From contig CADAES010000007.1 of assembly GCA_902786975.1 (NCBI GenBank), positions 1 to 64,000 on the forward strand: a DNA stretch of 64,000 nucleotides, in the 5' to 3' direction. The stretch is from an uncultured Ruminococcus sp. GTDB lineage: Bacteria > Bacillota > Clostridia > Oscillospirales > Ruminococcaceae. A model generated the notes under the pieces. That model had not been told where the DNA came from, ran no database searches, and saw only the letters and a list, made by a program, of their open reading frames with translations. Both the position numbers and the translations under genes were made by a program. This document shows positions 1-64,000 of the stretch, piece by piece (within the stretch, counting starts at the first letter, position 1; the number at the start of each line of letters is the position of its first letter).

Positions 1-137
1 ACATACTTTTTGTATTCTGCAGCCCCGTCAGCCCAATGTAGAGTCATCTATATAAATCACTCCACACTAACTGTGGTCTTCGCATTTTGCGACAATGAGT
101 ATTTACCTTAGTTTTTCCGAGCTTTCAGTAATGTGTA
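1..137. other. intergenic DNA downstream of rpsL
   Basis: This stretch lies between the window edge and the rpsL stop codon. I see no open frame with a ribosome-binding site and no clear terminator. The usual next gene in this cluster (rpsG) would lie beyond the edge. Confidence 0.5.
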
Positions 138-563
138 TTACTTGGCTGCTCCAGCCTTCGGTCTCTTTGCACCGTACTTCGATCTTGCCTGCATTCTCTT
201 GGCAACGCCCTGTGTATCAAGTGTACCACGGATAATGTGATATCTTACACCAGGGAGATCCTTTACACGTCCGCCTCTGATAAGAACGACGCTGTGCTCC
301 TGCAGATTATGACCGATACCAGGGATATAAGCTGTTACTTCGTTTCCGTTTGTCAGCTTTACTCTGGCAACCTTTCTCATTGCAGAGTTAGGCTTCTTAG
401 GTGTAGCTGTTCTTACGACTGTGCAAACTCCACGCTTCTGCGGGCATGACTGGTCGATAACTACCTTCTTCTTGGAGTTAAAACCCTTCTGAAGTGCAGG
501 TGCTGTGGACTTGTCCACGAGAACATCTCTTCCCTTTCTTACTAACTGGTTAAAGGTTGGCAT
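138..563 (-). CDS. rpsL: 30S ribosomal protein S12
   Basis: S12 of the small ribosomal subunit sits at the decoding centre and monitors codon-anticodon pairing. The 141-residue protein starts [12 protein letters not shown] and carries the conserved TPKKPNSA and GGRVKDLPG loops. Both lysines whose mutation gives streptomycin resistance are present, so the sequence looks wild type. The ATG at 563 is chosen because GAAAGGAG lies just upstream; a longer frame running to 602 adds a His/Tyr-rich stretch that is not S12-like. The gene follows rpoC but is separated from it by a terminator and has its own consensus promoter. Confidence 0.98.
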
Positions 564-637
564 AATTTCTCTCCTTTCGTAATAATGATGATGCTGTGTC
601 AAATGGGCATACTGCGCCTACATCGGCACGCTCTAAT

Positions 638-666
638 ATTATACACGCTTTCTCGTCCTTTGTCAA
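638..666 (-). promoter_or_regulatory. sigma-A promoter of rpsL
   Basis: On the minus strand TTGACA (661-666) and TATAAT (638-643) are separated by exactly 17 bp. Both boxes are perfect consensus. The predicted leader to the rpsL start is about 65 nt. Confidence 0.9.
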
Positions 667-732
667 GGGTTTTTGCTTGAAATATTCCACAAATAAGCGC
701 ACATCGCTGCCCGGGGCTGTTGTGCATAAAGC

Positions 733-763
733 AAAAGACGGCAGGAAAAGCTCCCGCCGTCTT
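733..763 (-). terminator. intrinsic terminator of rpoC
   Basis: AAGACGGC (735-742) pairs with GCCGTCTT (756-763) around a short loop, with a T-rich tract on the minus strand. It lies 34 nt after the rpoC stop and should separate rpoBC from rpsL transcription. Confidence 0.85.
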
Positions 764-796
764 GGATACTATTATATATATTGTATTAACAGCCGA

Positions 797-3700
797 TCAA
801 TTTGTACCCTCGGCAGCTGCTGTATGGACCGGCTCGACCTTAACGATCTCGGTATTGTTGTAGATATCCATACCTGTACCTGCCGGAATGAGCTTACCGA
901 TGATAACATTTTCTTTAAGACCCATGAGCTTATCGGTCTTTCCTCTGATAGCAGCGTCTGTAAGAGCCTTTGTAGTCTCCTGGAACGAAGCAGCGGAGAG
1001 GAACGAATCTGAGTAGCTTGAAGCCTTGGTGATACCCTGAAGAACAGGCAGCGTAGTGATGAGCTTAGCGTCCTCCTCGCCTGCATCTATTCTCTGCTGT
1101 ATCTCGGCGTTCATTCTTGCTACCTCGGACTTTTCAACGAGCGTACCGGGCAGCAGGTAGCTTGAACCCGGATCGTCCACCTTGACCTTCTTCATCATCT
1201 GGCGAACGATGACCTCGATATGCTTATCGTTGATATCAACACCCTGCAGACGGTAAACCTTCTGTACCTCGGTGATGATATAGTTCTGTACAGCCTTTGC
1301 GCCGTTGACTGCGAGTATATCGGCAGGGTTGATAGAGCCTTCTGTGAGGGAATCTCCCGCCTTAACAACGTCGCCGTCGTGGACTCTGATCTTATAGCCG
1401 TACGGGATTGCGTATGTCTCCTCGTCGGGATTCTCTGTATCCTCGCTGGTAACGGTGATATGCTTCTGCTTTTTCAGCTCTTCTATCCTTACGATACCTG
1501 CAAGTCTTGTGATGATAGCCGCACCCTTTGGCTTACGGCTCTCAAACAGCTCCTCGACTCTCGGAAGACCCTGTGTGATATCCTCGGCAGATGCGATACC
1601 GCCTGTGTGGAACGTTCTCATCGTAAGCTGTGTACCGGGCTCACCGATAGACTGTGCGGAGATTACGCCGACAGCCTCGCCGACCTGAACGACGTTGCCT
1701 GTTGCGAGGTTAGCGCCGTAGCACTTAGCGCAGACACCGTGTTCTGCACGGCACTGGAGTACCGAACGTATCTGAATGGAATCCTTGCCTTCTCTTTCGA
1801 GTGCAGCGACGATCCTTTCAGCGTCATGCTCGCTGATGAGCTTTGTCTTTGAACAGATCATTTCACCCGTCTGCGAATCCTTGAAGTCCTCAACGAGGAA
1901 TCTGCCGACAAGTCTTTCGGAAAGCGGCTCGATCATTTCGTTGCCGTTCTTGATATCGAATATCTCTATGCCGACATCGCTTCCGCAGTCTTCCTGGTGA
2001 ATGATAACGTCCTGAGAAACGTCAACAAGACGTCTTGTAAGGTAACCCGAGTCAGCCGTTCTGAGGGCGGTATCCGCCAGACCCTTACGGGCACCACGTG
2101 AAGAAATGAAGTATTCCAGAATGTTAAGGCCTTCACGGTAGTTAGCTCTGATAGGCATCTCGATAGTTGAACCCGATGTATTGGCGATAAGTCCACGCAT
2201 ACCTGCGAGCTGTCTTATCTGGTTGATAGAACCACGGGCTCCCGAATCAGCCATCATGTTTATCGGGTTATACGGGTCAAGGTTTGCCTGAAGTGCGGCA
2301 GTTACCTCATCGGTAGCCTTGTTCCATATCTCGATGAACTTCTTGGATTTTTCTTCTCTGGAGATATAACCTCTCTTATACTGTCTGTCTATCTTGTCTA
2401 CGAGTGCGTCAGCCTTAGCGAGGATATCCTTCTTTGCGGGTGGGATCTCGGCATCGCATACAGCGACTGTGATAGCAGCTCTTGTCGAGAACTTATAGCC
2501 CAGAGCCTTTATCTTGTCCAGCACCTCTGATGTAGCAGTTGTGCCGTGCTTGTGGATACACTTGTCGATAAGGTCCTTGAGCTGCTTTTTCTTTACGAGG
2601 AAGTCTATCTCAAGGTCGAACTGCTTATCGGAGTTTGTTCTGTCAACGTAACCGAGGTCCTGAGGGATAACGTCGTTGAAGATAAGTCTGCCGACGGTAG
2701 CGTTGATTATCTTGGACACCTGCTTATCGCCAATAGTCTTTGATATCCTTACCTTGATCTTTGACTGGAGCGAAACTATCTTCTGGTCGTAAGCCATAAG
2801 GGCTTCGTTGACGTCTCTGAACACCTTGCCCTCGCCCGGCTCTCCGTCCTTAGCGAGTGTGAGGTAATACGAACCGAGCAGCATATCCTGTGAAGGAACA
2901 GCCACAGGGCTTCCGTCCGAAGGCTTGAGCAGGTTGTTAGCGGCAAGCATAAGGAATCTTGCCTCAGCCTGTGCCTCTACGGATATCGGGAGGTGGACAG
3001 CCATCTGGTCGCCGTCGAAGTCAGCGTTGAAGGCTGTACATACCAGCGGGTGGAGCTTGATAGCTCTGCCCTCTACGAGAACAGGCTCAAATGCCTGGAT
3101 ACCGAGTCTGTGGAGCGTAGGCGCACGGTTGAGCATTACGGGGTGACCCTTGATAACGTTCTCCAGAGCGTCCCACACCTCGGGCTTAGCTCTTTCGACC
3201 ATTTTCCTTGCGCTCTTGATATTGATAGCGGGGTTTGTATCGACGAGTCTTTTCATAACGAAAGGCTTGAAAAGCTCCAGAGCCATTTCCTTAGGCAGAC
3301 CGCACTGATACATTTTAAGCTCAGGGCCTACGACGATAACCGAACGTCCGGAGTAGTCAACACGCTTACCGAGAAGGTTCTGACGGAAGCGTCCCTGCTT
3401 ACCCTTGAGCATATCCGAGAGAGACTTGAACGCTCTGTTGTTGGGGCCTGTAACAGGTCTGCCGTGTCTGCCGTTGTCGATAAGTGCGTCAACAGCCTCC
3501 TGGAGCATTCTTTTCTCGTTTCTTACGATAATATCGGGAGCTTCGAGCTCGAGCATTCTTTTAAGACGGTTGTTTCTGTTGATAACACGTCTGTAAAGGT
3601 CGTTCAGGTCACTTGTGGCATATCTTCCGCCGTCGAGCATTACCATAGGTCTGAGATCGGGCGGGATCACCGGAACAACGTCGAGTATCATCCACTCGGG

Positions 3701-4369
3701 GCGGTTGCCCGACATTCTGAACGCCTCAACTATTTCAAGTCTTTTAAGGAGCTTTATCCTCTTCTGTCCGGAGGAAAGATCCTTCAGTTCCTCTTTCAGC
3801 TCGTCAGCGAGCTTATCGAGGTCTATCTCGCACAGAAGCTCCTTGATAGCCTCTGCGCCCATACCTGCCTTGAACTGATCCTCGTCGTACTTTTCGAGCA
3901 TCTCGTTATAGTCCTTCTCGGTGAGGAGCTGACCCTTTACAAGCTCTGTGTCGCCCGGGTCGATAACGATATACTTTGTGAAATAGAGGACTTCCTCGAG
4001 TCTTTTCTGAGATATCTCGAGCATCTGGCCTATTCTTGAAGGTGTGCCCTTGAAGTACCAGATGTGAGATACAGGAGCAGCAAGCTCGATGTGGCCCATT
4101 CTCTCACGTCTTACCTTAGCTCTTGTGACCTCAACGCCGCAGCGTTCGCAGACCTTGCCCTTGAAGCGGATCTTCTTATACTTTCCGCAGTGGCACTCCC
4201 AGTCCTTGGTTGGTCCGAATATCTTCTCGCAGAAAAGTCCGTCCTTTTCAGGCTTCTGTGTACGGTAGTTTATTGTTTCGGGTCTTTCAACGACACCGTA
4301 GGACCACTCACGGATCCTGTCAGGTGAAGCAAGACCGATCTTTATTGATTCAAATACATTAAAATCCAA
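797..4369 (-). CDS. rpoC: DNA-directed RNA polymerase subunit beta'
   Basis: The largest subunit of core RNA polymerase carries the catalytic Mg2+ site. The 1190-residue protein has the N-terminal zinc-binding cysteines (CHCGKYK and CERCGVEV), the absolutely conserved [12 protein letters not shown] active-site motif at about residue 450, the bridge-helix/trigger-loop region, and the second cysteine cluster ([13 protein letters not shown]). The start codon is TTG at 4369, encoding [22 protein letters not shown] lies 8 nt upstream. The gene follows rpoB after 59 nt in the usual beta-beta' operon, and a terminator follows it. Confidence 0.98.
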
Positions 4370-4428
4370 CAGCTGTACCCTCTTCCTGTTTAATTTGGTT
4401 TGATCCCGTATGATTCTGTGATACTCAA

Positions 4429-7400
4429 TTATTCCTCATCGTCGCCGAAATCGTCGTCGCCGAAATCGTCGTCAAAGTCGTCGTCACCGAGCTCGGAAAG
4501 TCCGTCCTCGTCCTCGGCTGCGAAGCCTTCTGCGAAATCGTCATCGTCTGTGGAATAATCTATCTCGTCATCTATTGCAGGTGTCGGGATAAGGTCATCG
4601 TCATCGTCAAACTTCTGCTTGAGGTCGATCTCCTCATTGTTGATATTGAGCACCTTTATATCGAGGCACAGCGACTGGAGCTCCTTGATGAGCACCTTGA
4701 ACGCCTCGGGAACGCCCGGCTTCGGAACGTTCTGTCCCTTGACGATAGCCTCGTATGTCTTAACACGTCCGTTGAGGTCGTCCGACTTGACGGTCAGTAT
4801 CTCCTGGAGAGTATAAGCAGCGCCGTAAGCCTCGAGCGCCCAGACTTCCATTTCACCGAATCTCTGTCCGCCGAACTGAGCCTTACCGCCGAGAGGCTGC
4901 TGTGTTACCAGTGAGTAAGGACCGACAGAACGTGCGTGGATCTTATCGTCAACGAGGTGGTGGAGCTTGAGGTAGTACATATAGCCGACGGTTACCTTGT
5001 TATCGAACTTTTCACCTGTTCTTCCGTCGTAAACGGTGAACTTGCCGTCCTCTGCCATGCTCAGCGCATTGGTATTGATGAGGTCTTCCATCTTGTGGAC
5101 GGTGAACTCGTCGTCCTTATGCTCAAGGTAATTCTGCTGAGCCATATCGAAGCACTCACGGATATCAGCCTCGTGTGCGCCGTCGAATACAGGGGTCATT
5201 ATCTTCCAGCCAAGTGCCTTTGCAGCCATGCCGAGGTGAACCTCGAGCACCTGACCGATATTCATACGTGAAGGTACGCCCAGCGGGTTAAGGCAGATAT
5301 CCAGCGGAGTACCGTCCTCCAGGAACGGCATATCCTCCTGCGGCAGTATCCTTGAAACGACACCCTTGTTTCCGTGACGTCCGGCCATCTTGTCGCCGAC
5401 GGATATCTTTCTCTTCTGAGCTATATAGCATCTTACGAGCTTGTTTACTCCCGGTGAGAGCTCGTCGCAGTTCTCTCTTGTGAACACCTTGACATCAATG
5501 ATGATGCCTGCTTCACCGTGAGGAACTTTAAGGGAGTTGTCCCTTACCTCTCTTGCCTTTTCACCGAAGATAGCTCTGAGCAGTCTTTCCTCTGCGGTAA
5601 GCTCTGTTTCTCCCTTAGGAGTTACCTTACCTACGAGGATATCGCCCGAACGCACCTCGGCACCTATCCTGATGATACCGTTTTCGTCGAGGTCCTTAAG
5701 AGCGTCCTCACCGACGTTGGGGATATCTCTTGTTATCTCCTCGGGTCCGAGCTTGGTATCTCTTGCCTCTGTTTCGAGGTCCTCGATGTGGATAGATGTA
5801 TACTTATCCTGTTTTACAAGATTCTCGTTGAGCAGTACGGCGTCCTCGTAGTTGTAGCCTTCCCATGTCATAAATCCGATAAGAGCGTTCTTACCGAGTG
5901 AAAGCTCGCCGTTTGAGGTCGCAGGACCGTCGCCTATTACCTGACCCTTCTTGATCTTCTCGCCCTTGTCAACGATAGGACGCTGGTTGGTGCAGGTACC
6001 TGCATTTGACCTTTTGAACTTGGTCATTTCGTAGGTATGCATGATGCCGTTATCCTCACGGACAACGATCTTGTCTGCATCGACGCTTTCAACGACGCCG
6101 TCAGCCGAAGCGACAACGGCAACGCCCGAGTCAACGCAAGCCTTATATTCCATACCTGTACCTACGATAGGATTTTCTGTTTTGATGAGCGGAACAGCCT
6201 GACGCTGCATGTTAGAGCCCATGAGGGCACGGTTTGCGTCATCGTTCTCAAGGAACGGGATACAAGCTGTAGCCACAGATACGACCATTTTAGGAGAAAC
6301 GTCCATGAAGTCGATCTTTTCTCTTTCGATCTCAAGGATCTGGTCTCTGTATCTTCCGTTTACCTTTGCTCTTGCAAACTTATGATCCTCGGTAAGAGGC
6401 TCGTTTGCCTGAGCTACCATATAATTATCCTCGACATCGGCGGTCATATAAACGACCTCGTCGGTAACGACGCCCGTTGCCTTATCGACTCTTCTGTAAG
6501 GAGCTTCGATAAAGCCGTACTCGTTTATTCTTGCAAATGATGCAAGATAGGAGATAAGTCCGATGTTAGGACCTTCAGGAGTCTCGATAGGACACATTCT
6601 GCCGTAGTGGGTGTAGTGAACGTCACGCACCTCAAATCCGGCTCTGTCTCTTGAAAGACCGCCGGGACCCAGAGCAGAAAGACGTCTTTTATGTGTCAGC
6701 TCTGCGAGAGGGTTGTTCTGATCCATGAACTGAGAAAGAGGCGATGAACCGAAGAACTCTCTGATAGCAGCTGTGATAGGTCTGATGTTGATAAGAGCCG
6801 CAGGAGTGATGACCTCGCTGTCCTGTGACTGGATATTCATTCTTTCGTGAACGACTCTTTCCATTCTGGTAAAGCCGATCCTGAACTGGTTTTGCAGAAG
6901 CTCGCCGACAGATCTTATTCTTCTGTTGCCGAGGTGGTCGATGTCGTCAACAGTACCCACACCGTCACAGAGGTTGAGGAAATAGGATACCGTAGCGATG
7001 ATATCGTCTACTGTGATGTGCTTCGGAACGAGCTCGTCAGCCTTTGACTTCACAGCCTCGATTATCTCGTCCTGCGACTCGCACTCTTCAAGTATCTGTC
7101 TGAGTACAGGGAAGGACACCTTCTCGTTGATGCCCAGACTCGCAGCGTCGATGCCCTCGATGAAGTCGTTGATATCGACCATATTGCTGCCGATGATCTT
7201 GACCTCATGCTCCTGGAGCCTTATCTCCGTTTCGCCTGTAGGTGCGGTAACGAATTCCTTTACCTCTACCTTTACAAATACCTCACGTACGCCTGCTGCC
7301 TCGATCTTTGTAGCCTGCTCAAAGTCCACAAGCTCACCTGCCTCTGCAAGTATCTCGCCCGTCATAGGGTCGATGACCGGCTGAGAGAGCCTGTGGCCTG

Positions 7401-8265
7401 CAAGTCTTGAAGCTATGCCGAGCTTCTTGTTGTACTTATATCTTCCAAACCTTGAAAGGTCGTATCTCTTTGCGTCGAAGAACAGGTTGTTAAGGTGGTT
7501 CTCGGCGGACTCTACCGTAGGAGGCTCGCCCGGACGGAGCTTCTTGTAGACCTCAAGCAGAGCTTCCTCTCTGTTTGCAGTCTGATCCTTCTGCATTATC
7601 GTTTGGGTGATACGCTCGTCCTTGCCGTATTCAGCCTCGATCTCCTCGTTGGTACCGGTCTCGCCGATAGCACGCAGGAATGTGGTCAGAGGTATCTTTC
7701 TGTTCTTATCTATACGAACATAGACAACATCGTTGGAATCCATCTCATATTCAAGCCACGCACCACGGTTAGGGATAACGGTGGTCTTAAAAAGGTCCTT
7801 ACCGGTCTTGTCCTTGTCGAATGCATAGTAAACGCCCGGTGAACGTACCAGCTGTGAAACGATAACACGCTCCGCACCGTTGATAACGAACGTACCGCTC
7901 TCGGTCATCTTCGGGAAATCTCCCATAAAGACCTCGGACTCCTTTATCTCACCTGTCTCGGTGTTGTTGAGTCGTGCGGTGACACGCAGAGGAACTGCGT
8001 ACGTAGCATCTCTCGCCTTACACTCGGCAATAGAATACTTAGGCTCGTCGTCAAAGCGGTATCCCACAAAGTTCAGCTCCAGATTGCCGTTATAGTCGGT
8101 AATCGTCGAAGCTTCGCTGAACACCTCTTTGAGACCCTCATCAATGAACCACTGATAAGAGTTCTTCTGCACCTCGATAAGATTTGGCATCTCCAGGACT
8201 TCGTTGATCTTGGCAAAACTCTTTCTCGTGTTTTTGCCAAGCTTTACATCCTTGACATTCACCAT
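4429..8265 (-). CDS. rpoB: DNA-directed RNA polymerase subunit beta
   Basis: The beta subunit of RNA polymerase (1278 residues) forms the active cleft with beta' and is the rifampicin target. The rifampicin region at about residues 505-540 ([28 protein letters not shown]) reads wild type, and [10 protein letters not shown] and the C-terminal [18 protein letters not shown] are present. The last ~60 residues form a very acidic Asp/Glu tail with [12 protein letters not shown]-type runs. The ATG at 8265 is preferred over a GTG at 8277, because AAGGAG (8278-8283) is correctly spaced only for the former. No rplJ or rplL lies upstream; the gene starts from its own promoter. Confidence 0.98.
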
Positions 8266-8443
8266 AGGCTTGATCACTCCTTAATTAATTTGCATACCCT
8301 GATGCGTCCTCGGCTTGTGAATTTTCTATGAACCATAGTTTGAAAATCCGTTACAAGCAACTTTGAGAACAGGATTTCTTAACACTCTTTTCACCTTTAA
8401 AAAGAAAGAAAAGGTGCAAAAATCCATTATGATACAGTATACA

Positions 8444-8472
8444 ATTATATTACACTGTAAAGCTCATGTCAA
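8444..8472 (-). promoter_or_regulatory. sigma-A promoter of rpoBC
   Basis: On the minus strand TTGACA (8467-8472) and TATAAT (8444-8449) are 17 bp apart, a perfect consensus promoter. It implies a leader of about 170 nt before rpoB, which contains a small CACCTTT/AAAGGTG hairpin. Confidence 0.9.
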
Positions 8473-8722
8473 GAGTTTTGCACCCTAAAAATATTCTGTT
8501 TTAACAAAATCGGCGTTTTGCACATTTTCAGAGCAAAACAGGCTCAAATTTTCTATTATTACCGTTCATACGATATTGCGTAACTTTTTTATGAACGCAA
8601 GATTAAATCTGGGATATGCTGTAAAAAATCTTCCTTCCCGACGACAGAACGGAGTGTTGTTCCTGAAGCGTCAGAGCAGGTCTTTTTATTCATAAGACAG
8701 ATTTTTCGGGGGCGACAGACCG

Positions 8723-8758
8723 AAAGACAGACTAAAATGCGTTTTTCAGTCTGTCTTT
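8723..8758. terminator. hairpin, possible terminator
   Basis: AAAGACAGACT (8723-8733) and AGTCTGTCTTT (8748-8758) form a perfect 11-bp stem with a 14-nt loop. A short T-run follows on the plus strand and a weaker one on the minus strand. It could end transcription coming from the GNAT operon. Next to it (about 8760-8805) is a low-complexity run of CATTTT hexamers. The rest of the 8473-8722 spacer shows no gene. Confidence 0.5.
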
Positions 8759-8832
8759 TCATATCCATTTTCATTTTCATTTTCATTTCCATTTTCATTT
8801 TCATTAGGTTATTGATATTCGCACTTTTTAAT

Positions 8833-8985
8833 AACCGTCGGTTTTTTGTTTTCTCGCTTTTGCATAACCGTCGGTTTTTTAATTTCTCACTTTTGCATAA
8901 CCGTCGGTTTTTTATTTTCTCGCTTTTGCATAACCGTCGGTTTTTTGTTTTCTTACTTTTGCATAACCGTCGGTTTTTTATTGTG
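8833..8985. repeat. tandem 33-bp repeat, five copies
   Basis: Five head-to-tail units begin at 8833, 8866, 8899, 8932 and 8965. Each has AACCGTCGGTTTTTT followed by an AT-rich half ending TTTTGCAT. The core AACCGTCGGTT is a small palindrome. The array abuts the stop codon of the GNAT gene. The units are contiguous with no unique spacers, so this is a minisatellite and not a CRISPR array. Confidence 0.9.
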
Positions 8986-9480
8986 TCAGGTCATTTCAAA
9001 AAGGTACAGCACCTCACGCAGCGGCTTTCCGCCGATGCTGTCCTCCCGATACTCCCCCGTGCAGACAAAGCCCTGCTTTTCGTAAAAGCGCCTTGCCGTG
9101 CGGTTTTCCTCGAGCACCCAGAGCACCGCCTTGCTGAAACCGTCCCTGCGAAGCTCGCTCACACAGCGCTCTAACAGCTGTTTGCCGAAGCCTTTTCCGA
9201 TATACTCGGGAAGAAAGTATATCGAGACTATCTCGCCGCAGCCGCTGTGGCTCTCCCAGCGAGACGGGCAGATGCTCGCCGTGCCGATAAGCTTTCCGTC
9301 AAGCTCGCAAACAAGGTGTTTCCGCTCGGGCACTTCAAGGCTTCTGACCCAGCGCCCGTGTGGTATGCTGTCGAGGTAATCCTGCGGGATAATGCCTTTG
9401 TAGGCGTATTTCCAGCTCTGCTCGTAGATATCGCTTACATCTTCGGGAGCGTCGTCGGGTCGTAAACTTCGTATGTTCAT
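8986..9480 (-). CDS. GNAT-family N-acetyltransferase
   Basis: A 164-residue acyl-CoA-dependent N-acetyltransferase of unknown substrate. The acetyl-CoA-binding motif is visible as YFLPEYIGKGFGKQLLE, followed by the family's beta5-alpha4 segment (VLEENRTARRFYEKQGF). The ATG at 9480 is chosen because AGGAG lies 9 nt upstream; a longer frame would overlap the preceding gene. It begins 17 nt after the YifB-like gene and is probably the last gene of that operon. A rimI/bltD-like role is possible but cannot be assigned. Confidence 0.88.
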   Translation of the reverse strand: MNIRSLRPDDAPEDVSDIYEQSWKYAYKGIIPQDYLDSIPHGRWVRSLEVPERKHLVCELDGKLIGTASICPSRWESHSGCGEIVSIYFLPEYIGKGFGKQLLERCVSELRRDGFSKAVLWVLEENRTARRFYEKQGFVCTGEYREDSIGGKPLREVLYLFEMT

Positions 9481-9497
9481 ACTTTTGTTCTCCTGCG

Positions 9498-11024
9498 TCA
9501 GCTTTTCCAATACTTGCGGTCGAGGCTGCGGTACTGGACAGCCTGTGCGATATGCGGCTTGTCGATGATGTCCGAGCCGTCCATATCGGCAACGGTGCGG
9601 GCTACTTTCAGTATCTTTTCGTAAGCTCTCGCCGAAAGCCCGAGCTTGTCAAAGATATCTCCGAGCATTCTTTCAGCCCTGTCGCTCATCGGGCAGACCT
9701 CGTGCAGAAGCTCGGGGGTTATCCTTGCGTTGCAGGTTATGCCCGTATCCTTAAAGCGCTTGTTCTGTATATCCCTTGCCGCCTGTACACGCTGCCTTAT
9801 GCTTTCCGAGGACTCTTCCCTTTCGCCCGAGGAAAGGTCGGCGAACTCGACCGGTGCGACCTCGAGGTGGATGTCGAATCTGTCCAGAAGCGGTCCCGAT
9901 ATCTTGTTAAGGTAGTGGTCTACCTGGTTTTTCGAGCAGATGCACTTTCTCGTCGGGTGACCGTAATACCCGCACGGACATGGGTTCATCGCACCCACGA
10001 GCATTATCGAGCTGGGGTAGGTTATGCTCCCCGAAACTCTGGAAATGGTGACTTTCATATCTTCAAGAGGCTGGCGCAGAATCTCCAGCGCAGGTCTTGC
10101 GAACTCCGCAAGCTCGTCGAGGAACAGCACTCCGTTGTGCGCAAGCGATATCTCGCCCGGACGTGGGATAGTCCCGCCGCCTGCAAGTCCCGCCGCAGAA
10201 ACCGTATGGTGCGGCGACCTGAACGGGCGTGTCGTGATAAGCGGGTGCTTGCTGTCAAGAAGCCCTGCGACCGAGTGGACGTTGGTAGTTTCTATGGATT
10301 CCTCGAAAGTCATTTCGGGAAGAATCGACGGGAGCCTTTTTGCAAGCATCGACTTGCCCGAGCCGGGCGAGCCTATCATCAGGACGTTGTGACCGCCCGC
10401 CGCAGCGACCTCCAGAGCCTTTTTGGCAGCGCTCTGTCCCTTTACGTCGGCAAAGTCCATAGCGCTTATGTGATCCGCCTTCGACGGCGTGAACACAGGC
10501 TCGGGCGGCATCTCGCTCCTGCCCGAAAGGTGTCCGACGAGCTGCTGCAGCGACTCGACGCCGTACGCCTTTATACCCCTTACAGCGGACGCTTCAAGCG
10601 CATTCTCCTTTGGAACGTATATCTCCTCAAAGCCCTGCTGGGCAAGTATGGCCATCGGCAGAACGCCGTTTATCCTGCGTATCTCGCCGCTTAAAGATAC
10701 CTCGCCGACAAAGGCTGCTTTCTTTATCCTTTCGGTCTCGACAGCACCCGTAACGCACAGCAGCGCCACAGCTATCGCAAGGTCGTGCACCGAGCCGGAT
10801 TTCTTAACGTCCGCAGGCGCAAGGTTTACGAGCACCCTGCCCTTGGGGAAGTCAAGCCCGCTTGTTCTGAAAGCCGAGCGTATCCTGTCACGGCTCTCCC
10901 TTACGGCAATATCCGCAAGCCCGACTATGTCAAGCGCAGGCAGACCCGCAGAAGCCTCTATCTCAACGTATACATCAAACGCATTAAGCCCCGTCAGACC
11001 TATGCTGTTGACCTTTCCGAACAT
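9498..11024 (-). CDS. YifB/ComM-family Mg-chelatase-like AAA+ ATPase
   Basis: A 508-residue protein of the YifB/ComM family, whose Vibrio member promotes branch migration during natural transformation. The N-terminal domain (residues 1-170) begins MFGKVNSIGLTGLNAFDV, typical of the family. The AAA+ module has Walker A GSPGSGKS and Walker B GVLFLDEL. The family cysteine cluster NPCPCGYYG...CICS follows, then a C-terminal Mg-chelatase-like lid. AAGGTGG lies before the ATG. It probably belongs to the operon begun by the alpha/beta hydrolase upstream. The role in this organism is inferred from family only. Confidence 0.93.
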   Translation of the reverse strand: MFGKVNSIGLTGLNAFDVYVEIEASAGLPALDIVGLADIAVRESRDRIRSAFRTSGLDFPKGRVLVNLAPADVKKSGSVHDLAIAVALLCVTGAVETERIKKAAFVGEVSLSGEIRRINGVLPMAILAQQGFEEIYVPKENALEASAVRGIKAYGVESLQQLVGHLSGRSEMPPEPVFTPSKADHISAMDFADVKGQSAAKKALEVAAAGGHNVLMIGSPGSGKSMLAKRLPSILPEMTFEESIETTNVHSVAGLLDSKHPLITTRPFRSPHHTVSAAGLAGGGTIPRPGEISLAHNGVLFLDELAEFARPALEILRQPLEDMKVTISRVSGSITYPSSIMLVGAMNPCPCGYYGHPTRKCICSKNQVDHYLNKISGPLLDRFDIHLEVAPVEFADLSSGEREESSESIRQRVQAARDIQNKRFKDTGITCNARITPELLHEVCPMSDRAERMLGDIFDKLGLSARAYEKILKVARTVADMDGSDIIDKPHIAQAVQYRSLDRKYWKS

Positions 11025-11078
11025 AGAATTTCCACCTTTGCTGCTTATCGTCTTAAATAAAAGTCATATCGGGGCAGT

Positions 11079-11285
11079 TCATGTCCTGTCCGTTTTTCTC
11101 CGCTTGAATATACAAACTATGCTTTTGGACGAACCGTAGCTCTGGTTTGTGGAAGTACAGCTTACAAGCTCCCAGCCTTCCAAGCCAAGAAGATCGAGCT
11201 GATATTCAAGCTGATTTGACTCAACGCTTCCGCCCCAAAAACCCTTTGTATCATAAACTGCTACTTTATACTCGAATGTTTCCAT
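11079..11285 (-). CDS. small DUF4177-like protein
   Basis: A 68-residue protein beginning METFEYKVAVYDTKG and containing LLGLEGWELVSC. The FEYKV start and the GWELV motif are the hallmark of small DUF4177-type proteins, whose function is unknown. The ATG at 11285 is best placed after AGGA; an ATG two codons earlier is too close to it. The tail is basic (FKRRKTDRT). It sits between the hydrolase (34 nt) and yifB (54 nt) on the same strand. Confidence 0.7.
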   Translation of the reverse strand: METFEYKVAVYDTKGFWGGSVESNQLEYQLDLLGLEGWELVSCTSTNQSYGSSKSIVCIFKRRKTDRT

Positions 11286-11318
11286 ATCCATCTATCCTAA
11301 TAATATCAGATTTTTTGT

Positions 11319-12239
11319 TTACATCAACGACTCGAAGAAATCCAGAACGTCCGCATAGACCTCTTCCCTGTTGGTCTCGTTGAGAAGCTCGTGGCGGGCG
11401 TCCTTATATATCTTCATTTCCACGCTGCAATCGTTGAGATTGAGCTTGTTGAACACCTTTAACACGCCCTTGCCGTACTCACCGACAGGGTCGCTGCCGC
11501 CTGCGATAAGATATGTCGGCAGGCTCTTGGGGTAGGTCGTGAACCACTTGTCGCTGTTGACGTACCACAAAAGCTTCGCAAGGTTCTCAAAGCCGTCGAG
11601 CGTGAACGTGAAGCCGCAGCGCTTGTCGTTGCAGTATTTTGCCACGTTTGCGGTATCTCTTGACAGCCAGTCGAACTCCGAATTCCTGTCCTTTATCTTC
11701 TTGTTGTAGCTTCCGAAAGCGAGCTTGTTGAAAAGGCTTCCCTTGTGCCTGCCGCCCTTGAAGCGCTTAGCGATGTCAAGCAGCGTCAGCAGAGCCTCCG
11801 TTCCGCCAGTGCCCGCACTCGTTCCGCAGAACACCGCACCGTCGACCGCCTTTGAAAAGCGGGTGACATAAGCCCTTGCGAGGAAGCTTCCCATGCTGTG
11901 CCCGAAGATAAAATACGGCACCTCGGGATAGTTTTTCTTCATTATCCTTGTGAGCTTGTACATATCCTTTACAACATTGACCCAACCGTCGCCGCCGAAA
12001 TATCCGAGGTCGTCGTCCGAGCTGACGCTCCTGCCGTGCCCGAGGTGGTCGTTTCCGCAAACGACAAAGCCACGGTCCGCAAGAAAGTCTGCAAAGGCGT
12101 TGTAGCGTTCAAAATACTCAGCCATTCCGTGAGCGATCTGCACCACGCCCCTTACGTTCCCCGACGGGAAAACGACGTAATAGACGATATCGTGGGACTT
12201 GTCCGATGACCTGAAAGTGCTTCTGAAATGAGTAGACAT
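11319..12239 (-). CDS. alpha/beta hydrolase, monoacylglycerol-lipase type
   Basis: A 306-residue serine hydrolase of the lysophospholipase/monoacylglycerol lipase (S33-like) family. Visible signatures are the oxyanion region HGMAEYFERY, GNDHLGHGRS, the nucleophile elbow GHSMGS, the acid loop GGSDPVG and the catalytic His in DARHELLNE. No signal peptide is evident, so it is likely cytoplasmic, cleaving acylglycerols or lysophospholipids. GGAGG precedes the ATG by 8 nt. It is first in a minus-strand cluster. Confidence 0.9.
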   Translation of the reverse strand: MSTHFRSTFRSSDKSHDIVYYVVFPSGNVRGVVQIAHGMAEYFERYNAFADFLADRGFVVCGNDHLGHGRSVSSDDDLGYFGGDGWVNVVKDMYKLTRIMKKNYPEVPYFIFGHSMGSFLARAYVTRFSKAVDGAVFCGTSAGTGGTEALLTLLDIAKRFKGGRHKGSLFNKLAFGSYNKKIKDRNSEFDWLSRDTANVAKYCNDKRCGFTFTLDGFENLAKLLWYVNSDKWFTTYPKSLPTYLIAGGSDPVGEYGKGVLKVFNKLNLNDCSVEMKIYKDARHELLNETNREEVYADVLDFFESLM

Positions 12240-12307
12240 ATCTTTGTTCCTCCGTTGTTTATCTCAGATTTACGATAAGCAATAGCCCCGTCACTGTTAC
12301 GATATAG

Positions 12308-12336
12308 ATTATACCATAACACGCTGATTTTATCAA
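12308..12336 (-). promoter_or_regulatory. promoter of the hydrolase-yifB-GNAT cluster
   Basis: On the minus strand TTGATA (12331-12336) and TATAAT (12308-12313) are separated by 17 bp. This places the start about 60 nt upstream of the hydrolase gene. Confidence 0.8.
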
Positions 12337-12426
12337 GCATTTCAGCCATAAAATCAATTTTTTAACAAATCATACCGACATAGGTATTTTCAAGGGCGTT
12401 CAAATGTAAAAAAAGTTTTATAGCTA

Positions 12427-12454
12427 TTGCAAAATTATAAAAATGTGGTATAAT
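12427..12454 (+). promoter_or_regulatory. promoter of the phosphoglucomutase gene
   Basis: TTGCAA (12427-12432) and a perfect TATAAT (12449-12454) are 16 bp apart. Transcription would give a leader of about 120 nt. Confidence 0.75.
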
Positions 12455-12474
12455 TGTTTTACAGTATTTTATAC

Positions 12475-12540
12475 CCACGGTCCGGGGCTGATGCCGCATC
12501 GGGTAAAGCAGTCTGCCGTGGCTTGAACGACGGGGCTATG
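12475..12540 (+). promoter_or_regulatory. structured 5' leader of the phosphoglucomutase gene
   Basis: CCACGG (12475-12480) can pair with CCGTGG (12516-12521), enclosing a CTGATG/CATCGG hairpin and an unpaired GTAAAGCAG stretch. A second small hairpin (GGGC-TAT-GCCC) follows near 12533. I could not match it to a known riboswitch class. It may be a regulatory leader or just a stable UTR. Confidence 0.35.
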
Positions 12541-12580
12541 CCCTGATATTTATCTTTCACAAATAAAGAGGTGTATGACT

Positions 12581-14299
12581 ATGACTGAAATGGAACTTTA
12601 CAAGCTGTGGTGTGAAAAAGCGACCGAGGACGAGGACCTCGTAAAGGAGCTTGAAGCTATCCAAGGCGACAGCGAGGCTATCAAGGACAGGTTCTACCGT
12701 GACCTTGAATTCGGTACGGGCGGACTCAGAGGCGTTATCGGCGCAGGTGCCTACAGGCTCAATATCTATACGATAAGGCGTGCTACACAGGGTCTTGCCG
12801 ACTATGTCAACGACGCTTTTAAAAACGGCGCAGTCGCTATCTCATACGATTCAAGAATAAAATCAGACGTTTTTGCAAAGGAAGCTGCCGCAGTTCTCGC
12901 AGCCAACGGCATAAAGGTCTGCATCTATACCGAGCTTATGCCTACCCCCTGCCTTTCGTGGGCTGTCAGAGCCTGCAAGTGCCAGGCGGGCATAATGATA
13001 ACCGCTTCTCACAACCCCGCCAAGTACAACGGCTACAAGGTCTACGGCGAGGACGGCTGCCAGATGACTATCGACGCTGCTAACGCTGTTACAGCAAAGA
13101 TAGAGGCTGTCGATATGTTCGGCGGCGCAAAGACGATGAGCTTTGACGAGGGCGTTAAAAACGGCATGATAAGCTTTATCGGCCAGGATATAATTGAGGG
13201 CTACTACAAAAAGGTGCTTGAACAGGGCATACATACCGATCTCGTTGCGCAAAGCGGTCTCAAGGTCGTTTACACGCCTCTCAACGGCACGGGCAACAAG
13301 CCTGTCAGAGAGATACTCAAGCGCATCGGCGTCAAGGAGGTAACTGTCGTTCCCGAGCAGGAGAACCCCGACGGCAACTTCCCTACCTGTCCGTTCCCGA
13401 ACCCCGAGATAAAAGAGGCTCTTGCAAAGGGTCTGGAGCTTTGCAAAACTGTTAAGCCCGACCTGCTTCTCGCAACCGACCCCGACTGCGACAGAGTTGG
13501 CATCGCAGTTCCCGACGACAACGGCGATTTCGTGCTGTTCTCGGGAAACGAAGTCGGAGCTATGCTTCTCAAATATGTATGCCAGGAAAGAACTGCTCTG
13601 GGCACTATGCCAAAGGATCCCGTTGCTGTAAAGACTATCGTTTCGACCGATATCTGCAAAAAGATAGCTGCTGAATACAACGTTGAGCTGCGTGAGGTGC
13701 TCACAGGCTTCAAGTTCATCGGCGAGCAGATAGGCTTCCTCGAGAAAAAGGGCGAGGAGAACAGATATATCTTCGGATTTGAGGAGTCCTACGGCTACCT
13801 CGCAGGCTCGTATGTCAGAGATAAGGACGCTGTCGTTGCTTCGATGCTTATCTGTGAGATGGCAGCATTCTACCGCACAAAGGGCATCTCGCTGCTCAAA
13901 GCAAGAGAGGACCTTTACGCACAGTACGGCAACTATCTGCACTCTCAAAAATCCTTCCAGTGCGAGGGCGCAAGCGGTATGGAGAGAATGAAGGAGATAA
14001 TGACCGACCTGCGTACAAACGTTCCGACCGAGATAGGCGGTCTGAAGGTGCTCGTTTTCGGCGACTATATGGCGTCCGAGGAAACAGAGCTTGCAACGGG
14101 CAAAAAGACAGAGATAAAGCTGCCCAAGTCCGACGTTCTTGCGTTCAGACTCGAGCAGGGCGCATCTGTTATCCTGCGTCCGTCGGGCACAGAGCCTAAG
14201 ATAAAGGCTTACTATACGACTATCGGCGAGAAGCGTGAGGACGCTGAAAAGCTCGAAGAAAAGATAGCCGACGACTTTAAGGCTAAGCTGGGCTTTTAG
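12581..14299 (+). CDS. pgm: phosphoglucomutase/phosphomannomutase
   Basis: A 572-residue alpha-D-phosphohexomutase that interconverts glucose-1-phosphate and glucose-6-phosphate (or the mannose equivalents). All family signatures are present: the phosphoserine loop TASHNP at about residue 143, the metal-binding DPDCDR, the sugar-specificity loop GFEESYGY and the phosphate-binding RPSGTEPKIK. The length suits the PgcA-type bacterial enzymes. The ATG at 12581 is preferred because GAGGTG (12568-12573) is well spaced for it; an ATG at 12575 is too close. It would supply glucose-1-phosphate for RfbA and other nucleotide-sugar synthesis. A strong terminator follows. Confidence 0.95.
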   Translation: MTEMELYKLWCEKATEDEDLVKELEAIQGDSEAIKDRFYRDLEFGTGGLRGVIGAGAYRLNIYTIRRATQGLADYVNDAFKNGAVAISYDSRIKSDVFAKEAAAVLAANGIKVCIYTELMPTPCLSWAVRACKCQAGIMITASHNPAKYNGYKVYGEDGCQMTIDAANAVTAKIEAVDMFGGAKTMSFDEGVKNGMISFIGQDIIEGYYKKVLEQGIHTDLVAQSGLKVVYTPLNGTGNKPVREILKRIGVKEVTVVPEQENPDGNFPTCPFPNPEIKEALAKGLELCKTVKPDLLLATDPDCDRVGIAVPDDNGDFVLFSGNEVGAMLLKYVCQERTALGTMPKDPVAVKTIVSTDICKKIAAEYNVELREVLTGFKFIGEQIGFLEKKGEENRYIFGFEESYGYLAGSYVRDKDAVVASMLICEMAAFYRTKGISLLKAREDLYAQYGNYLHSQKSFQCEGASGMERMKEIMTDLRTNVPTEIGGLKVLVFGDYMASEETELATGKKTEIKLPKSDVLAFRLEQGASVILRPSGTEPKIKAYYTTIGEKREDAEKLEEKIADDFKAKLGF

Positions 14300-14301
14300 A
14301 G

Positions 14302-14392
14302 ATAAGAAATAAGATGTAAGAGGCAAGAGTTTTTCTCTTGCCTCTTTTTTTCTTACCTCTATCTTACTTCTTACTTCTTACCTCTTACATCA
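14302..14392. repeat. CTTACNT heptamer repeat forming a long inverted repeat
   Basis: The right arm (about 14352-14392) consists of CTTACCT, CTTACTT, CTTACTT, CTTACCT and CTTACAT units in 7-nt register with one slip. The left arm (14302-14329) carries the complementary heptamers (ATAAGAA, ATAAGAT, GTAAGAG). Together they could fold into a long imperfect hairpin around the terminator. The same heptamers recur near 20958-20990. Confidence 0.8.
14319..14352 (+). terminator. intrinsic terminator of pgm
   Basis: AGAGGCAAGAG (14319-14329) and CTCTTGCCTCT (14335-14345) form a perfect 11-bp stem with a TTTTT loop, followed by a run of T. Confidence 0.95.
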
Positions 14393-14454
14393 AAAGCCCA
14401 AAAAATTAGTATAAGACCGTAAAAAATTCGGTATAAAAAAATGCCCGGATATGG

Positions 14455-14460
14455 TATAAT
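14455..14460 (+). promoter_or_regulatory. -10 box upstream of the isomerase gene
   Basis: A perfect TATAAT is preceded by ATGG. I see no good -35 box at the right distance, so activator dependence is possible. Confidence 0.45.
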
Positions 14461-14496
14461 ACTCTAAACTGTGATTGTACTATATTTTTACTGTAA

Positions 14497-14590
14497 CACC
14501 GTACCTTAACGCACTGTGCGGTGGGTCAGTGCCGACACGGGGGACAGACGCAAAAGTCTGCCCTCTGCGTGAGCGTGCACGCAGCACTAA
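14497..14590 (+). promoter_or_regulatory. structured 5' leader of the isomerase gene
   Basis: The leader can fold into a CACCG/CGGTG stem (14497-14523). A three-way junction follows, closed by AGTGC (about 14528-14532) with GCACT (about 14584-14588). Inside it are CAGAC/GTCTG with flanking GGG/CCC pairs and a 7-bp CTGCGTG/CACGCAG hairpin. No U-run follows, so it is not a simple terminator. I do not recognise the class. Confidence 0.45.
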
Positions 14591-14619
14591 TCAATTTATG
14601 AAAGGAATCTGTGATAGAT

Positions 14620-16104
14620 ATGAAAAATATGCCTGAGATAAAACTGGGCGTGGTAGCTGTTTCAAGAGACTGCTTCCCTATGTCCCTTTCAGAATCAAGA
14701 AAAGTCAATGTTTGCAAGGAATACAGAGCTAAGTACGGCGAGCTGTTCGAGTGCCCTACGGTCGTAGAGAACGAAAAGGATATGCTCAAGGCTCTTGACG
14801 AGCTGAAAGCCGCAGGCGTGAACGCACTTGTTGTTTACCTGGGCAACTTCGGCCCCGAGTCGTCCGAGGTCCTGCTCGCAAAGAAATTCGACGGCGCAGT
14901 TATGTTTGCGGCAGCTGCCGAGGAAGCTTGCGGCAGCGCTTTGCTTGACAACCGTGGAGACGCTTACTGCGGAATGCTCAACGCAAGCTATAACCTCGCT
15001 CTCAGAGGCGTAAAGGCTTACATTCCCGAATATCCGGTAGGCACGCCCGCCGAGGTAGCGGATATGATAAACGGCTTCGTTCCCGTTGCAAGAACTGTGC
15101 TTGCGCTCAAAAACCTCAAGCTCATCTCGTTCGGACCACGTCCGCAGGATTTCCTTGCCTGCAACGCTCCTATAAAGCAGCTTTACAATCTTGACATCGA
15201 GATAGAGGAGAACAGTGAGCTTGACCTGTTCGAGTCGTTCAACGCTCACGCTGGCGACGAGAGGATAACCTCGGTAATGGAGGATATGAAAAAGGAGCTC
15301 GGTGCGGGCAACAAGATGGAGGGTATTCTTCCCAAGCTTGCACAGTACGAGCTTACTCTGCTTGACTGGGCTGAGGCTCACAAGGGCAGCAGAGAGTACG
15401 TTATCTTCGCAAACAAGTGCTGGCCGGCATTCCAGACACAGTTCGGCTTTGTTCCCTGCTATGTGAACTCCAGACTTGCCGCAAAGGGTATGCCTGTTGC
15501 GTGCGAGGTAGACATCTACGGCGCTCTCAGCGAGTATATCGGCACCTGCGTTTCCGAAAAGCCGTGTACCCTGCTTGACATCAACAACTCTGTTCCGTCG
15601 GATATCTACAACGAGGAGATCGCCGGAAAGTTCCCGTACGTTCAGACCGATACGTTTATGGCTTTCCACTGCGGAAACACTGCAGCGTGCATGATAAACA
15701 AGCCGGAAATGAGATTCCAGCGCATAATGAAGAGAAATCTCGAGCCGGAGGGCGAGCCGAACATCACAAGAGGTACTCTCGAGGGCGACATCAAGGACGG
15801 AGATATCACATTCTTCCGTATCCAGTCGACCGCCGATGCCAAGCTCAGAGGCTACGTTGCACAGGGCGAGGTGCTCCCCGTTGCTACAAGGTCGTTCGGT
15901 TCGATAGGCGTTTTCGCTATCAACGAAATGGGCAGGTTCTACCGCCATATCCTTATAGAAAAGAACTACCCGCACCACGGCGCTGTCGCTTTCGGTCACT
16001 ACGGCAGGGAGATATACGAAGTATTCAAATATCTCGGTATGACCGATATCGGCTTCAATCAGCCAAAGGGTATGCTCTACAAGACCGAAAACCCGTTCGG
16101 ATGA
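14620..16104 (+). CDS. L-fucose/L-arabinose isomerase family protein
   Basis: A 494-residue member of the fucose/arabinose isomerase superfamily, metal-dependent ketol isomerases of aldoses. Supporting segments are the N-terminal PEIKLGVVAVSRDCFPMS, FGPRPQDFLACNAP, CWPAFQTQFG, ACEVDIYGALSEYI, DTFMAFHCGN and a C-terminal HHGAVAFGHYG. The exact sugar cannot be read from sequence; many clostridial paralogues are annotated only to family. AAAGGA lies 13 nt before the ATG at 14620; a GTG at 14611 is an alternative start. The gene is monocistronic, with a structured leader and its own terminator. Confidence 0.85.
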   Translation: MKNMPEIKLGVVAVSRDCFPMSLSESRKVNVCKEYRAKYGELFECPTVVENEKDMLKALDELKAAGVNALVVYLGNFGPESSEVLLAKKFDGAVMFAAAAEEACGSALLDNRGDAYCGMLNASYNLALRGVKAYIPEYPVGTPAEVADMINGFVPVARTVLALKNLKLISFGPRPQDFLACNAPIKQLYNLDIEIEENSELDLFESFNAHAGDERITSVMEDMKKELGAGNKMEGILPKLAQYELTLLDWAEAHKGSREYVIFANKCWPAFQTQFGFVPCYVNSRLAAKGMPVACEVDIYGALSEYIGTCVSEKPCTLLDINNSVPSDIYNEEIAGKFPYVQTDTFMAFHCGNTAACMINKPEMRFQRIMKRNLEPEGEPNITRGTLEGDIKDGDITFFRIQSTADAKLRGYVAQGEVLPVATRSFGSIGVFAINEMGRFYRHILIEKNYPHHGAVAFGHYGREIYEVFKYLGMTDIGFNQPKGMLYKTENPFG

Positions 16105-16128
16105 TTTAAAGAACAGACACTCTCCACG

Positions 16129-16160
16129 ATACCCGCAGTATTATCGCTGCGGGTATTTTT
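16129..16160 (+). terminator. intrinsic terminator of the isomerase gene
   Basis: ATACCCGCAG (16129-16138) and CTGCGGGTAT (16147-16156) form a 10-bp stem, followed by TTTTT. Confidence 0.93.
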
Positions 16161-16167
16161 ATGCCCC

Positions 16168-16196
16168 TTGAAATTACTGCACAGCTGTGATATACT
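16168..16196 (+). promoter_or_regulatory. promoter of the Bce-type two-component genes
   Basis: TTGAAA (16168-16173) and TATACT (16191-16196) are 17 bp apart, 45 nt before the response-regulator start. Confidence 0.75.
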
Positions 16197-16241
16197 TTGA
16201 CTTGGCATATTTTAAACAGACAGACGAAAAGGGGTAATGAG

Positions 16242-16916
16242 ATGTACAAGATATATATCGTCGAGGACGACCCTGCACTTGCGCAGGCTCTTAAAAATGC
16301 GATATCCAAGTGGGACTTTGAGGTACACTGCGCTTCGGATTTCAGCGACATAACCTCGGAATTCTCAAGAATAGACCCACACCTTGTGATAATGGATATG
16401 ACGCTGCCGTTTTTCAACGGCTGTCACTGGTGTATGCAGATAAGAAAGCTCTCGGAGGTGCCGATAGTTTTTCTGTCCTCGGCTGCGGACAATATGAACC
16501 AGGTAATGGCTATGAATATGGGTGCGGACGACTTTATCGCCAAGCCCGTGGACACCGCAGTACTTATTGCGAAGATACAGGCTGTGATGCGGCGCTGCTA
16601 CGAAATGGCACAGCCCGCTCCGATACTTTCACACGAGGGTCTTGTGCTCGACCTCGGCGGGTCGGTGGTGAGCTTTGAGGGAAAGACTCTGGAGCTTACA
16701 AAGAACGAGTTTCGCATTCTTCAGACGCTTCTTGAAAACAAGGGGCACATTGTCAGTCGGGATACGCTGATGCTGCGCCTGTGGCAGGCAGACTGCTACG
16801 TCGAGGAGAACACGCTCACGGTCAATGTCACAAGGCTGAGAAAAAAGCTTGCCGAGCTGGGCGTGAACGATATGATAAAGACCCGTGTTGGCAGCGGTTA
16901 TATTATAGAGGTGTGA
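16242..16916 (+). CDS. OmpR/PhoB-family response regulator, BceR-like
   Basis: A 224-residue response regulator. The receiver domain has the acidic pair in IVEDD, the phospho-acceptor at Asp52 (VIMDMTLP) and the conserved Lys in FIAKPVD. The C-terminal winged-helix domain (about 130-224) ends NVTRLRKKL...RVGSGYIIEV. The ATG at 16242 follows AAAAGGGG; an earlier in-frame start lacks a ribosome-binding site. It is followed by a BceS-like kinase and a BceAB-like transporter, the canonical order for antimicrobial-peptide sensing modules. It probably activates the transporter promoter through the direct repeats at 17944-17976. Confidence 0.93.
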   Translation: MYKIYIVEDDPALAQALKNAISKWDFEVHCASDFSDITSEFSRIDPHLVIMDMTLPFFNGCHWCMQIRKLSEVPIVFLSSAADNMNQVMAMNMGADDFIAKPVDTAVLIAKIQAVMRRCYEMAQPAPILSHEGLVLDLGGSVVSFEGKTLELTKNEFRILQTLLENKGHIVSRDTLMLRLWQADCYVEENTLTVNVTRLRKKLAELGVNDMIKTRVGSGYIIEV

Positions 16917-16922
16917 AGCCGT

Positions 16923-17906
16923 ATGAAGCTGTTGGTATTATTCTTGAAAAAGCATCTTGAAGCGGAGCTGCTGTTTGCGGTGTTTGCAGCCGTGTTCGCA
17001 GTGGTGTTCAGCCTTTACGACCTTGAAACGGAGGCTGTGCTGTATGCGGTGCTGCTGTGTACGGTCGCTGCGGCAGTCTTTGCGGCTGTGAGCTTTTTAA
17101 GGTTCAGGCAAAAATATCTTCAAAGGCAGAGGCTTCTCGACGAGGCAGGTATGCTCGCTGCCCCGCTGCCCGAGGCAAGCGACCCCGAGGAAAAGCAGTT
17201 CACCGAGCTGACACAGATGCTGAGGGAAAACTGTTCGCAGGCGCAGGTAAAATACAAAAACGACCGTTCGGATATGCTGGACTATTTTACGACCTGGGTG
17301 CATCAGATTAAGATACCTATTTCGGTCATGCAGATAACGCTTGATTCCTATGACAGTGACGAGCACGCACAGCTTTCGGCGGAGCTTATGCGGATAAAGC
17401 GCTATGTCGAAATGGTGCTTTGCTATTTCAGACTGGACGAGTCTGCGCCCGACCTTGTCGCACAAAGCGTCAATGTCGACAGCGTCATAAGGCAGAGCGT
17501 GCGCAAATACGCACCTATATTCATTCGCAAAAGGCTGAGGCTCGAATACGAGGGAACGCAGCTCACTGCCGTTACGGACGAAAAGTGGCTCGGCTTTATA
17601 ATGGAGCAGCTGCTTTCAAATTCGTTAAAATACACCGACAAAGGCTCGGTCAGCATCAGCGTCCGTGAAAGGAGCATCACCGTTTCGGATACCGGAATGG
17701 GCATCGCACCGCAGGACGTTCCAAGGATATTCGAGCGTGGCTACACCGGGCTAAACGGACGTGCCGACAAGAATTCAACAGGACTGGGACTGTATCTTGT
17801 CAAAAAAGCCTGCAAAAAGCTCGGCGCCGGGATAGATGTTCAAAGCGAGGTCGGAAAAGGAACGAGCGTGACAGTAACGCTTCCCGAGAGTATCTTTGCA
17901 GAGTGA
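16923..17906 (+). CDS. intramembrane-sensing histidine kinase, BceS-like
   Basis: A 327-residue kinase. It has two closely spaced N-terminal membrane segments (about 14-30 and 38-57) and almost no extracellular part, the mark of intramembrane-sensing kinases that rely on a partner ABC transporter. The phospho-acceptor His127 lies in the BceS-type box TTWVHQIKIPIS. The HATPase domain shows NSLKYT, DTGMGI, ERGYTG and STGLGLYLVKK. It begins 6 nt after the regulator stop, behind GAGGTG, so the two are co-transcribed. Inducer identity (bacitracin, lantibiotic or other peptide) is unknown. Confidence 0.93.
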   Translation: MKLLVLFLKKHLEAELLFAVFAAVFAVVFSLYDLETEAVLYAVLLCTVAAAVFAAVSFLRFRQKYLQRQRLLDEAGMLAAPLPEASDPEEKQFTELTQMLRENCSQAQVKYKNDRSDMLDYFTTWVHQIKIPISVMQITLDSYDSDEHAQLSAELMRIKRYVEMVLCYFRLDESAPDLVAQSVNVDSVIRQSVRKYAPIFIRKRLRLEYEGTQLTAVTDEKWLGFIMEQLLSNSLKYTDKGSVSISVRERSITVSDTGMGIAPQDVPRIFERGYTGLNGRADKNSTGLGLYLVKKACKKLGAGIDVQSEVGKGTSVTVTLPESIFAE

Positions 17907-17943
17907 TGCTGCTGCGAGAGGAACAAAAAGTTCCCGACCTTAC

Positions 17944-17976
17944 AAAAATGTCACATCACAGCGCCAAAATGTCACA
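17944..17976 (+). promoter_or_regulatory. direct repeat, probable BceR-type operator
   Basis: AAAAATGTCACA (ending 17955) and AAAATGTCACA (ending 17976) are direct repeats 21 bp apart, two helical turns. The second ends about 10 bp upstream of the -35 box of the ABC transporter genes. This arrangement suits dimer binding by an OmpR-family regulator. Confidence 0.6.
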
Positions 17977-17986
17977 CAAACAGATG

Positions 17987-18013
17987 TTGCAAAGCAAAAA
18001 AGCGTGGTATGAT
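17987..18013 (+). promoter_or_regulatory. promoter of the BceAB-like transporter
   Basis: TTGCAA (17987-17992) and TATGAT (18008-18013) have a short 15-bp spacer, typical of an activator-dependent promoter. The leader contains a hairpin built from TCCGA/TCGGA and CCGC/GCGG around 18042-18080. Confidence 0.6.
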
Positions 18014-18114
18014 AGATACACAGACAAGGGAAAGAAAAGATGCGCTCCGATAAAGACCGCATAAAGCGGCGCTCGGACGCATCGGGAGACCTTGCGCACA
18101 GGGAGGAAAATAAA

Positions 18115-18882
18115 ATGGCAATTCTGACGGTTTCAGGGGTAAGCAAGATATACACATCACGCTTTGGAACGAACAAGGTACAGGCACTGGACAACGTGAG
18201 CTTTGAGGTGAACGAGGGTGAATACGTTGCGGTAATGGGCGAATCAGGCTCGGGAAAGACAACGCTTCTGAACATTCTCGCAGCTCTTGACAAACCTACG
18301 GGCGGAAATGTGATGCTCGACGGAAAGGACCTTTCAAAGATAAACGAAAGCGAGATATCGGCATTCCGCCGTGACAATCTCGGCTTTGTGTTCCAGGATT
18401 TCAACCTTCTGGACAATTTCTCGGTAAAGGACAATATCCTGCTCCCGCTGGTACTTCTGGGAATGGAGATAAGCGAGATGAAAAAGCGCCTTGAGCCTGT
18501 TGCAAGGAGCCTTGGCATCTTTGATCTGCTTGAAAAGTTTCCCTATGAGATATCGGGCGGACAGAAGCAGAGAACAGCCGTTGCAAGGGCGGTCATAACC
18601 CAGCCAAAGCTTATCCTTGCCGACGAGCCGACGGGCGCTCTTGATTCACGCTCGACAGACAGCCTGCTGGACATTTTTGCGGGACTGAATAAAAACGGAC
18701 AGACTATCCTGATGGTAACGCACTCGGTCAAAGCCGCAAGCAGAGCAGGCAGAGTGCTGTTTATAAAGGACGGCTCGCTGTTCCACCAGATTTACAGGGG
18801 CGGCTGTTCAAACGAGGAGATGTATCAGAGGATATCCGATGCACTCACTCTGCTTATGGCAGGCGGTGATAACAATGGGTAA
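18115..18882 (+). CDS. ABC transporter ATP-binding protein, BceA-like
   Basis: A 255-residue ATPase of the MacB/BceA class. It has Walker A GESGSGKTT, the ABC signature ISGGQKQR, Walker B LILADEPTGALD and a conserved His in the switch MVTHSVKAA. The ATG at 18115 follows GGGAGG at good spacing; a longer in-frame extension from 18040 lies in the leader hairpin. It overlaps the permease gene by 8 nt. With that permease it should bind membrane-acting peptide antibiotics, signal to the upstream kinase and confer resistance. Confidence 0.95.
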   Translation: MAILTVSGVSKIYTSRFGTNKVQALDNVSFEVNEGEYVAVMGESGSGKTTLLNILAALDKPTGGNVMLDGKDLSKINESEISAFRRDNLGFVFQDFNLLDNFSVKDNILLPLVLLGMEISEMKKRLEPVARSLGIFDLLEKFPYEISGGQKQRTAVARAVITQPKLILADEPTGALDSRSTDSLLDIFAGLNKNGQTILMVTHSVKAASRAGRVLFIKDGSLFHQIYRGGCSNEEMYQRISDALTLLMAGGDNNG

Positions 18883-20893
18883 AAAGTATTACGCACGGCT
18901 CGCCGCAGACAACATAAGAAAAAACAAAAGGGTATACATTCCGTATATCCTGACCTGCGTGATGATGTCGGCAATGATATACATCATCAGCTCGCTTGCC
19001 CACAACCCCGATGTAACATATCTGGAGCGTGGTTCACGTGTGATACCCGTGATAATGACGTTCGGAACGTATGTAACGATGGTGTTTGCATTTATTTTTA
19101 TGTTCTATTCAAACAGCTTCATCGTCAAGCGCAGACGCAGAGAGTTCGGGCTGCTCAACATTCTCGGAATGGAAAAGCGCCACATCGCAAAGCTCCTGCT
19201 TATCGAGAATATATATGTGATACTGATAACCGCAGCTGCGGGGCTCGGTGCGGGCGTGCTGCTTGACAAGCTTATGTCGCTGACGCTTAGCAAAATGGTC
19301 GGCGTTTCCGTTAAGCTCGGCTTTCACATCTCGCTGCAGTCGCTTGCGCTGACTGCCCTGTTCATGCTCGCAGCATTCTTCGTGATATACATCTATACTC
19401 TGGGGCAGATACACCTTTCCAAGCCCGCAGAGCTTCTTATCGGCTCAAGCGCCGGAGAAAAAGAGCCAAAGACAAAGCTTTTCATGGCGCTGCTCGGCAC
19501 AGTGCTGCTCGGTGTGGGATACTATATCTCGATAGTCACCAAAGAGCCGACAAAGATGATGCCGCTGTTTCTTATCGCAATACTCTGCGTGGTGCTGGGA
19601 ACTTATCTTATATTCGCCTCGGCAAGCATTGCCCTGCTGAAGGCTCTGAAAAAGCGTGAGAGGTTTTACTACAAGACCCGCCACTTTGCGGCTGTTTCGG
19701 GACTTATCTACCGAATGAAGCGCAACGCTGTCGGACTTGCGAGCGTGTGTATTCTTTCGACAATGGTGCTTGTAATGGTGTCGGTGACATCGTCGATGAT
19801 GATAGGCGTTGAGGATATGGTGCGCAGGGAGTGCCCCCGTGACGTACACCTCAATATACAAAGCAAAAAGACAGCCGATAAGGTCGTAGAAATGATAAAC
19901 GAAAGAATGGACATAAAGAATGCCGTAAGGACGAGCCAGCCTGTTTTCTACTTTTACGGCGACCCCTATTCCCCGAGTATACCGACGACCGATGATTTTA
20001 TCGTATCGACCGATGAATACGGCGGTGAATACACAGAGCCAAAGAACGGAACGGAGCTGAACCTGATACATGCCTACGTGGCGGACGATATAAGATCAAG
20101 CTTTGATGAGGATCAGGATATCAGAGCAGAGGATTACGAGGCGCCGCAGGGCAAGGTGATAATCGTTACCGGGAACCCCGATTTCAAGCCGCAGACGCTG
20201 ACCTTTGCGGGGATAACGTACGATATCGCAAAGACGATCTACAACGACAGAGCGCCGGGAGGCCCGGGATTTGATATCGTTATGCACAGCAGAGATGATG
20301 TTGTCAGGCTTATGGACGCTTACGATTCGATAGCGTTCAAGCCCTGCTTTGGTACGGAGTATTTTGATTTTGACTATGCCTCGGGCAGCAGGGAAAGTCA
20401 GGACGCTGTCTTTGAGGAGCTGTTCAGCGAGCTCAACGGGATAGACCCCGAGTACGGTATGTACTATATGCTGTTTTCGGACAGGATGTCACAGGCGCTG
20501 GAGATATTCGGATCACTTTTCTTCCTCGGACTTTTCCTGGGTACACTGTTTCTTATCGAAACGGTGCTTATAATCTACTATAAGCAGTTAAGCGAGGGTC
20601 ACGAGGACCAGAAGCGTTTTGAGATAATGCAGAATGTCGGAATGAGCAGACGTGAGGTCAAGCGCTCGATACGCTCGCAGATACTGCTGGTGTTCTTCCT
20701 GCCGCTTATCGTCGCAGGCGTACATCTGACGTTTGCGTTCCCGCTTGTGAAAAGGCTGCTTTTCCAGGTCGGGCTTGAAAACACAAAGCTTTATATGACC
20801 TGTTCTGTGGTCGGATTTGCAGGCTTTGCGCTTATCTATACAGCCATTTACGCAATGACCGCAAGGACGTACTACAAAATTGTCCACAAATAG
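18875..20893 (+). CDS. FtsX-like ABC permease, BceB-like
   Basis: A 672-residue membrane protein with about ten membrane segments. A first FtsX block lies near residues 15-300, a large extracellular domain at about 310-530 and a second FtsX block at the C-terminus, the BceB layout. The extracellular domain is the likely sensor for the peptide. The ATG at 18875 sits 6 nt after AGGCGGTG and overlaps the end of the ATPase gene, indicating translational coupling. A terminator follows directly. Confidence 0.94.
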   Translation: MGKKYYARLAADNIRKNKRVYIPYILTCVMMSAMIYIISSLAHNPDVTYLERGSRVIPVIMTFGTYVTMVFAFIFMFYSNSFIVKRRRREFGLLNILGMEKRHIAKLLLIENIYVILITAAAGLGAGVLLDKLMSLTLSKMVGVSVKLGFHISLQSLALTALFMLAAFFVIYIYTLGQIHLSKPAELLIGSSAGEKEPKTKLFMALLGTVLLGVGYYISIVTKEPTKMMPLFLIAILCVVLGTYLIFASASIALLKALKKRERFYYKTRHFAAVSGLIYRMKRNAVGLASVCILSTMVLVMVSVTSSMMIGVEDMVRRECPRDVHLNIQSKKTADKVVEMINERMDIKNAVRTSQPVFYFYGDPYSPSIPTTDDFIVSTDEYGGEYTEPKNGTELNLIHAYVADDIRSSFDEDQDIRAEDYEAPQGKVIIVTGNPDFKPQTLTFAGITYDIAKTIYNDRAPGGPGFDIVMHSRDDVVRLMDAYDSIAFKPCFGTEYFDFDYASGSRESQDAVFEELFSELNGIDPEYGMYYMLFSDRMSQALEIFGSLFFLGLFLGTLFLIETVLIIYYKQLSEGHEDQKRFEIMQNVGMSRREVKRSIRSQILLVFFLPLIVAGVHLTFAFPLVKRLLFQVGLENTKLYMTCSVVGFAGFALIYTAIYAMTARTYYKIVHK

Positions 20894-20898
20894 ATCAG

Positions 20899-20936
20899 CG
20901 GGAGCTGTGCCGTTTTGGTGCAGCCCCCGTTTTTTA
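20899..20936 (+). terminator. intrinsic terminator of the Bce-type module
   Basis: CGGG-GCTG...CC pairs with GG...CAGC-CCCG around a GTTTT loop, followed by T7 (20930-20936). Confidence 0.9.
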
Positions 20937-20956
20937 TCGTCGTTCCGGCAGATATT

Positions 20957-20991
20957 CTCTTACCTCTTACTTCTTACATCTTACCTCTACT
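20957..20991. repeat. CTTACNT heptamer tandem repeat
   Basis: Four consecutive heptamers (CTTACCT, CTTACTT, CTTACAT, CTTACCT) lie in strict 7-nt register between the Bce terminator and the convergent spoVAE stop. They are the same units as at 14352-14392. Confidence 0.8.
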
Positions 20992-21340
20992 TGGGTTTAC
21001 TCCTGAAAAACAGTGCGAACAGAAACGCAAAGCACATCGCTGCGGTGATGCCGCCCGCCGCTGCGGTCAGCCCGCCTGTCAGCACGCCCGAAAATCCCGC
21101 TTCGTTCACACGGGTCTTCACTCCGTCGGCGAGAAGATAGCCAAAGCCCGTCAAAGGTACAGACGCACCCGCTCCCGCCTTTCCGATAAGCGGCTCGTAC
21201 CAGCCAAGACCACCCAGAATACAGCCCGCAACGACGTACGAAACAAGTATCCTTGCAGGGGTGAGCCTTGTAAAGTCGATAAGCACCTGCCCGACGGCAC
21301 AAAGCAGCCCGCCGAGCAAAAAAGCATATAGATAGGTCAT
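20987..21340 (-). CDS. spoVAE: stage V sporulation protein AE (SpoVAE/AEB family)
   Basis: A 117-residue membrane protein with at least three hydrophobic segments. The sequence (TYLYAFLLGGLLCAVGQ, then LTPARILVSYVVAG and LLADGVKTRV) matches the SpoVAE/AEB family, part of the SpoVA channel that moves dipicolinic acid across the inner forespore membrane. The ATG at 21340 follows AAAGGAG. It is 13 nt downstream of spoVAD. No spoVAC is visible next to the pair. Confidence 0.88.
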   Translation of the reverse strand: MTYLYAFLLGGLLCAVGQVLIDFTRLTPARILVSYVVAGCILGGLGWYEPLIGKAGAGASVPLTGFGYLLADGVKTRVNEAGFSGVLTGGLTAAAGGITAAMCFAFLFALFFRSKPK

Positions 21341-21353
21341 CGTAAAACTCCTT

Positions 21354-22364
21354 TCAGACTGTCGTTTCGCTTGACAGCCACACAAGATGCGATATGGACG
21401 GTATGCTCTCGCCCTGCTGGCTGACCGTCGGGGACATGAGCGCTCCCGTTGCGGAGAAAAGAATGTTTCTGAACTCTCCCGAACGCAGCTTTGGTATAAA
21501 GTAACCGCAAAGCGTCGAGCCTGCACAGCCGCAGCCGCTTGCGCCCGAGTGAACGTCCTGCTGTTGGAGGTGATACATCATCAGCCCGCAGTCCTTGTGA
21601 TTGTGCGAAATGTCAATGCCCTCACGCTGCATGAGCTCGCACAGCACACGGCTGCCGACCTTGCCGAGGTCGCCCGTCACGATGCAGTCAAAGTCCGACG
21701 GCGCCATTCCAGTATCGTCAAAGAACGTCTTTACCGTCGTGAACGCCGCAGGTGCCATTGCCGCACCCATATTGTTCGCATCGCTCACGCCCATATCTAC
21801 TATCTTTCCGACGGTGCAGGCTCGAACATAGGGCGGACCGCCGTGCTCACCGACTATCAGCGCACCGCCTGCGGTCACTGTCCACTGCGAGGTCGGCGGA
21901 CGCTGACCGCCGTATCCGAGCGGGAAACGGTACTGCCTTTCCGCCGTGCAGAAGTGCGAACTGGTAACTGCCATAGTCCTGTCGGAAATGCCCCTGTCTA
22001 CGAACAGCGAAGCAAGCATAAGCCCCTCCGACATCGTCGAGCAGGCAGCGTAAAGCCCCAGAAACGGTATCCCGAAGCTGCGCACCCCGTAGGTCGTGCC
22101 GACGCATTGATTCAGCAGGTCGCCGCCGAACAGAACGTCGATGTCAGAACCCTTCAGGCCCACCTTTTGCAGACAGTGTATCACCGCCTGCTTTTGCAGC
22201 TGGCTCTCGCCCTGTTCGTAGGTGTCCGAGGACAGATACGGGTCTTCGTTTATCTTGTCAAAGTATTCCCCGAGAGGCCCCTCGCTCTCCATTTTCCCGC
22301 CGACCGCTGCCGAAGCGATGACCGACGGCTGTGTGTCAAGGAATTTTGTCGCCTTGTAAGCCAT
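21354..22364 (-). CDS. spoVAD: stage V sporulation protein AD
   Basis: A 336-residue protein with a thiolase-like fold, the dipicolinate-binding component of the SpoVA complex. Family-typical segments are FGGDLLNQC, GLYAACSTMSEGL, VTSSHFCTAERQYR and the C-terminal SGCGCAG. The ATG at 22364 follows AAAGGAG. It leads spoVAE in a two-gene operon. A forespore-type promoter candidate lies just upstream. Its presence indicates that the organism, or a recent ancestor, forms endospores. Confidence 0.94.
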   Translation of the reverse strand: MAYKATKFLDTQPSVIASAAVGGKMESEGPLGEYFDKINEDPYLSSDTYEQGESQLQKQAVIHCLQKVGLKGSDIDVLFGGDLLNQCVGTTYGVRSFGIPFLGLYAACSTMSEGLMLASLFVDRGISDRTMAVTSSHFCTAERQYRFPLGYGGQRPPTSQWTVTAGGALIVGEHGGPPYVRACTVGKIVDMGVSDANNMGAAMAPAAFTTVKTFFDDTGMAPSDFDCIVTGDLGKVGSRVLCELMQREGIDISHNHKDCGLMMYHLQQQDVHSGASGCGCAGSTLCGYFIPKLRSGEFRNILFSATGALMSPTVSQQGESIPSISHLVWLSSETTV

Positions 22365-22390
22365 TTTATCTGCTCCTTTGGTTTTTGTAT

Positions 22391-22419
22391 TATTGTGGCT
22401 TTAAAAATGCAGATTATTC
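22391..22419 (-). promoter_or_regulatory. possible sigma-G/F-type promoter of spoVAD
   Basis: On the minus strand GAATA (22415-22419) and CACAATA (22391-22397) are 17 bp apart, resembling the forespore consensus GNATA / CATNNTA with one mismatch. It lies back to back with the queH promoter. Confidence 0.4.
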
Positions 22420-22420
22420 G

Positions 22421-22449
22421 TTGCAATTTTAATCGGCGTGTGTTATACT
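22421..22449 (+). promoter_or_regulatory. promoter of queH
   Basis: TTGCAA (22421-22426) and TATACT (22444-22449) are 17 bp apart, about 26 nt before the start codon. Confidence 0.75.
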
Positions 22450-22475
22450 TTATTATAGAAAGGACGGCTTTGAAA

Positions 22476-23129
22476 ATGGAAAAGACGAACTATCAGAAAA
22501 AGCTCGATGAGCTGCTGGAACAGGTGAAAACGTCCGGCAAAAAGCCGACGCTGCTGCTTCACGCCTGCTGTGCGCCCTGCTCGTCGTATGTGCTTGAATA
22601 TCTGACAAAGTATTTTCATATCATACTGTTTTATTACAACCCCAACATCTCGCCGAAGCAGGAGTTTGAAAAGCGCACCCGTGAGCTGCAAAGGCTGGTC
22701 GGTGAAATGCCCTTTGAGGACAAGCCCGGGATTATCGTCGGAGAGTACGACCAAAGCGAGTTTTACGAGATCGCAAAGGGCTTGGAGGACCTGCCCGAGG
22801 GCGGTGAAAGGTGTTTCAGGTGCTATCGCCTGCGGCTTGAAAAAACAGCAGAGCTTGCCGCAAAGCTCGGCGCAGACTATTTTACCACAACGCTTTCAAT
22901 TTCGCCCTACAAAAACGCACAGAAGCTGGGCGAGATAGCCTCTGAGCTTTCGCAGATATACGGCGTTGACGCACTCCCTGCGGATTTCAAGAAAAAGGGC
23001 GGCTACAAGCGCTCGATAGAGCTTTCGGCGCAGTACGGACTTTACAGGCAGGACTACTGCGGCTGCGTCTACTCAAAAGCCGAGCGTGACAGAAAAAAGC
23101 AAGCACAGCAGGCAGCAGATAACAAATAA
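22476..23129 (+). CDS. queH: epoxyqueuosine reductase QueH
   Basis: A 217-residue iron-sulfur enzyme that catalyses the last step of queuosine synthesis in tRNA, reducing epoxyqueuosine without cobalamin. Diagnostic cysteines are Cys31-Cys32 and Cys35 in LLHACCAPCSS, then CFRCYRLRL, and DYCGC near the C-terminus. The length is usual for QueH (formerly DUF208). The ATG at 22476 follows AAAGGA; the frame continues upstream but only antisense to spoVAD. It is transcribed alone and ends at a terminator shared with the convergent lipase gene. Confidence 0.95.
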   Translation: MEKTNYQKKLDELLEQVKTSGKKPTLLLHACCAPCSSYVLEYLTKYFHIILFYYNPNISPKQEFEKRTRELQRLVGEMPFEDKPGIIVGEYDQSEFYEIAKGLEDLPEGGERCFRCYRLRLEKTAELAAKLGADYFTTTLSISPYKNAQKLGEIASELSQIYGVDALPADFKKKGGYKRSIELSAQYGLYRQDYCGCVYSKAERDRKKQAQQAADNK

Positions 23130-23139
23130 GACAAAAACA

Positions 23140-23175
23140 CAGTACCCGCACCTTTTTTGAAGGATACGGGTACTG
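23140..23175. terminator. bidirectional terminator between queH and the lipase gene
   Basis: CAGTACCCG (23140-23148) pairs with CGGGTACTG (23167-23175), with inner CCTT/AAGG pairing. T-rich tracts lie on both sides. Confidence 0.8.
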
Positions 23176-23234
23176 CTTTATTATAAAACAAACACAAAAC
23201 TATTTGGGATCTGTTTATCAAATGCTCCTTGCAG

Positions 23235-24629
23235 TTATGCCTTTGCGTAGAAGCTGTCTATTGCTGTGAGCTTGTCGAAATAGCTTGATGCGTAGTGGTT
23301 GCTGATTATCTTAGAAGCGTTGCCTGCGAGCGTTGCGAAGTTGGTGAACATACCCGGGAAATCGCTTCTTATAGCGGGGAGGAATACCTTGAGTGCTGCA
23401 GGGATAGCCTGCTTTGCCTGCTGAAGATCCTCCTGTGAGATCTTGCCCTTGTATTCTGAGGAGTCAAGGAAATCTGCTATCGTCTTGTCAAGGTCGTTCA
23501 TTACCTTCTGATAATCATCGCTGCTCTCGGGGTACATCAGCAGTGTGAGTGCCGGCTGGAAAAGCGGAGAAGAAAGTCCGAAGCCCTTGAATGTATCGCC
23601 GAGGAAGTTGATGACTGTGTACTTACCGCTGCCTGTGCCTTCAAGAAGGAGCTTTGTTACGAACTGCGGGAGACTGTCTCTTGCTGAGTCGTAGGACTCT
23701 CTTGAGATCTTGCCGGAAAGGAAGTCCATGAACTGGTCAAGGAACTTGGAGGTCGCCATCTTCTCTCCGGTATTTGAAATGATGTCCCCGCCGAACAGGT
23801 TTACCTTCTTCATATCGATCGTCTGCTCGGGTGCGGGCAGAACGAACTCTGTGCCGGCTCTGTCTATTCCCCAGCCCTTGGGCATAAGTCTCGGAACGAG
23901 GTCGTTGTCATCAACGATGTCGTGTATATTCTTGTATCCCAGTGCCTTTTCGCTTGCACGGGGAACTGCGAATGCGTAATCAAAAAGGTCGTTTTCTGTG
24001 ATGCCGAAAACATCGAGGTTTTCATTTACAAGCTTTCCTGTCATATCTGCAACTGCGCCTGCTCTGCTGTAACCGGTTATCCACAGCTTTGCACCCTTGA
24101 GGCCGTGCTGCTGCTCGTACTTGACGATGCGGTCATAGACCTTCTTTGCAGCTGCGGAGAAGCCCTCTGCGTCGCCCTTTGAGCCGACTGTAAGATTGCT
24201 CTCCCACTCTGCGCCGTAGTTGATGCCGCATACGAATACAGCTATCAGCTTGTCGCCGTTTTCGGTGGTCTTGTTAGCGATGACCGTTCCGATAGTCTGT
24301 GAGGTGTGCTTATCCATATCCTCTCTTGAAACGTCGCCGAAGCCGTTTTCCCTGAGGATATCGGCAGCGCTGTCTTTACCGGTCTGTGCTGCGGTCAGTA
24401 CAAAGGACATAGTGCTCAGATGTTCATCCAGCTGTGTAGAAGGGTGGGTGAAGTAAGAATCACTGTAATAATAATCGGCGGTAGTCATAGAAGATGTACC
24501 GTTATTGTAATAACTGAAAGTGCCCTTGTTGATATTGTCCTGCTGATGTGCAAAAACGCTTGCCGGCAGGATAGCTATACAAAGTGCTGTGCTTGCTGCG
24601 AATGATACGATCCTTTTTGTGAATTTCAT
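23235..24629 (-). CDS. secreted lipase-like serine hydrolase
   Basis: A 464-residue exported protein. The signal peptide has a KFTKR n-region, a hydrophobic core and a likely cleavage after VFA (about residue 27). The nucleophile elbow is WITGYSRAGAVAD, a Gly-x-Ser-x-Ala variant of the class-3 lipase motif; the likely acid is in VDDNDLVPRLMP. Many Clostridia carry such lipase-family proteins of undefined substrate. AGGAGG precedes the ATG at 24629 at good spacing; an upstream in-frame start would spoil the signal peptide. Confidence 0.82.
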   Translation of the reverse strand: MKFTKRIVSFAASTALCIAILPASVFAHQQDNINKGTFSYYNNGTSSMTTADYYYSDSYFTHPSTQLDEHLSTMSFVLTAAQTGKDSAADILRENGFGDVSREDMDKHTSQTIGTVIANKTTENGDKLIAVFVCGINYGAEWESNLTVGSKGDAEGFSAAAKKVYDRIVKYEQQHGLKGAKLWITGYSRAGAVADMTGKLVNENLDVFGITENDLFDYAFAVPRASEKALGYKNIHDIVDDNDLVPRLMPKGWGIDRAGTEFVLPAPEQTIDMKKVNLFGGDIISNTGEKMATSKFLDQFMDFLSGKISRESYDSARDSLPQFVTKLLLEGTGSGKYTVINFLGDTFKGFGLSSPLFQPALTLLMYPESSDDYQKVMNDLDKTIADFLDSSEYKGKISQEDLQQAKQAIPAALKVFLPAIRSDFPGMFTNFATLAGNASKIISNHYASSYFDKLTAIDSFYAKA

Positions 24630-24676
24630 AATGTTCCTCCTTGCAGACATTTGTGTCTGTCGTTTTCTTTGTCTAT

Positions 24677-24705
24677 ATATTATCACGTATCTGCGCTGTT
24701 TTCAA
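24677..24705 (-). promoter_or_regulatory. promoter of the lipase gene
   Basis: On the minus strand TTGAAA (24700-24705) and TAATAT (24677-24682) are 17 bp apart. Confidence 0.7.
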
Positions 24706-24791
24706 TAGACAATATCATCTTGCTGTGTTGTTTATTCTACACTTTCGGGCATAACTGTAGCCTAAGCTACACAAGCGTCTTAAAATGTAAA

Positions 24792-24821
24792 AAAGCTGCC
24801 GTCATACAAAACGGCAGCTTT
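24792..24821 (-). terminator. intrinsic terminator of the hemolysin-III gene
   Basis: AAAGCTGCCGT (24792-24802) and ACGGCAGCTTT (24811-24821) form a perfect 11-bp stem, with a T-run on the minus strand. Confidence 0.9.
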
Positions 24822-24834
24822 GAAGCTTCGGGTA

Positions 24835-25512
24835 TTATTCCTTTGAATGTATCAGCATAAGCAGTATCGCAAAGTAGTGGAAGATGCTGCCTGCGAGCGT
24901 GAACAGATGCCATACCGAGTGGAAATATCTTTTCTTTTTATAGATGTAAAAGAATATCCCGCCCGTGTAAAGCAGCCCGCCTATAAGAATGAACCACAGC
25001 GACAGCGAGTAGACCGAATCTATCATCGGCTTTACCGCTATCAGTATCACCCAGCCCATTATAGTATAGCACACGACAGACGGCTTTCTGAACTTTTCAA
25101 GGTTTATCGAGTTGAGCACTATCCCAAGCACCGCCGCACCCCAGACAAGTCCGAACAGCACCCAACCGAGTGCGCCTCTCAGCGGCACCAGCGTTATCGG
25201 CGTGTAGGTGCCTGCGATGAGAAAGAATATCGTGTTGTGGTCCATCACCCGGAAGAACCGCTTGGCTCTGCGGTTGGTGATAGCGTGATACAGAGTTGAC
25301 ATCGTGTAAAGGACTATCATCGAAGCGCCGAATATCGCCGAGCCGACAACGCCCCACGCATCTGAGTATATTGCGGCAAAAACGATAAGCACAGCCGTAC
25401 CTGCGATAGCAAGCGCACTTCCGATGCCGTGGGTTATAGAGTTGACGATCTCCTCGCCTGTGGTATACCTCCTCGGTACTCCCTCGCCTATTTTGCCGAC
25501 ACCGTTTATCAT
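24835..25512 (-). CDS. hemolysin III/TrhA family membrane protein
   Basis: A 225-residue integral membrane protein with seven predicted membrane segments, of the PAQR/hemolysin-III family. Conserved markers are EEIVNSITHGIG, STLYHAI, MDHNTIFFLIAGTYTP and the C-terminal SVWHLFTLAGSIFHYFAIL, which supply the family's metal-binding Ser, His and Asp residues. Bacterial members have been linked to membrane homeostasis. The ATG at 25512 is favoured over a GTG two codons earlier by spacing from GGGAGG. Confidence 0.92.
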   Translation of the reverse strand: MINGVGKIGEGVPRRYTTGEEIVNSITHGIGSALAIAGTAVLIVFAAIYSDAWGVVGSAIFGASMIVLYTMSTLYHAITNRRAKRFFRVMDHNTIFFLIAGTYTPITLVPLRGALGWVLFGLVWGAAVLGIVLNSINLEKFRKPSVVCYTIMGWVILIAVKPMIDSVYSLSLWFILIGGLLYTGGIFFYIYKKKRYFHSVWHLFTLAGSIFHYFAILLMLIHSKE

Positions 25513-25544
25513 ATGCACACACCTCCCGAGTCATCTTAAAAATA

Positions 25545-25572
25545 ATTATACCATATCTTTGTACCTTGTCAA
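25545..25572 (-). promoter_or_regulatory. promoter of the hemolysin-III gene
   Basis: On the minus strand TTGACA (25567-25572) and TATAAT (25545-25550) have a 16-bp spacer. Confidence 0.85.
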
Positions 25573-25584
25573 GTGAAAAAATGC

Positions 25585-25613
25585 TTGAAAAAATCAGTCT
25601 TTTGTGGTACAAT
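25585..25613 (+). promoter_or_regulatory. promoter of the second two-component system
   Basis: TTGAAA (25585-25590) and TACAAT (25608-25613) are 17 bp apart, divergent from the hemolysin-III promoter. The ~120-nt leader can form a GAAACGA/TCGTTTC stem around 25620-25669. Confidence 0.75.
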
Positions 25614-25739
25614 ACTAACGGAAACGATGCCCCGGACTGCCGATTAAGCAGCGGCTCGTTCGTTTCAGACACAAAGCTTTCACACGGATAACACAATGAT
25701 ACGGTATAATCACATAAAACCTGTACGGGAGGAATTGTT

Positions 25740-26414
25740 ATGGCAAAGATACTTGTTGTTGACGACGAAGCTAAGATAAGAATGATAATAAAGGAGTATG
25801 CCGAATTCGAGGGCTACGAGGTCGAGCAGGCAGCCGACGGTATGGAGGCTGTGGACAAGGCTAAGAACGACAGCTTTGACATTATCATAATGGACGTTAT
25901 GATGCCAAGGCTCGACGGATATTCTGCTGTCAAGGAGATAAACAAGGACAAGAAAACTCCCGTGATAATGCTGTCCGCAAGGGGCGAGGAGTACGACAAG
26001 CTGTTCGGCTTTGAGATCGGCGTTGACGACTACGTTGTAAAGCCGTTCTCGCCAAAGGAGCTTATGGCGAGGATAAAAGCCGTGCTGAGCCGTGCGGGCG
26101 GAACACAAAAGCAGGAGGACGTTATAAAGTACCAGGGGCTGGAGATAAACTTCACCGCAAGAGAGGTCGTTATCGACGGCGTAAAAGCAAATATGACCCC
26201 GAAGGAGTACGACCTGCTGTTTTACCTTGTGAGAAATATGAACATCGCACTTTCAAGAGAGAAGCTTCTTGAGGAGGTATGGGGCTTTGATTTCTACGGC
26301 GACGACAGGACCGTGGATACGCATATCAAGATGCTCAGAAACAGCCTCGGACCGTACAGGAACCTTATCGTTACTCTGAGAGGAATGGGATACAAGTTTG
26401 AAAAGATCCAGTGA
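25740..26414 (+). CDS. OmpR/PhoB-family response regulator
   Basis: A 224-residue response regulator. The receiver has the acidic VVDDE, the phospho-acceptor Asp52 (IIMDVMMPRLDG) and Lys in VVKPFSP. The winged-helix domain contains TPKEYDLLFYL, WGFDFYGDDRTVDTHIKMLR and LRGMGYKFE, typical of the PhoP/ResD group. GGGAGG precedes the ATG. The kinase gene overlaps its 3' end by 17 nt. The target regulon is not evident from the neighbours. Confidence 0.95.
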   Translation: MAKILVVDDEAKIRMIIKEYAEFEGYEVEQAADGMEAVDKAKNDSFDIIIMDVMMPRLDGYSAVKEINKDKKTPVIMLSARGEEYDKLFGFEIGVDDYVVKPFSPKELMARIKAVLSRAGGTQKQEDVIKYQGLEINFTAREVVIDGVKANMTPKEYDLLFYLVRNMNIALSREKLLEEVWGFDFYGDDRTVDTHIKMLRNSLGPYRNLIVTLRGMGYKFEKIQ

Positions 26415-27954
26415 GAACACACCGCACAGCGAGCAGTCTTCGTATGTGGATATCCCGCTGGCACCGCTTACGGAGGTCAAAAAAAAGAAGCCCCGCAAGC
26501 CCAGGTTTGCGCTGAGATATTATGTGTGGCTGTACTTTATGATCTTTGCGGTAGTCATACTCGTACTTATATGGCTGTTCCAGTATGTGTTCCTGGACAA
26601 GTACTATGAGTCCGCAAAGATAAGGGACATCGCCAAGGTCGCACAGAAGGTCACAGACGTTTACAACACGAGCACGCAGGAACAGGTCTGCGGAAAGCTC
26701 GCCTTTGAGAACAACCTGTGCATAGTTCTGACCGACGAGTCGGGAAACAAGATAACCGGCGCCAACAATCTCGGTATCTATTCAACTCTGTACAGAGATA
26801 TCATGGAGAACCACTCAAGGCGTATATACGAGCTTAAAGCAAAACTGATAAAAAGCTCTCACGACAGCTACAGCGAAACGGTAGACGACGAGGACACCAA
26901 CTTTCATGGGCTCATCTACTGCACCACCGTTTACAAAAAAGGCTCCGAGGGGCAGGCTTACGTGTTCATAGAAAGCTCTGTCGAGCCGATAGACGCCACG
27001 GTCAGCATAATCCGTGAGCAGCTCATCTATATCACGGTCATACTGATAGAGCTTGCGTTCATCGTAACGCTGTTCATCTCAAAGCGGATATCCAGACCTA
27101 TCACCAGCATCACCAACACCGCAAAGCGCTTTGCTGCGGGCGATTACGATATGGACTTCAAGGGCGAGGGCTATAAAGAGGTCGAGGAGCTTTCGGACGT
27201 TCTGAACAACGCAAAGAACGAGGTCAGAAAAGTATCCGACCTGCGAAAGGACCTTATCGCTAACATCTCTCACGACCTGCGGACCCCGCTTACAATGGTA
27301 AAGGCTTATGCCGAAATGATAAGGGACCTTTCGGGCGACAACCCCGAGAAGCGAAGCGAGCACATCCAGATAATCATTGACGAGGCGGACAGGCTTTCGG
27401 CGCTTGTAAACAACCTGTTGGAGCTTTCAAAGCTCGAAAGCGGGAATATGGAGCTTGAACTCAGCGACTTCTCGATAGTTGACAAACTCAATGACTGTAT
27501 GACCCGCTACACCCTGCTCATCGAGCAAAACGGCTACGATATAAAGTACGAGCCCGACGAGGACCGTATGATAACTGCCGATGTGGGCAAGCTCGACCAG
27601 GTCATCTACAATTTCATCAACAACGCCATCAACTATACCGGCGACAACAAGGTCATACGCATTCGCCAGATAAACAAGCCCGACTGTGTGCGTGTCGAGG
27701 TCGTCGATAACGGAAACGGCATATCCAAGGATATGCTCCCGCTGGTGTTTGACAGATACTACCGTGACGCAAAGGTCAAGCGTGCGATAGTCGGCACAGG
27801 CCTTGGGCTGTCTATCTGCAAGGAGATACTCAAACAGCACGGCTTCGCATTCGGCGTGTCCTCGACAGAGGGCGAAGGCTCGACCTTCTGGTTTGAAGCA
27901 CCTTACGCAAAGCAGAACAGAAAGCAGCTTTCAGACGGGAAGGATAAAAAATAG
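26398..27954 (+). CDS. HAMP-domain sensor histidine kinase
   Basis: A 518-residue membrane kinase. A cytoplasmic N-terminus (1-42, Lys/Arg-rich just before the membrane) precedes TM1 (about 43-66), an extracellular sensor domain (67-208), TM2 (209-228), HAMP (about 229-281), HisKA with His292 in NISHDLRTP, and an HATPase domain (NNAINYTG, DNGNGI, GTGLGLSICKEI). The start is TTG at 26398, inside the end of the regulator gene; AGAGGA lies 12 nt upstream. No better in-frame start exists before GTG at 26446. The ligand is unknown. Confidence 0.92.
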   Translation: MKRSSENTPHSEQSSYVDIPLAPLTEVKKKKPRKPRFALRYYVWLYFMIFAVVILVLIWLFQYVFLDKYYESAKIRDIAKVAQKVTDVYNTSTQEQVCGKLAFENNLCIVLTDESGNKITGANNLGIYSTLYRDIMENHSRRIYELKAKLIKSSHDSYSETVDDEDTNFHGLIYCTTVYKKGSEGQAYVFIESSVEPIDATVSIIREQLIYITVILIELAFIVTLFISKRISRPITSITNTAKRFAAGDYDMDFKGEGYKEVEELSDVLNNAKNEVRKVSDLRKDLIANISHDLRTPLTMVKAYAEMIRDLSGDNPEKRSEHIQIIIDEADRLSALVNNLLELSKLESGNMELELSDFSIVDKLNDCMTRYTLLIEQNGYDIKYEPDEDRMITADVGKLDQVIYNFINNAINYTGDNKVIRIRQINKPDCVRVEVVDNGNGISKDMLPLVFDRYYRDAKVKRAIVGTGLGLSICKEILKQHGFAFGVSSTEGEGSTFWFEAPYAKQNRKQLSDGKDKK

Positions 27955-27957
27955 CGG

Positions 27958-27992
27958 AAAAAGAGGTAAGATATGCGTGTCTTACCTCTTTT
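27958..27992. terminator. bidirectional terminator after the kinase gene
   Basis: AAGAGGTAAGA (27961-27971) and TCTTACCTCTT (27980-27990) form an 11-bp stem flanked by A- and T-runs. It serves the kinase gene and the convergent carboxypeptidase gene. The stem contains the same CTTACCT heptamer seen elsewhere. Confidence 0.9.
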
Positions 27993-28012
27993 GATTTTTC
28001 TGCGAATATGTG

Positions 28013-29146
28013 TCATATCCCCAGTTTGCTTTTAAGGATACTATGCACTATACGGTATCTGTCGGAGGGCTGTTTGCAGCCCATCGCCGCACAGTAGTAG
28101 GTCTTGCCGCCGTGCCTTATTACTGCGATAACGCAGTTTCCCGCATCTTCGGTCGTGCCTGTCTTGCCGCCCACCGCCTCGGGGAGATAGAACGAGCTGC
28201 CCTTATCGAGCAGGCTGTTGGTGTTTGTCCACGAAACGTACTGACCCGAAGCGAACTGCACAGACTTGAAATGAGTCGAAACTACCTGTGCGATAAGAGG
28301 CTGACCCATAGCGTACCTCGTAAGCTTAATCATATCCTCAAGCGTCGAATAGTGCCCGGCGTCGTCCCAGCCCTCGGGATTTGCAAAGTGGCTGGAGGTC
28401 ATACCCAGCTGTGCGGCAAAGCTGTTCATCATCGAAACGAACACCTCTACCGCCTGCGCATCGGTAAGCGTTTTTCCCGGGTTTGCGGCTCTTGCGACGT
28501 TTACAGCCACCGTGTACGCCGCATCGTTGCCCGACGGCAGAATCAGACCGTAAAGCAGCTGCTGTGTCGTGAGCATATTGCCCACACTAAGATTTGCAAC
28601 AGTCGAGTACGGCTTTATGAACCATATCTCGTTGCCGACCGTAAGCAGCTTGTCCGCTTCCAGATAATTAACTGCGAGCGAAGCTGTCAGCAGCTTTGTG
28701 GTGCTGGCGATAGATATCCTCTTTGATACATTTTTGCTGTAAAGATATTCGCCGTCATCGGCACAGTACAGCACTCCCGCATTATGATACGGCAGTGTGA
28801 CATCAACAGGCGTTTGCTTTTCGGTCGTGACCTTTTCGCTCTCTGTCGTGGCCTGGCTCGTTGTTGTGTCTGCACTTGTAACGGACTTTTCAGCTTCGGA
28901 AACCGTCGTTTCAGCAGTCGTCGTGAGTTCCGAAACAACGGAAGTCGTTGTCGTTTCCGTTTGCGTCTGCTCCAGCGGCTCGCTCTGACCTGCGCTTTCG
29001 GAAGCAGATGTCGTTGTCTTGACGGCAGATGTGCTTTCAGCCCTGCTGTCCGAGCCGGTTTTGGAAACGATATCGTTTCCGCAGGAAACAAGACATACAG
29101 CCGACATGATCAGGGCTGTGATAACAGATATGAATTTCTTTCTCAT
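28013..29146 (-). CDS. D-alanyl-D-alanine carboxypeptidase lipoprotein
   Basis: A 377-residue class-C low-molecular-weight PBP that trims the terminal D-Ala of peptidoglycan stem peptides. The lipobox LVSC puts the lipidated Cys at residue 22. A long Thr/Ser/Glu-rich linker (about 25-115) follows, then the peptidase S11 domain with all three motifs: STTK (SxxK), PSGND (SxN) and GGKTGTT (KTG). It should be anchored outside the membrane. GGGGAG lies before the ATG. The C-terminal beta domain of some DacF proteins seems absent. Confidence 0.93.
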   Translation of the reverse strand: MRKKFISVITALIMSAVCLVSCGNDIVSKTGSDSRAESTSAVKTTTSASESAGQSEPLEQTQTETTTTSVVSELTTTAETTVSEAEKSVTSADTTTSQATTESEKVTTEKQTPVDVTLPYHNAGVLYCADDGEYLYSKNVSKRISIASTTKLLTASLAVNYLEADKLLTVGNEIWFIKPYSTVANLSVGNMLTTQQLLYGLILPSGNDAAYTVAVNVARAANPGKTLTDAQAVEVFVSMMNSFAAQLGMTSSHFANPEGWDDAGHYSTLEDMIKLTRYAMGQPLIAQVVSTHFKSVQFASGQYVSWTNTNSLLDKGSSFYLPEAVGGKTGTTEDAGNCVIAVIRHGGKTYYCAAMGCKQPSDRYRIVHSILKSKLGI

Positions 29147-29183
29147 AGTTTTTCTCCCCTATAATACACGTTCTTCAACTTGT

Positions 29184-29212
29184 AATATAGGATACCATTA
29201 TAAGCCGTTCAA
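29184..29212 (-). promoter_or_regulatory. promoter of the carboxypeptidase gene
   Basis: On the minus strand TTGAAC (29207-29212) and TATATT (29184-29189) are 17 bp apart. Confidence 0.65.
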
Positions 29213-29260
29213 AAAAATACGATACTGAAAACAAACTGTGAACAAAATCAACAAAGGCGC

Positions 29261-29289
29261 TTGATTTTATATTTCAGATATGATACTAT
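29261..29289 (+). promoter_or_regulatory. promoter of the zinc-ribbon gene pair
   Basis: TTGATT (29261-29266) and TACTAT (29284-29289) are 17 bp apart, upstream of an AAAGGGGTG ribosome-binding site. Confidence 0.55.
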
Positions 29290-29317
29290 TAAAATATAAG
29301 ATCAAAGGGGTGAGCCT

Positions 29318-29785
29318 ATGGCAGAGATCATCAGGATAATTTACCGTGAAATGCCGATAACACAGCCTTCGGGCGATATGTGCAGGTACGACAAGCTGTA
29401 CGATATGAAGCTTGAAAACGGCAAGCCGACGCTTCGTGCGGGCAGCAGGTCATTTGACATCAGCAGCGAGGACTTTGACGGCTTTATCAGCCTTTGCGAA
29501 CAGATAAACGCCGCAGATACGATACTTTCAAACAACCCGTGGAAGATGCTCACAAGGATCGACGGCGCAGGCGCTATGGGAAACTATGTCATCGCTTTTG
29601 ACGACGGAAACGCCGCTTGTGCGGACTTCGGGCCTGCCGAGATACCTCAGCGCTTCAAGGAGCTTGAAAAAAAGTACACCCCCGCCGCAGAGCCGATAGC
29701 CGACGGTGCGTGGAAGTGCAAGTGCGGACAGGTCAACACAGGCAGATACTGCATGGATTGCGGTCTGCCCTGTACAAACAAATAG
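29318..29785 (+). CDS. unrecognised protein with C-terminal zinc ribbon
   Basis: A 155-residue soluble protein I do not recognise. The body (1-125) is mixed alpha/beta with a NYVIAFDDGNAA strand. The C-terminus (about 133-153) is a compact CKCG...CMDCG zinc ribbon. AAAGGGGTG precedes the ATG. The next gene has the same plan: a FDDG strand in the middle and a Cys4 ribbon at the end. The two are therefore probably distant paralogues in one operon. The ribbon could mediate protein or nucleic-acid contact; no function is assigned. Confidence 0.8.
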   Translation: MAEIIRIIYREMPITQPSGDMCRYDKLYDMKLENGKPTLRAGSRSFDISSEDFDGFISLCEQINAADTILSNNPWKMLTRIDGAGAMGNYVIAFDDGNAACADFGPAEIPQRFKELEKKYTPAAEPIADGAWKCKCGQVNTGRYCMDCGLPCTNK

Positions 29786-29794
29786 GAGATGAAA

Positions 29795-30343
29795 ATGCCG
29801 AACATTGTTAAACTTGAAATAACTGAGGCTCATAACCCGTACAGAACGGATAAGTTCGTTTTTGAAACTGACGGCAGCCTGGGAAAGCTGTATGCGGGAT
29901 CAAGCCCCTACCCGCTTGACGAACAGCAGGTGCAAAGGATACTTTCATTTGCACAGCAGACCGACCTTGCAGGAAAGCTGAGATATCACATGGGTCTTAT
30001 CTCCAGAGACTACTATGTGCTCACCTTCGACGACGGAACGAGCATCACCTCGACCGGCGGCGGTTTAGATATGACAAAGCTTTTAGTGCAGATGTTAAGC
30101 GAGCTTGGCGGGACTGTCAATAACGAAGAGGCCGGAAAGCAGCAGGCGGAGCCGCACATAATAAACGGACCCAACGACATAATGGCTCGGATGTGCGAAA
30201 ACGGATGGATAATCGGCGGCTTTCGCAGCGAACCGAAACCACCCGAGAAAGCCGAGGTCGAACCGTGGGACTGCCCTTGTTGCGGAATGACCGGGATAAC
30301 TGATGTGTTCTGCCACAACTGCGGAATGACTATGCCCAAATAA
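29795..30343 (+). CDS. unrecognised protein with C-terminal zinc ribbon (paralogue)
   Basis: A 182-residue soluble protein, unrecognised. It contains YVLTFDDGTSIT (matching the FDDG strand of the preceding protein) and ends with a CPCCG...CHNCG zinc ribbon. The ATG at 29795 is chosen because AGGAG is 6 nt upstream; the ATG at 29789 abuts it. It follows its neighbour by 9 nt and is surely co-transcribed. I see no membrane segment or signal peptide. Confidence 0.8.
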   Translation: MPNIVKLEITEAHNPYRTDKFVFETDGSLGKLYAGSSPYPLDEQQVQRILSFAQQTDLAGKLRYHMGLISRDYYVLTFDDGTSITSTGGGLDMTKLLVQMLSELGGTVNNEEAGKQQAEPHIINGPNDIMARMCENGWIIGGFRSEPKPPEKAEVEPWDCPCCGMTGITDVFCHNCGMTMPK

Positions 30344-30516
30344 ACCGGGGTTGTCGGTCGATAAGTCCGGATTATCACAGCATATTCGGAGAATAATTGG
30401 AAGTTCTCTCTTGAAAAGAATCTTTCTTCAAAAGGATCCTCCCCAAATGTTCTCCATTTGTGCAAATGTAATAATTCTGTAACCGCTTTTTCTACATCAA
30501 AGCGCACAAATTTATG
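30344..30516. other. intergenic DNA, no clear feature
   Basis: The spacer after the zinc-ribbon pair has no convincing ORF and only weak inverted pairings. I see no strong terminator here. Confidence 0.4.
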
Positions 30517-30545
30517 TTGCTATCATTACAAATATGTGTTATAAT
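30517..30545 (+). promoter_or_regulatory. promoter of the small conserved-type gene
   Basis: TTGCTA (30517-30522) and TATAAT (30540-30545) are 17 bp apart. Confidence 0.8.
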
Positions 30546-30595
30546 TGTTACAGAGCAAAAGCTCAAATCAAAAAACAGACAGGGGAGTAAAACTT

Positions 30596-31021
30596 ATGAA
30601 ATTTGCAGGACTGTGGAAGATAAAGGCTGCTGCGCAGTTTGACGCAGCGACACTGAAGCTTGTTGAGAAGCCGGTTGAGGATATCCTTGCTGACGAGAGC
30701 CTTGACGACGGCGAGAAGAAGATGCTCCACGCAAAGTTCCTTTTCACCGAGGACGGCTGGGTAAAGACACTTTTCCCGATCCCGGACGATATGCCCAAGG
30801 AAGAGATCGACGAGATGCTCGCATCGGGTGAGTTCGAGCTGTTTGAGAACAGCCTTGTTATCGAGAAAAAGGCTGTGAAGGAAGAGGACGGCGTTGTTAA
30901 GTTCGACTCCGGCACAAAGGGCGAGGTAATGGGCGAAGCTGTTGATCCCTGGGTAGAGATCAAGGAGAACGACGACGGCAGCATCAAGTTCTTTACCTAT
31001 ACACTTGTTAAAGCTGAATGA
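30596..31021 (+). CDS. unrecognised small acidic protein
   Basis: A 141-residue acidic, soluble protein beginning MKFAGLWKIKAAAQFD. It has beta-rich stretches (AKFLFTEDGWVKTLFPIP, SIKFFTYTLVKAE) separated by acidic helices. The GLW near the start and the alternating strands recall a small lipocalin- or calycin-like barrel, but this is a guess. The ATG at 30596 follows AGGGGAG. It has a strong promoter and its own terminator, so it is an independently expressed real gene, and the codon pattern matches its neighbours. Confidence 0.82.
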   Translation: MKFAGLWKIKAAAQFDAATLKLVEKPVEDILADESLDDGEKKMLHAKFLFTEDGWVKTLFPIPDDMPKEEIDEMLASGEFELFENSLVIEKKAVKEEDGVVKFDSGTKGEVMGEAVDPWVEIKENDDGSIKFFTYTLVKAE

Positions 31022-31042
31022 CTTTTAGGTTTAAATATCGCA

Positions 31043-31082
31043 TTAGAAAAAGACGAGGAAGGTTTCTTCCCCGTCTTTTTTG
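31043..31082. terminator. bidirectional terminator
   Basis: AAAAGACG-GGAAG pairs with CTTCC-CGTCTTTT around a short loop, with A-run and T-run flanks. It lies between the small acidic-protein gene and the convergent mrp gene. Confidence 0.9.
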
Positions 31083-31129
31083 CTTTGTGAAAAGCCGACA
31101 GTCGTAAGTTGTGCGGTCATTCCCTTTGT

Positions 31130-31966
31130 TTATTTTCCTGCAAGCTCGTCGAGCAGCTCGCCGACAGCGCCGATGTGGCAGCCCTCGCAGTTTTCTATCA
31201 GTCCCTTGTCGCAAACCTCTGCGACCCTCTGCTTCATAGGTATCTTTCCGAGTACCTTCAAGCCCTTTTCGGCAGCGATCTTGTCAATCCTGCTCTCGCC
31301 GAAGATGCTGATCTTCTTTCCGCAGTCGGGGCACTCTACATAGCTGTAATTCTCAACGATACCGAGAATAGGTATGTTCATCATCTTAGCCATGTTCATA
31401 GCCTTTTCAACTATCATCGAAACAAGATCCTGCGGCGAGGTAACTACGATTATTCCGTCAATGCGTATCGACTGGAAAACAGTCAGCGGAACGTCGCCCG
31501 TTCCCGGAGGCATATCGACGAACATAAAATCAACATCGCCCCAGATAACATCTGTCCAGAACTGAGTTACTACTCCCGCAATAACAGGTCCTCTCCAGAT
31601 AACAGGGTCTGTCTCGTTCTCGGTGAGAAGATTGAGGCTCATTACCTCGATGCCCGACTTTGTGGTAACGGGAAGCAGCCCGTCCTCATTCTGCTCGGCT
31701 CTTGTGTGGATACCGAACATCTTTGGGATAGACGGCCCCGTTATATCAGCGTCAAGTATCGCTGTCTTGTAGCCCTTCTTGTTTGAAAGCACCGCACTCA
31801 TAGCGGTAACAAGGGACTTTCCTACTCCGCCCTTTCCGCTGACGATGCCGATGACCCTCTTTATCTGCGACAGACCGTGCGGGTCGACGTGCATATCCTG
31901 CGGCTGCTGTCTTTCGCTGCAGCTGCTTGAGCAAGTTGAGCAATCGTGTGTACAACCTTCGCTCAT
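31130..31966 (-). CDS. mrp: Mrp/NBP35-family P-loop ATPase (Fe-S carrier)
   Basis: A 278-residue ParA/MinD-type ATPase of the Mrp/NBP35 family, which binds and transfers iron-sulfur clusters. An N-terminal cysteine cluster (Cys5, 9, 12, 16) resembles NBP35. The deviant Walker A is GKGGVGKS, followed by DADITGPS and FVDMPPGTGD. CPDCG near residue 215 and CEGC near the C-terminus are the bridging cysteines. CAGGAGTGG precedes the ATG. It is monocistronic with a near-perfect promoter. Its clients are unknown. Confidence 0.94.
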   Translation of the reverse strand: MSEGCTHDCSTCSSSCSERQQPQDMHVDPHGLSQIKRVIGIVSGKGGVGKSLVTAMSAVLSNKKGYKTAILDADITGPSIPKMFGIHTRAEQNEDGLLPVTTKSGIEVMSLNLLTENETDPVIWRGPVIAGVVTQFWTDVIWGDVDFMFVDMPPGTGDVPLTVFQSIRIDGIIVVTSPQDLVSMIVEKAMNMAKMMNIPILGIVENYSYVECPDCGKKISIFGESRIDKIAAEKGLKVLGKIPMKQRVAEVCDKGLIENCEGCHIGAVGELLDELAGK

Positions 31967-32001
31967 TTTTTAACCACTCCTGTTCATAAAGTACTGCTGT
32001 T

Positions 32002-32030
32002 ATTATACCACATCGGTACAGTATTGTCAA
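32002..32030 (-). promoter_or_regulatory. promoter of mrp
   Basis: On the minus strand TTGACA (32025-32030) and TATAAT (32002-32007) are 17 bp apart, a perfect consensus. Confidence 0.9.
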
Positions 32031-32083
32031 ACAGACCCTCATAAATAATATTACAATTTGTAAAAAAATTTGAGGGAAAACTA

Positions 32084-32112
32084 TTGTACTTTTAAAAAAC
32101 TTATGCTATAAT
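32084..32112 (+). promoter_or_regulatory. promoter of cdaA-cdaR
   Basis: TTGTAC (32084-32089) and TATAAT (32107-32112) are 17 bp apart, giving a leader of about 135 nt. A GGGC...GCCC-type hairpin lies near 32191-32208. Confidence 0.85.
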
Positions 32113-32253
32113 ATTGAGTGTGTAAAAATTTTGAGGCAAAATTACAGAAATTGTTAAACGGTACTTGTAACTGTTTTGTAACCTTTTGACAGGGCGTTGT
32201 CTGCCCTTTCGGGTTCTGTGATGTTATGCCTGTATGAAGTGAGGTGAACGGAT

Positions 32254-33132
32254 ATGGCGACCATAAAGAGCATACTCAATTCTGTATGGGGCGTTTTCAA
32301 AACTATCGGCATAAACGATATAGTCGATATCATAATCCTGTCATATCTGTTTTTCCATATAATGAAGCTTATTCGTGAAACGAGAGCTTTGCAGCTTGCC
32401 AAGGGCATACTGCTGCTGGTGGGCAGCTATCTGCTTGCGGTGCTGTTCAATCTTCAGACTATCAAGTTTCTGCTGAAGATATGCTTCCAGTGGGGCTTCC
32501 TTGCGATAATAATCCTGTTCCAGCCGGAGCTGAGAAGAATGCTCGAGCGAGTCGGACGTTCAAAGCTGACCGACCTTGCACTGTTCAAGCCCAGTGACGA
32601 CGAACAGGAGACGGAGCTTGTGCGAAGCGCTATCCGTGCAGTGTGCGACGCTTCGATGAAGCTTGCCAGCACAAAGACAGGTGCGCTTATAATCTTTGAG
32701 CGAAAGACAAAGCTCGGCGAACAGATAGCAACGGGAACAAGGCTCGACTGTGTTCCGTCCTCGGCTGTGCTGGGAAATATATTTGTTCCGAACACCCCGC
32801 TCCACGACGGCGCAGTAATAATCCGTGACGGAAAGATACTTGCCGCAGGCTGTTTCCTTCCCAAACCCGAAAAGGAGGAGCTTATCAACAAGCAGCTCGG
32901 CTCACGCCACAGAGCCGCTATCGGTATGAGCGAGAACTCCGATGCTATCGTTATCGTAGTTTCCGAGGAAACGGGAACTATCTCCGTTGCAGAGAACGGC
33001 GAGCTTACAAGAGGCTATGTCGAGGACACCCTCAGAAAGCTGCTTTACAACAGACTTCTGCCTGACAGGAAGGACGACTCGGGCAGAGAGACTTCTTTAG
33101 CGGGGAGGATGATGTCAAAATGGAAAAAGTAA
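32254..33132 (+). CDS. cdaA: diadenylate cyclase CdaA (c-di-AMP synthase)
   Basis: A 292-residue membrane-bound enzyme that condenses two ATP to cyclic di-AMP, controlling potassium and osmotic balance and cell-wall homeostasis. Three N-terminal membrane helices (about 21-38, 47-64, 72-90) are followed by the DAC domain with catalytic LHDGAVI (DGA at 185-187) and GSRHRAAIG (RHR at 218-220). GAGGTG and CGGAT precede the ATG. The cdaR gene overlaps its end by 13 nt. The usual third gene glmM is not adjacent. Confidence 0.97.
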   Translation: MATIKSILNSVWGVFKTIGINDIVDIIILSYLFFHIMKLIRETRALQLAKGILLLVGSYLLAVLFNLQTIKFLLKICFQWGFLAIIILFQPELRRMLERVGRSKLTDLALFKPSDDEQETELVRSAIRAVCDASMKLASTKTGALIIFERKTKLGEQIATGTRLDCVPSSAVLGNIFVPNTPLHDGAVIIRDGKILAAGCFLPKPEKEELINKQLGSRHRAAIGMSENSDAIVIVVSEETGTISVAENGELTRGYVEDTLRKLLYNRLLPDRKDDSGRETSLAGRMMSKWKK

Positions 33133-34493
33133 ACATTGTCCGTCCCGAGGAGAGAAGACGTCCGCAGGGGAACAGAAAAAAGCCCAGAAAGAAAGCTCAC
33201 GGCGCTGATTTCGCCCTGAGGATAGTTGCGGTATTCGCTGCGATACTGGTATGGTTCATACTCTCGATAACGCAGTACCCGACCATTACAAGAACGATAA
33301 ACAACATTCCCGTCAGCCTCTCGCTGGAGGACACGATAGCTAAGGAAAAGGGTCTTTCCGCACTCAACTTCAAGGACATCACAGTCGATGTCGAGATAAA
33401 GGGAATGAACTATGAGATAGGCACATATACTGCCGGCGACCTCACCGCTTCGGTGAATGTCAGCAAGGTCACCAAAGAGGGCGACTACAAGCTGGAGATA
33501 GACGTAAAGTCAAACCATTCGACAGACAGCTGTACGATAGTTTCGGTATCCCCGAGCACCGTGCCCATTACCTTTGACAGAATCACCGAAAAGAAGATAC
33601 CGCTGCAGGTCGATGCCGCAAATATCAGCCCCGCCGACGGCTTCACGCTCAAGGACGCTACCGTTACCCCCGAACAGCTCACCGTCAAGGGCGCAGAGAA
33701 CAGCCTTGAAAAGATAAACAAAGCTGTTGCAAAGATAAACAAGACACAGAAACTCAAAGAGGACACCGATATCAAGGCGGACGAGATAGTCCTCTACGAT
33801 AAGGACAACAACGTTATCAGCGACCCGAATATCACTATGGACGAGGGGCAGAACTACACCGCACACTTCGTAGTCTACAAGAAAAAGGTGCTCAAGCTCC
33901 AGGTCGCTATACAGAACGTTCCCGAAAACTTCGATGTGACTTCGCTGCCTGTGCAGTATTCACAGAATGAGATAACCATCTCGACGCCGAAGCTTGACGA
34001 CAATGACACCGAAACGGTGACTGTGGGAAGCATACCGCTTTCGTCGATAAGGCTCGGAACGGAGCAGACGTTTGATATCCCGCTTTCCGCAGGCGAGGTG
34101 AACCTCAGCGGAGAGAGCAAAGTGACCGTCAAATTCGATTCGGAGCTTTACACAGCATCAATATTCAAGGTCTCACGCATCATCACCACCAACAAGCCCG
34201 ACGGCAAAAAGGTGACCGTGGAAACGAGGTCGCTGCCGACGGTAACGATAATCGGTCCACGTGACGAGATGCAGTACATTCAGGAAAATGACCTTGTCGC
34301 AACCGTTGATATGGCTGACATTACAAGAGACGGCTCATATTCAAAGATCGCTTCAATAAGCGTTTCCGGACACAACACGATGTGGTGCTACGGTACAAAC
34401 GAGGTCCAGGTAGTCGTTTCCGATCCTGTGGAGGATTCTTCGTCCGATACGGAAGTGCAGACCCAGCAGGTAACTGTCGCCGCTGACGAATGA
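33120..34493 (+). CDS. cdaR: YbbR-domain protein CdaR, regulator of CdaA
   Basis: A 457-residue protein with one N-terminal membrane anchor (about 30-50) after a very basic start (EERRRPQGNRKKPRKK). Several extracytoplasmic YbbR-type beta repeats follow, then a Ser/Thr/Asp-rich tail. CdaR proteins bind CdaA and modulate its cyclase activity. The gene begins within the end of cdaA, downstream of GGGAGGATG, so the two are translationally coupled. A terminator follows. Confidence 0.92.
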   Translation: MEKVNIVRPEERRRPQGNRKKPRKKAHGADFALRIVAVFAAILVWFILSITQYPTITRTINNIPVSLSLEDTIAKEKGLSALNFKDITVDVEIKGMNYEIGTYTAGDLTASVNVSKVTKEGDYKLEIDVKSNHSTDSCTIVSVSPSTVPITFDRITEKKIPLQVDAANISPADGFTLKDATVTPEQLTVKGAENSLEKINKAVAKINKTQKLKEDTDIKADEIVLYDKDNNVISDPNITMDEGQNYTAHFVVYKKKVLKLQVAIQNVPENFDVTSLPVQYSQNEITISTPKLDDNDTETVTVGSIPLSSIRLGTEQTFDIPLSAGEVNLSGESKVTVKFDSELYTASIFKVSRIITTNKPDGKKVTVETRSLPTVTIIGPRDEMQYIQENDLVATVDMADITRDGSYSKIASISVSGHNTMWCYGTNEVQVVVSDPVEDSSSDTEVQTQQVTVAADE

Positions 34494-34526
34494 GAGTTCT
34501 GACAGTACCCGCATAAGCTGAAACAC

Positions 34527-34558
34527 AAGACCCGGCAAACCCTGTCGGGTCTTTTCTT
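34527..34558 (+). terminator. intrinsic terminator of cdaAR
   Basis: AAGACCCG (34527-34534) and CGGGTCTT (34546-34553) form an 8-bp stem, followed by a T-rich tract. The next gene starts 14 nt later, so some read-through is possible. Confidence 0.85.
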
Positions 34559-34571
34559 TGGAGGACAGACC

Positions 34572-36155
34572 ATGCCTTTGATGATAAACAACATTAAAGC
34601 CGCACTTTCCGAAAGCGAGCAAAGCATAGTTCGCAAAGGGCTGAAGCTGCTTTGTGCGCAAAAAGCGTCCGTAAAGGAAGCTGCGGTGCATAAGATATCG
34701 CTTGACGCACGCAGGCGAGAGAACATACACTATGTCTGCTCGGTCTACGCAGAGCTTGACAGCGAGGAAAGCGAGAAAAAGCTTTGCGAAAGAAACAGGA
34801 ATATCTCTTTTATCAGTCCCAGCCGCTTCTCCCCCGTTATCTGCGGCGGAAAAGCCCGCAGCCGACCCGTCATCGCAGGCTTCGGTCCTGCGGGAATGTT
34901 CTGTGCGCTCGCACTTGCCGAGCAGGGCTACAAACCAATAGTCCTCGAACGTGGACAGCAGATACAAAAGCGCACCGAGTCAGTCAGAAGCTTCTGGAAC
35001 GGCGGTACGCTCAGCGAAAATTCCAACGTCCAGTTCGGAGAGGGCGGCGCAGGCACGTTTTCCGACGGAAAGCTGACCACCCGTATCAATGACCCGCTTT
35101 GCAGCTATGTGCTGGAAAGGTTCGTTCAGTTCGGCGCACCCAAGGAGATACGCACAAAAGCCAAGCCGCATATCGGCACGGACAATCTGAGAAATATAGT
35201 AAAAGCTGTAAGAGAGCGCATTACCGAGCTTGGCGGAGAGGTCAGGTTCGACACTCTGCTGACGGATATCGCCCTTGAAAACGGCAGGGTCAGCTCTGTA
35301 TCCACTACGTCCGGAAGCATCGAGTGCAGCGCATTGGTGCTCGCTCTTGGACACTCGGCAAGAGATACGTTTGAAATGCTCGCTTCAAGAGGCATCTTTT
35401 TAGAGCCAAAAGCTTTCTCCGTCGGCGCAAGGATAGAGCATCTTCAAAGCGACGTTGACAAAAGCCTTTACGGCGAACACGCCGGCGACCCGCTGCTGCC
35501 AAAGGGCGAATACCAGCTCAGCTGGCGTGAGAACGGAAGAGGTGTCTACACCTTCTGTATGTGCCCGGGCGGGAGCGTCGTTGCGGCAGCTTCAGAACAC
35601 GGCGGCATCGTAACAAACGGAATGAGCGAGTTTGCCCGTGACGGCAGAAACGCTAACGCCGCACTCGTTGTCGGAGTAACTCCCGTCGATTTCGGCAGCA
35701 AGCCTCTTGACGGCGTGGCTTTTGCAAGAAACATCGAGCAGAACGCTTTTAAGCTCACAGGCTCCTACAAGGCGGCAGGCACGACCGTAAAAGGCTTTTT
35801 AAGCGGCAAGCCCGACCTTGACACTGATATCCTGCCCACATACAGTCTTGGGCTGTGCGAATGTGATTATACAAGGATATTCCCGAAATTCGTGACGGAT
35901 ATGATGGCGCTGGGGCTTGAAAGGTTCTCAAAGAAAATGGCTTGCTTCGGGCTTCAGAGCGCTGTCCTCTCAGCTCCCGAAACGAGGACAAGCTCCCCTG
36001 TTCGCATGACACGGACAGAAAACCTCACAGCCGTTGGCACACAGAACCTCTACCCCTGCGGCGAGGGCGCAGGCTACGCAGGCGGCATAATGTCCGCCGC
36101 AGTTGACGGCTTGAAAACAGCTCTTAAACTTATGCAAACAACTCCGCCGGTATAG
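34572..36155 (+). CDS. FAD-dependent dehydrogenase (COG2509 type)
   Basis: A 527-residue flavoprotein of the uncharacterised FAD-dependent dehydrogenase family. An N-terminal ferredoxin-like domain (about 1-95) precedes a Rossmann FAD site AGFGPAGMFCALALA followed by VLERG. NVQFGEGGAGTFSDGKLTTR and the C-terminal YPCGEGAGYAGGIMSAAVDGL are family signatures. GGAGG precedes the ATG at 34572. Substrate and electron partner are unknown. A terminator shared with the convergent hsp20 gene follows. Confidence 0.9.
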   Translation: MPLMINNIKAALSESEQSIVRKGLKLLCAQKASVKEAAVHKISLDARRRENIHYVCSVYAELDSEESEKKLCERNRNISFISPSRFSPVICGGKARSRPVIAGFGPAGMFCALALAEQGYKPIVLERGQQIQKRTESVRSFWNGGTLSENSNVQFGEGGAGTFSDGKLTTRINDPLCSYVLERFVQFGAPKEIRTKAKPHIGTDNLRNIVKAVRERITELGGEVRFDTLLTDIALENGRVSSVSTTSGSIECSALVLALGHSARDTFEMLASRGIFLEPKAFSVGARIEHLQSDVDKSLYGEHAGDPLLPKGEYQLSWRENGRGVYTFCMCPGGSVVAAASEHGGIVTNGMSEFARDGRNANAALVVGVTPVDFGSKPLDGVAFARNIEQNAFKLTGSYKAAGTTVKGFLSGKPDLDTDILPTYSLGLCECDYTRIFPKFVTDMMALGLERFSKKMACFGLQSAVLSAPETRTSSPVRMTRTENLTAVGTQNLYPCGEGAGYAGGIMSAAVDGLKTALKLMQTTPPV

Positions 36156-36170
36156 TTTCACAAATGCAAA

Positions 36171-36203
36171 AACAGCTCACCGAAAAAGGGTGAGCTGTTC
36201 TTT
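36171..36203. terminator. bidirectional terminator
   Basis: AACAGCTCACC (36171-36181) and GGTGAGCTGTT (36189-36199) form an 11-bp stem with T-rich tracts on both sides. It serves the FAD dehydrogenase gene and hsp20. Confidence 0.88.
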
Positions 36204-36277
36204 TAAGGGGAGGTCTGATCACGGGCATCGTCCCGCCGGAAAGAACGGCAGGACAGCCTTTGGTGGATGTTGCTTGG

Positions 36278-36697
36278 TTACTTGATCTCAAGCCTCTTTG
36301 TTTCGGGCTTGCAGGCTTCTTTCTTAGGCAGTACAAGGTACAGGATACCGTTTTTGTACTCTGCCTCTATCTTGTCGGCATCAATAGCCGAGATATCGAA
36401 GCTCCTCTGGTACGAGCCGCAGGAACGCTCTCTGTAGATATATTTCTGCTTGTCCTTCTCTACCTTCTCCTGCTTGTGCTGAGCAGTGAGGCAAAGGGTG
36501 TCGCCGGTTATATCCAGTGTGATATCGCCCTTTTCAAAGCCCGGCAGCTCAGCCTCCATGATATACTTGTCGCCGTCGTCCTTGAGGTCGGTCCTGAACT
36601 TCGTCACAGAAGTATTGCCGAAAAAGTCGTTCTCAAAATCGTGGAATGCGTTGAACAGGTCAAAGCTCTTCCTTTCAAATGGTGTAAGTGCATACAT
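36278..36697 (-). CDS. hsp20: Hsp20/alpha-crystallin small heat-shock protein
   Basis: A 139-residue ATP-independent chaperone that holds unfolding proteins. After an N-terminal arm (MYALTPFERKSFDLFN) the alpha-crystallin domain runs from about residue 40 to 130 and includes AELPGFEKGDI, ERSCGSYQRSFD and the closing KNGILYLVLPK; a short KRLEIK tail serves as the C-terminal binding segment. The ATG at 36697 follows AAGGAGG. Two overlapping CIRCE operators about 165 nt upstream point to HrcA repression. Confidence 0.95.
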   Translation of the reverse strand: MYALTPFERKSFDLFNAFHDFENDFFGNTSVTKFRTDLKDDGDKYIMEAELPGFEKGDITLDITGDTLCLTAQHKQEKVEKDKQKYIYRERSCGSYQRSFDISAIDADKIEAEYKNGILYLVLPKKEACKPETKRLEIK

Positions 36698-36746
36698 AAT
36701 GATTCCTCCTTGCTGTATATGGTTATCTTTCCTTACTTGACTGATT

Positions 36747-36782
36747 TTATGCATTTTTCTTTACAGGTTCCATTGGTATCAT
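36747..36782 (-). other. possible short upstream ORF in the hsp20 leader
   Basis: An 11-codon frame (MIPMEPVKKNA) lies behind GAAAGGAA (36783-36790). Its stop overlaps an in-frame upstream ATG (36754) of the hsp20 frame. It may be chance, or a leader peptide coupling translation. Confidence 0.25.
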
Positions 36783-36825
36783 TTCCTTTCGTTCACTGAC
36801 TATATGATATTTCCGCATTGTGTTC

Positions 36826-36853
36826 GTTTTGTGATAAAACGGTGACACAAAAC
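36826..36853. repeat. 8-bp inverted repeat in the hsp20 leader
   Basis: GTTTTGTG (36826-36833) and CACAAAAC (36846-36853) are perfect inverted repeats with a 12-nt gap, just downstream of the CIRCE elements on the hsp20 transcript. Confidence 0.5.
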
Positions 36854-36859
36854 TGAAAT

Positions 36860-36909
36860 TTAGCACTCGTGCATTGAGAGTGCTAACACTCAGCTATTGT
36901 GAGTGCTAA
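36860..36909 (-). promoter_or_regulatory. two overlapping CIRCE (HrcA) operators
   Basis: The first is a perfect TTAGCACTC-N9-GAGTGCTAA (36860-36886). The second is CTAACACTC-N9-GAGTGCTAA (36883-36909), differing from consensus at two positions, and it shares four bases with the first. They lie upstream of hsp20. CIRCE is the HrcA repressor site of class-I heat-shock genes; hrcA itself is not in the window. Confidence 0.93.
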
Positions 36910-36918
36910 AATGTGTGC

Positions 36919-36948
36919 AAAAAAAGACTGTGCCCTGCCGACACAGCC
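36919..36948 (-). terminator. intrinsic terminator of the DtxR-family gene
   Basis: On the minus strand GGCTGTG and CACAGTC pair (7 bp with one G-U) and are followed by T7. Confidence 0.8.
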
Positions 36949-36955
36949 TCAGTTT

Positions 36956-37318
36956 CTATCGTTTCCAGTGATTTTTCAGCGCCTCGAACGTCTCTGCGCT
37001 GATGACATGCTCTATCCTGCAAGCGTCTTCGACAGCTACCTTCGGGTCAACGCCGAGCTTTATAAGCCCCTCTGAAATGAACTTGTGGCGCTCATACATC
37101 TTCTCGGCTATCTCGCTCCCCTTTTCGGTGAGTGTGATATAGCCGTCGGTGTCCATGCTGATATAGCCGTGCTCACGCAGGTTCTTCATGGCAACGCTGA
37201 CGCTGGGCTTTGAAAAATCCAGCTCGTTCACGATGTCGATGCTGCGCACGCTTCCCTTTCGCTCATTTATCATAAGTATCGTTTCAAGATAGTTTTCAGC
37301 TGATTCCTGTATCTTCAA
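36956..37318 (-). CDS. DtxR/MntR-family metal-dependent regulator
   Basis: A 120-residue regulator with an N-terminal winged helix (ESAENYLETILMINERKGSVRSIDIVNELDFSKPSVSVAMKNL) and a short dimerisation domain carrying metal-ligand-type residues (ERHKFISEGLIKLGV, DACRIEHVIS). It lacks the SH3-like third domain and is a little shorter than Bacillus MntR (about 140 residues). It likely senses Mn2+ or Fe2+. The start is TTG at 37318 after GGGGGAG. The nearby heavy-metal permease and P-type ATPase are possible but unproven targets. Confidence 0.9.
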   Translation of the reverse strand: MKIQESAENYLETILMINERKGSVRSIDIVNELDFSKPSVSVAMKNLREHGYISMDTDGYITLTEKGSEIAEKMYERHKFISEGLIKLGVDPKVAVEDACRIEHVISAETFEALKNHWKR

Positions 37319-37345
37319 GTCTTCTCCCCCTTAAAGCTTTTAGAT

Positions 37346-37374
37346 AGTATAACACATCTTCACAATTATTTCAA
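37346..37374 (-). promoter_or_regulatory. promoter of the DtxR-family gene
   Basis: On the minus strand TTGAAA (37369-37374) and TATACT (37346-37351) are 17 bp apart. Confidence 0.75.
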
Positions 37375-37432
37375 CCACTTTTTATACAGTTTTTTTCACA
37401 TATCGCAGCTGCAAAAATTGTGTATTTTGATA

Positions 37433-37461
37433 TTGAAAAAAACAGATTTGTGTGTTATAAT
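37433..37461 (+). promoter_or_regulatory. promoter of the HPr gene
   Basis: TTGAAA (37433-37438) and TATAAT (37456-37461) are 17 bp apart. Confidence 0.85.
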
Positions 37462-37488
37462 GAGCTTGTCAAAAGGGAGGGATGCACA

Positions 37489-37752
37489 ATGAAAACATTT
37501 GAATACGTTATCACTAACCCTGTCGGCATACACGCAAGACCCGCAGGAAACCTTGTTAAATTCGCAAAGACATTTGAAAGCGAGATAAGCATCACCAATC
37601 ACAGGAACTCAAAGACAGGCGATGCCAAAAAGCTTTTCTCGCTGCTTAGCATAGCTGCTATGAGTCAGGACACGGTGACCGTTACCGTTGAAGGTCCTGA
37701 TGAAGACACGGCTTTTGATGCTTTGCAGGAACACTTTGCTGTTGAGCTCTGA
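37489..37752 (+). CDS. HPr-family phosphocarrier protein
   Basis: An 87-residue HPr-fold protein. The PEP-phosphorylated histidine is His15 in the canonical VGIHARPAG. The regulatory site differs: where typical Gram-positive HPr has KSIMGVMSL with Ser46, this protein reads KKLFSLLSI, with Lys48 in place of the serine. It therefore should not be a substrate of HPr kinase. GGGAGGG precedes the ATG at 37489. It is monocistronic with a strong promoter and terminator. It may be a general PTS carrier or a Crh-like regulatory homologue. Confidence 0.92.
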   Translation: MKTFEYVITNPVGIHARPAGNLVKFAKTFESEISITNHRNSKTGDAKKLFSLLSIAAMSQDTVTVTVEGPDEDTAFDALQEHFAVEL

Positions 37753-37761
37753 CCTATCCGG

Positions 37762-37790
37762 CTGCTGTCTTTGCGCAGCAGTCTTTTTTT
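37762..37790 (+). terminator. intrinsic terminator of the HPr gene
   Basis: CTGCTG (37762-37767) and CAGCAG (37776-37781) form the stem, followed by T7. Confidence 0.85.
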
Positions 37791-37801
37791 ATCTGCCGCA
37801 C

Positions 37802-37830
37802 TTGACAAGCTGTGACTGCCGTGTTAAAAT
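37802..37830 (+). promoter_or_regulatory. promoter of the heavy-metal permease gene
   Basis: TTGACA (37802-37807) and TAAAAT (37825-37830) are 17 bp apart, 40 nt before the start codon. Confidence 0.8.
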
Positions 37831-37869
37831 AGAAAGGTTACAGAATACTGGTTATACGGAGAACATACT

Positions 37870-38718
37870 ATGTGGGACAGAATTTTTGACGTATTGCTCG
37901 ATGCGCTTAAAGACACTCTGATAACTCTGCCGTTTTTGTTCGGCGTTTATCTTTTAATTGAATACATAGAGCACAAAAGCTCCGACAAACTCGGCAAGGC
38001 TCTGCGGAAAATGGGTCCTTTCGGCTCTGTCGGCGGTGCGGCGATAGGTGCTATACCGCAGTGCGGGTTTTCCGTTGCGGCATCAAATCTCTATGCGGGA
38101 CGGCTTATAAGTATGGGAACGCTCGTTGCGGTGTACATCTCGACAAGCGACGAGGCTATCCCGGTAATGCTCAAAACGCCCGACCGTGCAGGGATGATAT
38201 GGAAGCTCATTCTTATCAAGATAGCTATCGCTATGGCAGCGGGAATGATCGTTGACATATGTGTAAAACTGTTTTGCAAACGCAAAGAGGAAGAGCCGTT
38301 CAAGGAGCTTTGCGCAGACTGTGACTGTGAGCATCACGGTATTTTCCACTCGGCACTGCATCACACGGTGCAGATCGTGATAATAATTCTGATAGTGAAC
38401 ATACTGCTTGGCGGCATAATGGAATTTGCGGGCAAGCAGACGGTCGAAAAGCTGATGATGACCAACAGCTGGGTGCAGCCGCTGATAGCTGCGTTCGTCG
38501 GGTTCATACCCAACTGTGCGGCATCGGTCGTGCTGACAGAGCTTTACACAGACGGTGTAGTATCCTTCGGAGCGCTCATAGCAGGTCTTTGTACGGGTGC
38601 GGGCGTAGGACTTATGGTGCTTTTCAAGACGAACAAGAATTTCAAGCAGAATTTTGCGATAATGGGTATTCTTTACGCAGTCGCTGTCGCAAGCGGACTG
38701 ATAATACAGTTATTCTGA
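37870..38718 (+). CDS. ArsP_2-type putative heavy-metal/manganese permease
   Basis: A 282-residue integral membrane protein with two homologous halves, each with a conserved Pro-Cys or Asn-Cys loop: AIGAIPQCGFSVAASNLYAG (about 59-78) and VGFIPNCAASVVLTELY (about 216-232). A His/Cys-rich cytoplasmic loop CADCDCEHHG separates them. This matches the putative 10-TM heavy-metal exporter family (ArsP_2), often annotated as arsenic or manganese transporter. The DtxR/MntR gene lies 0.5 kb away, on the other side of the HPr gene. The substrate is unproven. Confidence 0.82.
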   Translation: MWDRIFDVLLDALKDTLITLPFLFGVYLLIEYIEHKSSDKLGKALRKMGPFGSVGGAAIGAIPQCGFSVAASNLYAGRLISMGTLVAVYISTSDEAIPVMLKTPDRAGMIWKLILIKIAIAMAAGMIVDICVKLFCKRKEEEPFKELCADCDCEHHGIFHSALHHTVQIVIIILIVNILLGGIMEFAGKQTVEKLMMTNSWVQPLIAAFVGFIPNCAASVVLTELYTDGVVSFGALIAGLCTGAGVGLMVLFKTNKNFKQNFAIMGILYAVAVASGLIIQLF

Positions 38719-38723
38719 CAAAA

Positions 38724-38757
38724 AGAGCTGTCGCTTTTATGCAACAGCTCTCTTTTT
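38724..38757. terminator. bidirectional terminator
   Basis: AGAGCTGT (38724-38731) and ACAGCTCT (38744-38751) form an 8-bp stem flanked by an A-run and a T-run, between the convergent permease and P-ATPase genes. Confidence 0.9.
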
Positions 38758-41423
38758 TATCTTCGCCTTTTAAAAATGCCCGCAAGCACAGGCACTATCA
38801 TCGAGAATCCCAGCGATATGAACAGCTGATTTCTTGTCAGCGCCCTTGTGCAGAAAACGCTTTGCAGCATCGGCAGGTACATTCCCGCTGTCAGTACGAA
38901 CGCCGAGACCGCCACCGAGAACAGCAAAAACGGATTTGAGTGATACGGCACGCTCAACAGCGACTTTTTCTCAGACTTGCACTCAAACACGTGTATCAGC
39001 TGACTGACGACGAGCGTACACAAAGCGCCGGTGCGTGCGATATCCAGCGACCCTGTCATCGACAGCAGCACTGTGAAGCTCGCAAGCGTGCTCAGTCCGA
39101 TAAGCACTCCCCTGATAAGTATCCGCCACAGCAGTCCCCCGCTGAAAAAGCTGTCTCCTGCCCTTCTCGGCGGCTCGGTCATAAACTCCCTTTCGGGCGG
39201 CTCAAGCCCGAGAGCGATCGCAGGCAGAGAGTCGGTAACGAGGTTGACAAGCAGTATCTGTGCGGGCAGCAGCACCATGGGCAGACCCATTATTATCCCG
39301 CCCAGCATCGTCAGCACCTCTCCGATGTTGCAGGAGATAAGGTAGCGCACGAACTTTCGGATGTTGCGGTAGATAGTCCTGCCCTCCTCAACGGCATTCA
39401 CAAGCGTTGCGAAATTGTCGTCAAGCAGTATCAGCTCGGCCGCCTGCTTTGTGACCTCTGTGCCCGAAATACCCATCGACACGCCGATATCCGCTTCCTT
39501 GACCGCAGGCGCATCGTTCACGCCGTCGCCAGTCATTGCAACGATGTGCCCCTTTCGCTTGAACGAACGGACTATGCGCAGCTTGTGCTCGGGCGTTACC
39601 CTCGCAAAAACGCTGCAATGCTCGGCAAGCTCGTCGAGTCTCCCGTCGCTCATCCTGTCAAGCTCATCACCTGTCAACACAAGGTCGCCCTGCCTCATTA
39701 TGCCTGTCTCCGCAGCTATCGCCGCAGCCGTGAGCTTGTGGTCGCCCGTTATCATAACGGTCCTTATTCCCGCAGCCGCACATTCGCTGACAGCGTGCTT
39801 TGCTTCGGGTCTCGGCGGGTCCTTCATCGCAGCAAGCCCGAGGAACACCGCCTTTGAATCGACTATCTCCTCAAAAGCGAGCACCCTCAGACCCTGTGCC
39901 GAGTAGTCGTCGCAAAGCTTCATTATGCTCAGGCGCTCGGGATTGGTAAGCGCCTCGGTTCGTTCGCAACTGTCCGAATATTTGTACACACAGTCGTTGA
40001 GTATCACATCGCACGAGCCTTTCCTAAGGCTGAACACGCTTCCGTCGGGGGCTTTGCAAACAACGGTCATGCTTCTCGCCCTGCTGTCAAAAGGTATCTC
40101 GTCGATACGCTCTGTGCCGAGTCCCTCGGCTGTGATGCCGCACTTCGCCGCCGCTGTTACAAGCGCTGCTTCGGTCGGGTCGCCCTCTGCGGAAAACCTC
40201 TCCGAGGCTTCCCTGCGCCCGAAACGTCCCGCGGGCGAGGACACCTTCAGCACAGCGTTGCTGCAAAGGCAGGCGCATCGCATCAGCTTTGCTATCATCG
40301 GGTCGTCGGAAGTTTCAACGCTTTCCTGCTTGGGGTCGAGTGCGCCAACTATGCGGCTCTCTTTCTTTGTGTCCAGAATTTTGTACTTATCTATCCTGTC
40401 CGAAACAGCCGCAAAGTCCGTCACGGTCATAATATTTCGTGTCACCGTACCTGTCTTGTCGGTGCATATTACCGTTGCGCAGCCGAGAGTTTCGACCGAG
40501 TGGAGCCTGTGAACGAGCGCCTTTCGCCTCAGCATTCTTCTCACGGCAAGCGCCAGTGCTATCGTAACGGTTGCAGGCAGTCCCTCGGGTATCGCCGCTA
40601 TGGCTATGGTTATACCCGTCATCACCATATCCAGCACAGGCTCGCCTCTGAGCACGCCTGCCAGAAATACCAGCACGCAGACTCCGAGGCATATCACCGC
40701 AAGCACCTTTCCAAGCTCACCGAGCTTTTTCTGAAGCGGCGTCTGCTCCTCGTCTATCTCCTGCAGAAGCCGTGACACCTTGCCCATCTGCGTCTGTTTT
40801 CCCGTTGCGACGCATTTCATAACGCCCGTTCCCTTGGTGACGACCGTGCCCATATAGCACATATAATCGTTGTTCAGCGAGCCGAAATCCGTCTCGTCGG
40901 CACGCTCCCGCTTGTCGGCGGCAACAGCCTCCCCCGTCAGCACAGATTCGTCGCAGCTGAGCGCCCGGGCTTTCATCAGATAGCCGTCACAGGGCACCCT
41001 GTCCCCCGACTCGAGTACGATAACGTCGCCCGTCACGACCTCCGCCGCAGGTATCTTCACAAGCACCCCGTCACGGTAACAGCGTGCGCTCGGCGCAGTC
41101 ATGCTCTGCAGCTTTTCAAGCGTCTTTTCACAGCGGTACTCCTGAAAGAACCCGAGAAATGCGTTTATTATCACTATCAGCAGTATCGGTATCGCATCGG
41201 CGTATTCCCCGAGAAGCACCGATATCACCGTTGCCGCCATAAGTATCATTACCATTACATCGTGGAACTGTCCCGCAAATATCTTTGCGGCAGAGTTCCG
41301 CTTTTTCTGAGCCAGCCTGTTCTCGCCGTTGTGCGCAAGCCTTGTTTTCGCCTCGTGAGAGCTGAGCCCGACCGAGTTTATCGGCGGCGCCTGCCCTATC
41401 CTCTTTTCAAGCAATTCCAGCAT
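38757..41423 (-). CDS. P-type cation ATPase, Ca2+-transporting type (P2A)
   Basis: An 888-residue P-type ATPase with the SERCA/PMR1 plan. Motifs are the actuator TGE (LTGEAVAAD), PEGLPA in M4, the phosphorylation site CTDKTGT (Asp at about 322) and the hinge MTGDGVNDAPA. The calcium-site residues are conserved: Glu in PEGLP, Asn and Glu in SCNIGEV (M5), and Asn and Asp in NLVTDSLPAIALG (M6), so Ca2+ export is likely. Mn2+ is an alternative, as in PMR1 enzymes. GAAGGGA precedes the ATG. A perfect 9-bp palindrome lies just upstream. Confidence 0.93.
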   Translation of the reverse strand: MLELLEKRIGQAPPINSVGLSSHEAKTRLAHNGENRLAQKKRNSAAKIFAGQFHDVMVMILMAATVISVLLGEYADAIPILLIVIINAFLGFFQEYRCEKTLEKLQSMTAPSARCYRDGVLVKIPAAEVVTGDVIVLESGDRVPCDGYLMKARALSCDESVLTGEAVAADKRERADETDFGSLNNDYMCYMGTVVTKGTGVMKCVATGKQTQMGKVSRLLQEIDEEQTPLQKKLGELGKVLAVICLGVCVLVFLAGVLRGEPVLDMVMTGITIAIAAIPEGLPATVTIALALAVRRMLRRKALVHRLHSVETLGCATVICTDKTGTVTRNIMTVTDFAAVSDRIDKYKILDTKKESRIVGALDPKQESVETSDDPMIAKLMRCACLCSNAVLKVSSPAGRFGRREASERFSAEGDPTEAALVTAAAKCGITAEGLGTERIDEIPFDSRARSMTVVCKAPDGSVFSLRKGSCDVILNDCVYKYSDSCERTEALTNPERLSIMKLCDDYSAQGLRVLAFEEIVDSKAVFLGLAAMKDPPRPEAKHAVSECAAAGIRTVMITGDHKLTAAAIAAETGIMRQGDLVLTGDELDRMSDGRLDELAEHCSVFARVTPEHKLRIVRSFKRKGHIVAMTGDGVNDAPAVKEADIGVSMGISGTEVTKQAAELILLDDNFATLVNAVEEGRTIYRNIRKFVRYLISCNIGEVLTMLGGIIMGLPMVLLPAQILLVNLVTDSLPAIALGLEPPEREFMTEPPRRAGDSFFSGGLLWRILIRGVLIGLSTLASFTVLLSMTGSLDIARTGALCTLVVSQLIHVFECKSEKKSLLSVPYHSNPFLLFSVAVSAFVLTAGMYLPMLQSVFCTRALTRNQLFISLGFSMIVPVLAGIFKRRR

Positions 41424-41440
41424 CGTACCATTCCCTTCTG

Positions 41441-41461
41441 TTTAATACAGCTTGTATTAAA
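41441..41461. promoter_or_regulatory. palindromic operator candidate upstream of the P-ATPase
   Basis: TTTAATACA-GCT-TGTATTAAA is a perfect 9-bp inverted repeat with a 3-bp centre, 18 bp upstream of the ATPase start. It is too AT-rich, and has no T-run, for a terminator. It looks like a repressor operator; the cognate regulator is not known. Confidence 0.55.
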
Positions 41462-41508
41462 GCTTATTCGCAGGCGTGGGATTTAATGCATAAATATCGG
41501 CTGTACGC

Positions 41509-41537
41509 TTGACTTTTTGGCAATATTGTTTTATTAT
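41509..41537 (+). promoter_or_regulatory. promoter of murT-gatD
   Basis: TTGACT (41509-41514) and TATTAT (41532-41537) are 17 bp apart. Confidence 0.7.
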
Positions 41538-41593
41538 ATACTTTGGGTATTTACTTGAAAGGAGAGCCTCTTTTTGCGGGGCACAGGATAAAT

Positions 41594-42949
41594 ATGGGCT
41601 TAAAAAATGCTTTGACTATATTCTTCGGCAAGATGATGGTAAAGACGCTCAGGCTTATCGGAAAGGACGCAGGCAACGCCCCCGGGCTTGTGCTGTGGAC
41701 GCTGAACAAGAACTGCCTTAAAGCGTTCAAGGTGGAGTGTCCGATAATCGCCGTTACAGGCACTAACGGTAAGACCTCAGTGACGAATTATCTCAACCAC
41801 ATCTTCACCTCTGCCGAGGATAAGAAGCTTAAAATAATAACCAACAAGCAGGGCAACAATCTCGATACGGGAATTTGCTCGCTTCTGCTGGGCGAATGTG
41901 ACTTTCACGGGCGTGTTAAGGCTGACTATCTGGTGCTTGAGATAGACGAGTCGCACGTTCCCGTTATATTTTCAAAAATGAAGCTTGAAACGCTTGTCGT
42001 TCTCAACTTTTTCAGAGACCAGCTCGACCGCAACGGCGAGGTGGAAACGCTTATACTTAAAGTCAAGAAATTCCTTGAAACGTACGAGGGCAACCTTGTG
42101 CTCAACGGCGACGACCCCAACGTTGCAAGGCTCGGGCTTGCCAACCCGAATAACAGGAACGTTCACTATTTCAGCGTCGAAAGATACGCAGGTGCGACCG
42201 ATGAGCCGTATGAGGTCGGCGAGGGAAAATACTGTCCGTTCTGCAATACAAAGCTTGAATACGACTACTACCAGTATTCGCACATCGGAAAATTCCGCTG
42301 TCCGCAGTGCGGCTTCGGTACGGCAAAGCCCAGCGTCGTTGTAAAGGACGTTGACCTTCACGCTCCGTCCTTCACCGTCAACGGCGAAAAGTTCAAGCCC
42401 AGCCACAACAGCATCTACTACATCTACAATCTCGGTGCGGTGTACACAGCCGCAAAGCTCTACAATATCCCCGACGATATACTGCGTGATACGTTTGAGC
42501 ATTTTGAAGTCAACAACGGAAGGCTCGAGGTGTTCGAGGTCGCCGGCAGCAAGCTTCTGGTCAACCTCGCAAAGAACCCGGTCGGTGCGAATATGACACT
42601 TCGTGTAATGAACGAGCACGCAGGCGAAAAGGAGCTGCTTTTCGTTCTCAACGACAACCTTGCCGACGGACACGACGTTTCGTGGATATGGGATATAAAC
42701 TTCTCGATCTTCAAGGACGTTACAAGAGTCGTTACCAGCGGAACGAGAGCATACGATATCGCTATAAGGATAAAATGCTCGGGCTACGACCCCGACAGGA
42801 TAGTCGTAAAGCCCGACCTTGACGATGCGATGAAGAGCTTTTTCTCGACCGTCGGCGACAAGTTCGCTATCGCAAACTATACTGCTATCCAGCCGACAAG
42901 GGCAGCTATAAAGAGATACAAGGAGGGTACGCAAAATGCAGACGCTTAA
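41594..42949 (+). CDS. murT: lipid II isoglutaminyl synthase subunit MurT
   Basis: A 451-residue Mur-ligase-like subunit that, with GatD, amidates D-Glu of the lipid II stem peptide to D-isoglutamine. It has the ATP-binding loop VTGTNGKTSVTNYL, the Mur-ligase central segment LVLEIDESHVP, and a Cys4 zinc ribbon (CPFC at about 213 and CPQCG at about 236), a MurT-specific insert. The DUF1727 C-terminal domain includes NGRLEVFE and the catalytic DNLADGHDVSWIWD stretch. The ATG at 41594 follows AGGA; a TTG further upstream is possible. It overlaps gatD by 14 nt. Confidence 0.95.
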   Translation: MGLKNALTIFFGKMMVKTLRLIGKDAGNAPGLVLWTLNKNCLKAFKVECPIIAVTGTNGKTSVTNYLNHIFTSAEDKKLKIITNKQGNNLDTGICSLLLGECDFHGRVKADYLVLEIDESHVPVIFSKMKLETLVVLNFFRDQLDRNGEVETLILKVKKFLETYEGNLVLNGDDPNVARLGLANPNNRNVHYFSVERYAGATDEPYEVGEGKYCPFCNTKLEYDYYQYSHIGKFRCPQCGFGTAKPSVVVKDVDLHAPSFTVNGEKFKPSHNSIYYIYNLGAVYTAAKLYNIPDDILRDTFEHFEVNNGRLEVFEVAGSKLLVNLAKNPVGANMTLRVMNEHAGEKELLFVLNDNLADGHDVSWIWDINFSIFKDVTRVVTSGTRAYDIAIRIKCSGYDPDRIVVKPDLDDAMKSFFSTVGDKFAIANYTAIQPTRAAIKRYKEGTQNADA

Positions 42950-43676
42950 ACTTCTACATATGTACCCCAATATGCTCGACCTCTACGGCGACAGCGGAAA
43001 CGTTGAGATAATCAAGTACAGATGCTCAAAACGTGACATCGCTCTTGAGGTGTCCCAGCACGTTATCGGCGACGGGATACCCGACTTTTCACAGTACGAT
43101 ATAGTTTATCTCGGCGGCGGTGCAGACCTTGAACAGCAGATACTTGCCGACGACCTGCTCAAATGCCGTGATGCGATATACGACGCCTACAAAAAGGGTA
43201 CGTTCTTTCTTATGATATGCGGCGGCTATCAGCTTATGGGTCAGTATTACAAGGACTCAAACGGCGAGAAGATACCCGGGCTCGCACTGTTTGACTACTA
43301 CACGGTGGCATCGACCGACAAGAGAAACAGATGCATCGGTAATATAGTTATACAAGCCGATATCGGCGGAGAAAAGTACAAGGTCATCGGCTTTGAGAAC
43401 CACGGCGGCCAGACGCAGAACGTCACTTCGCCGTTTGGCAAAGTGCTTGCGGGAAACGGCAACTGCTTTTCCAGCGAGACCGAAGGCTACATCGAGGAAA
43501 ACGTCGTTGCGACCTACCTTCACGGACCGCTTCTGTCCAAGAATCCGAAGCTGTGCGACCATATCATCAACTACACGATGACAAGAAAAACAGGTGAGAA
43601 ATACACCGCACAGCCTATCAACGATAAGCTCGAGGAGGAGTGCCGTGAGGTGCTCTTTGCAAGGCTGCTCAAATAA
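42936..43676 (+). CDS. gatD: lipid II isoglutaminyl synthase glutaminase subunit GatD
   Basis: A 246-residue class-I glutamine amidotransferase of the CobB/CobQ type that releases ammonia for MurT. The nucleophile Cys (about 94) lies in MICGGYQLMG and the catalytic His (about 195) in YLHGPLLSKNP. The N-terminal LLHMYPNMLDLYGDSGNV is typical of GatD. Translation is coupled to murT by overlap. Amidation of the stem peptide is needed for efficient transpeptidation in Firmicutes. Confidence 0.96.
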   Translation: MQTLKLLHMYPNMLDLYGDSGNVEIIKYRCSKRDIALEVSQHVIGDGIPDFSQYDIVYLGGGADLEQQILADDLLKCRDAIYDAYKKGTFFLMICGGYQLMGQYYKDSNGEKIPGLALFDYYTVASTDKRNRCIGNIVIQADIGGEKYKVIGFENHGGQTQNVTSPFGKVLAGNGNCFSSETEGYIEENVVATYLHGPLLSKNPKLCDHIINYTMTRKTGEKYTAQPINDKLEEECREVLFARLLK

Positions 43677-43700
43677 AACACAAAGAGGGAAAAACGGAAT

Positions 43701-43886
43701 ATGATAATAGCTGTTATTATTCTGGTCATACTCGGTATTCTGATGATCGCATCGCCTAAAATGTGCACAAGGGCGGATAAGCGGGACGACCCCGAGTCTG
43801 TCGCACAGATAAGGAAACTGGGTTTTGCGATGATCGGATTTGCAGGACTGGCTGCCCTGCTGACGCTGAAGTACAAAATGTTTTGA
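43701..43886 (+). CDS. small two-helix membrane protein
   Basis: A 61-residue protein with two hydrophobic segments (about 2-18 and 42-56) around a charged loop (TRADKRDDPESVAQIRK). A weak GAGGG and ACGGA precede the ATG. It follows gatD by 24 nt and may belong to that operon. I do not recognise the family. Its frame and size fit a real gene but the evidence is modest. Confidence 0.6.
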   Translation: MIIAVIILVILGILMIASPKMCTRADKRDDPESVAQIRKLGFAMIGFAGLAALLTLKYKMF

Positions 43887-43919
43887 CGGTCAATCAAAGA
43901 CTGTGCGGGGGTGACTGAA

Positions 43920-44258
43920 ATGCTATCTTTTCTGAAAAAGGACAAAGACCCTTTGCGACAGAGAGTAAAAGATCTCAAATGCAGGCAGATACATTTTGTT
44001 GACGACGGGTACGGCGAGGTCACAGCCGCTATGGAAAGCGACTGCAAGGCGATGCTAAAGCTCTCGCCCGTGAACTATTACGCTGTCAAGGAAAAGTACA
44101 TTATGGCAAAGGTGTATTCCGACAAAGACTTCAGTGAAAACTATGTTGAGCTTTTCAGATACGACAACGACAAGATCATAAGCTCCAGCAAGCTTTTTGC
44201 CGCAGACAAGGAGACTGTCTCGAAGGCTTTTGCAAAAGTTGGCATAATAATCAAATAA
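43920..44258 (+). CDS. unrecognised small protein
   Basis: A 112-residue soluble protein beginning MLSFLKKDKDPLRQR with alternating strand-like segments (YYAVKEKYIMAKVYSD, YVELFRYDNDKIISSSK). The ATG at 43920 follows GGGGGTG; a GTG at 43911 lies inside that site. It ends at a strong terminator 34 nt after the preceding small gene began its trailing spacer, so it is probably the last gene of the murT-gatD transcript. No function is assigned. Confidence 0.65.
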   Translation: MLSFLKKDKDPLRQRVKDLKCRQIHFVDDGYGEVTAAMESDCKAMLKLSPVNYYAVKEKYIMAKVYSDKDFSENYVELFRYDNDKIISSSKLFAADKETVSKAFAKVGIIIK

Positions 44259-44265
44259 TGAACCC

Positions 44266-44298
44266 GGAGGCTTTTTGTTCAAAAAAGTCTCCTTTTTT
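44266..44298 (+). terminator. intrinsic terminator after the murT-gatD cluster
   Basis: GGAG-CTTTTT (44266-44276) pairs with AAAAAAG-CTCC (44281-44292), followed by T6. Confidence 0.85.
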
Positions 44299-44340
44299 GC
44301 GTGAAAAAAGTAAATCATTATCTTTATAAATAAAAAAGTG

Positions 44341-44369
44341 TTGAAAAACGTTTTCGGTTATGCTATAAT
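44341..44369 (+). promoter_or_regulatory. promoter of the flavodoxin gene
   Basis: TTGAAA (44341-44346) and TATAAT (44364-44369) are 17 bp apart. Confidence 0.88.
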
Positions 44370-44417
44370 AACTGCGTAAAGTTATGTGTTACTTTTTATA
44401 CCAAAAGGAGGTATGTT

Positions 44418-44900
44418 ATGAAAGCATTGGTAGCATTTTTCAGTGCCGGCGGCGTTACCGCAAAGCTCGCTCAGACGCTTGCGCAGGCAATAGATTCGGA
44501 TATCTACGAGATAAAGCCCGTTACACCGTACACCTCCGCCGACCTCGACTGGCGTGACGACCGTTCGAGAAGCTCGGTGGAAATGAACGACCTCTCCTGC
44601 CGTCCGCCCATCACCGACAGCGATGCCCCGGTAGCCGACGCCGACGTCGTGTTTATCGGCTTCCCCATATGGTGGTACAGAGAGCCTTCGGTGGTAGACA
44701 CATTCCTTGAAGCCTATGACTTCACCGGCAAGACCGTCGTGCCGTTTGCAACATCGGGAAGCAGCGGTATAGGCGACAGCGGAAAGCGTATGCAGCAGAT
44801 CGCCGGAAACAAAGCCAGAGTGCTTGAAGGCAAGCGATTCACCCCGGGCACCTCTGCGCAGGAGCTTAAAAAGTGGGTAAGCACACTTGAGATCGAATAA
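44418..44900 (+). CDS. flavodoxin-like protein
   Basis: A 160-residue FMN-binding protein of the flavodoxin_4/NADPH-dependent-FMN-reductase-like group. It starts MKALVAFFSAGGVTAKLA (a divergent phosphate-binding loop) and has VVFIGFPIWWYREP and VVPFATSGSSGIGDS as the isoalloxazine-binding loops. Short members of this group act as electron carriers or quinone reductases. AAAAGGAGG precedes the ATG. It is monocistronic. Confidence 0.9.
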   Translation: MKALVAFFSAGGVTAKLAQTLAQAIDSDIYEIKPVTPYTSADLDWRDDRSRSSVEMNDLSCRPPITDSDAPVADADVVFIGFPIWWYREPSVVDTFLEAYDFTGKTVVPFATSGSSGIGDSGKRMQQIAGNKARVLEGKRFTPGTSAQELKKWVSTLEIE

Positions 44901-44905
44901 CCCTT

Positions 44906-44936
44906 GACCCTCAGACCGAACAGGTCTGCGGGTCTT
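44906..44936 (+). terminator. intrinsic terminator of the flavodoxin gene
   Basis: GACCC-CAGACC pairs with GGTCTG-GGGTC around a GAACA loop. The T-tract is short. Confidence 0.65.
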
Positions 44937-44980
44937 ATCATTGCACAGCAACACCCGGATCAACTGAAAGGAAATGTAGA

Positions 44981-46168
44981 ATGAACAAGCTTAAAATCAC
45001 CGCACTCGCTGTCGCAGCAGCACTCTCGATGATGACAGCAGGCTGCGGACAGGACATAAGCACCAACGACAAGCCCGTAAAGAAAACCGCTGTCACAAAG
45101 ACCGCCTCGGACAGCAGTACGGCTGAAGGGTCGGAAAAGACCTCCCAGACGACCGAACAGACAACGACAGCACCGCAGACGACAACTCAGGCGACCACTA
45201 CCACCGCTGAATACAGGGACGAATCGGGAACTGCCGACCCCGCTGCGGCTTACGCCAGCGTTCCGACTTTGGGACAGTGGATGAACGGCGTCGTTGTATG
45301 TGACAGGAACAAGGGCGAGAAGATAAGAGGTCTTATCGGCTTTTACAGCGACGATAGCAGCGCCCGGTACTTTACCTCGATGGTCAACGACGTAAAGAAA
45401 ATGGTCGGCGACAAGGTCAACGTGTATACCCTGCCCGCGCCTGTTTCTTCGGCGTTTTATACCCCCGCCGGTATGGAAAACGTCACAACCGACCAGCACA
45501 AGGCAACTCTTGACCTGAGCAAAACGCTTGACAAAAGCATCAAGAACATCGACGCTTACGGCGTGCTCTCAAAGCACACCAGCGAGTATATCTATTACCG
45601 TACCGACCACCACTGGACTACCCTTGCGGCTTACTATTGCGTAAAGGAATTCGCAAAGGCGGCAGGCGTTCCGTTCACCGAGCTTTCGGATATGGAAAAG
45701 TGCGTAAAGACGGGATTTACAGGCTCGATGTACACATACAGCAACTGCCCCGAATTCAAGCAGTACCCCGACACCTATACCTACTACAAGCCAAAGAATT
45801 CCTACACAACGACCTACTATAACGGCGCCTTCCAGAACGGCACACCCTCACAGCTTTTCCTCGATTATGCCGAGGGCGCAAACAGCTACTGCACGATACT
45901 CGGCTCGGATATGAACCTTGCCGAGATAAAGACCGACGTGAAAAACGGCAGGACCCTGGTCCTCATCAAGGACAGCTACGGAAATGCGCTCACACCGTAC
46001 TTTATCGGAAGCTTTGAGAAGATATATGTGCTCGATATGAGATACACTACCATAAAGCTCAACGATTTCTTCAAAAAAGTCGGTGCGACCGATATTCTCT
46101 TCGGCTCGTCCATTTCCAGCTTCTACACAGCCAGCCGTGTGGACGGAATAAGAGCTATAATGAAATGA
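44981..46168 (+). CDS. DHHW-family lipoprotein (AlgX/AlgJ-like SGNH fold)
   Basis: A 395-residue lipoprotein: lipobox ending AGC (Cys22), then a Thr/Gln-rich linker (about 28-80), then an extracellular domain with TDHHWTTLAAYY (about 208-220) and KDSYGNALTPYF (about 333). These are the DHHW-family signatures; related AlgX/AlgJ proteins add O-acetyl groups to exopolysaccharides using an MBOAT partner, none of which is in the window. GAAAGGAAA precedes the ATG. It lies just before the polysaccharide operon but has its own transcript. A role in decorating a surface polymer is inference. Confidence 0.85.
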   Translation: MNKLKITALAVAAALSMMTAGCGQDISTNDKPVKKTAVTKTASDSSTAEGSEKTSQTTEQTTTAPQTTTQATTTTAEYRDESGTADPAAAYASVPTLGQWMNGVVVCDRNKGEKIRGLIGFYSDDSSARYFTSMVNDVKKMVGDKVNVYTLPAPVSSAFYTPAGMENVTTDQHKATLDLSKTLDKSIKNIDAYGVLSKHTSEYIYYRTDHHWTTLAAYYCVKEFAKAAGVPFTELSDMEKCVKTGFTGSMYTYSNCPEFKQYPDTYTYYKPKNSYTTTYYNGAFQNGTPSQLFLDYAEGANSYCTILGSDMNLAEIKTDVKNGRTLVLIKDSYGNALTPYFIGSFEKIYVLDMRYTTIKLNDFFKKVGATDILFGSSISSFYTASRVDGIRAIMK

Positions 46169-46176
46169 TACACCTA

Positions 46177-46214
46177 CCCCCTTGCTCTCAAATCGCAGAC
46201 GCAAGGGGATATTC
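46177..46214 (+). terminator. possible terminator of the DHHW gene
   Basis: CCCCTTGC and GCAAGGGG (46201-46208) form an 8-bp stem with a 15-nt loop. The following T-tract is weak. Confidence 0.5.
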
Positions 46215-46316
46215 TTGCTTTTCCGATGTGTTTGGGACCGCAAATGACAAAATATTCAATATAATGTTCAAAACATTCCCCTTTTCGTGCAAATTATACT
46301 AAAAGCACGTTATTGC

Positions 46317-46345
46317 TTGACAAATCGAGCTTATTTTGATATAAT
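46317..46345 (+). promoter_or_regulatory. promoter of the polysaccharide operon
   Basis: TTGACA (46317-46322) and TATAAT (46340-46345) are 17 bp apart, a perfect consensus promoter, and the only strong promoter I see for the next 14 kb. Confidence 0.92.
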
Positions 46346-46351
46346 GGTTTA

Positions 46352-46556
46352 GTAAGATTGCCTATTGTGGCCTGTATTCTGACAAGTCGAAGGTCGGTTT
46401 GCAGAAAACGGCGGAACAAGGCGGTTTGATATTACCATAGGCTGCCTGTCAGCTATGATGATCTTTAGCAAAATACAGATTTTTTGAGACGATCAACAGC
46501 GAGTAAACAAAAAATGTTAGAAACTGAATTTCAAACATATTCAAGGAGAAGTTGCC
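46352..46556 (+). promoter_or_regulatory. ~200-nt leader of the polysaccharide operon
   Basis: No ORF with a ribosome-binding site is seen. CCTAT..TGG (46361-46370) can pair with CCATAGG (46435-46441), and CTGACA (46379-46384) with TGTCAG (46447-46452). These two pairings cross, so a pseudoknot or two alternative folds are possible. A local GCTG/CAGC hairpin competes. Long polysaccharide operons often use leader RNAs for processive antitermination. Confidence 0.4.
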
Positions 46557-47462
46557 ATGAAAGGAATCATCCTCGCCGGCGGCGCCGGTACCAGACTTTA
46601 TCCACTGACACTCGTGACCTCAAAACAGCTTTTGCCTGTTTACAATAAACCAATGATATTCTATCCGCTGAGTACGCTGATGCTGGCGCATATCCGGGAG
46701 GTGCTGATAATCTCAACTCCCGAGGATACCCCACGTATAAAGGAGCTTCTCGGCACGGGCGCATCGCTCGGAATGGAGCTTTCGTATGCCGTCCAGAAAA
46801 AGCCGGAAGGGCTTGCACAGGCTTTCACCATCGGCAAGAAATTCATCGGCGACGACAGCTGCGCCATGATACTGGGCGACAACATCTTTTACGGAAACGG
46901 ACTCGGCTTCAAGCTTTCTTCTGCCGTTGAATCGGCGGAAAAAGGCAATGCCACCATTTTCGGCTACTATGTTGAAGACCCCAAGAGATTCGGCATAATG
47001 GAATTTGAAAAGAATCCCAAGTCCAGAGATGACTGTGTTAAGGTGATCTCGGTCGAGGAAAAGCCGAAAAACCCAAAGAGCAACTATGCTATCGTAGGCT
47101 TGTATTTCTACCCCAAAGGGGTAAGCAAAATGGCTACAAAGGTCAAGCCCAGCGAGCGTGGTGAGCTTGAGATAACCTCCCTCAACGAGATGTATCTCAA
47201 ACAGGGCAAGCTCAACGCACAGCTTCTCGGACGTGGCTTTACCTGGATGGACTGCGGAACATTTTACAGCTTGAGAAAGGCGACCAATTTCGTCTGCATG
47301 ATCGAGCAGTACCAGGGCATGTCCATTTCCGCACCCGAGGAGATAGCCTATCGCTTCGGCTGGATAAACAAGGACAAGCTTGCCGAAAGCGCTGAAAGAT
47401 ACGGAAAATCGCCTTACGGCGACCACCTCAAGGCAGTCCTCGAGGACAGAATAGTTCTTTAA
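46557..47462 (+). CDS. rfbA: glucose-1-phosphate thymidylyltransferase
   Basis: A 301-residue nucleotidyltransferase that makes dTDP-glucose from glucose-1-phosphate and dTTP. Signatures are the N-terminal GIILAGGAGTRLYPLT, SKQLLPVYNKPMIFYPLS, ILGDNIFYG and WMDCGTFYSL. CAAGGAG precedes the ATG. It is first in the operon and supplies RfbB. Glucose-1-phosphate could come from the phosphoglucomutase encoded at 12.6 kb. Confidence 0.98.
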   Translation: MKGIILAGGAGTRLYPLTLVTSKQLLPVYNKPMIFYPLSTLMLAHIREVLIISTPEDTPRIKELLGTGASLGMELSYAVQKKPEGLAQAFTIGKKFIGDDSCAMILGDNIFYGNGLGFKLSSAVESAEKGNATIFGYYVEDPKRFGIMEFEKNPKSRDDCVKVISVEEKPKNPKSNYAIVGLYFYPKGVSKMATKVKPSERGELEITSLNEMYLKQGKLNAQLLGRGFTWMDCGTFYSLRKATNFVCMIEQYQGMSISAPEEIAYRFGWINKDKLAESAERYGKSPYGDHLKAVLEDRIVL

Positions 47463-47477
47463 GGAAGTATTGTTTTT

Positions 47478-48512
47478 ATGACTATTATCGTTACCGGCGG
47501 TGCCGGATTTATTGGAAGCAATTTTGTCTTCCATATGCTCGGGAAATACCCCGATTACCGCATTATCTGCCTGGACAAGCTGACCTATGCGGGCAACCTT
47601 TCAACACTTGCGCCTGTTATGGACAATCCGAATTTCAGATTCGTAAAGGCTGATATCTGCGACCGTGAGGCTGTTAACAAGCTTTTCGAGGAGGAGCACC
47701 CGGATATCGTGGTGAACTTCGCTGCAGAGAGCCACGTTGACAGGTCCATCGAAGACCCGGGCATCTTTTTGCAGACAAACATAATGGGTACACAGACGCT
47801 TATGGACGCCTGCCGCAAGTACGGCATCCAGCGTTATCATCAGGTTTCAACTGACGAGGTCTACGGCGATCTTCCGCTTGACAGACCAGACCTGTTCTTC
47901 ACCGAGGAAACTCCGATACACACGAGCAGCCCGTACAGTAGCTCAAAAGCCGGCGCAGACCTACTGGTGCTTGCTTACCACAGGACTTACGGTTTGCCTG
48001 TAACAATCTCACGTTGCAGCAACAACTACGGTCCGTATCACTTCCCCGAGAAGCTGATACCGCTGATGATCGCAAATTGTCTGAATGATAAGCCGCTTCC
48101 TGTTTACGGCGAGGGCTTGAATGTCAGAGATTGGCTGTATGTTGAGGATCACTGCAAGGCTATCGATCTTGTTATCCACAAGGGCAGAGTCGGCGAGGTG
48201 TACAACATCGGCGGCCACAACGAGATGAGAAACATCGACATCGTCAAGCTGATATGCAAAGAGCTCGGCAAGCCCGAGAGCCTTATTACGCACGTTACGG
48301 ACAGAAAGGGACACGATATGCGTTACGCTATCGACCCGACAAAGATACACAATGAGCTTGGCTGGCTGCCCGAAACAAAGTTTGAGGACGGCATTAAGAA
48401 AACGATAAAATGGTACCTCGACAACCGTGAGTGGTGGGAAACTATCATCAGCGGCGAGTACCAGAACTACTACGATAAAATGTACGGCAGCAGAGAGGCT
48501 GTCAGCGTATAA
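47478..48512 (+). CDS. rfbB: dTDP-glucose 4,6-dehydratase
   Basis: A 344-residue short-chain dehydrogenase that converts dTDP-glucose to dTDP-4-keto-6-deoxyglucose. It has NAD+-binding TGGAGFIGSNF, the catalytic STDEVYG triad segment, YSSSKAGADL (the YxxxK pair) and SNNYGPYHFPEKLIP. It follows rfbA by 15 nt. rfbC and rfbD, needed for rhamnose, are absent from the operon, so the keto sugar is probably passed to the aminotransferase that follows. Confidence 0.98.
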   Translation: MTIIVTGGAGFIGSNFVFHMLGKYPDYRIICLDKLTYAGNLSTLAPVMDNPNFRFVKADICDREAVNKLFEEEHPDIVVNFAAESHVDRSIEDPGIFLQTNIMGTQTLMDACRKYGIQRYHQVSTDEVYGDLPLDRPDLFFTEETPIHTSSPYSSSKAGADLLVLAYHRTYGLPVTISRCSNNYGPYHFPEKLIPLMIANCLNDKPLPVYGEGLNVRDWLYVEDHCKAIDLVIHKGRVGEVYNIGGHNEMRNIDIVKLICKELGKPESLITHVTDRKGHDMRYAIDPTKIHNELGWLPETKFEDGIKKTIKWYLDNREWWETIISGEYQNYYDKMYGSREAVSV

Positions 48513-48545
48513 CACCTTCAAATAAATCTGTTAGGAGAAAGTTGT

Positions 48546-49646
48546 ATGTCAATATATGTGACACGTTCTTCAATGCCGGAGCTTGAAGATTATATAAACG
48601 AAATAAAGCCCATATTCGAAAGCCATCATCTCACAAACATGGGACCTGTATATAAAAAATTCCAGAAGCAGCTCATAGAATATCTTGGAGTTAAAGAGCT
48701 GTCTTTGTTTGTGAATGGACATATGGCTCTTGAAATGGCTATTCATGCAATGGGACTTCGCTGCAGCGACGGAGAGGTCATTACCACTCCGTTTACGTTT
48801 GTTTCGACAACTCACGCCATAGTCAGAAATGGTTTGAAACCAGTTTTCTGTGATATTGACCCTGCCACTTATACTATTGATGTAACAAAGATAGAAAGCC
48901 TTATCACAGACAAAACTGTTGCGATTGTTCCTGTACACGTTTACGGAAATCTCTGTGACGTTGAAGCGATAGACGAGATAGCTAAAAAACACGATCTGAA
49001 AGTCATCTACGATGCGGCTCACGCTTTCGGTGTAAAGTACAAGGGCGTTGGCATCGGCAATTTCGGTGACGCTTCGATGTTCAGCTTCCATGCGACAAAA
49101 GTCTTTAATACGATAGAGGGCGGTGCGATAGCTTTCCACGACAAGAAGTACTGTGAAAAGCTGCACGAGCTCAAGAATTTCGGTATCCACGAACAGGACG
49201 ATGTCCTGGGTATCGGCGGCAACGCCAAGCTCGACGAGTTCAGAGCTGCTATGGGAATATGCAATCTCAGAAGAATAGGCGAATGCATAGCTTCGAGAAA
49301 GGCAGTTTACGAACATTACCGCAGCAGGCTCAGCGGTGTTGAGGGTGTGAAACTCAGCAGTCCGCAAAAGGACGTCGAGCCGAACTACGCTTATTTCCCG
49401 GTTTATTTTGACAAGCAAAAATTCGGCAAGAGCCGTGACAACGTTTTTGAGCAGCTAAAAGCTGAAGACATTTTTGCAAGAAAGTATTTCTATCCTGCAA
49501 TAAACGAACTGAGCTGCTATAAGGGGCAGTTCCCACTTGACACGCCTAACGCTCACAAAGCATCAATGGGTATTCTGACTCTGCCTATGTATGAAGGCTT
49601 GAAGCTTGAAGACGTCGACAGGATATGCGATATTATTCTGAAATAA
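48546..49646 (+). CDS. DegT/DnrJ/EryC1 sugar aminotransferase
   Basis: A 366-residue PLP enzyme that aminates nucleotide-linked keto sugars. The Schiff-base lysine lies in FSFHATKVFNT; VYDAAHAFG-type (IYDAAHAFGVKY) and GGNAKLDEFRAAMG segments are conserved. Next to RfbA/RfbB it should act on dTDP-4-keto-6-deoxyglucose, giving Qui4N or Fuc4N, or on a 3-keto isomer, though no isomerase is present. TTAGGAG precedes the ATG. C3 or C4 specificity cannot be read from sequence. Confidence 0.94.
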   Translation: MSIYVTRSSMPELEDYINEIKPIFESHHLTNMGPVYKKFQKQLIEYLGVKELSLFVNGHMALEMAIHAMGLRCSDGEVITTPFTFVSTTHAIVRNGLKPVFCDIDPATYTIDVTKIESLITDKTVAIVPVHVYGNLCDVEAIDEIAKKHDLKVIYDAAHAFGVKYKGVGIGNFGDASMFSFHATKVFNTIEGGAIAFHDKKYCEKLHELKNFGIHEQDDVLGIGGNAKLDEFRAAMGICNLRRIGECIASRKAVYEHYRSRLSGVEGVKLSSPQKDVEPNYAYFPVYFDKQKFGKSRDNVFEQLKAEDIFARKYFYPAINELSCYKGQFPLDTPNAHKASMGILTLPMYEGLKLEDVDRICDIILK

Positions 49647-49666
49647 CAGGAAAAGAGAGATCTCAA

Positions 49667-50869
49667 ATGAAAAAGATCCTGCTCCTGGGCGGCTCTGCTC
49701 AGCAGGTAATTGCGATAGAGACCGCCAAGAGACTGGGCTATTATACGGTGCTGTGCGATTATCTTCCCGATAATCCCGGACAGTACAAAGCAGATAAGTT
49801 TTATCTGGTCAGCACGACTGACAAGGATGCCGTGCTTGAAGTTGCAAAAAAAGAAAACATCGACGGTGTGCTTGCGTACGCTTCCGACCCTGCCGCTCCT
49901 ACTGCGGCTTATGTTGCTGAACAGCTTGGACTTCCCGGAAACCCCTACGAATCTGTCTGCACGCTCTGCGACAAGGGCAGGTTCCGTGACTTTCTCAAAG
50001 CAAACGGCTTTGCAACACCTTATGCAAACCATTACAGCGACCTTGAAAGTCTGAAGGCAGATACCGCAAAATTCAAACTGCCCGTGATAATCAAGCCTGT
50101 CGATTCTTCCGGCAGCAAGGGCGCAACTGTGCTGGACAGCTGGGATAATGTCGGCGAGGCTTTTGAATATGCTATCTCGTTTTCAAGAGCAAAACGTGTT
50201 GTCGCAGAAGAATTCATTGTAAAAAAACACCCCTACCTTATCGGAGGAGATATCTTTGTTTCCGACGGTAAAGTGATACTCTGGGGTTTGCTGAACTGTC
50301 ACCGTGACGAGAATGTCAACCCGCTTGTACCGGTCGGGAAAAGCTACCCGCCAAAGCTCGGCACGGACGATATGGAAAATGTGAAAAATGTGCTCCGGGA
50401 GCTGGTGGACAAGCTTCATATCTCCTCAGGCGCTATGAATGTTGAATTGATCATCGACCGCAGCGACAGGGTCTATCTTATAGATATCGGTCCACGAAGC
50501 GGCGGCAATATGATCCCCGATCTTCTGGGGTATATCTTTAATACCGACATTGTTGAACAGACAGTGCTCTCAGCTATGGGTCAGAACACCAACAAGACTT
50601 ATGACAAGGGCGAGTGCTTTTACGCAACTCACAATCTTCATTCAGACAGAAACGGTATCTTCTCTGATGTTTTATTCAGCGAGGAGATCGAGAAATATAT
50701 CATTAAAAAATGCATTTACAAAAAGCCCGGCGACGAGGCGGAGTATTTCGATTACGCCACAAAAGCCCTGGGCATCGTATTTATGAAGTTTGACTCCGAA
50801 GAAGAAATGGACGATATACTTGATAATATCAGCGAGAGTATAACGATAAAGCTTTCCGAACAGCGGTAA
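49667..50869 (+). CDS. ATP-grasp ligase (first)
   Basis: A 400-residue ATP-grasp protein of the carbamoyl-phosphate-synthetase/PurK-like group. The N-terminal Rossmann-like preATP-grasp domain begins MKKILLLGGSAQQVIAIE. ATP-binding PVIIKPVDSSGSKGATVL and metal-binding YLIDIGPRSGGNMIPDL follow. Such enzymes join a carboxylate (usually an amino acid) to an amine via an acyl phosphate. Directly after a sugar aminotransferase, the plausible acceptor is the new amino group of the dTDP-sugar. The ATG at 49667 follows AGAGAG; it starts 20 nt after the aminotransferase stop. Confidence 0.85.
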   Translation: MKKILLLGGSAQQVIAIETAKRLGYYTVLCDYLPDNPGQYKADKFYLVSTTDKDAVLEVAKKENIDGVLAYASDPAAPTAAYVAEQLGLPGNPYESVCTLCDKGRFRDFLKANGFATPYANHYSDLESLKADTAKFKLPVIIKPVDSSGSKGATVLDSWDNVGEAFEYAISFSRAKRVVAEEFIVKKHPYLIGGDIFVSDGKVILWGLLNCHRDENVNPLVPVGKSYPPKLGTDDMENVKNVLRELVDKLHISSGAMNVELIIDRSDRVYLIDIGPRSGGNMIPDLLGYIFNTDIVEQTVLSAMGQNTNKTYDKGECFYATHNLHSDRNGIFSDVLFSEEIEKYIIKKCIYKKPGDEAEYFDYATKALGIVFMKFDSEEEMDDILDNISESITIKLSEQR

Positions 50870-50884
50870 GACCGCACACAAATT

Positions 50885-51032
50885 CAATAAGGGGCATCGC
50901 CCCGACATTCAAGCACGACAAACCAAGCTTCGCTTGCTACAGCGTTAGGTCCTTAGGGTTTCGGTGGGAGATTTATTCTCACCACCGAAAGACTAAGATG
51001 ACCGCCGCCTAAGAGGCTGGGGACATAGGTCG
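50885..51032. repeat. palindromic intergenic element inside the operon
   Basis: The spacer between the two ATP-grasp genes contains a GGGGC-ATC-GCCCC hairpin (50891-50903), a CAAGC/GCTTG-type hairpin near 50924-50937, and a long hairpin from CTTAG (50952) to CTAAG (50997). The long hairpin has 14 of 16 paired positions plus an inner GAGA/TCTC stem around TTTAT. A GCC/GGC hairpin follows (51004-51017). There is no T-run. It resembles a small mobile palindromic unit. Confidence 0.65.
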
Positions 51033-51054
51033 TGATTATAAAGGTGAAAGAAAA

Positions 51055-52308
51055 ATGAGTGAAAAAAAATCTCTTCTTGTTCTCGGCGGAAAGCCGATAG
51101 GTTCGATAAACGTTGTTGAGCAAGCAAAAGCTATGGGACTTTATACCATAGTTACCGACTACCTTGAGCCACAAAGATCTCCCGCAAAGCTGATCGCAGA
51201 CGAAGCATGGGATATCAGCACAGCCGATATTGAAAAGCTTGAACAGATGATAAAGAAGAATAATGTCAATGGCATCTTCACCGGCGTTCACGAATTCAAT
51301 ATCAGAAAAATGATGACCCTTTGCGAGCATCTCAGTCTTCCCTGCTACTGCAGCACGCAGCAGTGGAACAGACTCGAAAACAAAGAGAATTTCAAAAAGC
51401 TATGTGCGGAGTACGGCTTGCCGATAACTCCTTACTATGACTACGAATACATTAGGTCTACCGGCGATACGAGCAACGTGGAATTCCCTGTTATAACAAA
51501 GCCCGTGGACGGAAGCGGCAGCAGGGGCTTTTCGGTATGCAACAATGCCGAAGAACTCATGACTGCGATCGAAAAAGCACTTTCGTTCTCCGAAACCGGC
51601 AAGGTCCTGATCGAAAAATGTATGGACTACAAGACCAGCGTTATCATCAATTATACGGTGATAAACAAGCAGGTTTATTTCAGCGGTATCTCGGACAAGT
51701 ATTCCGCAAAAATAACCGAGACCGGCGGTCCGATAATGTCATTCCAGTATTACCCCTCGCTTTACGAAAAGACTTATCTCGAAACTCTTGACGACAAAGC
51801 TAAGAAGATGATCGAAAGTCTTGGATTTGATGCGGGCGTTGTTTGGATCGAAGCATTCAACGACAATGGCAAATTCACATTCAACGAGCTCGGACTGAGG
51901 TTCGGAGGTTCACTAACATATCTTCCCGTTCAGCATTTCTATGGTTTCAGTCAGCTCGATGTGCTTATGGAATATGCAGTCAAAGGCTGTAATTCACAGT
52001 ATTCGCCCAAAAGGATATGCTCGGACGATGTATACTGCATCTTCCCTGTTCACGTGAAGCCGGGCGTTATCTCCAAAATAATCGGCATGGACAAGCTTGA
52101 AGCAAGTAAAGAACTTGTTAAGGTCGTTCCGGTGCATTACATCGGTGATACTATTGAAATGTGGAACTCGGCTCAGCAGGTATTTGCATATATCCATTAC
52201 GTCTGCACAAGCAGGGAAAAAGCAAAGGAATTCGCAAAGTGGATAATTAACACTCTGCGCATTGAAGATGAAAACGGAGAACAGATGCTGTTTAATCTTT
52301 ATATCTGA
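51055..52308 (+). CDS. ATP-grasp ligase (second)
   Basis: A 417-residue ATP-grasp protein, distantly related to the preceding one. The preATP-grasp domain starts KSLLVLGGKPIGSINVVEQAK. ATP-binding PVITKPVDGSGSRGFSV and the metal site FTFNELGLRFGGSLTYLP are intact. The donor carboxylate and acceptor are unknown; a second aminoacyl addition extending the first is one option. AAGGTG precedes the ATG at short distance. It is separated from the first ligase gene by a palindromic element but stays in the same transcription unit. Confidence 0.84.
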   Translation: MSEKKSLLVLGGKPIGSINVVEQAKAMGLYTIVTDYLEPQRSPAKLIADEAWDISTADIEKLEQMIKKNNVNGIFTGVHEFNIRKMMTLCEHLSLPCYCSTQQWNRLENKENFKKLCAEYGLPITPYYDYEYIRSTGDTSNVEFPVITKPVDGSGSRGFSVCNNAEELMTAIEKALSFSETGKVLIEKCMDYKTSVIINYTVINKQVYFSGISDKYSAKITETGGPIMSFQYYPSLYEKTYLETLDDKAKKMIESLGFDAGVVWIEAFNDNGKFTFNELGLRFGGSLTYLPVQHFYGFSQLDVLMEYAVKGCNSQYSPKRICSDDVYCIFPVHVKPGVISKIIGMDKLEASKELVKVVPVHYIGDTIEMWNSAQQVFAYIHYVCTSREKAKEFAKWIINTLRIEDENGEQMLFNLYI

Positions 52309-52356
52309 TAAAAAGTGTACTGAACACTTTTATTACATTGATTGGTAGGGATATCT

Positions 52357-53370
52357 TTGAAAACTAATATTACCGTTAAGCTGATATCAAGTGATGATAT
52401 ACGAGAAAGCGGATGCATAGATCACAATAATATAATGTCTGTTGTAGAGCAATGTCTTATAGATTATAAGAACAACGAGTTTATTCTTCCGGAAAAAATA
52501 TCTCAGATATTTGATGATGAAACTCAAAACAGAATTAACTGTATGCCTGCTACATTGAAAAAGCACAATATCTGCGGCGTGAAATGGGTATCTGTTTTCC
52601 CCGGCAATCCGATGGGATTCGGCTGCAGGAACGTATCAGGTGTCGTTATTCTTTCAGAGCTCAAAAAGGGATATCCTTTTTCAATAGTTGACGGCACTTT
52701 GATAACAGCACTAAGAACAGCTTGTATCGGAGCCGTTGCAGCAAAGTATCTTGCTAACAGAAACAGTAAGGTATACTGTGCGATCGGCACCGGCGAACAA
52801 GGCAGGATGCATTTCAAAGCAATAAAGTCTGTATACAGTCAGATAGATACATGCTATGTAGCATCACACACAAACGCCGAAGAACAGGCTTTTATTGAAG
52901 ATCTGTCTGCTGATTATCCGGATGTCAGCTTTATCGAATGCGGCGGAGATTACAGGAAAGCATCTAAAGATGCTGATATCATTGTAACAGCAGTAAGCTG
53001 TCAGGAACCGCTGCTTAAAGCAGATTCGATAAAGAAAGGAGCATTTTACTGCCACGTCGGAGGCTTAGAAGATGAATACGAAGTGCCCCTGATGGCCGAC
53101 AAGATCGTATGCGATCAGTGGCAAGCAGTAAAGCACAGGACTCAGACTATCAGCAGACTTTATAAGCAGGGTAAGCTGAAGGACGAAGATATATATGCCG
53201 ACATCGCAGATATAATCTCAGGCGAAAAGCCGGGAAGAGAAAACGAAAGTGAGTTTATTTATTTTAACTCTGTTGGTCTTGCTTTCATTGATGTCTCTGT
53301 AGCATATGAGTTTTATAAGAAGGCTGTAGAGGCAGGCAGATTCACAGAATGGACAATGCTTGACAACTGA
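52357..53370 (+). CDS. ornithine cyclodeaminase/mu-crystallin family protein
   Basis: A 337-residue NAD(P)-dependent enzyme. The Rossmann motif is YCAIGTGEQGRMHFKAI. Family segments are CGVKWVSVFPGNP, SGVVILSEL and GTLITALRTACIGAVAAKYLA. Relatives include ornithine cyclodeaminase, alanine dehydrogenase, ketimine reductase and SbnB (diaminopropionate synthesis). Here it may supply or modify the amino acid used by the adjacent ATP-grasp ligases. The start is TTG at 52357 after TAGGGA; another TTG at 52342 is possible. No SbnA-like partner is present. Confidence 0.88.
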   Translation: MKTNITVKLISSDDIRESGCIDHNNIMSVVEQCLIDYKNNEFILPEKISQIFDDETQNRINCMPATLKKHNICGVKWVSVFPGNPMGFGCRNVSGVVILSELKKGYPFSIVDGTLITALRTACIGAVAAKYLANRNSKVYCAIGTGEQGRMHFKAIKSVYSQIDTCYVASHTNAEEQAFIEDLSADYPDVSFIECGGDYRKASKDADIIVTAVSCQEPLLKADSIKKGAFYCHVGGLEDEYEVPLMADKIVCDQWQAVKHRTQTISRLYKQGKLKDEDIYADIADIISGEKPGRENESEFIYFNSVGLAFIDVSVAYEFYKKAVEAGRFTEWTMLDN

Positions 53371-53401
53371 TCAATCGATTGTTTTGGAGATAGATGAACT
53401 G

Positions 53402-54259
53402 ATGAGTACAATTAACACAACTGTTGATAAAGAATTCGTTGATCTGCTGGAATTCAGCAGCCCCTATTCACGACCTGAACTATACAAGGCGATCGCCGAC
53501 GAGATAAGGAAAGATAATATTGAGCAGGTCAACAGAATCAGCGAGCAGGTCAAGCCTAAGAGTTCGATTTATTCTAAATACATAAAACGGCTGCTCGATA
53601 TTATAATATCTCTTATCGCACTGATAATTACGTTCCCTTTCAATTTCATTATTTTTATAATTACGATCTTCGATGTGGGCTTCCCGATCTTCTTCAAGCA
53701 GAAAAGGATCGGCAGGAACGGAAAGCCGTTTAAGCTCGTAAAATTCAGGAATATGCGCAATGACTGTGATGAAAACGGGAATCTTCTTCCTGCTTCAAAA
53801 CGAGTTACAAAATTCGGGCGCTTCATAAGACGCACCTCTTTGGATGAGCTCCTTAATTTCTGGAGCATTTTCAAAGGAGATATGTCTCTTATCGGTCCAA
53901 GACCGCTGGAACTGGTGTACTCACAAAGATACAGCAAACGCCATGAGCAGCGTAATGCTGTCAGACCCGGTCTGGAATGCCCGATCATCAAGACACTTGA
54001 TCATAATCTCACATGGTGCGATCAGTTTGAAAACGACATCTACTATGTTGAAAACGTAAGCTTCGGTCTTGATGTCAAGATGATATTCCTGCTTGTTAAG
54101 ATGGTCTTTAACTCCAAAAGCAATTCTATGAGAGGTGCCTCTGCAAGGGGCGGCTTTTTGGGCTATAACCCCGATGGCACAAGCATCAATGCAAAGAATG
54201 TGCCGGCGAAATATGTTGAACGTGCATTGGAAAAATTGTCACAGAAAAAAGCAGGTTGA
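53402..54259 (+). CDS. undecaprenyl-phosphate sugar phosphotransferase
   Basis: A 285-residue initiating (priming) sugar transferase of the bacterial sugar transferase family, moving a sugar-1-phosphate onto undecaprenyl phosphate. A ~60-residue N-terminal region is followed by one membrane helix (LLDIIISLIALIITFPFNFIIFI) and the catalytic domain with FFKQKRIGRNGKPF, LVKFRNMRND, RRTSLDELLNFW and GDMSLIGPRP. It lacks the four-TM N-terminal part of WbaP/WcaJ and so is the short form. The ATG at 53402 follows GGAGA at 12 nt; an in-frame TTG at 53360 would overlap the previous gene. Confidence 0.94.
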   Translation: MSTINTTVDKEFVDLLEFSSPYSRPELYKAIADEIRKDNIEQVNRISEQVKPKSSIYSKYIKRLLDIIISLIALIITFPFNFIIFIITIFDVGFPIFFKQKRIGRNGKPFKLVKFRNMRNDCDENGNLLPASKRVTKFGRFIRRTSLDELLNFWSIFKGDMSLIGPRPLELVYSQRYSKRHEQRNAVRPGLECPIIKTLDHNLTWCDQFENDIYYVENVSFGLDVKMIFLLVKMVFNSKSNSMRGASARGGFLGYNPDGTSINAKNVPAKYVERALEKLSQKKAG

Positions 54260-54297
54260 ACAATTATTCCATCAGTTCAGTTTACAAGGAGTCAGTT

Positions 54298-55500
54298 ATG
54301 AATAAAAGCGAGTTAATATCCGGTTTGCGAAGCCACTATCCAAAAATAGCACGCAAAAAGCTGGCAAAGGCAAGGCTTAACATAATAAAAAAATACAGGA
54401 TCTCACCGAAGGATGTAAAAATCGCTGAGGAAAGCGAAAACAACAAAGAACAAGCAGTCAGAAGATTTGAAAAAAAGCACGGTAAAAAGTATTCCTCCCT
54501 GGTAAAAGCCTCGGAAACAGTTATCCGCAACGCCCCTGAGTTCAAGGATCTGAGTGCTGATAAAAAAGAAAAGCTTATCTGCGATATGGTCTTCAAATAC
54601 ATTGCATATGGGTTTCAGCCGGATGAGTATCTGTGCTACGACCTTTTGGGTAAAACGCCAAAGCAATGCAGACAGTTTATCTCCGATACTGACAGGTACA
54701 GCATCGTTTACTCGATCAACGACATCTCTGATCAGCAGTGTTTTCTCAATAAGATCAAATGTTACACCAAATTCGGAGAGTATTACAAAAGAGATGCTGT
54801 TATAGTCAGCGGCTCGAAAGATTATGACAACTACTTGAAATTTGTTGAAAAACACAGTGAGTTCGTTCAGAAAAAAACCTGCGCTTCCCGAGGTCACGGA
54901 GTTGAACTGAAAAGCGTAGGTCAAAGCAGCGAAGCAAAACAGCAGTATTTCAATTCACTGATATCCAGCGGAAAATACTTGCTTGAAGAAAGAGTTGCTC
55001 AGGGCAAGCAGACAGCTGTCCTCAACCCTTCAAGCGTCAACACCATCCGATGCATCACCTTCAACACCAAGCATGGAGTAAAGGTAGCTTATACCTTTAT
55101 GAAGGTCGGGCGTGCGGGTTCTTTTGTTGATAACGGAGGTGCGGGCGGTATCCTTGTCGGTATAGATAAAGATACAGGTGTGCTTGACTCAAATGGCATT
55201 GACGAAAATAATGTTGTATATACCAAGCATCCCGACTCAGGCATCGTTTTTAAAGGCTATCAGCTTCCGGATTGGCAATCTATGCTGGATATGTGTATAG
55301 AAATGTCATCAAAAGCACCAACTGTTAAGTATATCGGCTGGGATGTAGCCTATTCTGATTCCGGCTGGGTGCTTATCGAAGGTAATATGGGACAGTTTAT
55401 AGGACCGCAGACTATTTATAAGATCGGAATAAAAAAGCAGGTTCAAGAGTATTTGAAAGATATGGAGCCGATCCCCAGAATTATTGCAAATAAAGAATAG
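54298..55500 (+). CDS. sugar-transfer-associated ATP-grasp protein (third)
   Basis: A 400-residue protein of the ATP-grasp family associated with sugar transfer (ATPgrasp_ST type). A basic coiled N-terminal part (1-95) precedes the ATP-grasp domain with FVQKKTCASRGHGVEL, LLEERVAQG, VNTIRCITFN, DNGGAGGILVGIDKDTG and WVLIEGNMGQF. Such proteins sit beside priming transferases in exopolysaccharide loci and are thought to attach amino-acid-like groups. Immediately after the priming transferase here, it fits that pattern. The ATG at 54298 follows AAGGAG. Confidence 0.9.
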   Translation: MNKSELISGLRSHYPKIARKKLAKARLNIIKKYRISPKDVKIAEESENNKEQAVRRFEKKHGKKYSSLVKASETVIRNAPEFKDLSADKKEKLICDMVFKYIAYGFQPDEYLCYDLLGKTPKQCRQFISDTDRYSIVYSINDISDQQCFLNKIKCYTKFGEYYKRDAVIVSGSKDYDNYLKFVEKHSEFVQKKTCASRGHGVELKSVGQSSEAKQQYFNSLISSGKYLLEERVAQGKQTAVLNPSSVNTIRCITFNTKHGVKVAYTFMKVGRAGSFVDNGGAGGILVGIDKDTGVLDSNGIDENNVVYTKHPDSGIVFKGYQLPDWQSMLDMCIEMSSKAPTVKYIGWDVAYSDSGWVLIEGNMGQFIGPQTIYKIGIKKQVQEYLKDMEPIPRIIANKE

Positions 55501-55594
55501 TCAGTTTCATTGTGACCGATCATATTATGATCTATGATAATATGCGATATGCAGAAGACTCTCTATCCTACGGTATAGTTTAGGAGGATTATCC

Positions 55595-56650
55595 GTGCCA
55601 AAGATTTCTATTGTTTCTCCGGTATACAAAACAGAAAAGTATATCAATAAAATGCTTGAAACGATCAGGACGCAGACATTTACCGATTTTGAGGTAATAT
55701 TTGTTGATGATGGCAGTACTGATAATTGTCCTCAGATCCTTGACGATTTTGCCAAGGAAGATAATAAGTTTAAAGTTATCCATCAAAAGAACAGCGGCGC
55801 TTCTGCTGCAAGGAACAATGGACTGGAGCACTGCAGCGGTGAATATGTTTATATTATAGATTCTGACGATTATTTGGAGAAAAATGCTCTTGAACTGTTG
55901 TGGGAAAACGCTCAAAAGACCTCAGCTGATATTATTTACGGCGATTACTATATTGAAGAATCAAACAGGAGCATATTAAAAAAGGTCTTTGACAGGGAGT
56001 TTTACACGGATAACAGTAATGATATCGATATAATCCAGAGTGCAGTTAATATCGGCGGTTCAGGGATCAATCTATCCAGCAAAAGTTTTGAACGTATAAA
56101 TGAATTTGGCGGCGCACCGTGGAGAGCTATGATCCGACGCAGTATCATATCTGATAATATGATCAGATACGATGAGTCCTTAAAGGGTCTGGGTGAGGAT
56201 ATTCTATTTATCCAGAATGTATATGAACACGTTAGCAGTGTTTCATATATTCAAAAACCTATTTATCATTATCGGATGCTAAATGATTCTTTATCTCATG
56301 GGTATAAAAAAGATCTGCTAAAAGGATTTGATCTGGTTTATGATAAAGAAGAACTATTTTTAAAGCAAAACAATAAAGGCAATAATCATTGGATAACATA
56401 TTATTATCGTATTATAAAATATATAAATCTTTCGCTAAAGTATTATTTTCAGAATAAGGGCAATACGTCCAGCGATACTGAACGGTTTAATGAATTCAAG
56501 CGCACTATGCGTTCTTATCCGTACAAAACGGCAATAAAAAGTGTTCCTCTTAAACTGATTTCAAGTAAGAACAACAAAATCAGCGTGTTATTATTAAAAA
56601 TGCATATGTACAGATTGTTTTGGATGTTAAAAAAACGTAAAAACAAATGA
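55595..56650 (+). CDS. GT2 family glycosyltransferase
   Basis: A 351-residue inverting glycosyltransferase with a GT-A fold. It has SIVSPVYKTEKYI at the start, the nucleotide-binding DDGS at 38-41 and the metal-binding DSDD at 89-92. GAPWRAMIRRS in the middle is typical of CPS GT2 enzymes. The start is GTG at 55595 behind TAGGAGG. It is the only glycosyltransferase in the operon besides the priming enzyme, so the repeat unit may be a disaccharide unless others act in trans. Base composition becomes clearly AT-rich from here. Confidence 0.94.
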   Translation: MPKISIVSPVYKTEKYINKMLETIRTQTFTDFEVIFVDDGSTDNCPQILDDFAKEDNKFKVIHQKNSGASAARNNGLEHCSGEYVYIIDSDDYLEKNALELLWENAQKTSADIIYGDYYIEESNRSILKKVFDREFYTDNSNDIDIIQSAVNIGGSGINLSSKSFERINEFGGAPWRAMIRRSIISDNMIRYDESLKGLGEDILFIQNVYEHVSSVSYIQKPIYHYRMLNDSLSHGYKKDLLKGFDLVYDKEELFLKQNNKGNNHWITYYYRIIKYINLSLKYYFQNKGNTSSDTERFNEFKRTMRSYPYKTAIKSVPLKLISSKNNKISVLLLKMHMYRLFWMLKKRKNK

Positions 56651-56712
56651 TATATAAGTATATCAGGATCTGACGTGTATACACGGAAAAAGAAGACAAA
56701 GGATAGATTTTC

Positions 56713-57930
56713 ATGGGAATCAAACTGAACAAAAACACTTGGTGGTACTTCCTTGTTGCAACTCTGTCTATATTGGGATGCTTTAACAACCAGATACTCT
56801 CTGATTTTCTGCCTCTGATCTCCGTCATTCAGCTGTCAACACGTGTTTTGGTTTTTGCCGCTTGTTTGTTCTATAGCATACTGGTAAACAGGAGTTTTAG
56901 CCGTCCCTTTATTATCTATTCATCATTAATCATGGTGTTCCTTCTCAGCGGCTTGTTCAACTCTTCCAACATCGTTTCATTATTCGGCAACCTTTCTTAT
57001 TCATTAACAATAGCCATGGTCCTCGAAGCATTCCGTAAGGATCAGCGTGCATTGTTGACTATTATGCGCATATGGAAATGGATCATTGTCTTATTACTTA
57101 TTATAGATATTATTACAGAGTTAGCATTCCCATCTGGCATGTATGAAAGCAGAGCTTATACTTTAAACTGGTTTTTAGGATATAAATCAGAGCGTGCTGT
57201 ATACACTTTACCATTGATCATTATGACAAGTTTCATTTCAGTAAAAACAAAAGGCCATATTACTTTAGAATCATATGGGATATTTGCTATTGTAATGCTT
57301 AACAGTATTCTCTCAAAAGGAACTGTAATGACATTTACTATGCTTGTACTTATTACTCTCATAGTAATATCGGATCTTCTATCCCGAACAAAAATGCAGC
57401 GTCTGAAAAAAGCGCTCCGTTTTATTATAGATTATAGGATCATTATTCCCGTTTATTCTATTTTTACAATAGCTTTATTGTTTTCAGAAAACAACTTTCT
57501 CGTGAAATTTATCTCAGATCTATTCAACAAGGACAATGGCATATCCTCAAGGGATGTTATTTGGGAAAAACTGCTTCACCTTCTGGATTCAAAAATGGTC
57601 CTCGGAACCGGATTTATGAGTCGTAATCAATACATTGGTATCTCTGGCTTCCCCGGAGGTTCAAATGCCCATAATGCAATACTTACCTTACTGGTAAACG
57701 GCGGTCTTATCGCCATTGCAATTTATATAGTTCTTCACGTAATTACTATCCACAAGAATAAAGGGACCGCATCAACTCCCCTTATTTTAGCAATTTATGC
57801 AAACCTTTTATTTGGAACAGTATCATCGATCATGGTTCTTTCTACATTCAGTATGCTGCCATTTTTTATTCTTGAAGATGAGAAAAAGCAACATTCTCCA
57901 AAGAAAGGATGTGTAAAACATAGGCCTTAA
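56713..57930 (+). CDS. Wzy-like polysaccharide polymerase / O-antigen ligase family
   Basis: A 405-residue membrane protein with roughly ten hydrophobic segments and a long loop near residues 270-325 (DLFNKDNGISSRDVIWEK, SNAHNAILTLLVNGG), the layout of the O-antigen ligase/polymerase superfamily. It should polymerise lipid-linked repeat units outside the membrane. Assignment rests on topology, the SRDVIWE and HNAILTLLVNGG signatures and position beside a Wzx flippase. Codon use is AT-rich. Confidence 0.85.
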   Translation: MGIKLNKNTWWYFLVATLSILGCFNNQILSDFLPLISVIQLSTRVLVFAACLFYSILVNRSFSRPFIIYSSLIMVFLLSGLFNSSNIVSLFGNLSYSLTIAMVLEAFRKDQRALLTIMRIWKWIIVLLLIIDIITELAFPSGMYESRAYTLNWFLGYKSERAVYTLPLIIMTSFISVKTKGHITLESYGIFAIVMLNSILSKGTVMTFTMLVLITLIVISDLLSRTKMQRLKKALRFIIDYRIIIPVYSIFTIALLFSENNFLVKFISDLFNKDNGISSRDVIWEKLLHLLDSKMVLGTGFMSRNQYIGISGFPGGSNAHNAILTLLVNGGLIAIAIYIVLHVITIHKNKGTASTPLILAIYANLLFGTVSSIMVLSTFSMLPFFILEDEKKQHSPKKGCVKHRP

Positions 57931-58768
57931 TGATAAAATAAACCGTTTAGTATTCCGAAATCGTATTCTTCTTTGCAAAAATAAAACCAGGCCCGGCAAA
58001 GTTTCCCTTGACTACTGGACTAAGAAAACAAATATTGGTGATACCCTTGGACCTGTGATTTTTAAGTGGATGCTAAAAAGGAAAAACCTAGCCCCGGACA
58101 GTCCTGCAAAAAAATCAGCGATCCTCATTACTGTCGGTTCTATTATCAGCTTAAATCATTATAACGCTGTCATCTGGGGCAGCGGCATACATACTCTTAC
58201 TTCACTGCTCAAAACGTATAGATGGCGTAAAATTGCGAAATTCGATGTGAGAGCTGTCAGAGGACCTATTACAAAACAGATCCTTGAAGCTGCCAATTAT
58301 GATTGCAGAAATGTTGCTTTTGGCGATCCAGCGATCCTTATGCCTTTGATATACCAACCTGAGGTAAAAGAAAAAAAGCATAATGTCTCAATAATAACAC
58401 ACTGGTATTTTGATAATACAGATAGTGAGATCATAGAATCCGGAGCAAATATCATAGATGTCAGCACCAGCGATTATAAGAGTTTTATCGATGAGATCGT
58501 TTCTTCAAAGCTAGTCATCTCTTCCTCACTGCATGGGATCATACTCGCTGAATCATATGGAATACCTGCAGTTTTTCTGAACAGGAACAACTGTATGAAA
58601 AAAGAATTGATAAAATACTATGATTGGTATTATTCTACGGGAAGGTACTCTGTCAAAATTGCATTATCTCTTGAAGAAGCAATGTCTATTACCCCGATGA
58701 GTATTCCAGATCTGTCAGACCTCAGAGAAAATCTGATCTCAGCTTTTCCATATGACCTATGGATATGA
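57920..58768 (+). CDS. polysaccharide pyruvyl transferase family protein, unusual start
   Basis: This enzyme family transfers pyruvate from PEP to sugars of surface polymers as ketals. Family marks are NIGDTLGPVIFKWML, VRAVRGPITKQIL, FGDPAILMPLIY and SSSLHGIILAESYGIPA. The first in-frame ATG/GTG/TTG is GTG at 58055, but that cuts the conserved N-terminal GDxLxP segment. The open frame extends back to a TAA at 57914 and encodes family-like sequence (VSLDYWTKKT). GAAAGGATG (57904-57912) lies upstream of an ATA codon at 57920, which overlaps the wzy stop. I therefore propose ATA initiation, or a lost ATG, giving about 282 residues. Confidence 0.75.
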   Translation: MGLNDKINRLVFRNRILLCKNKTRPGKVSLDYWTKKTNIGDTLGPVIFKWMLKRKNLAPDSPAKKSAILITVGSIISLNHYNAVIWGSGIHTLTSLLKTYRWRKIAKFDVRAVRGPITKQILEAANYDCRNVAFGDPAILMPLIYQPEVKEKKHNVSIITHWYFDNTDSEIIESGANIIDVSTSDYKSFIDEIVSSKLVISSSLHGIILAESYGIPAVFLNRNNCMKKELIKYYDWYYSTGRYSVKIALSLEEAMSITPMSIPDLSDLRENLISAFPYDLWI

Positions 58769-58813
58769 CTACTCTTGACAAAATAGCATAAATGCCTAAG
58801 AAAAGGAGCATCA

Positions 58814-60223
58814 ATGATGGATGCCAATAAGAAAAACAAGGCTTTGATTAAAGGGACCGGTATATATGCTATAGGTACTTTTGGAACCAAGATGCTATCC
58901 TTTATCATTGTTCCATTATATACATACTATATCGCAACAGAAGATATGGGCATATATGATATATTGCTGACAACAATTCAGCTTATTGCTCCTATTATCA
59001 CTATGCAGGTGTCAGATGCAGCGTACAGATATATTATCAGAAGTGATGGCGATCCTTCAATATATATCAGAAACACCATGCATATAATTGTTGTAAACTG
59101 TTCTATAGCATTTTGTCTGGTCTTTTTTGTTGATTATTTTCATTCCATCCCATACTGTACTTACTTTGCATTGCTCCTTGTATTAACACGTGTGATGGAC
59201 TCGATACAAAAACTGTTGAGAGCGTTAAAGAACCAAATACTGTTTGCTGTTTCCGGTATTATTTACAGTGTCGTATTCCTATCATTGAATATTATTCAGG
59301 TTTGTGTTTTTAAAAGAGGGATAAACGGTCTGTTTCTTAGTGGTGTTATTGCCGACTGTGTTGCAATAGCAGCGATATTCATTTTTGAACCAAGACTTCG
59401 TATCAATTACTTTAAGAAAACAGATTTTGCTATAGTAAAAAAATATTATAAGTTTTCAGTTCCTCTGGTTCCCAATTATCTAAACTGGTGGATAATGAAC
59501 TCATCTGACAGATATATCGTTGCAGCATTTCTTGGCAATTCAGCAAACGGTATACTTGCAATATCGCACAAATTTCCGACAGTCTTTCAAATGATACTGC
59601 ACCTGTTTACAACTTCCTGGCAGGATCTCTCTGTTGCGGATAAAGAATCTCAAAAAGGCGATTACAATTCAAAAGTATTCAGATTATTCTACAGATTAAC
59701 ATTCAGTTTTTTATGGGTTCTGATCCCAGCTACAAAGGTTTTCATATATCTTGTAATGAACAAATCCTATAAAGAAGGCTGTGACTATGTTGCATTCTAC
59801 TACATTGGCACTGTTTTTCAAAGCTTTTCTTCATTCTACGGTGTCGGATACTTGCGTAACCGCCAAACCGGGAAGGCATTTTCAACAAGTATTTATGGTG
59901 CAATAGTAAATGCTGTGATCAACCTTGCATTTATAAAGCTGATAGGTATTCAAGCTGCCGCTGTATCGACCTTTGTTGGATTCCTTGTAATGTGGCTTAT
60001 AAGAGAACACCAGAACCGTGAAGAGTTGAATATCAGAATAAACAAGAGAGAATTTGCAATAATGCTTGCTTTATCGGTCACCATTTCAGTAGTTTCTATA
60101 ATGCTCAAATGGACGTATAATCTGATTATATTTGCATTAGCATTAGTTATTTTCCTTTTAGTAAACAAAAAAGAAATAAAAATGATACTAAACAAGATAC
60201 GTCACAAAATAAAAAGAGCTTGA
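58814..60223 (+). CDS. Wzx-like flippase (polysaccharide transporter)
   Basis: A 469-residue multispanning protein of the MOP/PST family with about 14 membrane segments. It starts ALIKGTGIYAIGTFGTKMLSFIIVPLYTYYI, the typical flippase opening. NYLNWWIMNSSDRYIVAAFLG and the C-terminal paired helices also fit Wzx. It should flip the undecaprenyl-linked repeat unit to the outer face for polymerisation by Wzy. AAAAGGAG precedes the ATG. It is the last gene of the operon; a terminator follows 70 nt later. Confidence 0.93.
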   Translation: MMDANKKNKALIKGTGIYAIGTFGTKMLSFIIVPLYTYYIATEDMGIYDILLTTIQLIAPIITMQVSDAAYRYIIRSDGDPSIYIRNTMHIIVVNCSIAFCLVFFVDYFHSIPYCTYFALLLVLTRVMDSIQKLLRALKNQILFAVSGIIYSVVFLSLNIIQVCVFKRGINGLFLSGVIADCVAIAAIFIFEPRLRINYFKKTDFAIVKKYYKFSVPLVPNYLNWWIMNSSDRYIVAAFLGNSANGILAISHKFPTVFQMILHLFTTSWQDLSVADKESQKGDYNSKVFRLFYRLTFSFLWVLIPATKVFIYLVMNKSYKEGCDYVAFYYIGTVFQSFSSFYGVGYLRNRQTGKAFSTSIYGAIVNAVINLAFIKLIGIQAAAVSTFVGFLVMWLIREHQNREELNIRINKREFAIMLALSVTISVVSIMLKWTYNLIIFALALVIFLLVNKKEIKMILNKIRHKIKRA

Positions 60224-60292
60224 TATTTATAATATCATCCTGTGAGTCCCGTGCTTGTCAAACGGACAGAAAAATCTAATAGGGATAACCAA

Positions 60293-60330
60293 CAGCAGTC
60301 TGTACATATTTGTTCAGGCTGCTGTTTTTA
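60293..60330 (+). terminator. intrinsic terminator of the polysaccharide operon
   Basis: CAGCAGTCTG (60293-60302) and CAGGCTGCTG (60315-60324) form a 10-bp stem with one G-U pair, followed by T5. Its distal arm overlaps the end of the istB remnant on the other strand. Confidence 0.88.
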
Positions 60331-60841
60331 ACTGTTCAGTCCACTTTGAAAATGGCAAATTTGTCGTGACGATGGTGCTCTTTTTCTCGCTCCTGTCGGA
60401 TATTACCTGAAACAACAGCTCTGACTGATGCCGATTGAAGCTGATGTAGCTCAGTTCGTCAAGTATCAGCAGGTCTGCTCTCGCAATGGACTTCTGAAGC
60501 TTTTCCAGCTTGTAGGTATCCTGAGCCTCTGCAAGTTGTGTTGAAAGTGCTGCTGCATTCTTAAACAACACCTTGAAACCAGCACGGCAGGCTTTCATAC
60601 CCAGAGCGATAGACAGATGCGTTTTGCCGCGCCCCGGCGGACCTATCATGATAATACTCTGATGCCTTTTGATGAAGTCACAGCTTGCCAGTTCGCTGAT
60701 AAAGCTTGGCGAAATCGAAGGGTTCAGGCGATCCATCCGGAACTCGTCCAGCGTCTTCTCAAACGGAAATGCTGCGTTTTCAAGCCGTTTCTTCATCTGA
60801 TTTCCCTGACGATGTTCTGACTCTCGGCGCATCATTTCCAT
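60314..60841 (-). pseudogene. istB: truncated IstB, IS21-family transposition helper
   Basis: A 175-codon remnant of the IS21 AAA+ helper ATPase, which is normally about 250 residues. Walker A (IGPPGRGKTH), Walker B (LLILDELSYI) and VTTNLPFSKWTE are clear. The N-terminal ~50 residues are missing: an in-frame TAG lies 24 nt upstream of the first ATG. The C-terminal ~40 residues, including the RLTHH-type region, are also missing; the frame stops four codons after KWTEQ, inside the neighbouring terminator. No istA or terminal repeats are visible. It is a dead fragment left after recombination. Confidence 0.85.
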
Positions 60842-61003
60842 CAGGAATCCGCCGTCCTTTTTCTACATAGACCAAACCGTTATGTCTGATCAAGTCTATG
60901 GATCTGTTTGTACTAATTATACACGGGTAAAACCATTATTTGAAGATGAACGGGATTTGACGGTTACTTTGCTTTCAAAGGGAATAAGGTTATGCTTAGG
61001 CAT

Positions 61004-61041
61004 AAAAAAGGAGCCGATTTCATTATTGAAATCAGCTCCTT
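61004..61041 (-). terminator. intrinsic terminator of the LRR-protein gene
   Basis: On the minus strand a long stem (AAGGAGC-TGATTTCA paired with TGAAATC-GCTCCTT, one mismatch) with an ATAA loop is followed by T6. Confidence 0.92.
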
Positions 61042-61054
61042 GATTGATCAAGAT

Positions 61055-63799
61055 CTACTTGATTTTTGCTGTTACTATTCTGCTCTTAGCGTACTTGCCG
61101 CTCTTGTCGATAACCTTACAGAATACCTGTCTGCCATTTCTGGCTTTTGTTATTGAAACACTATACTTGTTTGTTGTAGAGCCTGTCTTAGTCCAGCTGC
61201 CGTTTCGATCTTTAATGTACCACTCATATTTCATATTTGTACCTGCTGCTTTAACAGAGAATGAAGCTGTTTTACCCGTACCAGATACAGTTACGTTTGA
61301 CGGCTGGCTGATTATAACAACCGTGCCGGCAATATGAGCATTAACAATATTGGATTTAACGAACTTACCGCTTTTATCAATTACTTTGCAGAATACCTGT
61401 CTGCCATTACGTTCTTGCTTGATCGCAACGCTGTACTTGTTTGAAGTGGAGCCAACCTTTGTCCAGTTTCCTCCGACATCCTTAATATACCATTCATACT
61501 TCAGACCTGTACCACTTGCGGTAACTGAAAATGTTGCAGTGTTGCCTGCCTTTGAAACAGTAACGTTCTTAGGCTGAGTTGTAATCTTGAGTGTATTAGC
61601 GATCTTTGCTGTAACAGTGTTTGACTTAACATACTTCTTGGAAGCATCTATTACCTTGCAGAATACCTGTCTGCCATTTCTTGCTGCAGTAACAGAAACA
61701 CTGTACTTATTTGTAGTTGCGCCTGTCTTAGTCCAGCTACCCTTAGGATCCTTGACATACCATTCATATTTCAGTCCTGTTCCTGAGGCAGATACAGTAA
61801 ATGTAGCTGTTGCACCTGCTTTAGATACGGTAACATTCTTGGGCTGAGTCTTGATAGTCAAATCAAGAACAGTATAGTTATCTTTGTATGTATGGCCGCA
61901 TCTTGTGCACATATGAAGCGTATAGCCTTTGTTCGCCCTTGTAGGTGCAATTTTCAGTGTCTTATAGTTTGAATGACTGCATTTATCTACTATTGTATAC
62001 TTAAAGTCGTTGTTTTCAGCATATTCTTTTGCAAATACCGGTGTACTATAACAATACAGCCTGAAATCATCTCTTCTGGTATCGTCGCCATCATTGTTAT
62101 AATATCCAAATGCGCCTTCTTCGATCGTTACAACAGACTTTGGGCAAATAATACTTGATGCTTTGATATTGTAGAATGCCCACGCCTTGATCGTAACTGT
62201 CTTATTACTGATATATACATATCCAAGATCTGTACAACTTGCAAAAGCATTTGTACCTATCTCCGTAACACCATCAAGGATGTATGCATTTGCAAGATTT
62301 GAACAACCACAGAATGCCTCTTCGCCAATGGTTTTAACTGTTCCCGGGATAATTACTCCTGCAAGGCTCTTGCAATTTCTGAAAGCATATTCTCCTATTT
62401 CAATTACACCATATCTTATAGATACTCGTGTAAGTGAAGAACAATCCTTGAACATATAGTTTCCAATGATCGTTCCGTTGACTGTTGCCTTTTTGAGCGA
62501 TGTGCAACCTGTAAATGCACCGATATCATCCCAACCATCTGAACCAACGGTTGCGACACTTGTTGGAATGGTCACGGAAGTAAGAGATGTGCAATAAGCA
62601 AAGGAACCACTGCCAAGAGATGATACATTATTTCCTATCGTAACGCTGGTCATGCTTGAGCAATTCCTAAATGCATCATTGCCGATGCTGTCTACGCCAT
62701 TTCCGATCGTAGCAGTTTTAAGCATTGTACAATCTTTAAAAGCGGACTCACCGATAAACGAAGCTTTATCAGGAATCTTTATGGATGTCAAAGACTTGCA
62801 TCCTTCAAATGCTCCCTCACCAACTGAGCCGACTTTACTGCCGAGTGTGGCTGTTGTAAGAGAAGTACAGCCGCTGAACATATCATTTCCTATTTTTCCG
62901 CAGTTGATAACAGCAGACTTCAGCGATGTGCATCCCTCAAAAACACCATTTCCATCCGAATTGAAATATGCGCTATCTGCTATTTCAGTTACATTTTGAG
63001 GAATCGTTATTGACGGAAGTGAAATGCAGTACTCAAAAGCACCGGCTCCAATATAGCCTACCTTGCTTCCGATGGTTACCTTGGAAAGGCTCTTACAGGA
63101 AGCAAATGCTTTAGCCTGGATCGCTGTGACTCCGTTTCCTATCGTTGCAGTGGCTAAGGACTTACAACCCTCGAATGCGCTGGTACCGATCTTTTCAACT
63201 CCAACAGGTATATTGATCGAAGAAAGTGATATACAATTATTGAATGCATCGTTGCCAATTACAGTCGCTTTGCTTCCAATGGTTACTGATGTGAGAGCCG
63301 TGCAATCCTTAAACATGTTTTCTGCTATGCTTCCACCGTTAACAACAGCCTTTGTTAATGAAGTACAGCCCTCGAAAACACCGACACCATCAGAAGAGAA
63401 ATAAGCTCTATCTTCAATGGTAGTTACGGTTGACGGGATAGTGACAGATGTCAAAGACGTACAATACTGAAATGCTCCTGACTTGATCGTCTTGACTGTT
63501 TTAGGGATAGTCAGAGTCGCTATCTTTGAGCAACTATCAAAAGCCCTTGCTCCAATGACAGTAACTCTCTTTTTGTTGATGGTTTCCGGTATGTTAACTG
63601 TACGACCGGTCCCCTCAAACCCCGTGATCATGACTGTACCATCATCAAGAACAGTATAGTAATAATCACCATACTTCAAGTCGTCTTCTGCGCTTGCACT
63701 GATACTTGTGCTCTGTGTGAAGAAGTTGTTTGGCAATGCGGCAGCTGCACCAAAGACCATGCATACTGCAAACGCCATAGCAAGAATTTTCTTCTTCAT
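61055..63799 (-). CDS. secreted BspA-like leucine-rich-repeat protein with Ig-like repeats
   Basis: A 914-residue exported protein. The signal peptide (MKKKILAMAFAVCMVFGAAAA, cleavage near residue 35) precedes about 20 BspA-type LRR_5 repeats (about 60-590; for example AFEGCKSLTSIKIP). A CSHSNYKTL...CTRCGHTY zinc-ribbon-like linker (about 615-645) follows, then three 90-residue Ig-like repeats (about 650-914) each with YEWYxKD and NGRQVFCKVID. No LPXTG or dockerin is seen. Related proteins mediate adhesion or glycan binding. GGGAGG lies before the ATG. A consensus promoter and a terminator make it a separate unit. Confidence 0.92.
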   Translation of the reverse strand: MKKKILAMAFAVCMVFGAAAALPNNFFTQSTSISASAEDDLKYGDYYYTVLDDGTVMITGFEGTGRTVNIPETINKKRVTVIGARAFDSCSKIATLTIPKTVKTIKSGAFQYCTSLTSVTIPSTVTTIEDRAYFSSDGVGVFEGCTSLTKAVVNGGSIAENMFKDCTALTSVTIGSKATVIGNDAFNNCISLSSINIPVGVEKIGTSAFEGCKSLATATIGNGVTAIQAKAFASCKSLSKVTIGSKVGYIGAGAFEYCISLPSITIPQNVTEIADSAYFNSDGNGVFEGCTSLKSAVINCGKIGNDMFSGCTSLTTATLGSKVGSVGEGAFEGCKSLTSIKIPDKASFIGESAFKDCTMLKTATIGNGVDSIGNDAFRNCSSMTSVTIGNNVSSLGSGSFAYCTSLTSVTIPTSVATVGSDGWDDIGAFTGCTSLKKATVNGTIIGNYMFKDCSSLTRVSIRYGVIEIGEYAFRNCKSLAGVIIPGTVKTIGEEAFCGCSNLANAYILDGVTEIGTNAFASCTDLGYVYISNKTVTIKAWAFYNIKASSIICPKSVVTIEEGAFGYYNNDGDDTRRDDFRLYCYSTPVFAKEYAENNDFKYTIVDKCSHSNYKTLKIAPTRANKGYTLHMCTRCGHTYKDNYTVLDLTIKTQPKNVTVSKAGATATFTVSASGTGLKYEWYVKDPKGSWTKTGATTNKYSVSVTAARNGRQVFCKVIDASKKYVKSNTVTAKIANTLKITTQPKNVTVSKAGNTATFSVTASGTGLKYEWYIKDVGGNWTKVGSTSNKYSVAIKQERNGRQVFCKVIDKSGKFVKSNIVNAHIAGTVVIISQPSNVTVSGTGKTASFSVKAAGTNMKYEWYIKDRNGSWTKTGSTTNKYSVSITKARNGRQVFCKVIDKSGKYAKSRIVTAKIK
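61058..61867 (-). repeat. three 270-bp direct repeats encoding Ig-like domains
   Basis: The segment reading GAATACCTGTCTGCCATT recurs at 61121, 61391 and 61661, exactly 270 bp (90 codons) apart, and the flanking sequence is also highly similar. This reflects in-frame domain duplication within the secreted LRR protein. Confidence 0.88.
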
Positions 63800-63910
63800 A
63801 GTTCATTGAACCTCCCATTTCTCCTGCACTGCAGGCTATTGAGTTAAAACATGCTTCCGGACATCTGCCAGAAAGCTTTTTATAAGGATATTGTACCCTT
63901 TATGTCATTA

Positions 63911-63939
63911 ATTGTATCATAACAGGTAGAAGATGTCAA
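63911..63939 (-). promoter_or_regulatory. promoter of the LRR-protein gene
   Basis: On the minus strand TTGACA (63934-63939) and TACAAT (63911-63916) are 17 bp apart, giving a leader of about 105 nt. Confidence 0.85.
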
Positions 63940-64000
63940 GTTATTATCGTTGCTATAATGCACAAAAAAGTTGTACATAATATGGTAATAATGCTGGCGG

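Follow-up and report, generated by a model that had tools for sequence, protein, structure and literature searches.

A Ruminococcus surface polysaccharide operon in which two ATP-grasp ligases and an ornithine cyclodeaminase-family enzyme may build an acylated 4-amino sugar

What does a polysaccharide operon make when two consecutive ATP-grasp ligase genes and an ornithine cyclodeaminase (OCD)-family gene follow its amino sugar genes? The question is raised by a locus of an uncultured Ruminococcus sp., within the 64,000-nucleotide stretch of contig CADAES010000007.1 that was analysed (the window). Our best explanation, which we hold tentatively and with slightly less than even confidence, is that the operon makes a surface polymer containing Qui4N acylated by both ligases (here AG1 and AG2), the OCD-family enzyme supplying the acid that AG2 attaches.

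Open reading frame calls with Pfam and NCBIfam scans place twelve genes in a single operon (46557-60223, + strand), in the order in which Table 1 lists them from RfbA to Wzx, and all twelve gene families named in the first-pass annotation were borne out. The strong promoter claimed there is present as a full sigma-70 match; of the 55 sites across the two strands, the second best reaches a score of 11, and shuffled sequence gives 35.6 (sd 7.8) sites scoring at least 9. The claimed terminator also holds, its hairpin having a z of -6.5 with 0/200 shuffles folding as well; it was recognised by folding, having been missed by a pattern scan whose loop limit is 8. Downstream of the operon lies an IstB-like gene (175 aa, 60314-60841, opposite strand). 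The 185-bp gap between AG1 and AG2 folds with a z of -4.6 and is mostly a dispersed repeat, which has 32 BLAST matches in its own genome (self included, some being fragments of one copy) and matches no Rfam family above the gathering score. PF02397, PF01943 and PF04932 all score over their cut-offs in this one operon, as in a Wzx/Wzy-dependent surface polysaccharide cluster. Two further suggestions found no support: for a pyruvylated polymer there is PF04230 membership only, with the CsaB model at 26 bits versus 213, and for a disaccharide repeat the counting of glycosyltransferases is a weak basis.

Table 1. Features of the operon and its flanks, in window coordinates.
Feature	Position	Strand	Basis
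Promoter, TTGACA-17-TATAAT, extended -10 (TG before -10)	46317..46345	+	12/12 sigma-70 match
RfbA/RmlA, glucose-1-phosphate thymidylyltransferase	46557..47462	+	TIGR01207 412.5 bits, cut-off 360.65
RfbB/RmlB, dTDP-glucose 4,6-dehydratase	47478..48512	+	TIGR01181 504.1 bits, cut-off 365.1
DegT sugar aminotransferase, probable dTDP-Qui4N synthase	48546..49646	+	PF01041 330.6 bits
AG1, predicted ATP-grasp amide ligase, constant member	49625..50869	+	ATP-grasp families (Pfam); overlaps DegT gene
Dispersed structured repeat, AG1-AG2 gap	50883..51040	+	BLAST against own genome
AG2, predicted second ATP-grasp amide ligase, variable member	51055..52308	+	Pfam ATP-grasp; structure model
OCD/mu-crystallin family enzyme	52342..53370	+	PF02423 183 bits; start uncertain, first in-frame start TTG 52342
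Priming phosphoglycosyl transferase	53360..54259	+	PF02397 172 bits
Sugar-transfer-associated ATP-grasp (ATPgrasp_ST)	54256..55500	+	PF14397 154.5 bits
GT2 glycosyltransferase	55595..56650	+	PF00535 126 bits
Wzy-type polymerase	56713..57930	+	PF04932 35.6 bits, cut-off 31.7
Polysaccharide pyruvyl transferase family protein	58055..58768; open frame back to 57932	+	PF04230 63.4 bits
Wzx-type flippase	58814..60223	+	PF01943 61.3 bits
Intrinsic terminator hairpin, then UUUUU	60291..60326	+	fold -21.9 kcal/mol

Which sugar is likely to be made? The DegT-family gene adjoins RfbA and RfbB, as expected for a dTDP-Qui4N synthase of the DesI/VioA type, and its product's best PDB sequence match is 2po3. 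Since its best NCBIfam model (TIGR04427, DesI) scores 316.9 bits, under the cut-off of 650, we infer its product rather than assign it. Neither RfbC nor RfbD is present within the operon, as had been claimed, and genome-wide the RmlC family PF00908 has no match at all (the same search found matches in 11/14 control genomes), while no RmlD match exceeds the cut-off, the best (49.5 bits versus 224) coinciding with RfbB. With an assembly that is 90% complete this absence is not final; it led us to reject rhamnose production and makes the DegT amino sugar the probable outlet of the pathway. A 3,4-ketoisomerase of family PF05523 is required for 3-amino sugars, and none occurs among the twelve operon genes. 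Of 34 order-wide neighbourhoods of DegT homologues, 22 have RfbA/RfbB close by, 13 a detected ATP-grasp gene and 6 AG1, some of these stretches ending at contig edges. Context thus favours the dTDP-4-amino sugar proposed earlier, and dTDP-Qui4N is the most likely DegT product.

Related loci tie the first ligase to this sugar. AG1 and DegT are on the same strand in every locus that has both (66/66; median gap about 1.3 kb); DegT did not pass the threshold in 12 of 80 AG1 loci, several of them on short contigs. Of the 80, 48 also carry AG2, in many cases flanked by AG1 on one side and DegT on the other. Context thereby supports the link between first ATP-grasp and amino sugar, and also the idea that the second is a separate step, which appears exchangeable. 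Companions of the AG1/DegT pair vary and include GNATs, AG2, a DegT-fold protein without a Pfam family (usual in related loci, missing from the window operon), opine dehydrogenase, OCD enzymes and an amino acid permease. Five loci have only a GNAT between AG1 and DegT (by Pfam in L029 and L037; by BLAST cluster in L038, L056 and L080), an arrangement to be expected if the amino acid added by AG1 were then N-acetylated. Many bacteria, most of them from the gut, carry related ligases and helper enzymes in different combinations, with relatives in Blautia, Ruminococcus, Faecalibacterium and Bacteroides records, some of them from cultured strains.

The OCD-family gene is less constant. The window type lies beside AG2 in the window, in two of the 80 loci (L054 and L025) and in L133, which an OCD-centred search found. 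A distant type does so in four more loci (L030, L031, L036 and L068), where an amino acid permease follows (Pfam in L030, BLAST cluster in the others), and Octopine_DH occupies the same slot in L021 (Pfam) and L023 (BLAST cluster). A conserved block of DegT, two ATP-grasp genes and OCD had been proposed; its DegT, AG1 and AG2 parts stand, whereas the window-type OCD is found beside AG2 in these few places only. When 394 genomes were sampled order-wide, one of two OCD loci was beside AG2; when 391 were sampled class-wide, 0 of 10 non-self OCD loci were (in L166 an ATP-grasp match of 54 bits, a weak one, lies about 8 kb away, and the L168 contig is only 4 kb). The class-wide homologues being mostly elsewhere, specificity of the OCD for ATP-grasp operons was ruled out. 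The four AG2-adjacent OCDs do not group as a single clade.

What might this enzyme do? It belongs to the OCD/SbnB/alanine dehydrogenase superfamily (PF02423), falls below each NCBIfam cut-off reported, has 4m54 as its best PDB sequence match and is probably an NAD(P)-dependent imine reductase, that is, an amino acid or opine dehydrogenase. The Asp of the GGDCPGK motif is catalytic in ornithine cyclodeaminase; the window enzyme reads VGGLEDEYEV where an annotated Shinella ocd has VGGDCPGKTEL, so that literal ornithine cyclodeaminase activity was ruled out. SbnB-like diaminopropionate synthesis was also rejected (TIGR03944 at 190.5 versus 326.9 bits; none of the twelve genes falls in an SbnA-like family). 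A 50% identical OCD on an Acaryochloris plasmid is annotated as two ORFs; the 20 features listed there include no polysaccharide neighbours. The enzyme could instead be an ordinary amino acid dehydrogenase or a general metabolic enzyme (supplying alanine, for example) with no dedicated product for AG2. A PDB alanine dehydrogenase is among its closest solved relatives, homologues about 50% identical have regulator and oligopeptide ABC transporter genes as neighbours (Pfam on L163), and the authors of the Clostridioides difficile work interpret their homologue as an alanine dehydrogenase (PMC5207245); the Asp of the alanine dehydrogenase GAD motif is, however, missing here as well.

The phylogenies bear on the same choice. 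Among 48 loci in which AG1 and AG2 each occur once, seven have an OCD-family gene, the two distant types being pooled. Their presence needs 7 changes on the AG1 tree, where 300/300 shuffles need no more, but 2 on the AG2 tree, where 0/300 do; a careful AG2 tree also gives 2. The distant type, which mainly carries this signal, needs 4 changes on the AG1 tree versus 1 on the AG2 tree (0/300 shuffles), and the window type 3 versus 2, a weak signal in that 15/300 shuffles are as good. GNAT presence follows neither tree (5 changes each; 55 and 62 of 300 shuffles need no more), and the priming transferase clusters on either tree (7 changes on AG1, 5 on AG2; 0/300 each), so the contrast between the trees holds for the OCD and the DegT-fold partner but not for all genes of the slot. 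The claim that the OCD belongs with the second ligase thus stands for the pooled families and is weak for the window type. The pooled pattern argues against an ordinary dehydrogenase, which we think somewhat unlikely. That the distant type carries most of this pattern slightly lowers our trust in the favoured explanation.

AG2 need not extend what AG1 may add. AG1 might attach one amino acid while AG2 acts on another residue, such as an amino sugar or uronic acid, giving two single decorations and no chain. AG2-like ligases are found alongside DegT proteins of other types, or where AG1 is lacking (L136, L139, L140, L144 and L147), and L133 has AG2 and OCD among glycosyltransferases, with neither AG1 nor DegT on its 13.5-kb stretch. 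This arrangement is rather unlikely for the window given how often AG2 accompanies AG1, many times between it and DegT, and since several known Qui4N substituents are two-unit chains (PMC10609480).

Both ligases resemble L-amino acid ligases. AG1 matches the PDB sequences of 4dim (E 4e-28) and the L-amino acid ligase 3vot (E 1.4e-14), and an AG2 structure model (pLDDT 92.8) has 4dim and then 3vot as nearest folds, its similarity to PurT and biotin carboxylases being nearly equal to that with amino acid ligases. BL00235 (3vot), RizA (4wd3) and BacD (3vmm), which produce free dipeptides, share the ATP-grasp fold and active-site motif, at no more than 18% identity over the fold alignment. That the ATP-grasp proteins instead formylate, carboxylate or carbamoylate the sugar, as PurT- or carbamoyl-phosphate-synthase-like enzymes, is improbable: PurT and biotin carboxylase chains are among the AG2 fold matches and PurT-type NCBIfam models give 72 (AG1) and 61 (AG2) bits, but far under their cut-offs (339 and more), while the L-amino acid ligase C-terminal domain (LAL_C2) gives weak matches in both, at 19.8 and 26.6 bits, under its cut-off of 29.4, and DIGPRSGG of AG1 parallels EVGARIGG of 3vot. 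Among the literature matches listed on ATP-grasp and amino-sugar or O-antigen synthesis, no paper assigns such ligases.

Is there precedent for such a sugar? Qui4N bears alanopine, N-acetylglycyl and N-(3-hydroxybutyryl)-D-alanyl groups in nature, and aminoacyl-Qui4N occurs in the O-antigens of S. dysenteriae D7, E. coli O123, P. alcalifaciens O35 and V. cholerae O43 (PMC10609480); the amino acid is often capped by a second acyl group, which in O35 makes the opine alanopine. Those hosts are Gram-negative, and the acylating genes are not named in the text available. A closer genetic parallel is C. difficile R20291, in which mutation of an ATP-grasp gene or the adjacent ornithine cyclodeaminase gene abolishes the terminal peptidylamido-sugar, the precise roles of the gene products being left open by the authors in the text available (PMC5207246). 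By that paper's family names, CDR20291_0244-0247 set DegT, ATP-grasp (PF13535) and OCD-family genes side by side, as does the window; its proposed first acylating enzyme is a FemAB-like protein, where the window has AG1. The type B flagellin cap is described as taurine-Ala-Gly, carried on Fuc3N and alkylated at the Ala nitrogen (PMC5207245). That sugar sits on flagellin, whereas the window has a Wzx/Wzy cluster with no flagellin gene among its twelve.

In our favoured scheme, RfbA and RfbB would form dTDP-4-keto-6-deoxyglucose and DegT would aminate C4 to give dTDP-Qui4N or its C4 epimer. At the expense of ATP, AG1 would link the sugar amine to the carboxyl group of an amino acid, whose own free amine AG2 would then acylate with a second acid. 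This acid, an unusual amino acid or else an opine derived from an amine plus an alpha-keto acid, may come from NAD(P)H-dependent imine reduction by the OCD-family enzyme. The decorated sugar would then be incorporated into a repeat unit by the priming transferase and GT2, to be flipped by Wzx and polymerised by Wzy. We infer all substrates, the order of steps and the sugar's place in the repeat from gene content and context.

More speculatively, and with considerable doubt, the operon may be a variant of a combinatorial assembly line that makes opine- and peptide-capped 4-amino sugars, with a constant AG1, exchangeable second-acyl cassettes and the OCD acting as opine synthase for AG2. On this view, the taurine-Ala part of the C. 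difficile type B cap, joined through the alkylated nitrogen (unit C4H10NO3S), would be tauropine, made by the OCD-family enzyme and coupled by the ATP-grasp ligase; no link between tauropine and C. difficile is among the literature matches listed.

The chemistry of amino acid and opine substituents on bacterial surface sugars is well documented, and in the sources available the attaching enzymes are named only through the C. difficile mutants (PMC5207246). This operon and related loci point to a rule, open to testing, that would connect genes with structure: a constant ligase works with an exchangeable second ligase and a dedicated acid-making enzyme. The same rule offers a specific interpretation of the cap in C. 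difficile.

The polysaccharide block described in the first-pass annotation is confirmed, as are its single promoter and single terminator: twelve genes lie between a perfect extended promoter and a strong hairpin followed by a U tract (see table), and Pfam and NCBIfam assign them to RfbA, RfbB, the DegT sugar aminotransferase, two ATP-grasp proteins (AG1 and AG2), an OCD/mu-crystallin family enzyme (OCD), a priming transferase, a sugar-transfer-associated ATP-grasp (ATPgrasp_ST), a GT2, Wzy, a PF04230 protein and Wzx. Genes overlap at DegT/AG1, OCD/priming transferase and priming transferase/ATPgrasp_ST, and AG1 and AG2 are related to each other (26% identity across most of their length). The AG1-AG2 gap, where relatives often have a gene for a DegT-fold partner protein, holds a dispersed structured repeat of about 160 bp; it has 32 BLAST matches in the genome including itself, some being fragments of a single copy and several lying where contigs end, and it matches no Rfam family above the gathering score. 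Directly after the terminator is an IstB-like ATPase gene (175 aa), which may be a fragment since its match begins at position 36 of a 238-position profile.

Coordinates of features in the window and in the homologous loci (L numbers) compared with it
Feature	Location	Strand	Remark
Extended promoter	46317-46345		perfect
Twelve-gene block	46557-60223	+	ORF calls
GC content	46001-60000		drops along operon from 0.475 to about 0.35-0.37
DegT	48546-49646	+	
AG1	49625-50869	+	
Dispersed repeat	50883-51040		
AG2	51055-52308	+	
OCD	52342-53370	+	PF02423
Hairpin with U tract	60291-60326		strong
IstB-like ATPase gene	60314-60841	-	
Wzx-type flippase + AG1	L063:8450-11203		one uninterrupted frame
Wzx-type flippase + AG1	L064:8528-11191		one uninterrupted frame
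DegT-fold partner	L065:11204-12145		example

RfbA and RfbB score above curated NCBIfam cut-offs. Genes rfbC and rfbD, noted earlier as absent, are not found in the genome either (2.37 Mb, 90% complete): RmlC has no match there and RmlD nothing above cut-off; thus, dTDP-rhamnose is not the visible product. The closest NCBIfam model to DegT is DesI (dTDP-4-dehydro-6-deoxyglucose aminotransferase), yet DegT falls under its cut-off, and Pfam detects among the twelve genes none of the ketoisomerase family needed for a 3-amino sugar. Order-wide, a sample of 394 genomes yields 34 non-self DegT homologues at E 1e-120; in their neighbourhoods, all of which were examined and some of which end early at contig ends, RfbA or RfbB is present in 22, an ATP-grasp detectable by AG1/AG2 profiles in 13, AG1 in 6, AG2 in 6 and the DegT-fold partner in 3. 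From these counts, DegT probably serves as a general Qui4N-type synthase whose product can be acylated in several ways, AG1 being one of them.

A pattern scan of a species-genome collection with AG1 alignment gave 357 confirmed AG1 relatives, of which the best 80 were kept; profiles built from these loci were used to score locus contents. Among these best 80 of 357, whose records name Blautia, Ruminococcus, Faecalibacterium, Granulicatella, Bacteroides and Adlercreutzia besides many metagenome bins, AG1 exceeds threshold as its own frame in 78, DegT is found in 68, the DegT-fold partner in 54, the Wzx type in 53, AG2 in 48, RfbA and RfbB in 35 each, the window-type priming transferase in 15, one GNAT type in 8, and the two OCD types (a more distant one and the window's own) in 4 and 2, respectively. 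AG1 of L063 and L064 lies within the same open frame as Wzx, a possible fusion protein. Of the 12 loci with DegT below threshold, L028, L076, L077 and L079 span 3-11 kb, and L098, L099 and L100 are full length. AG1 and DegT share a strand in all 66 loci of the 80 that have both (AG1 first in 40, DegT first in 26; median gap about 1.3 kb, maximum 8.2 kb). Of 148 genomes in a family-wide sample, 9 (that of the window among them) carry AG1 relatives at E 1e-30, and only four of the nine reach at least 38% identity; the trait is therefore patchy.

The presence of OCD-family genes and of the DegT-fold partner follows AG2, not AG1, most strongly for the distant OCD type. The tree comparison covers 48 loci, counting the window, each longer than 9 kb and carrying a single AG1 and a single AG2; L077 alone fell short of the length limit. 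OCD presence with types pooled (7/48) takes 7 changes on the AG1 tree against 2 on the AG2 tree, and shuffled data require at most that many in 300/300 and 0/300 cases, respectively; the DegT-fold partner (38/48) takes 8 (49/300) and 2 (0/300). A careful AG2 tree gives the same values for both (2 each). The distant OCD type (4 loci) needs 4 changes on the AG1 tree and 1 on the AG2 tree (0/300 on the latter), and the window's type (3 loci) needs 3 and 2, the AG2-tree signal being weak since 15/300 shuffles are as good. GNAT follows neither tree, and the priming transferase follows both. A wider tree places the window's AG2 with those of L054 and L133 (the latter found by an OCD query rather than an AG1 query) at 100% SH-aLRT, and all three adjoin an OCD gene; AG2 of L025 also adjoins one, in a separate AG2 clade shared with the four distant-type loci.

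The DegT-fold partner, a protein of about 314 aa, matches no Pfam family (two examples), no NCBIfam model (one example) and no PDB sequence by single sequence or 44-sequence profile. Its predicted structure (pLDDT 94.1) matches DegT-fold sugar aminotransferases at 11-16% identity, and K135 and D114, which stand where a lysine and an aspartate are expected in a PLP enzyme, are invariant across 44 aligned sequences (of 45 passing a length filter). It has no match in the window (profile) or its genome (a search run without a positive control).

OCD homologues are mostly found elsewhere. Ten non-self loci pass in a class-wide sample of 391 genomes (E 1e-50), and none has AG2 beside OCD, the L168 contig being just 4 kb; in L166 a weak ATP-grasp match (54 bits) lies about 8 kb from OCD. 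Surrounding ORF lengths are similar in L163, L164, L165, L167 and the part of L168 that its contig covers; the Pfam-assigned neighbours in L163 are an oligopeptide ABC transporter, a sensor kinase and a sigma-54 regulator. OCD adjoins an M81 metallopeptidase in L166 and a protein without a family at the limit used in L169. In L170-L172, possibly an opine operon, it adjoins a gene that is an octopine dehydrogenase on L170, with a TRAP transporter gene; the octopine dehydrogenase neighbours fit an opine reading without proving it. In the order-wide sample (394 genomes) AG2 lies beside OCD in one of two non-self OCD loci. The AG2-adjacent OCDs form no single clade, and this, with their homologues lying mostly elsewhere, suggests that OCD was probably taken over from the metabolism of amines, amino acids or opines. 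AG2 relatives occur without AG1 too. PDB entry 4m54 is presumably SbnB, which acts on an opine-like compound.

Genes between or beside AG1 and DegT vary among loci. Pfam, run on 20 chosen proteins, finds in this slot several acyl-related ones: GNAT acetyltransferases (L029, L033, L037, L048), an AMP-binding ligase (L083), a further ATP-grasp (L027), an octopine dehydrogenase beside a weak GNAT match (L021), a 2-hydroxyacid dehydrogenase with MmgE/PrpD (L022), and an amino acid permease following the distant OCD type (L030; L031, L036 and L068 are of the same BLAST cluster). Not plainly acyl-related are SDR epimerase families (L024, L045, L061), ATPgrasp_ST (L040, L074), an HTH protein (L036), a beta-lactamase fold (L088), a weak hexapeptide match (L062) and a family-less protein (L034). 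The simplest modules have a GNAT alone between AG1 and DegT (L029, L037, L038, L056, L080). We infer that the slot holds a set of ways of making and attaching a second acyl group. In L064, L065, L072, L084 and L086, a membrane protein of roughly 425 aa, which by eye resembles an anion-symporter-like permease, lies between AG2 and DegT.

Qui4N substituents reported in the literature include N-acetylglycyl, N-acetyl-D-aspartyl, N-acetyl-L-allothreonyl, N-(3-hydroxybutyryl)-D-alanyl and alanopine (PMC10609480) and N-acetyl-D-alanyl (PMC3210612). The nearest experimental precedent is C. difficile R20291, in which an ATP-grasp gene and an ornithine-cyclodeaminase gene, adjoining FemAB-like and FdtB-like genes, are each required for a terminal peptidylamido-sugar (PMC5207246). 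The cap there is described as taurine-Ala-Gly on Fuc3N, the Ala nitrogen being alkylated (PMC5207245). In our own reading, taurine and Ala sharing one nitrogen are tauropine; an OCD-family imine reductase could form this opine by combining taurine with pyruvate, and by arithmetic, the C4H10NO3S composition reported there fits a fragment of a tauropine-type unit. By analogy with these substituents and with C. difficile, the window most likely makes an aminoacyl-Qui4N with a second, OCD-derived unit. The first-pass interpretation (an aminoacylated amino sugar, a second ATP-grasp that may extend it and an OCD enzyme that makes or modifies the amino acid) holds in outline. We see the best new results in OCD-family genes and the DegT-fold partner going with AG2 rather than AG1, and in the fit of the C. 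difficile precedent to an opine reading.
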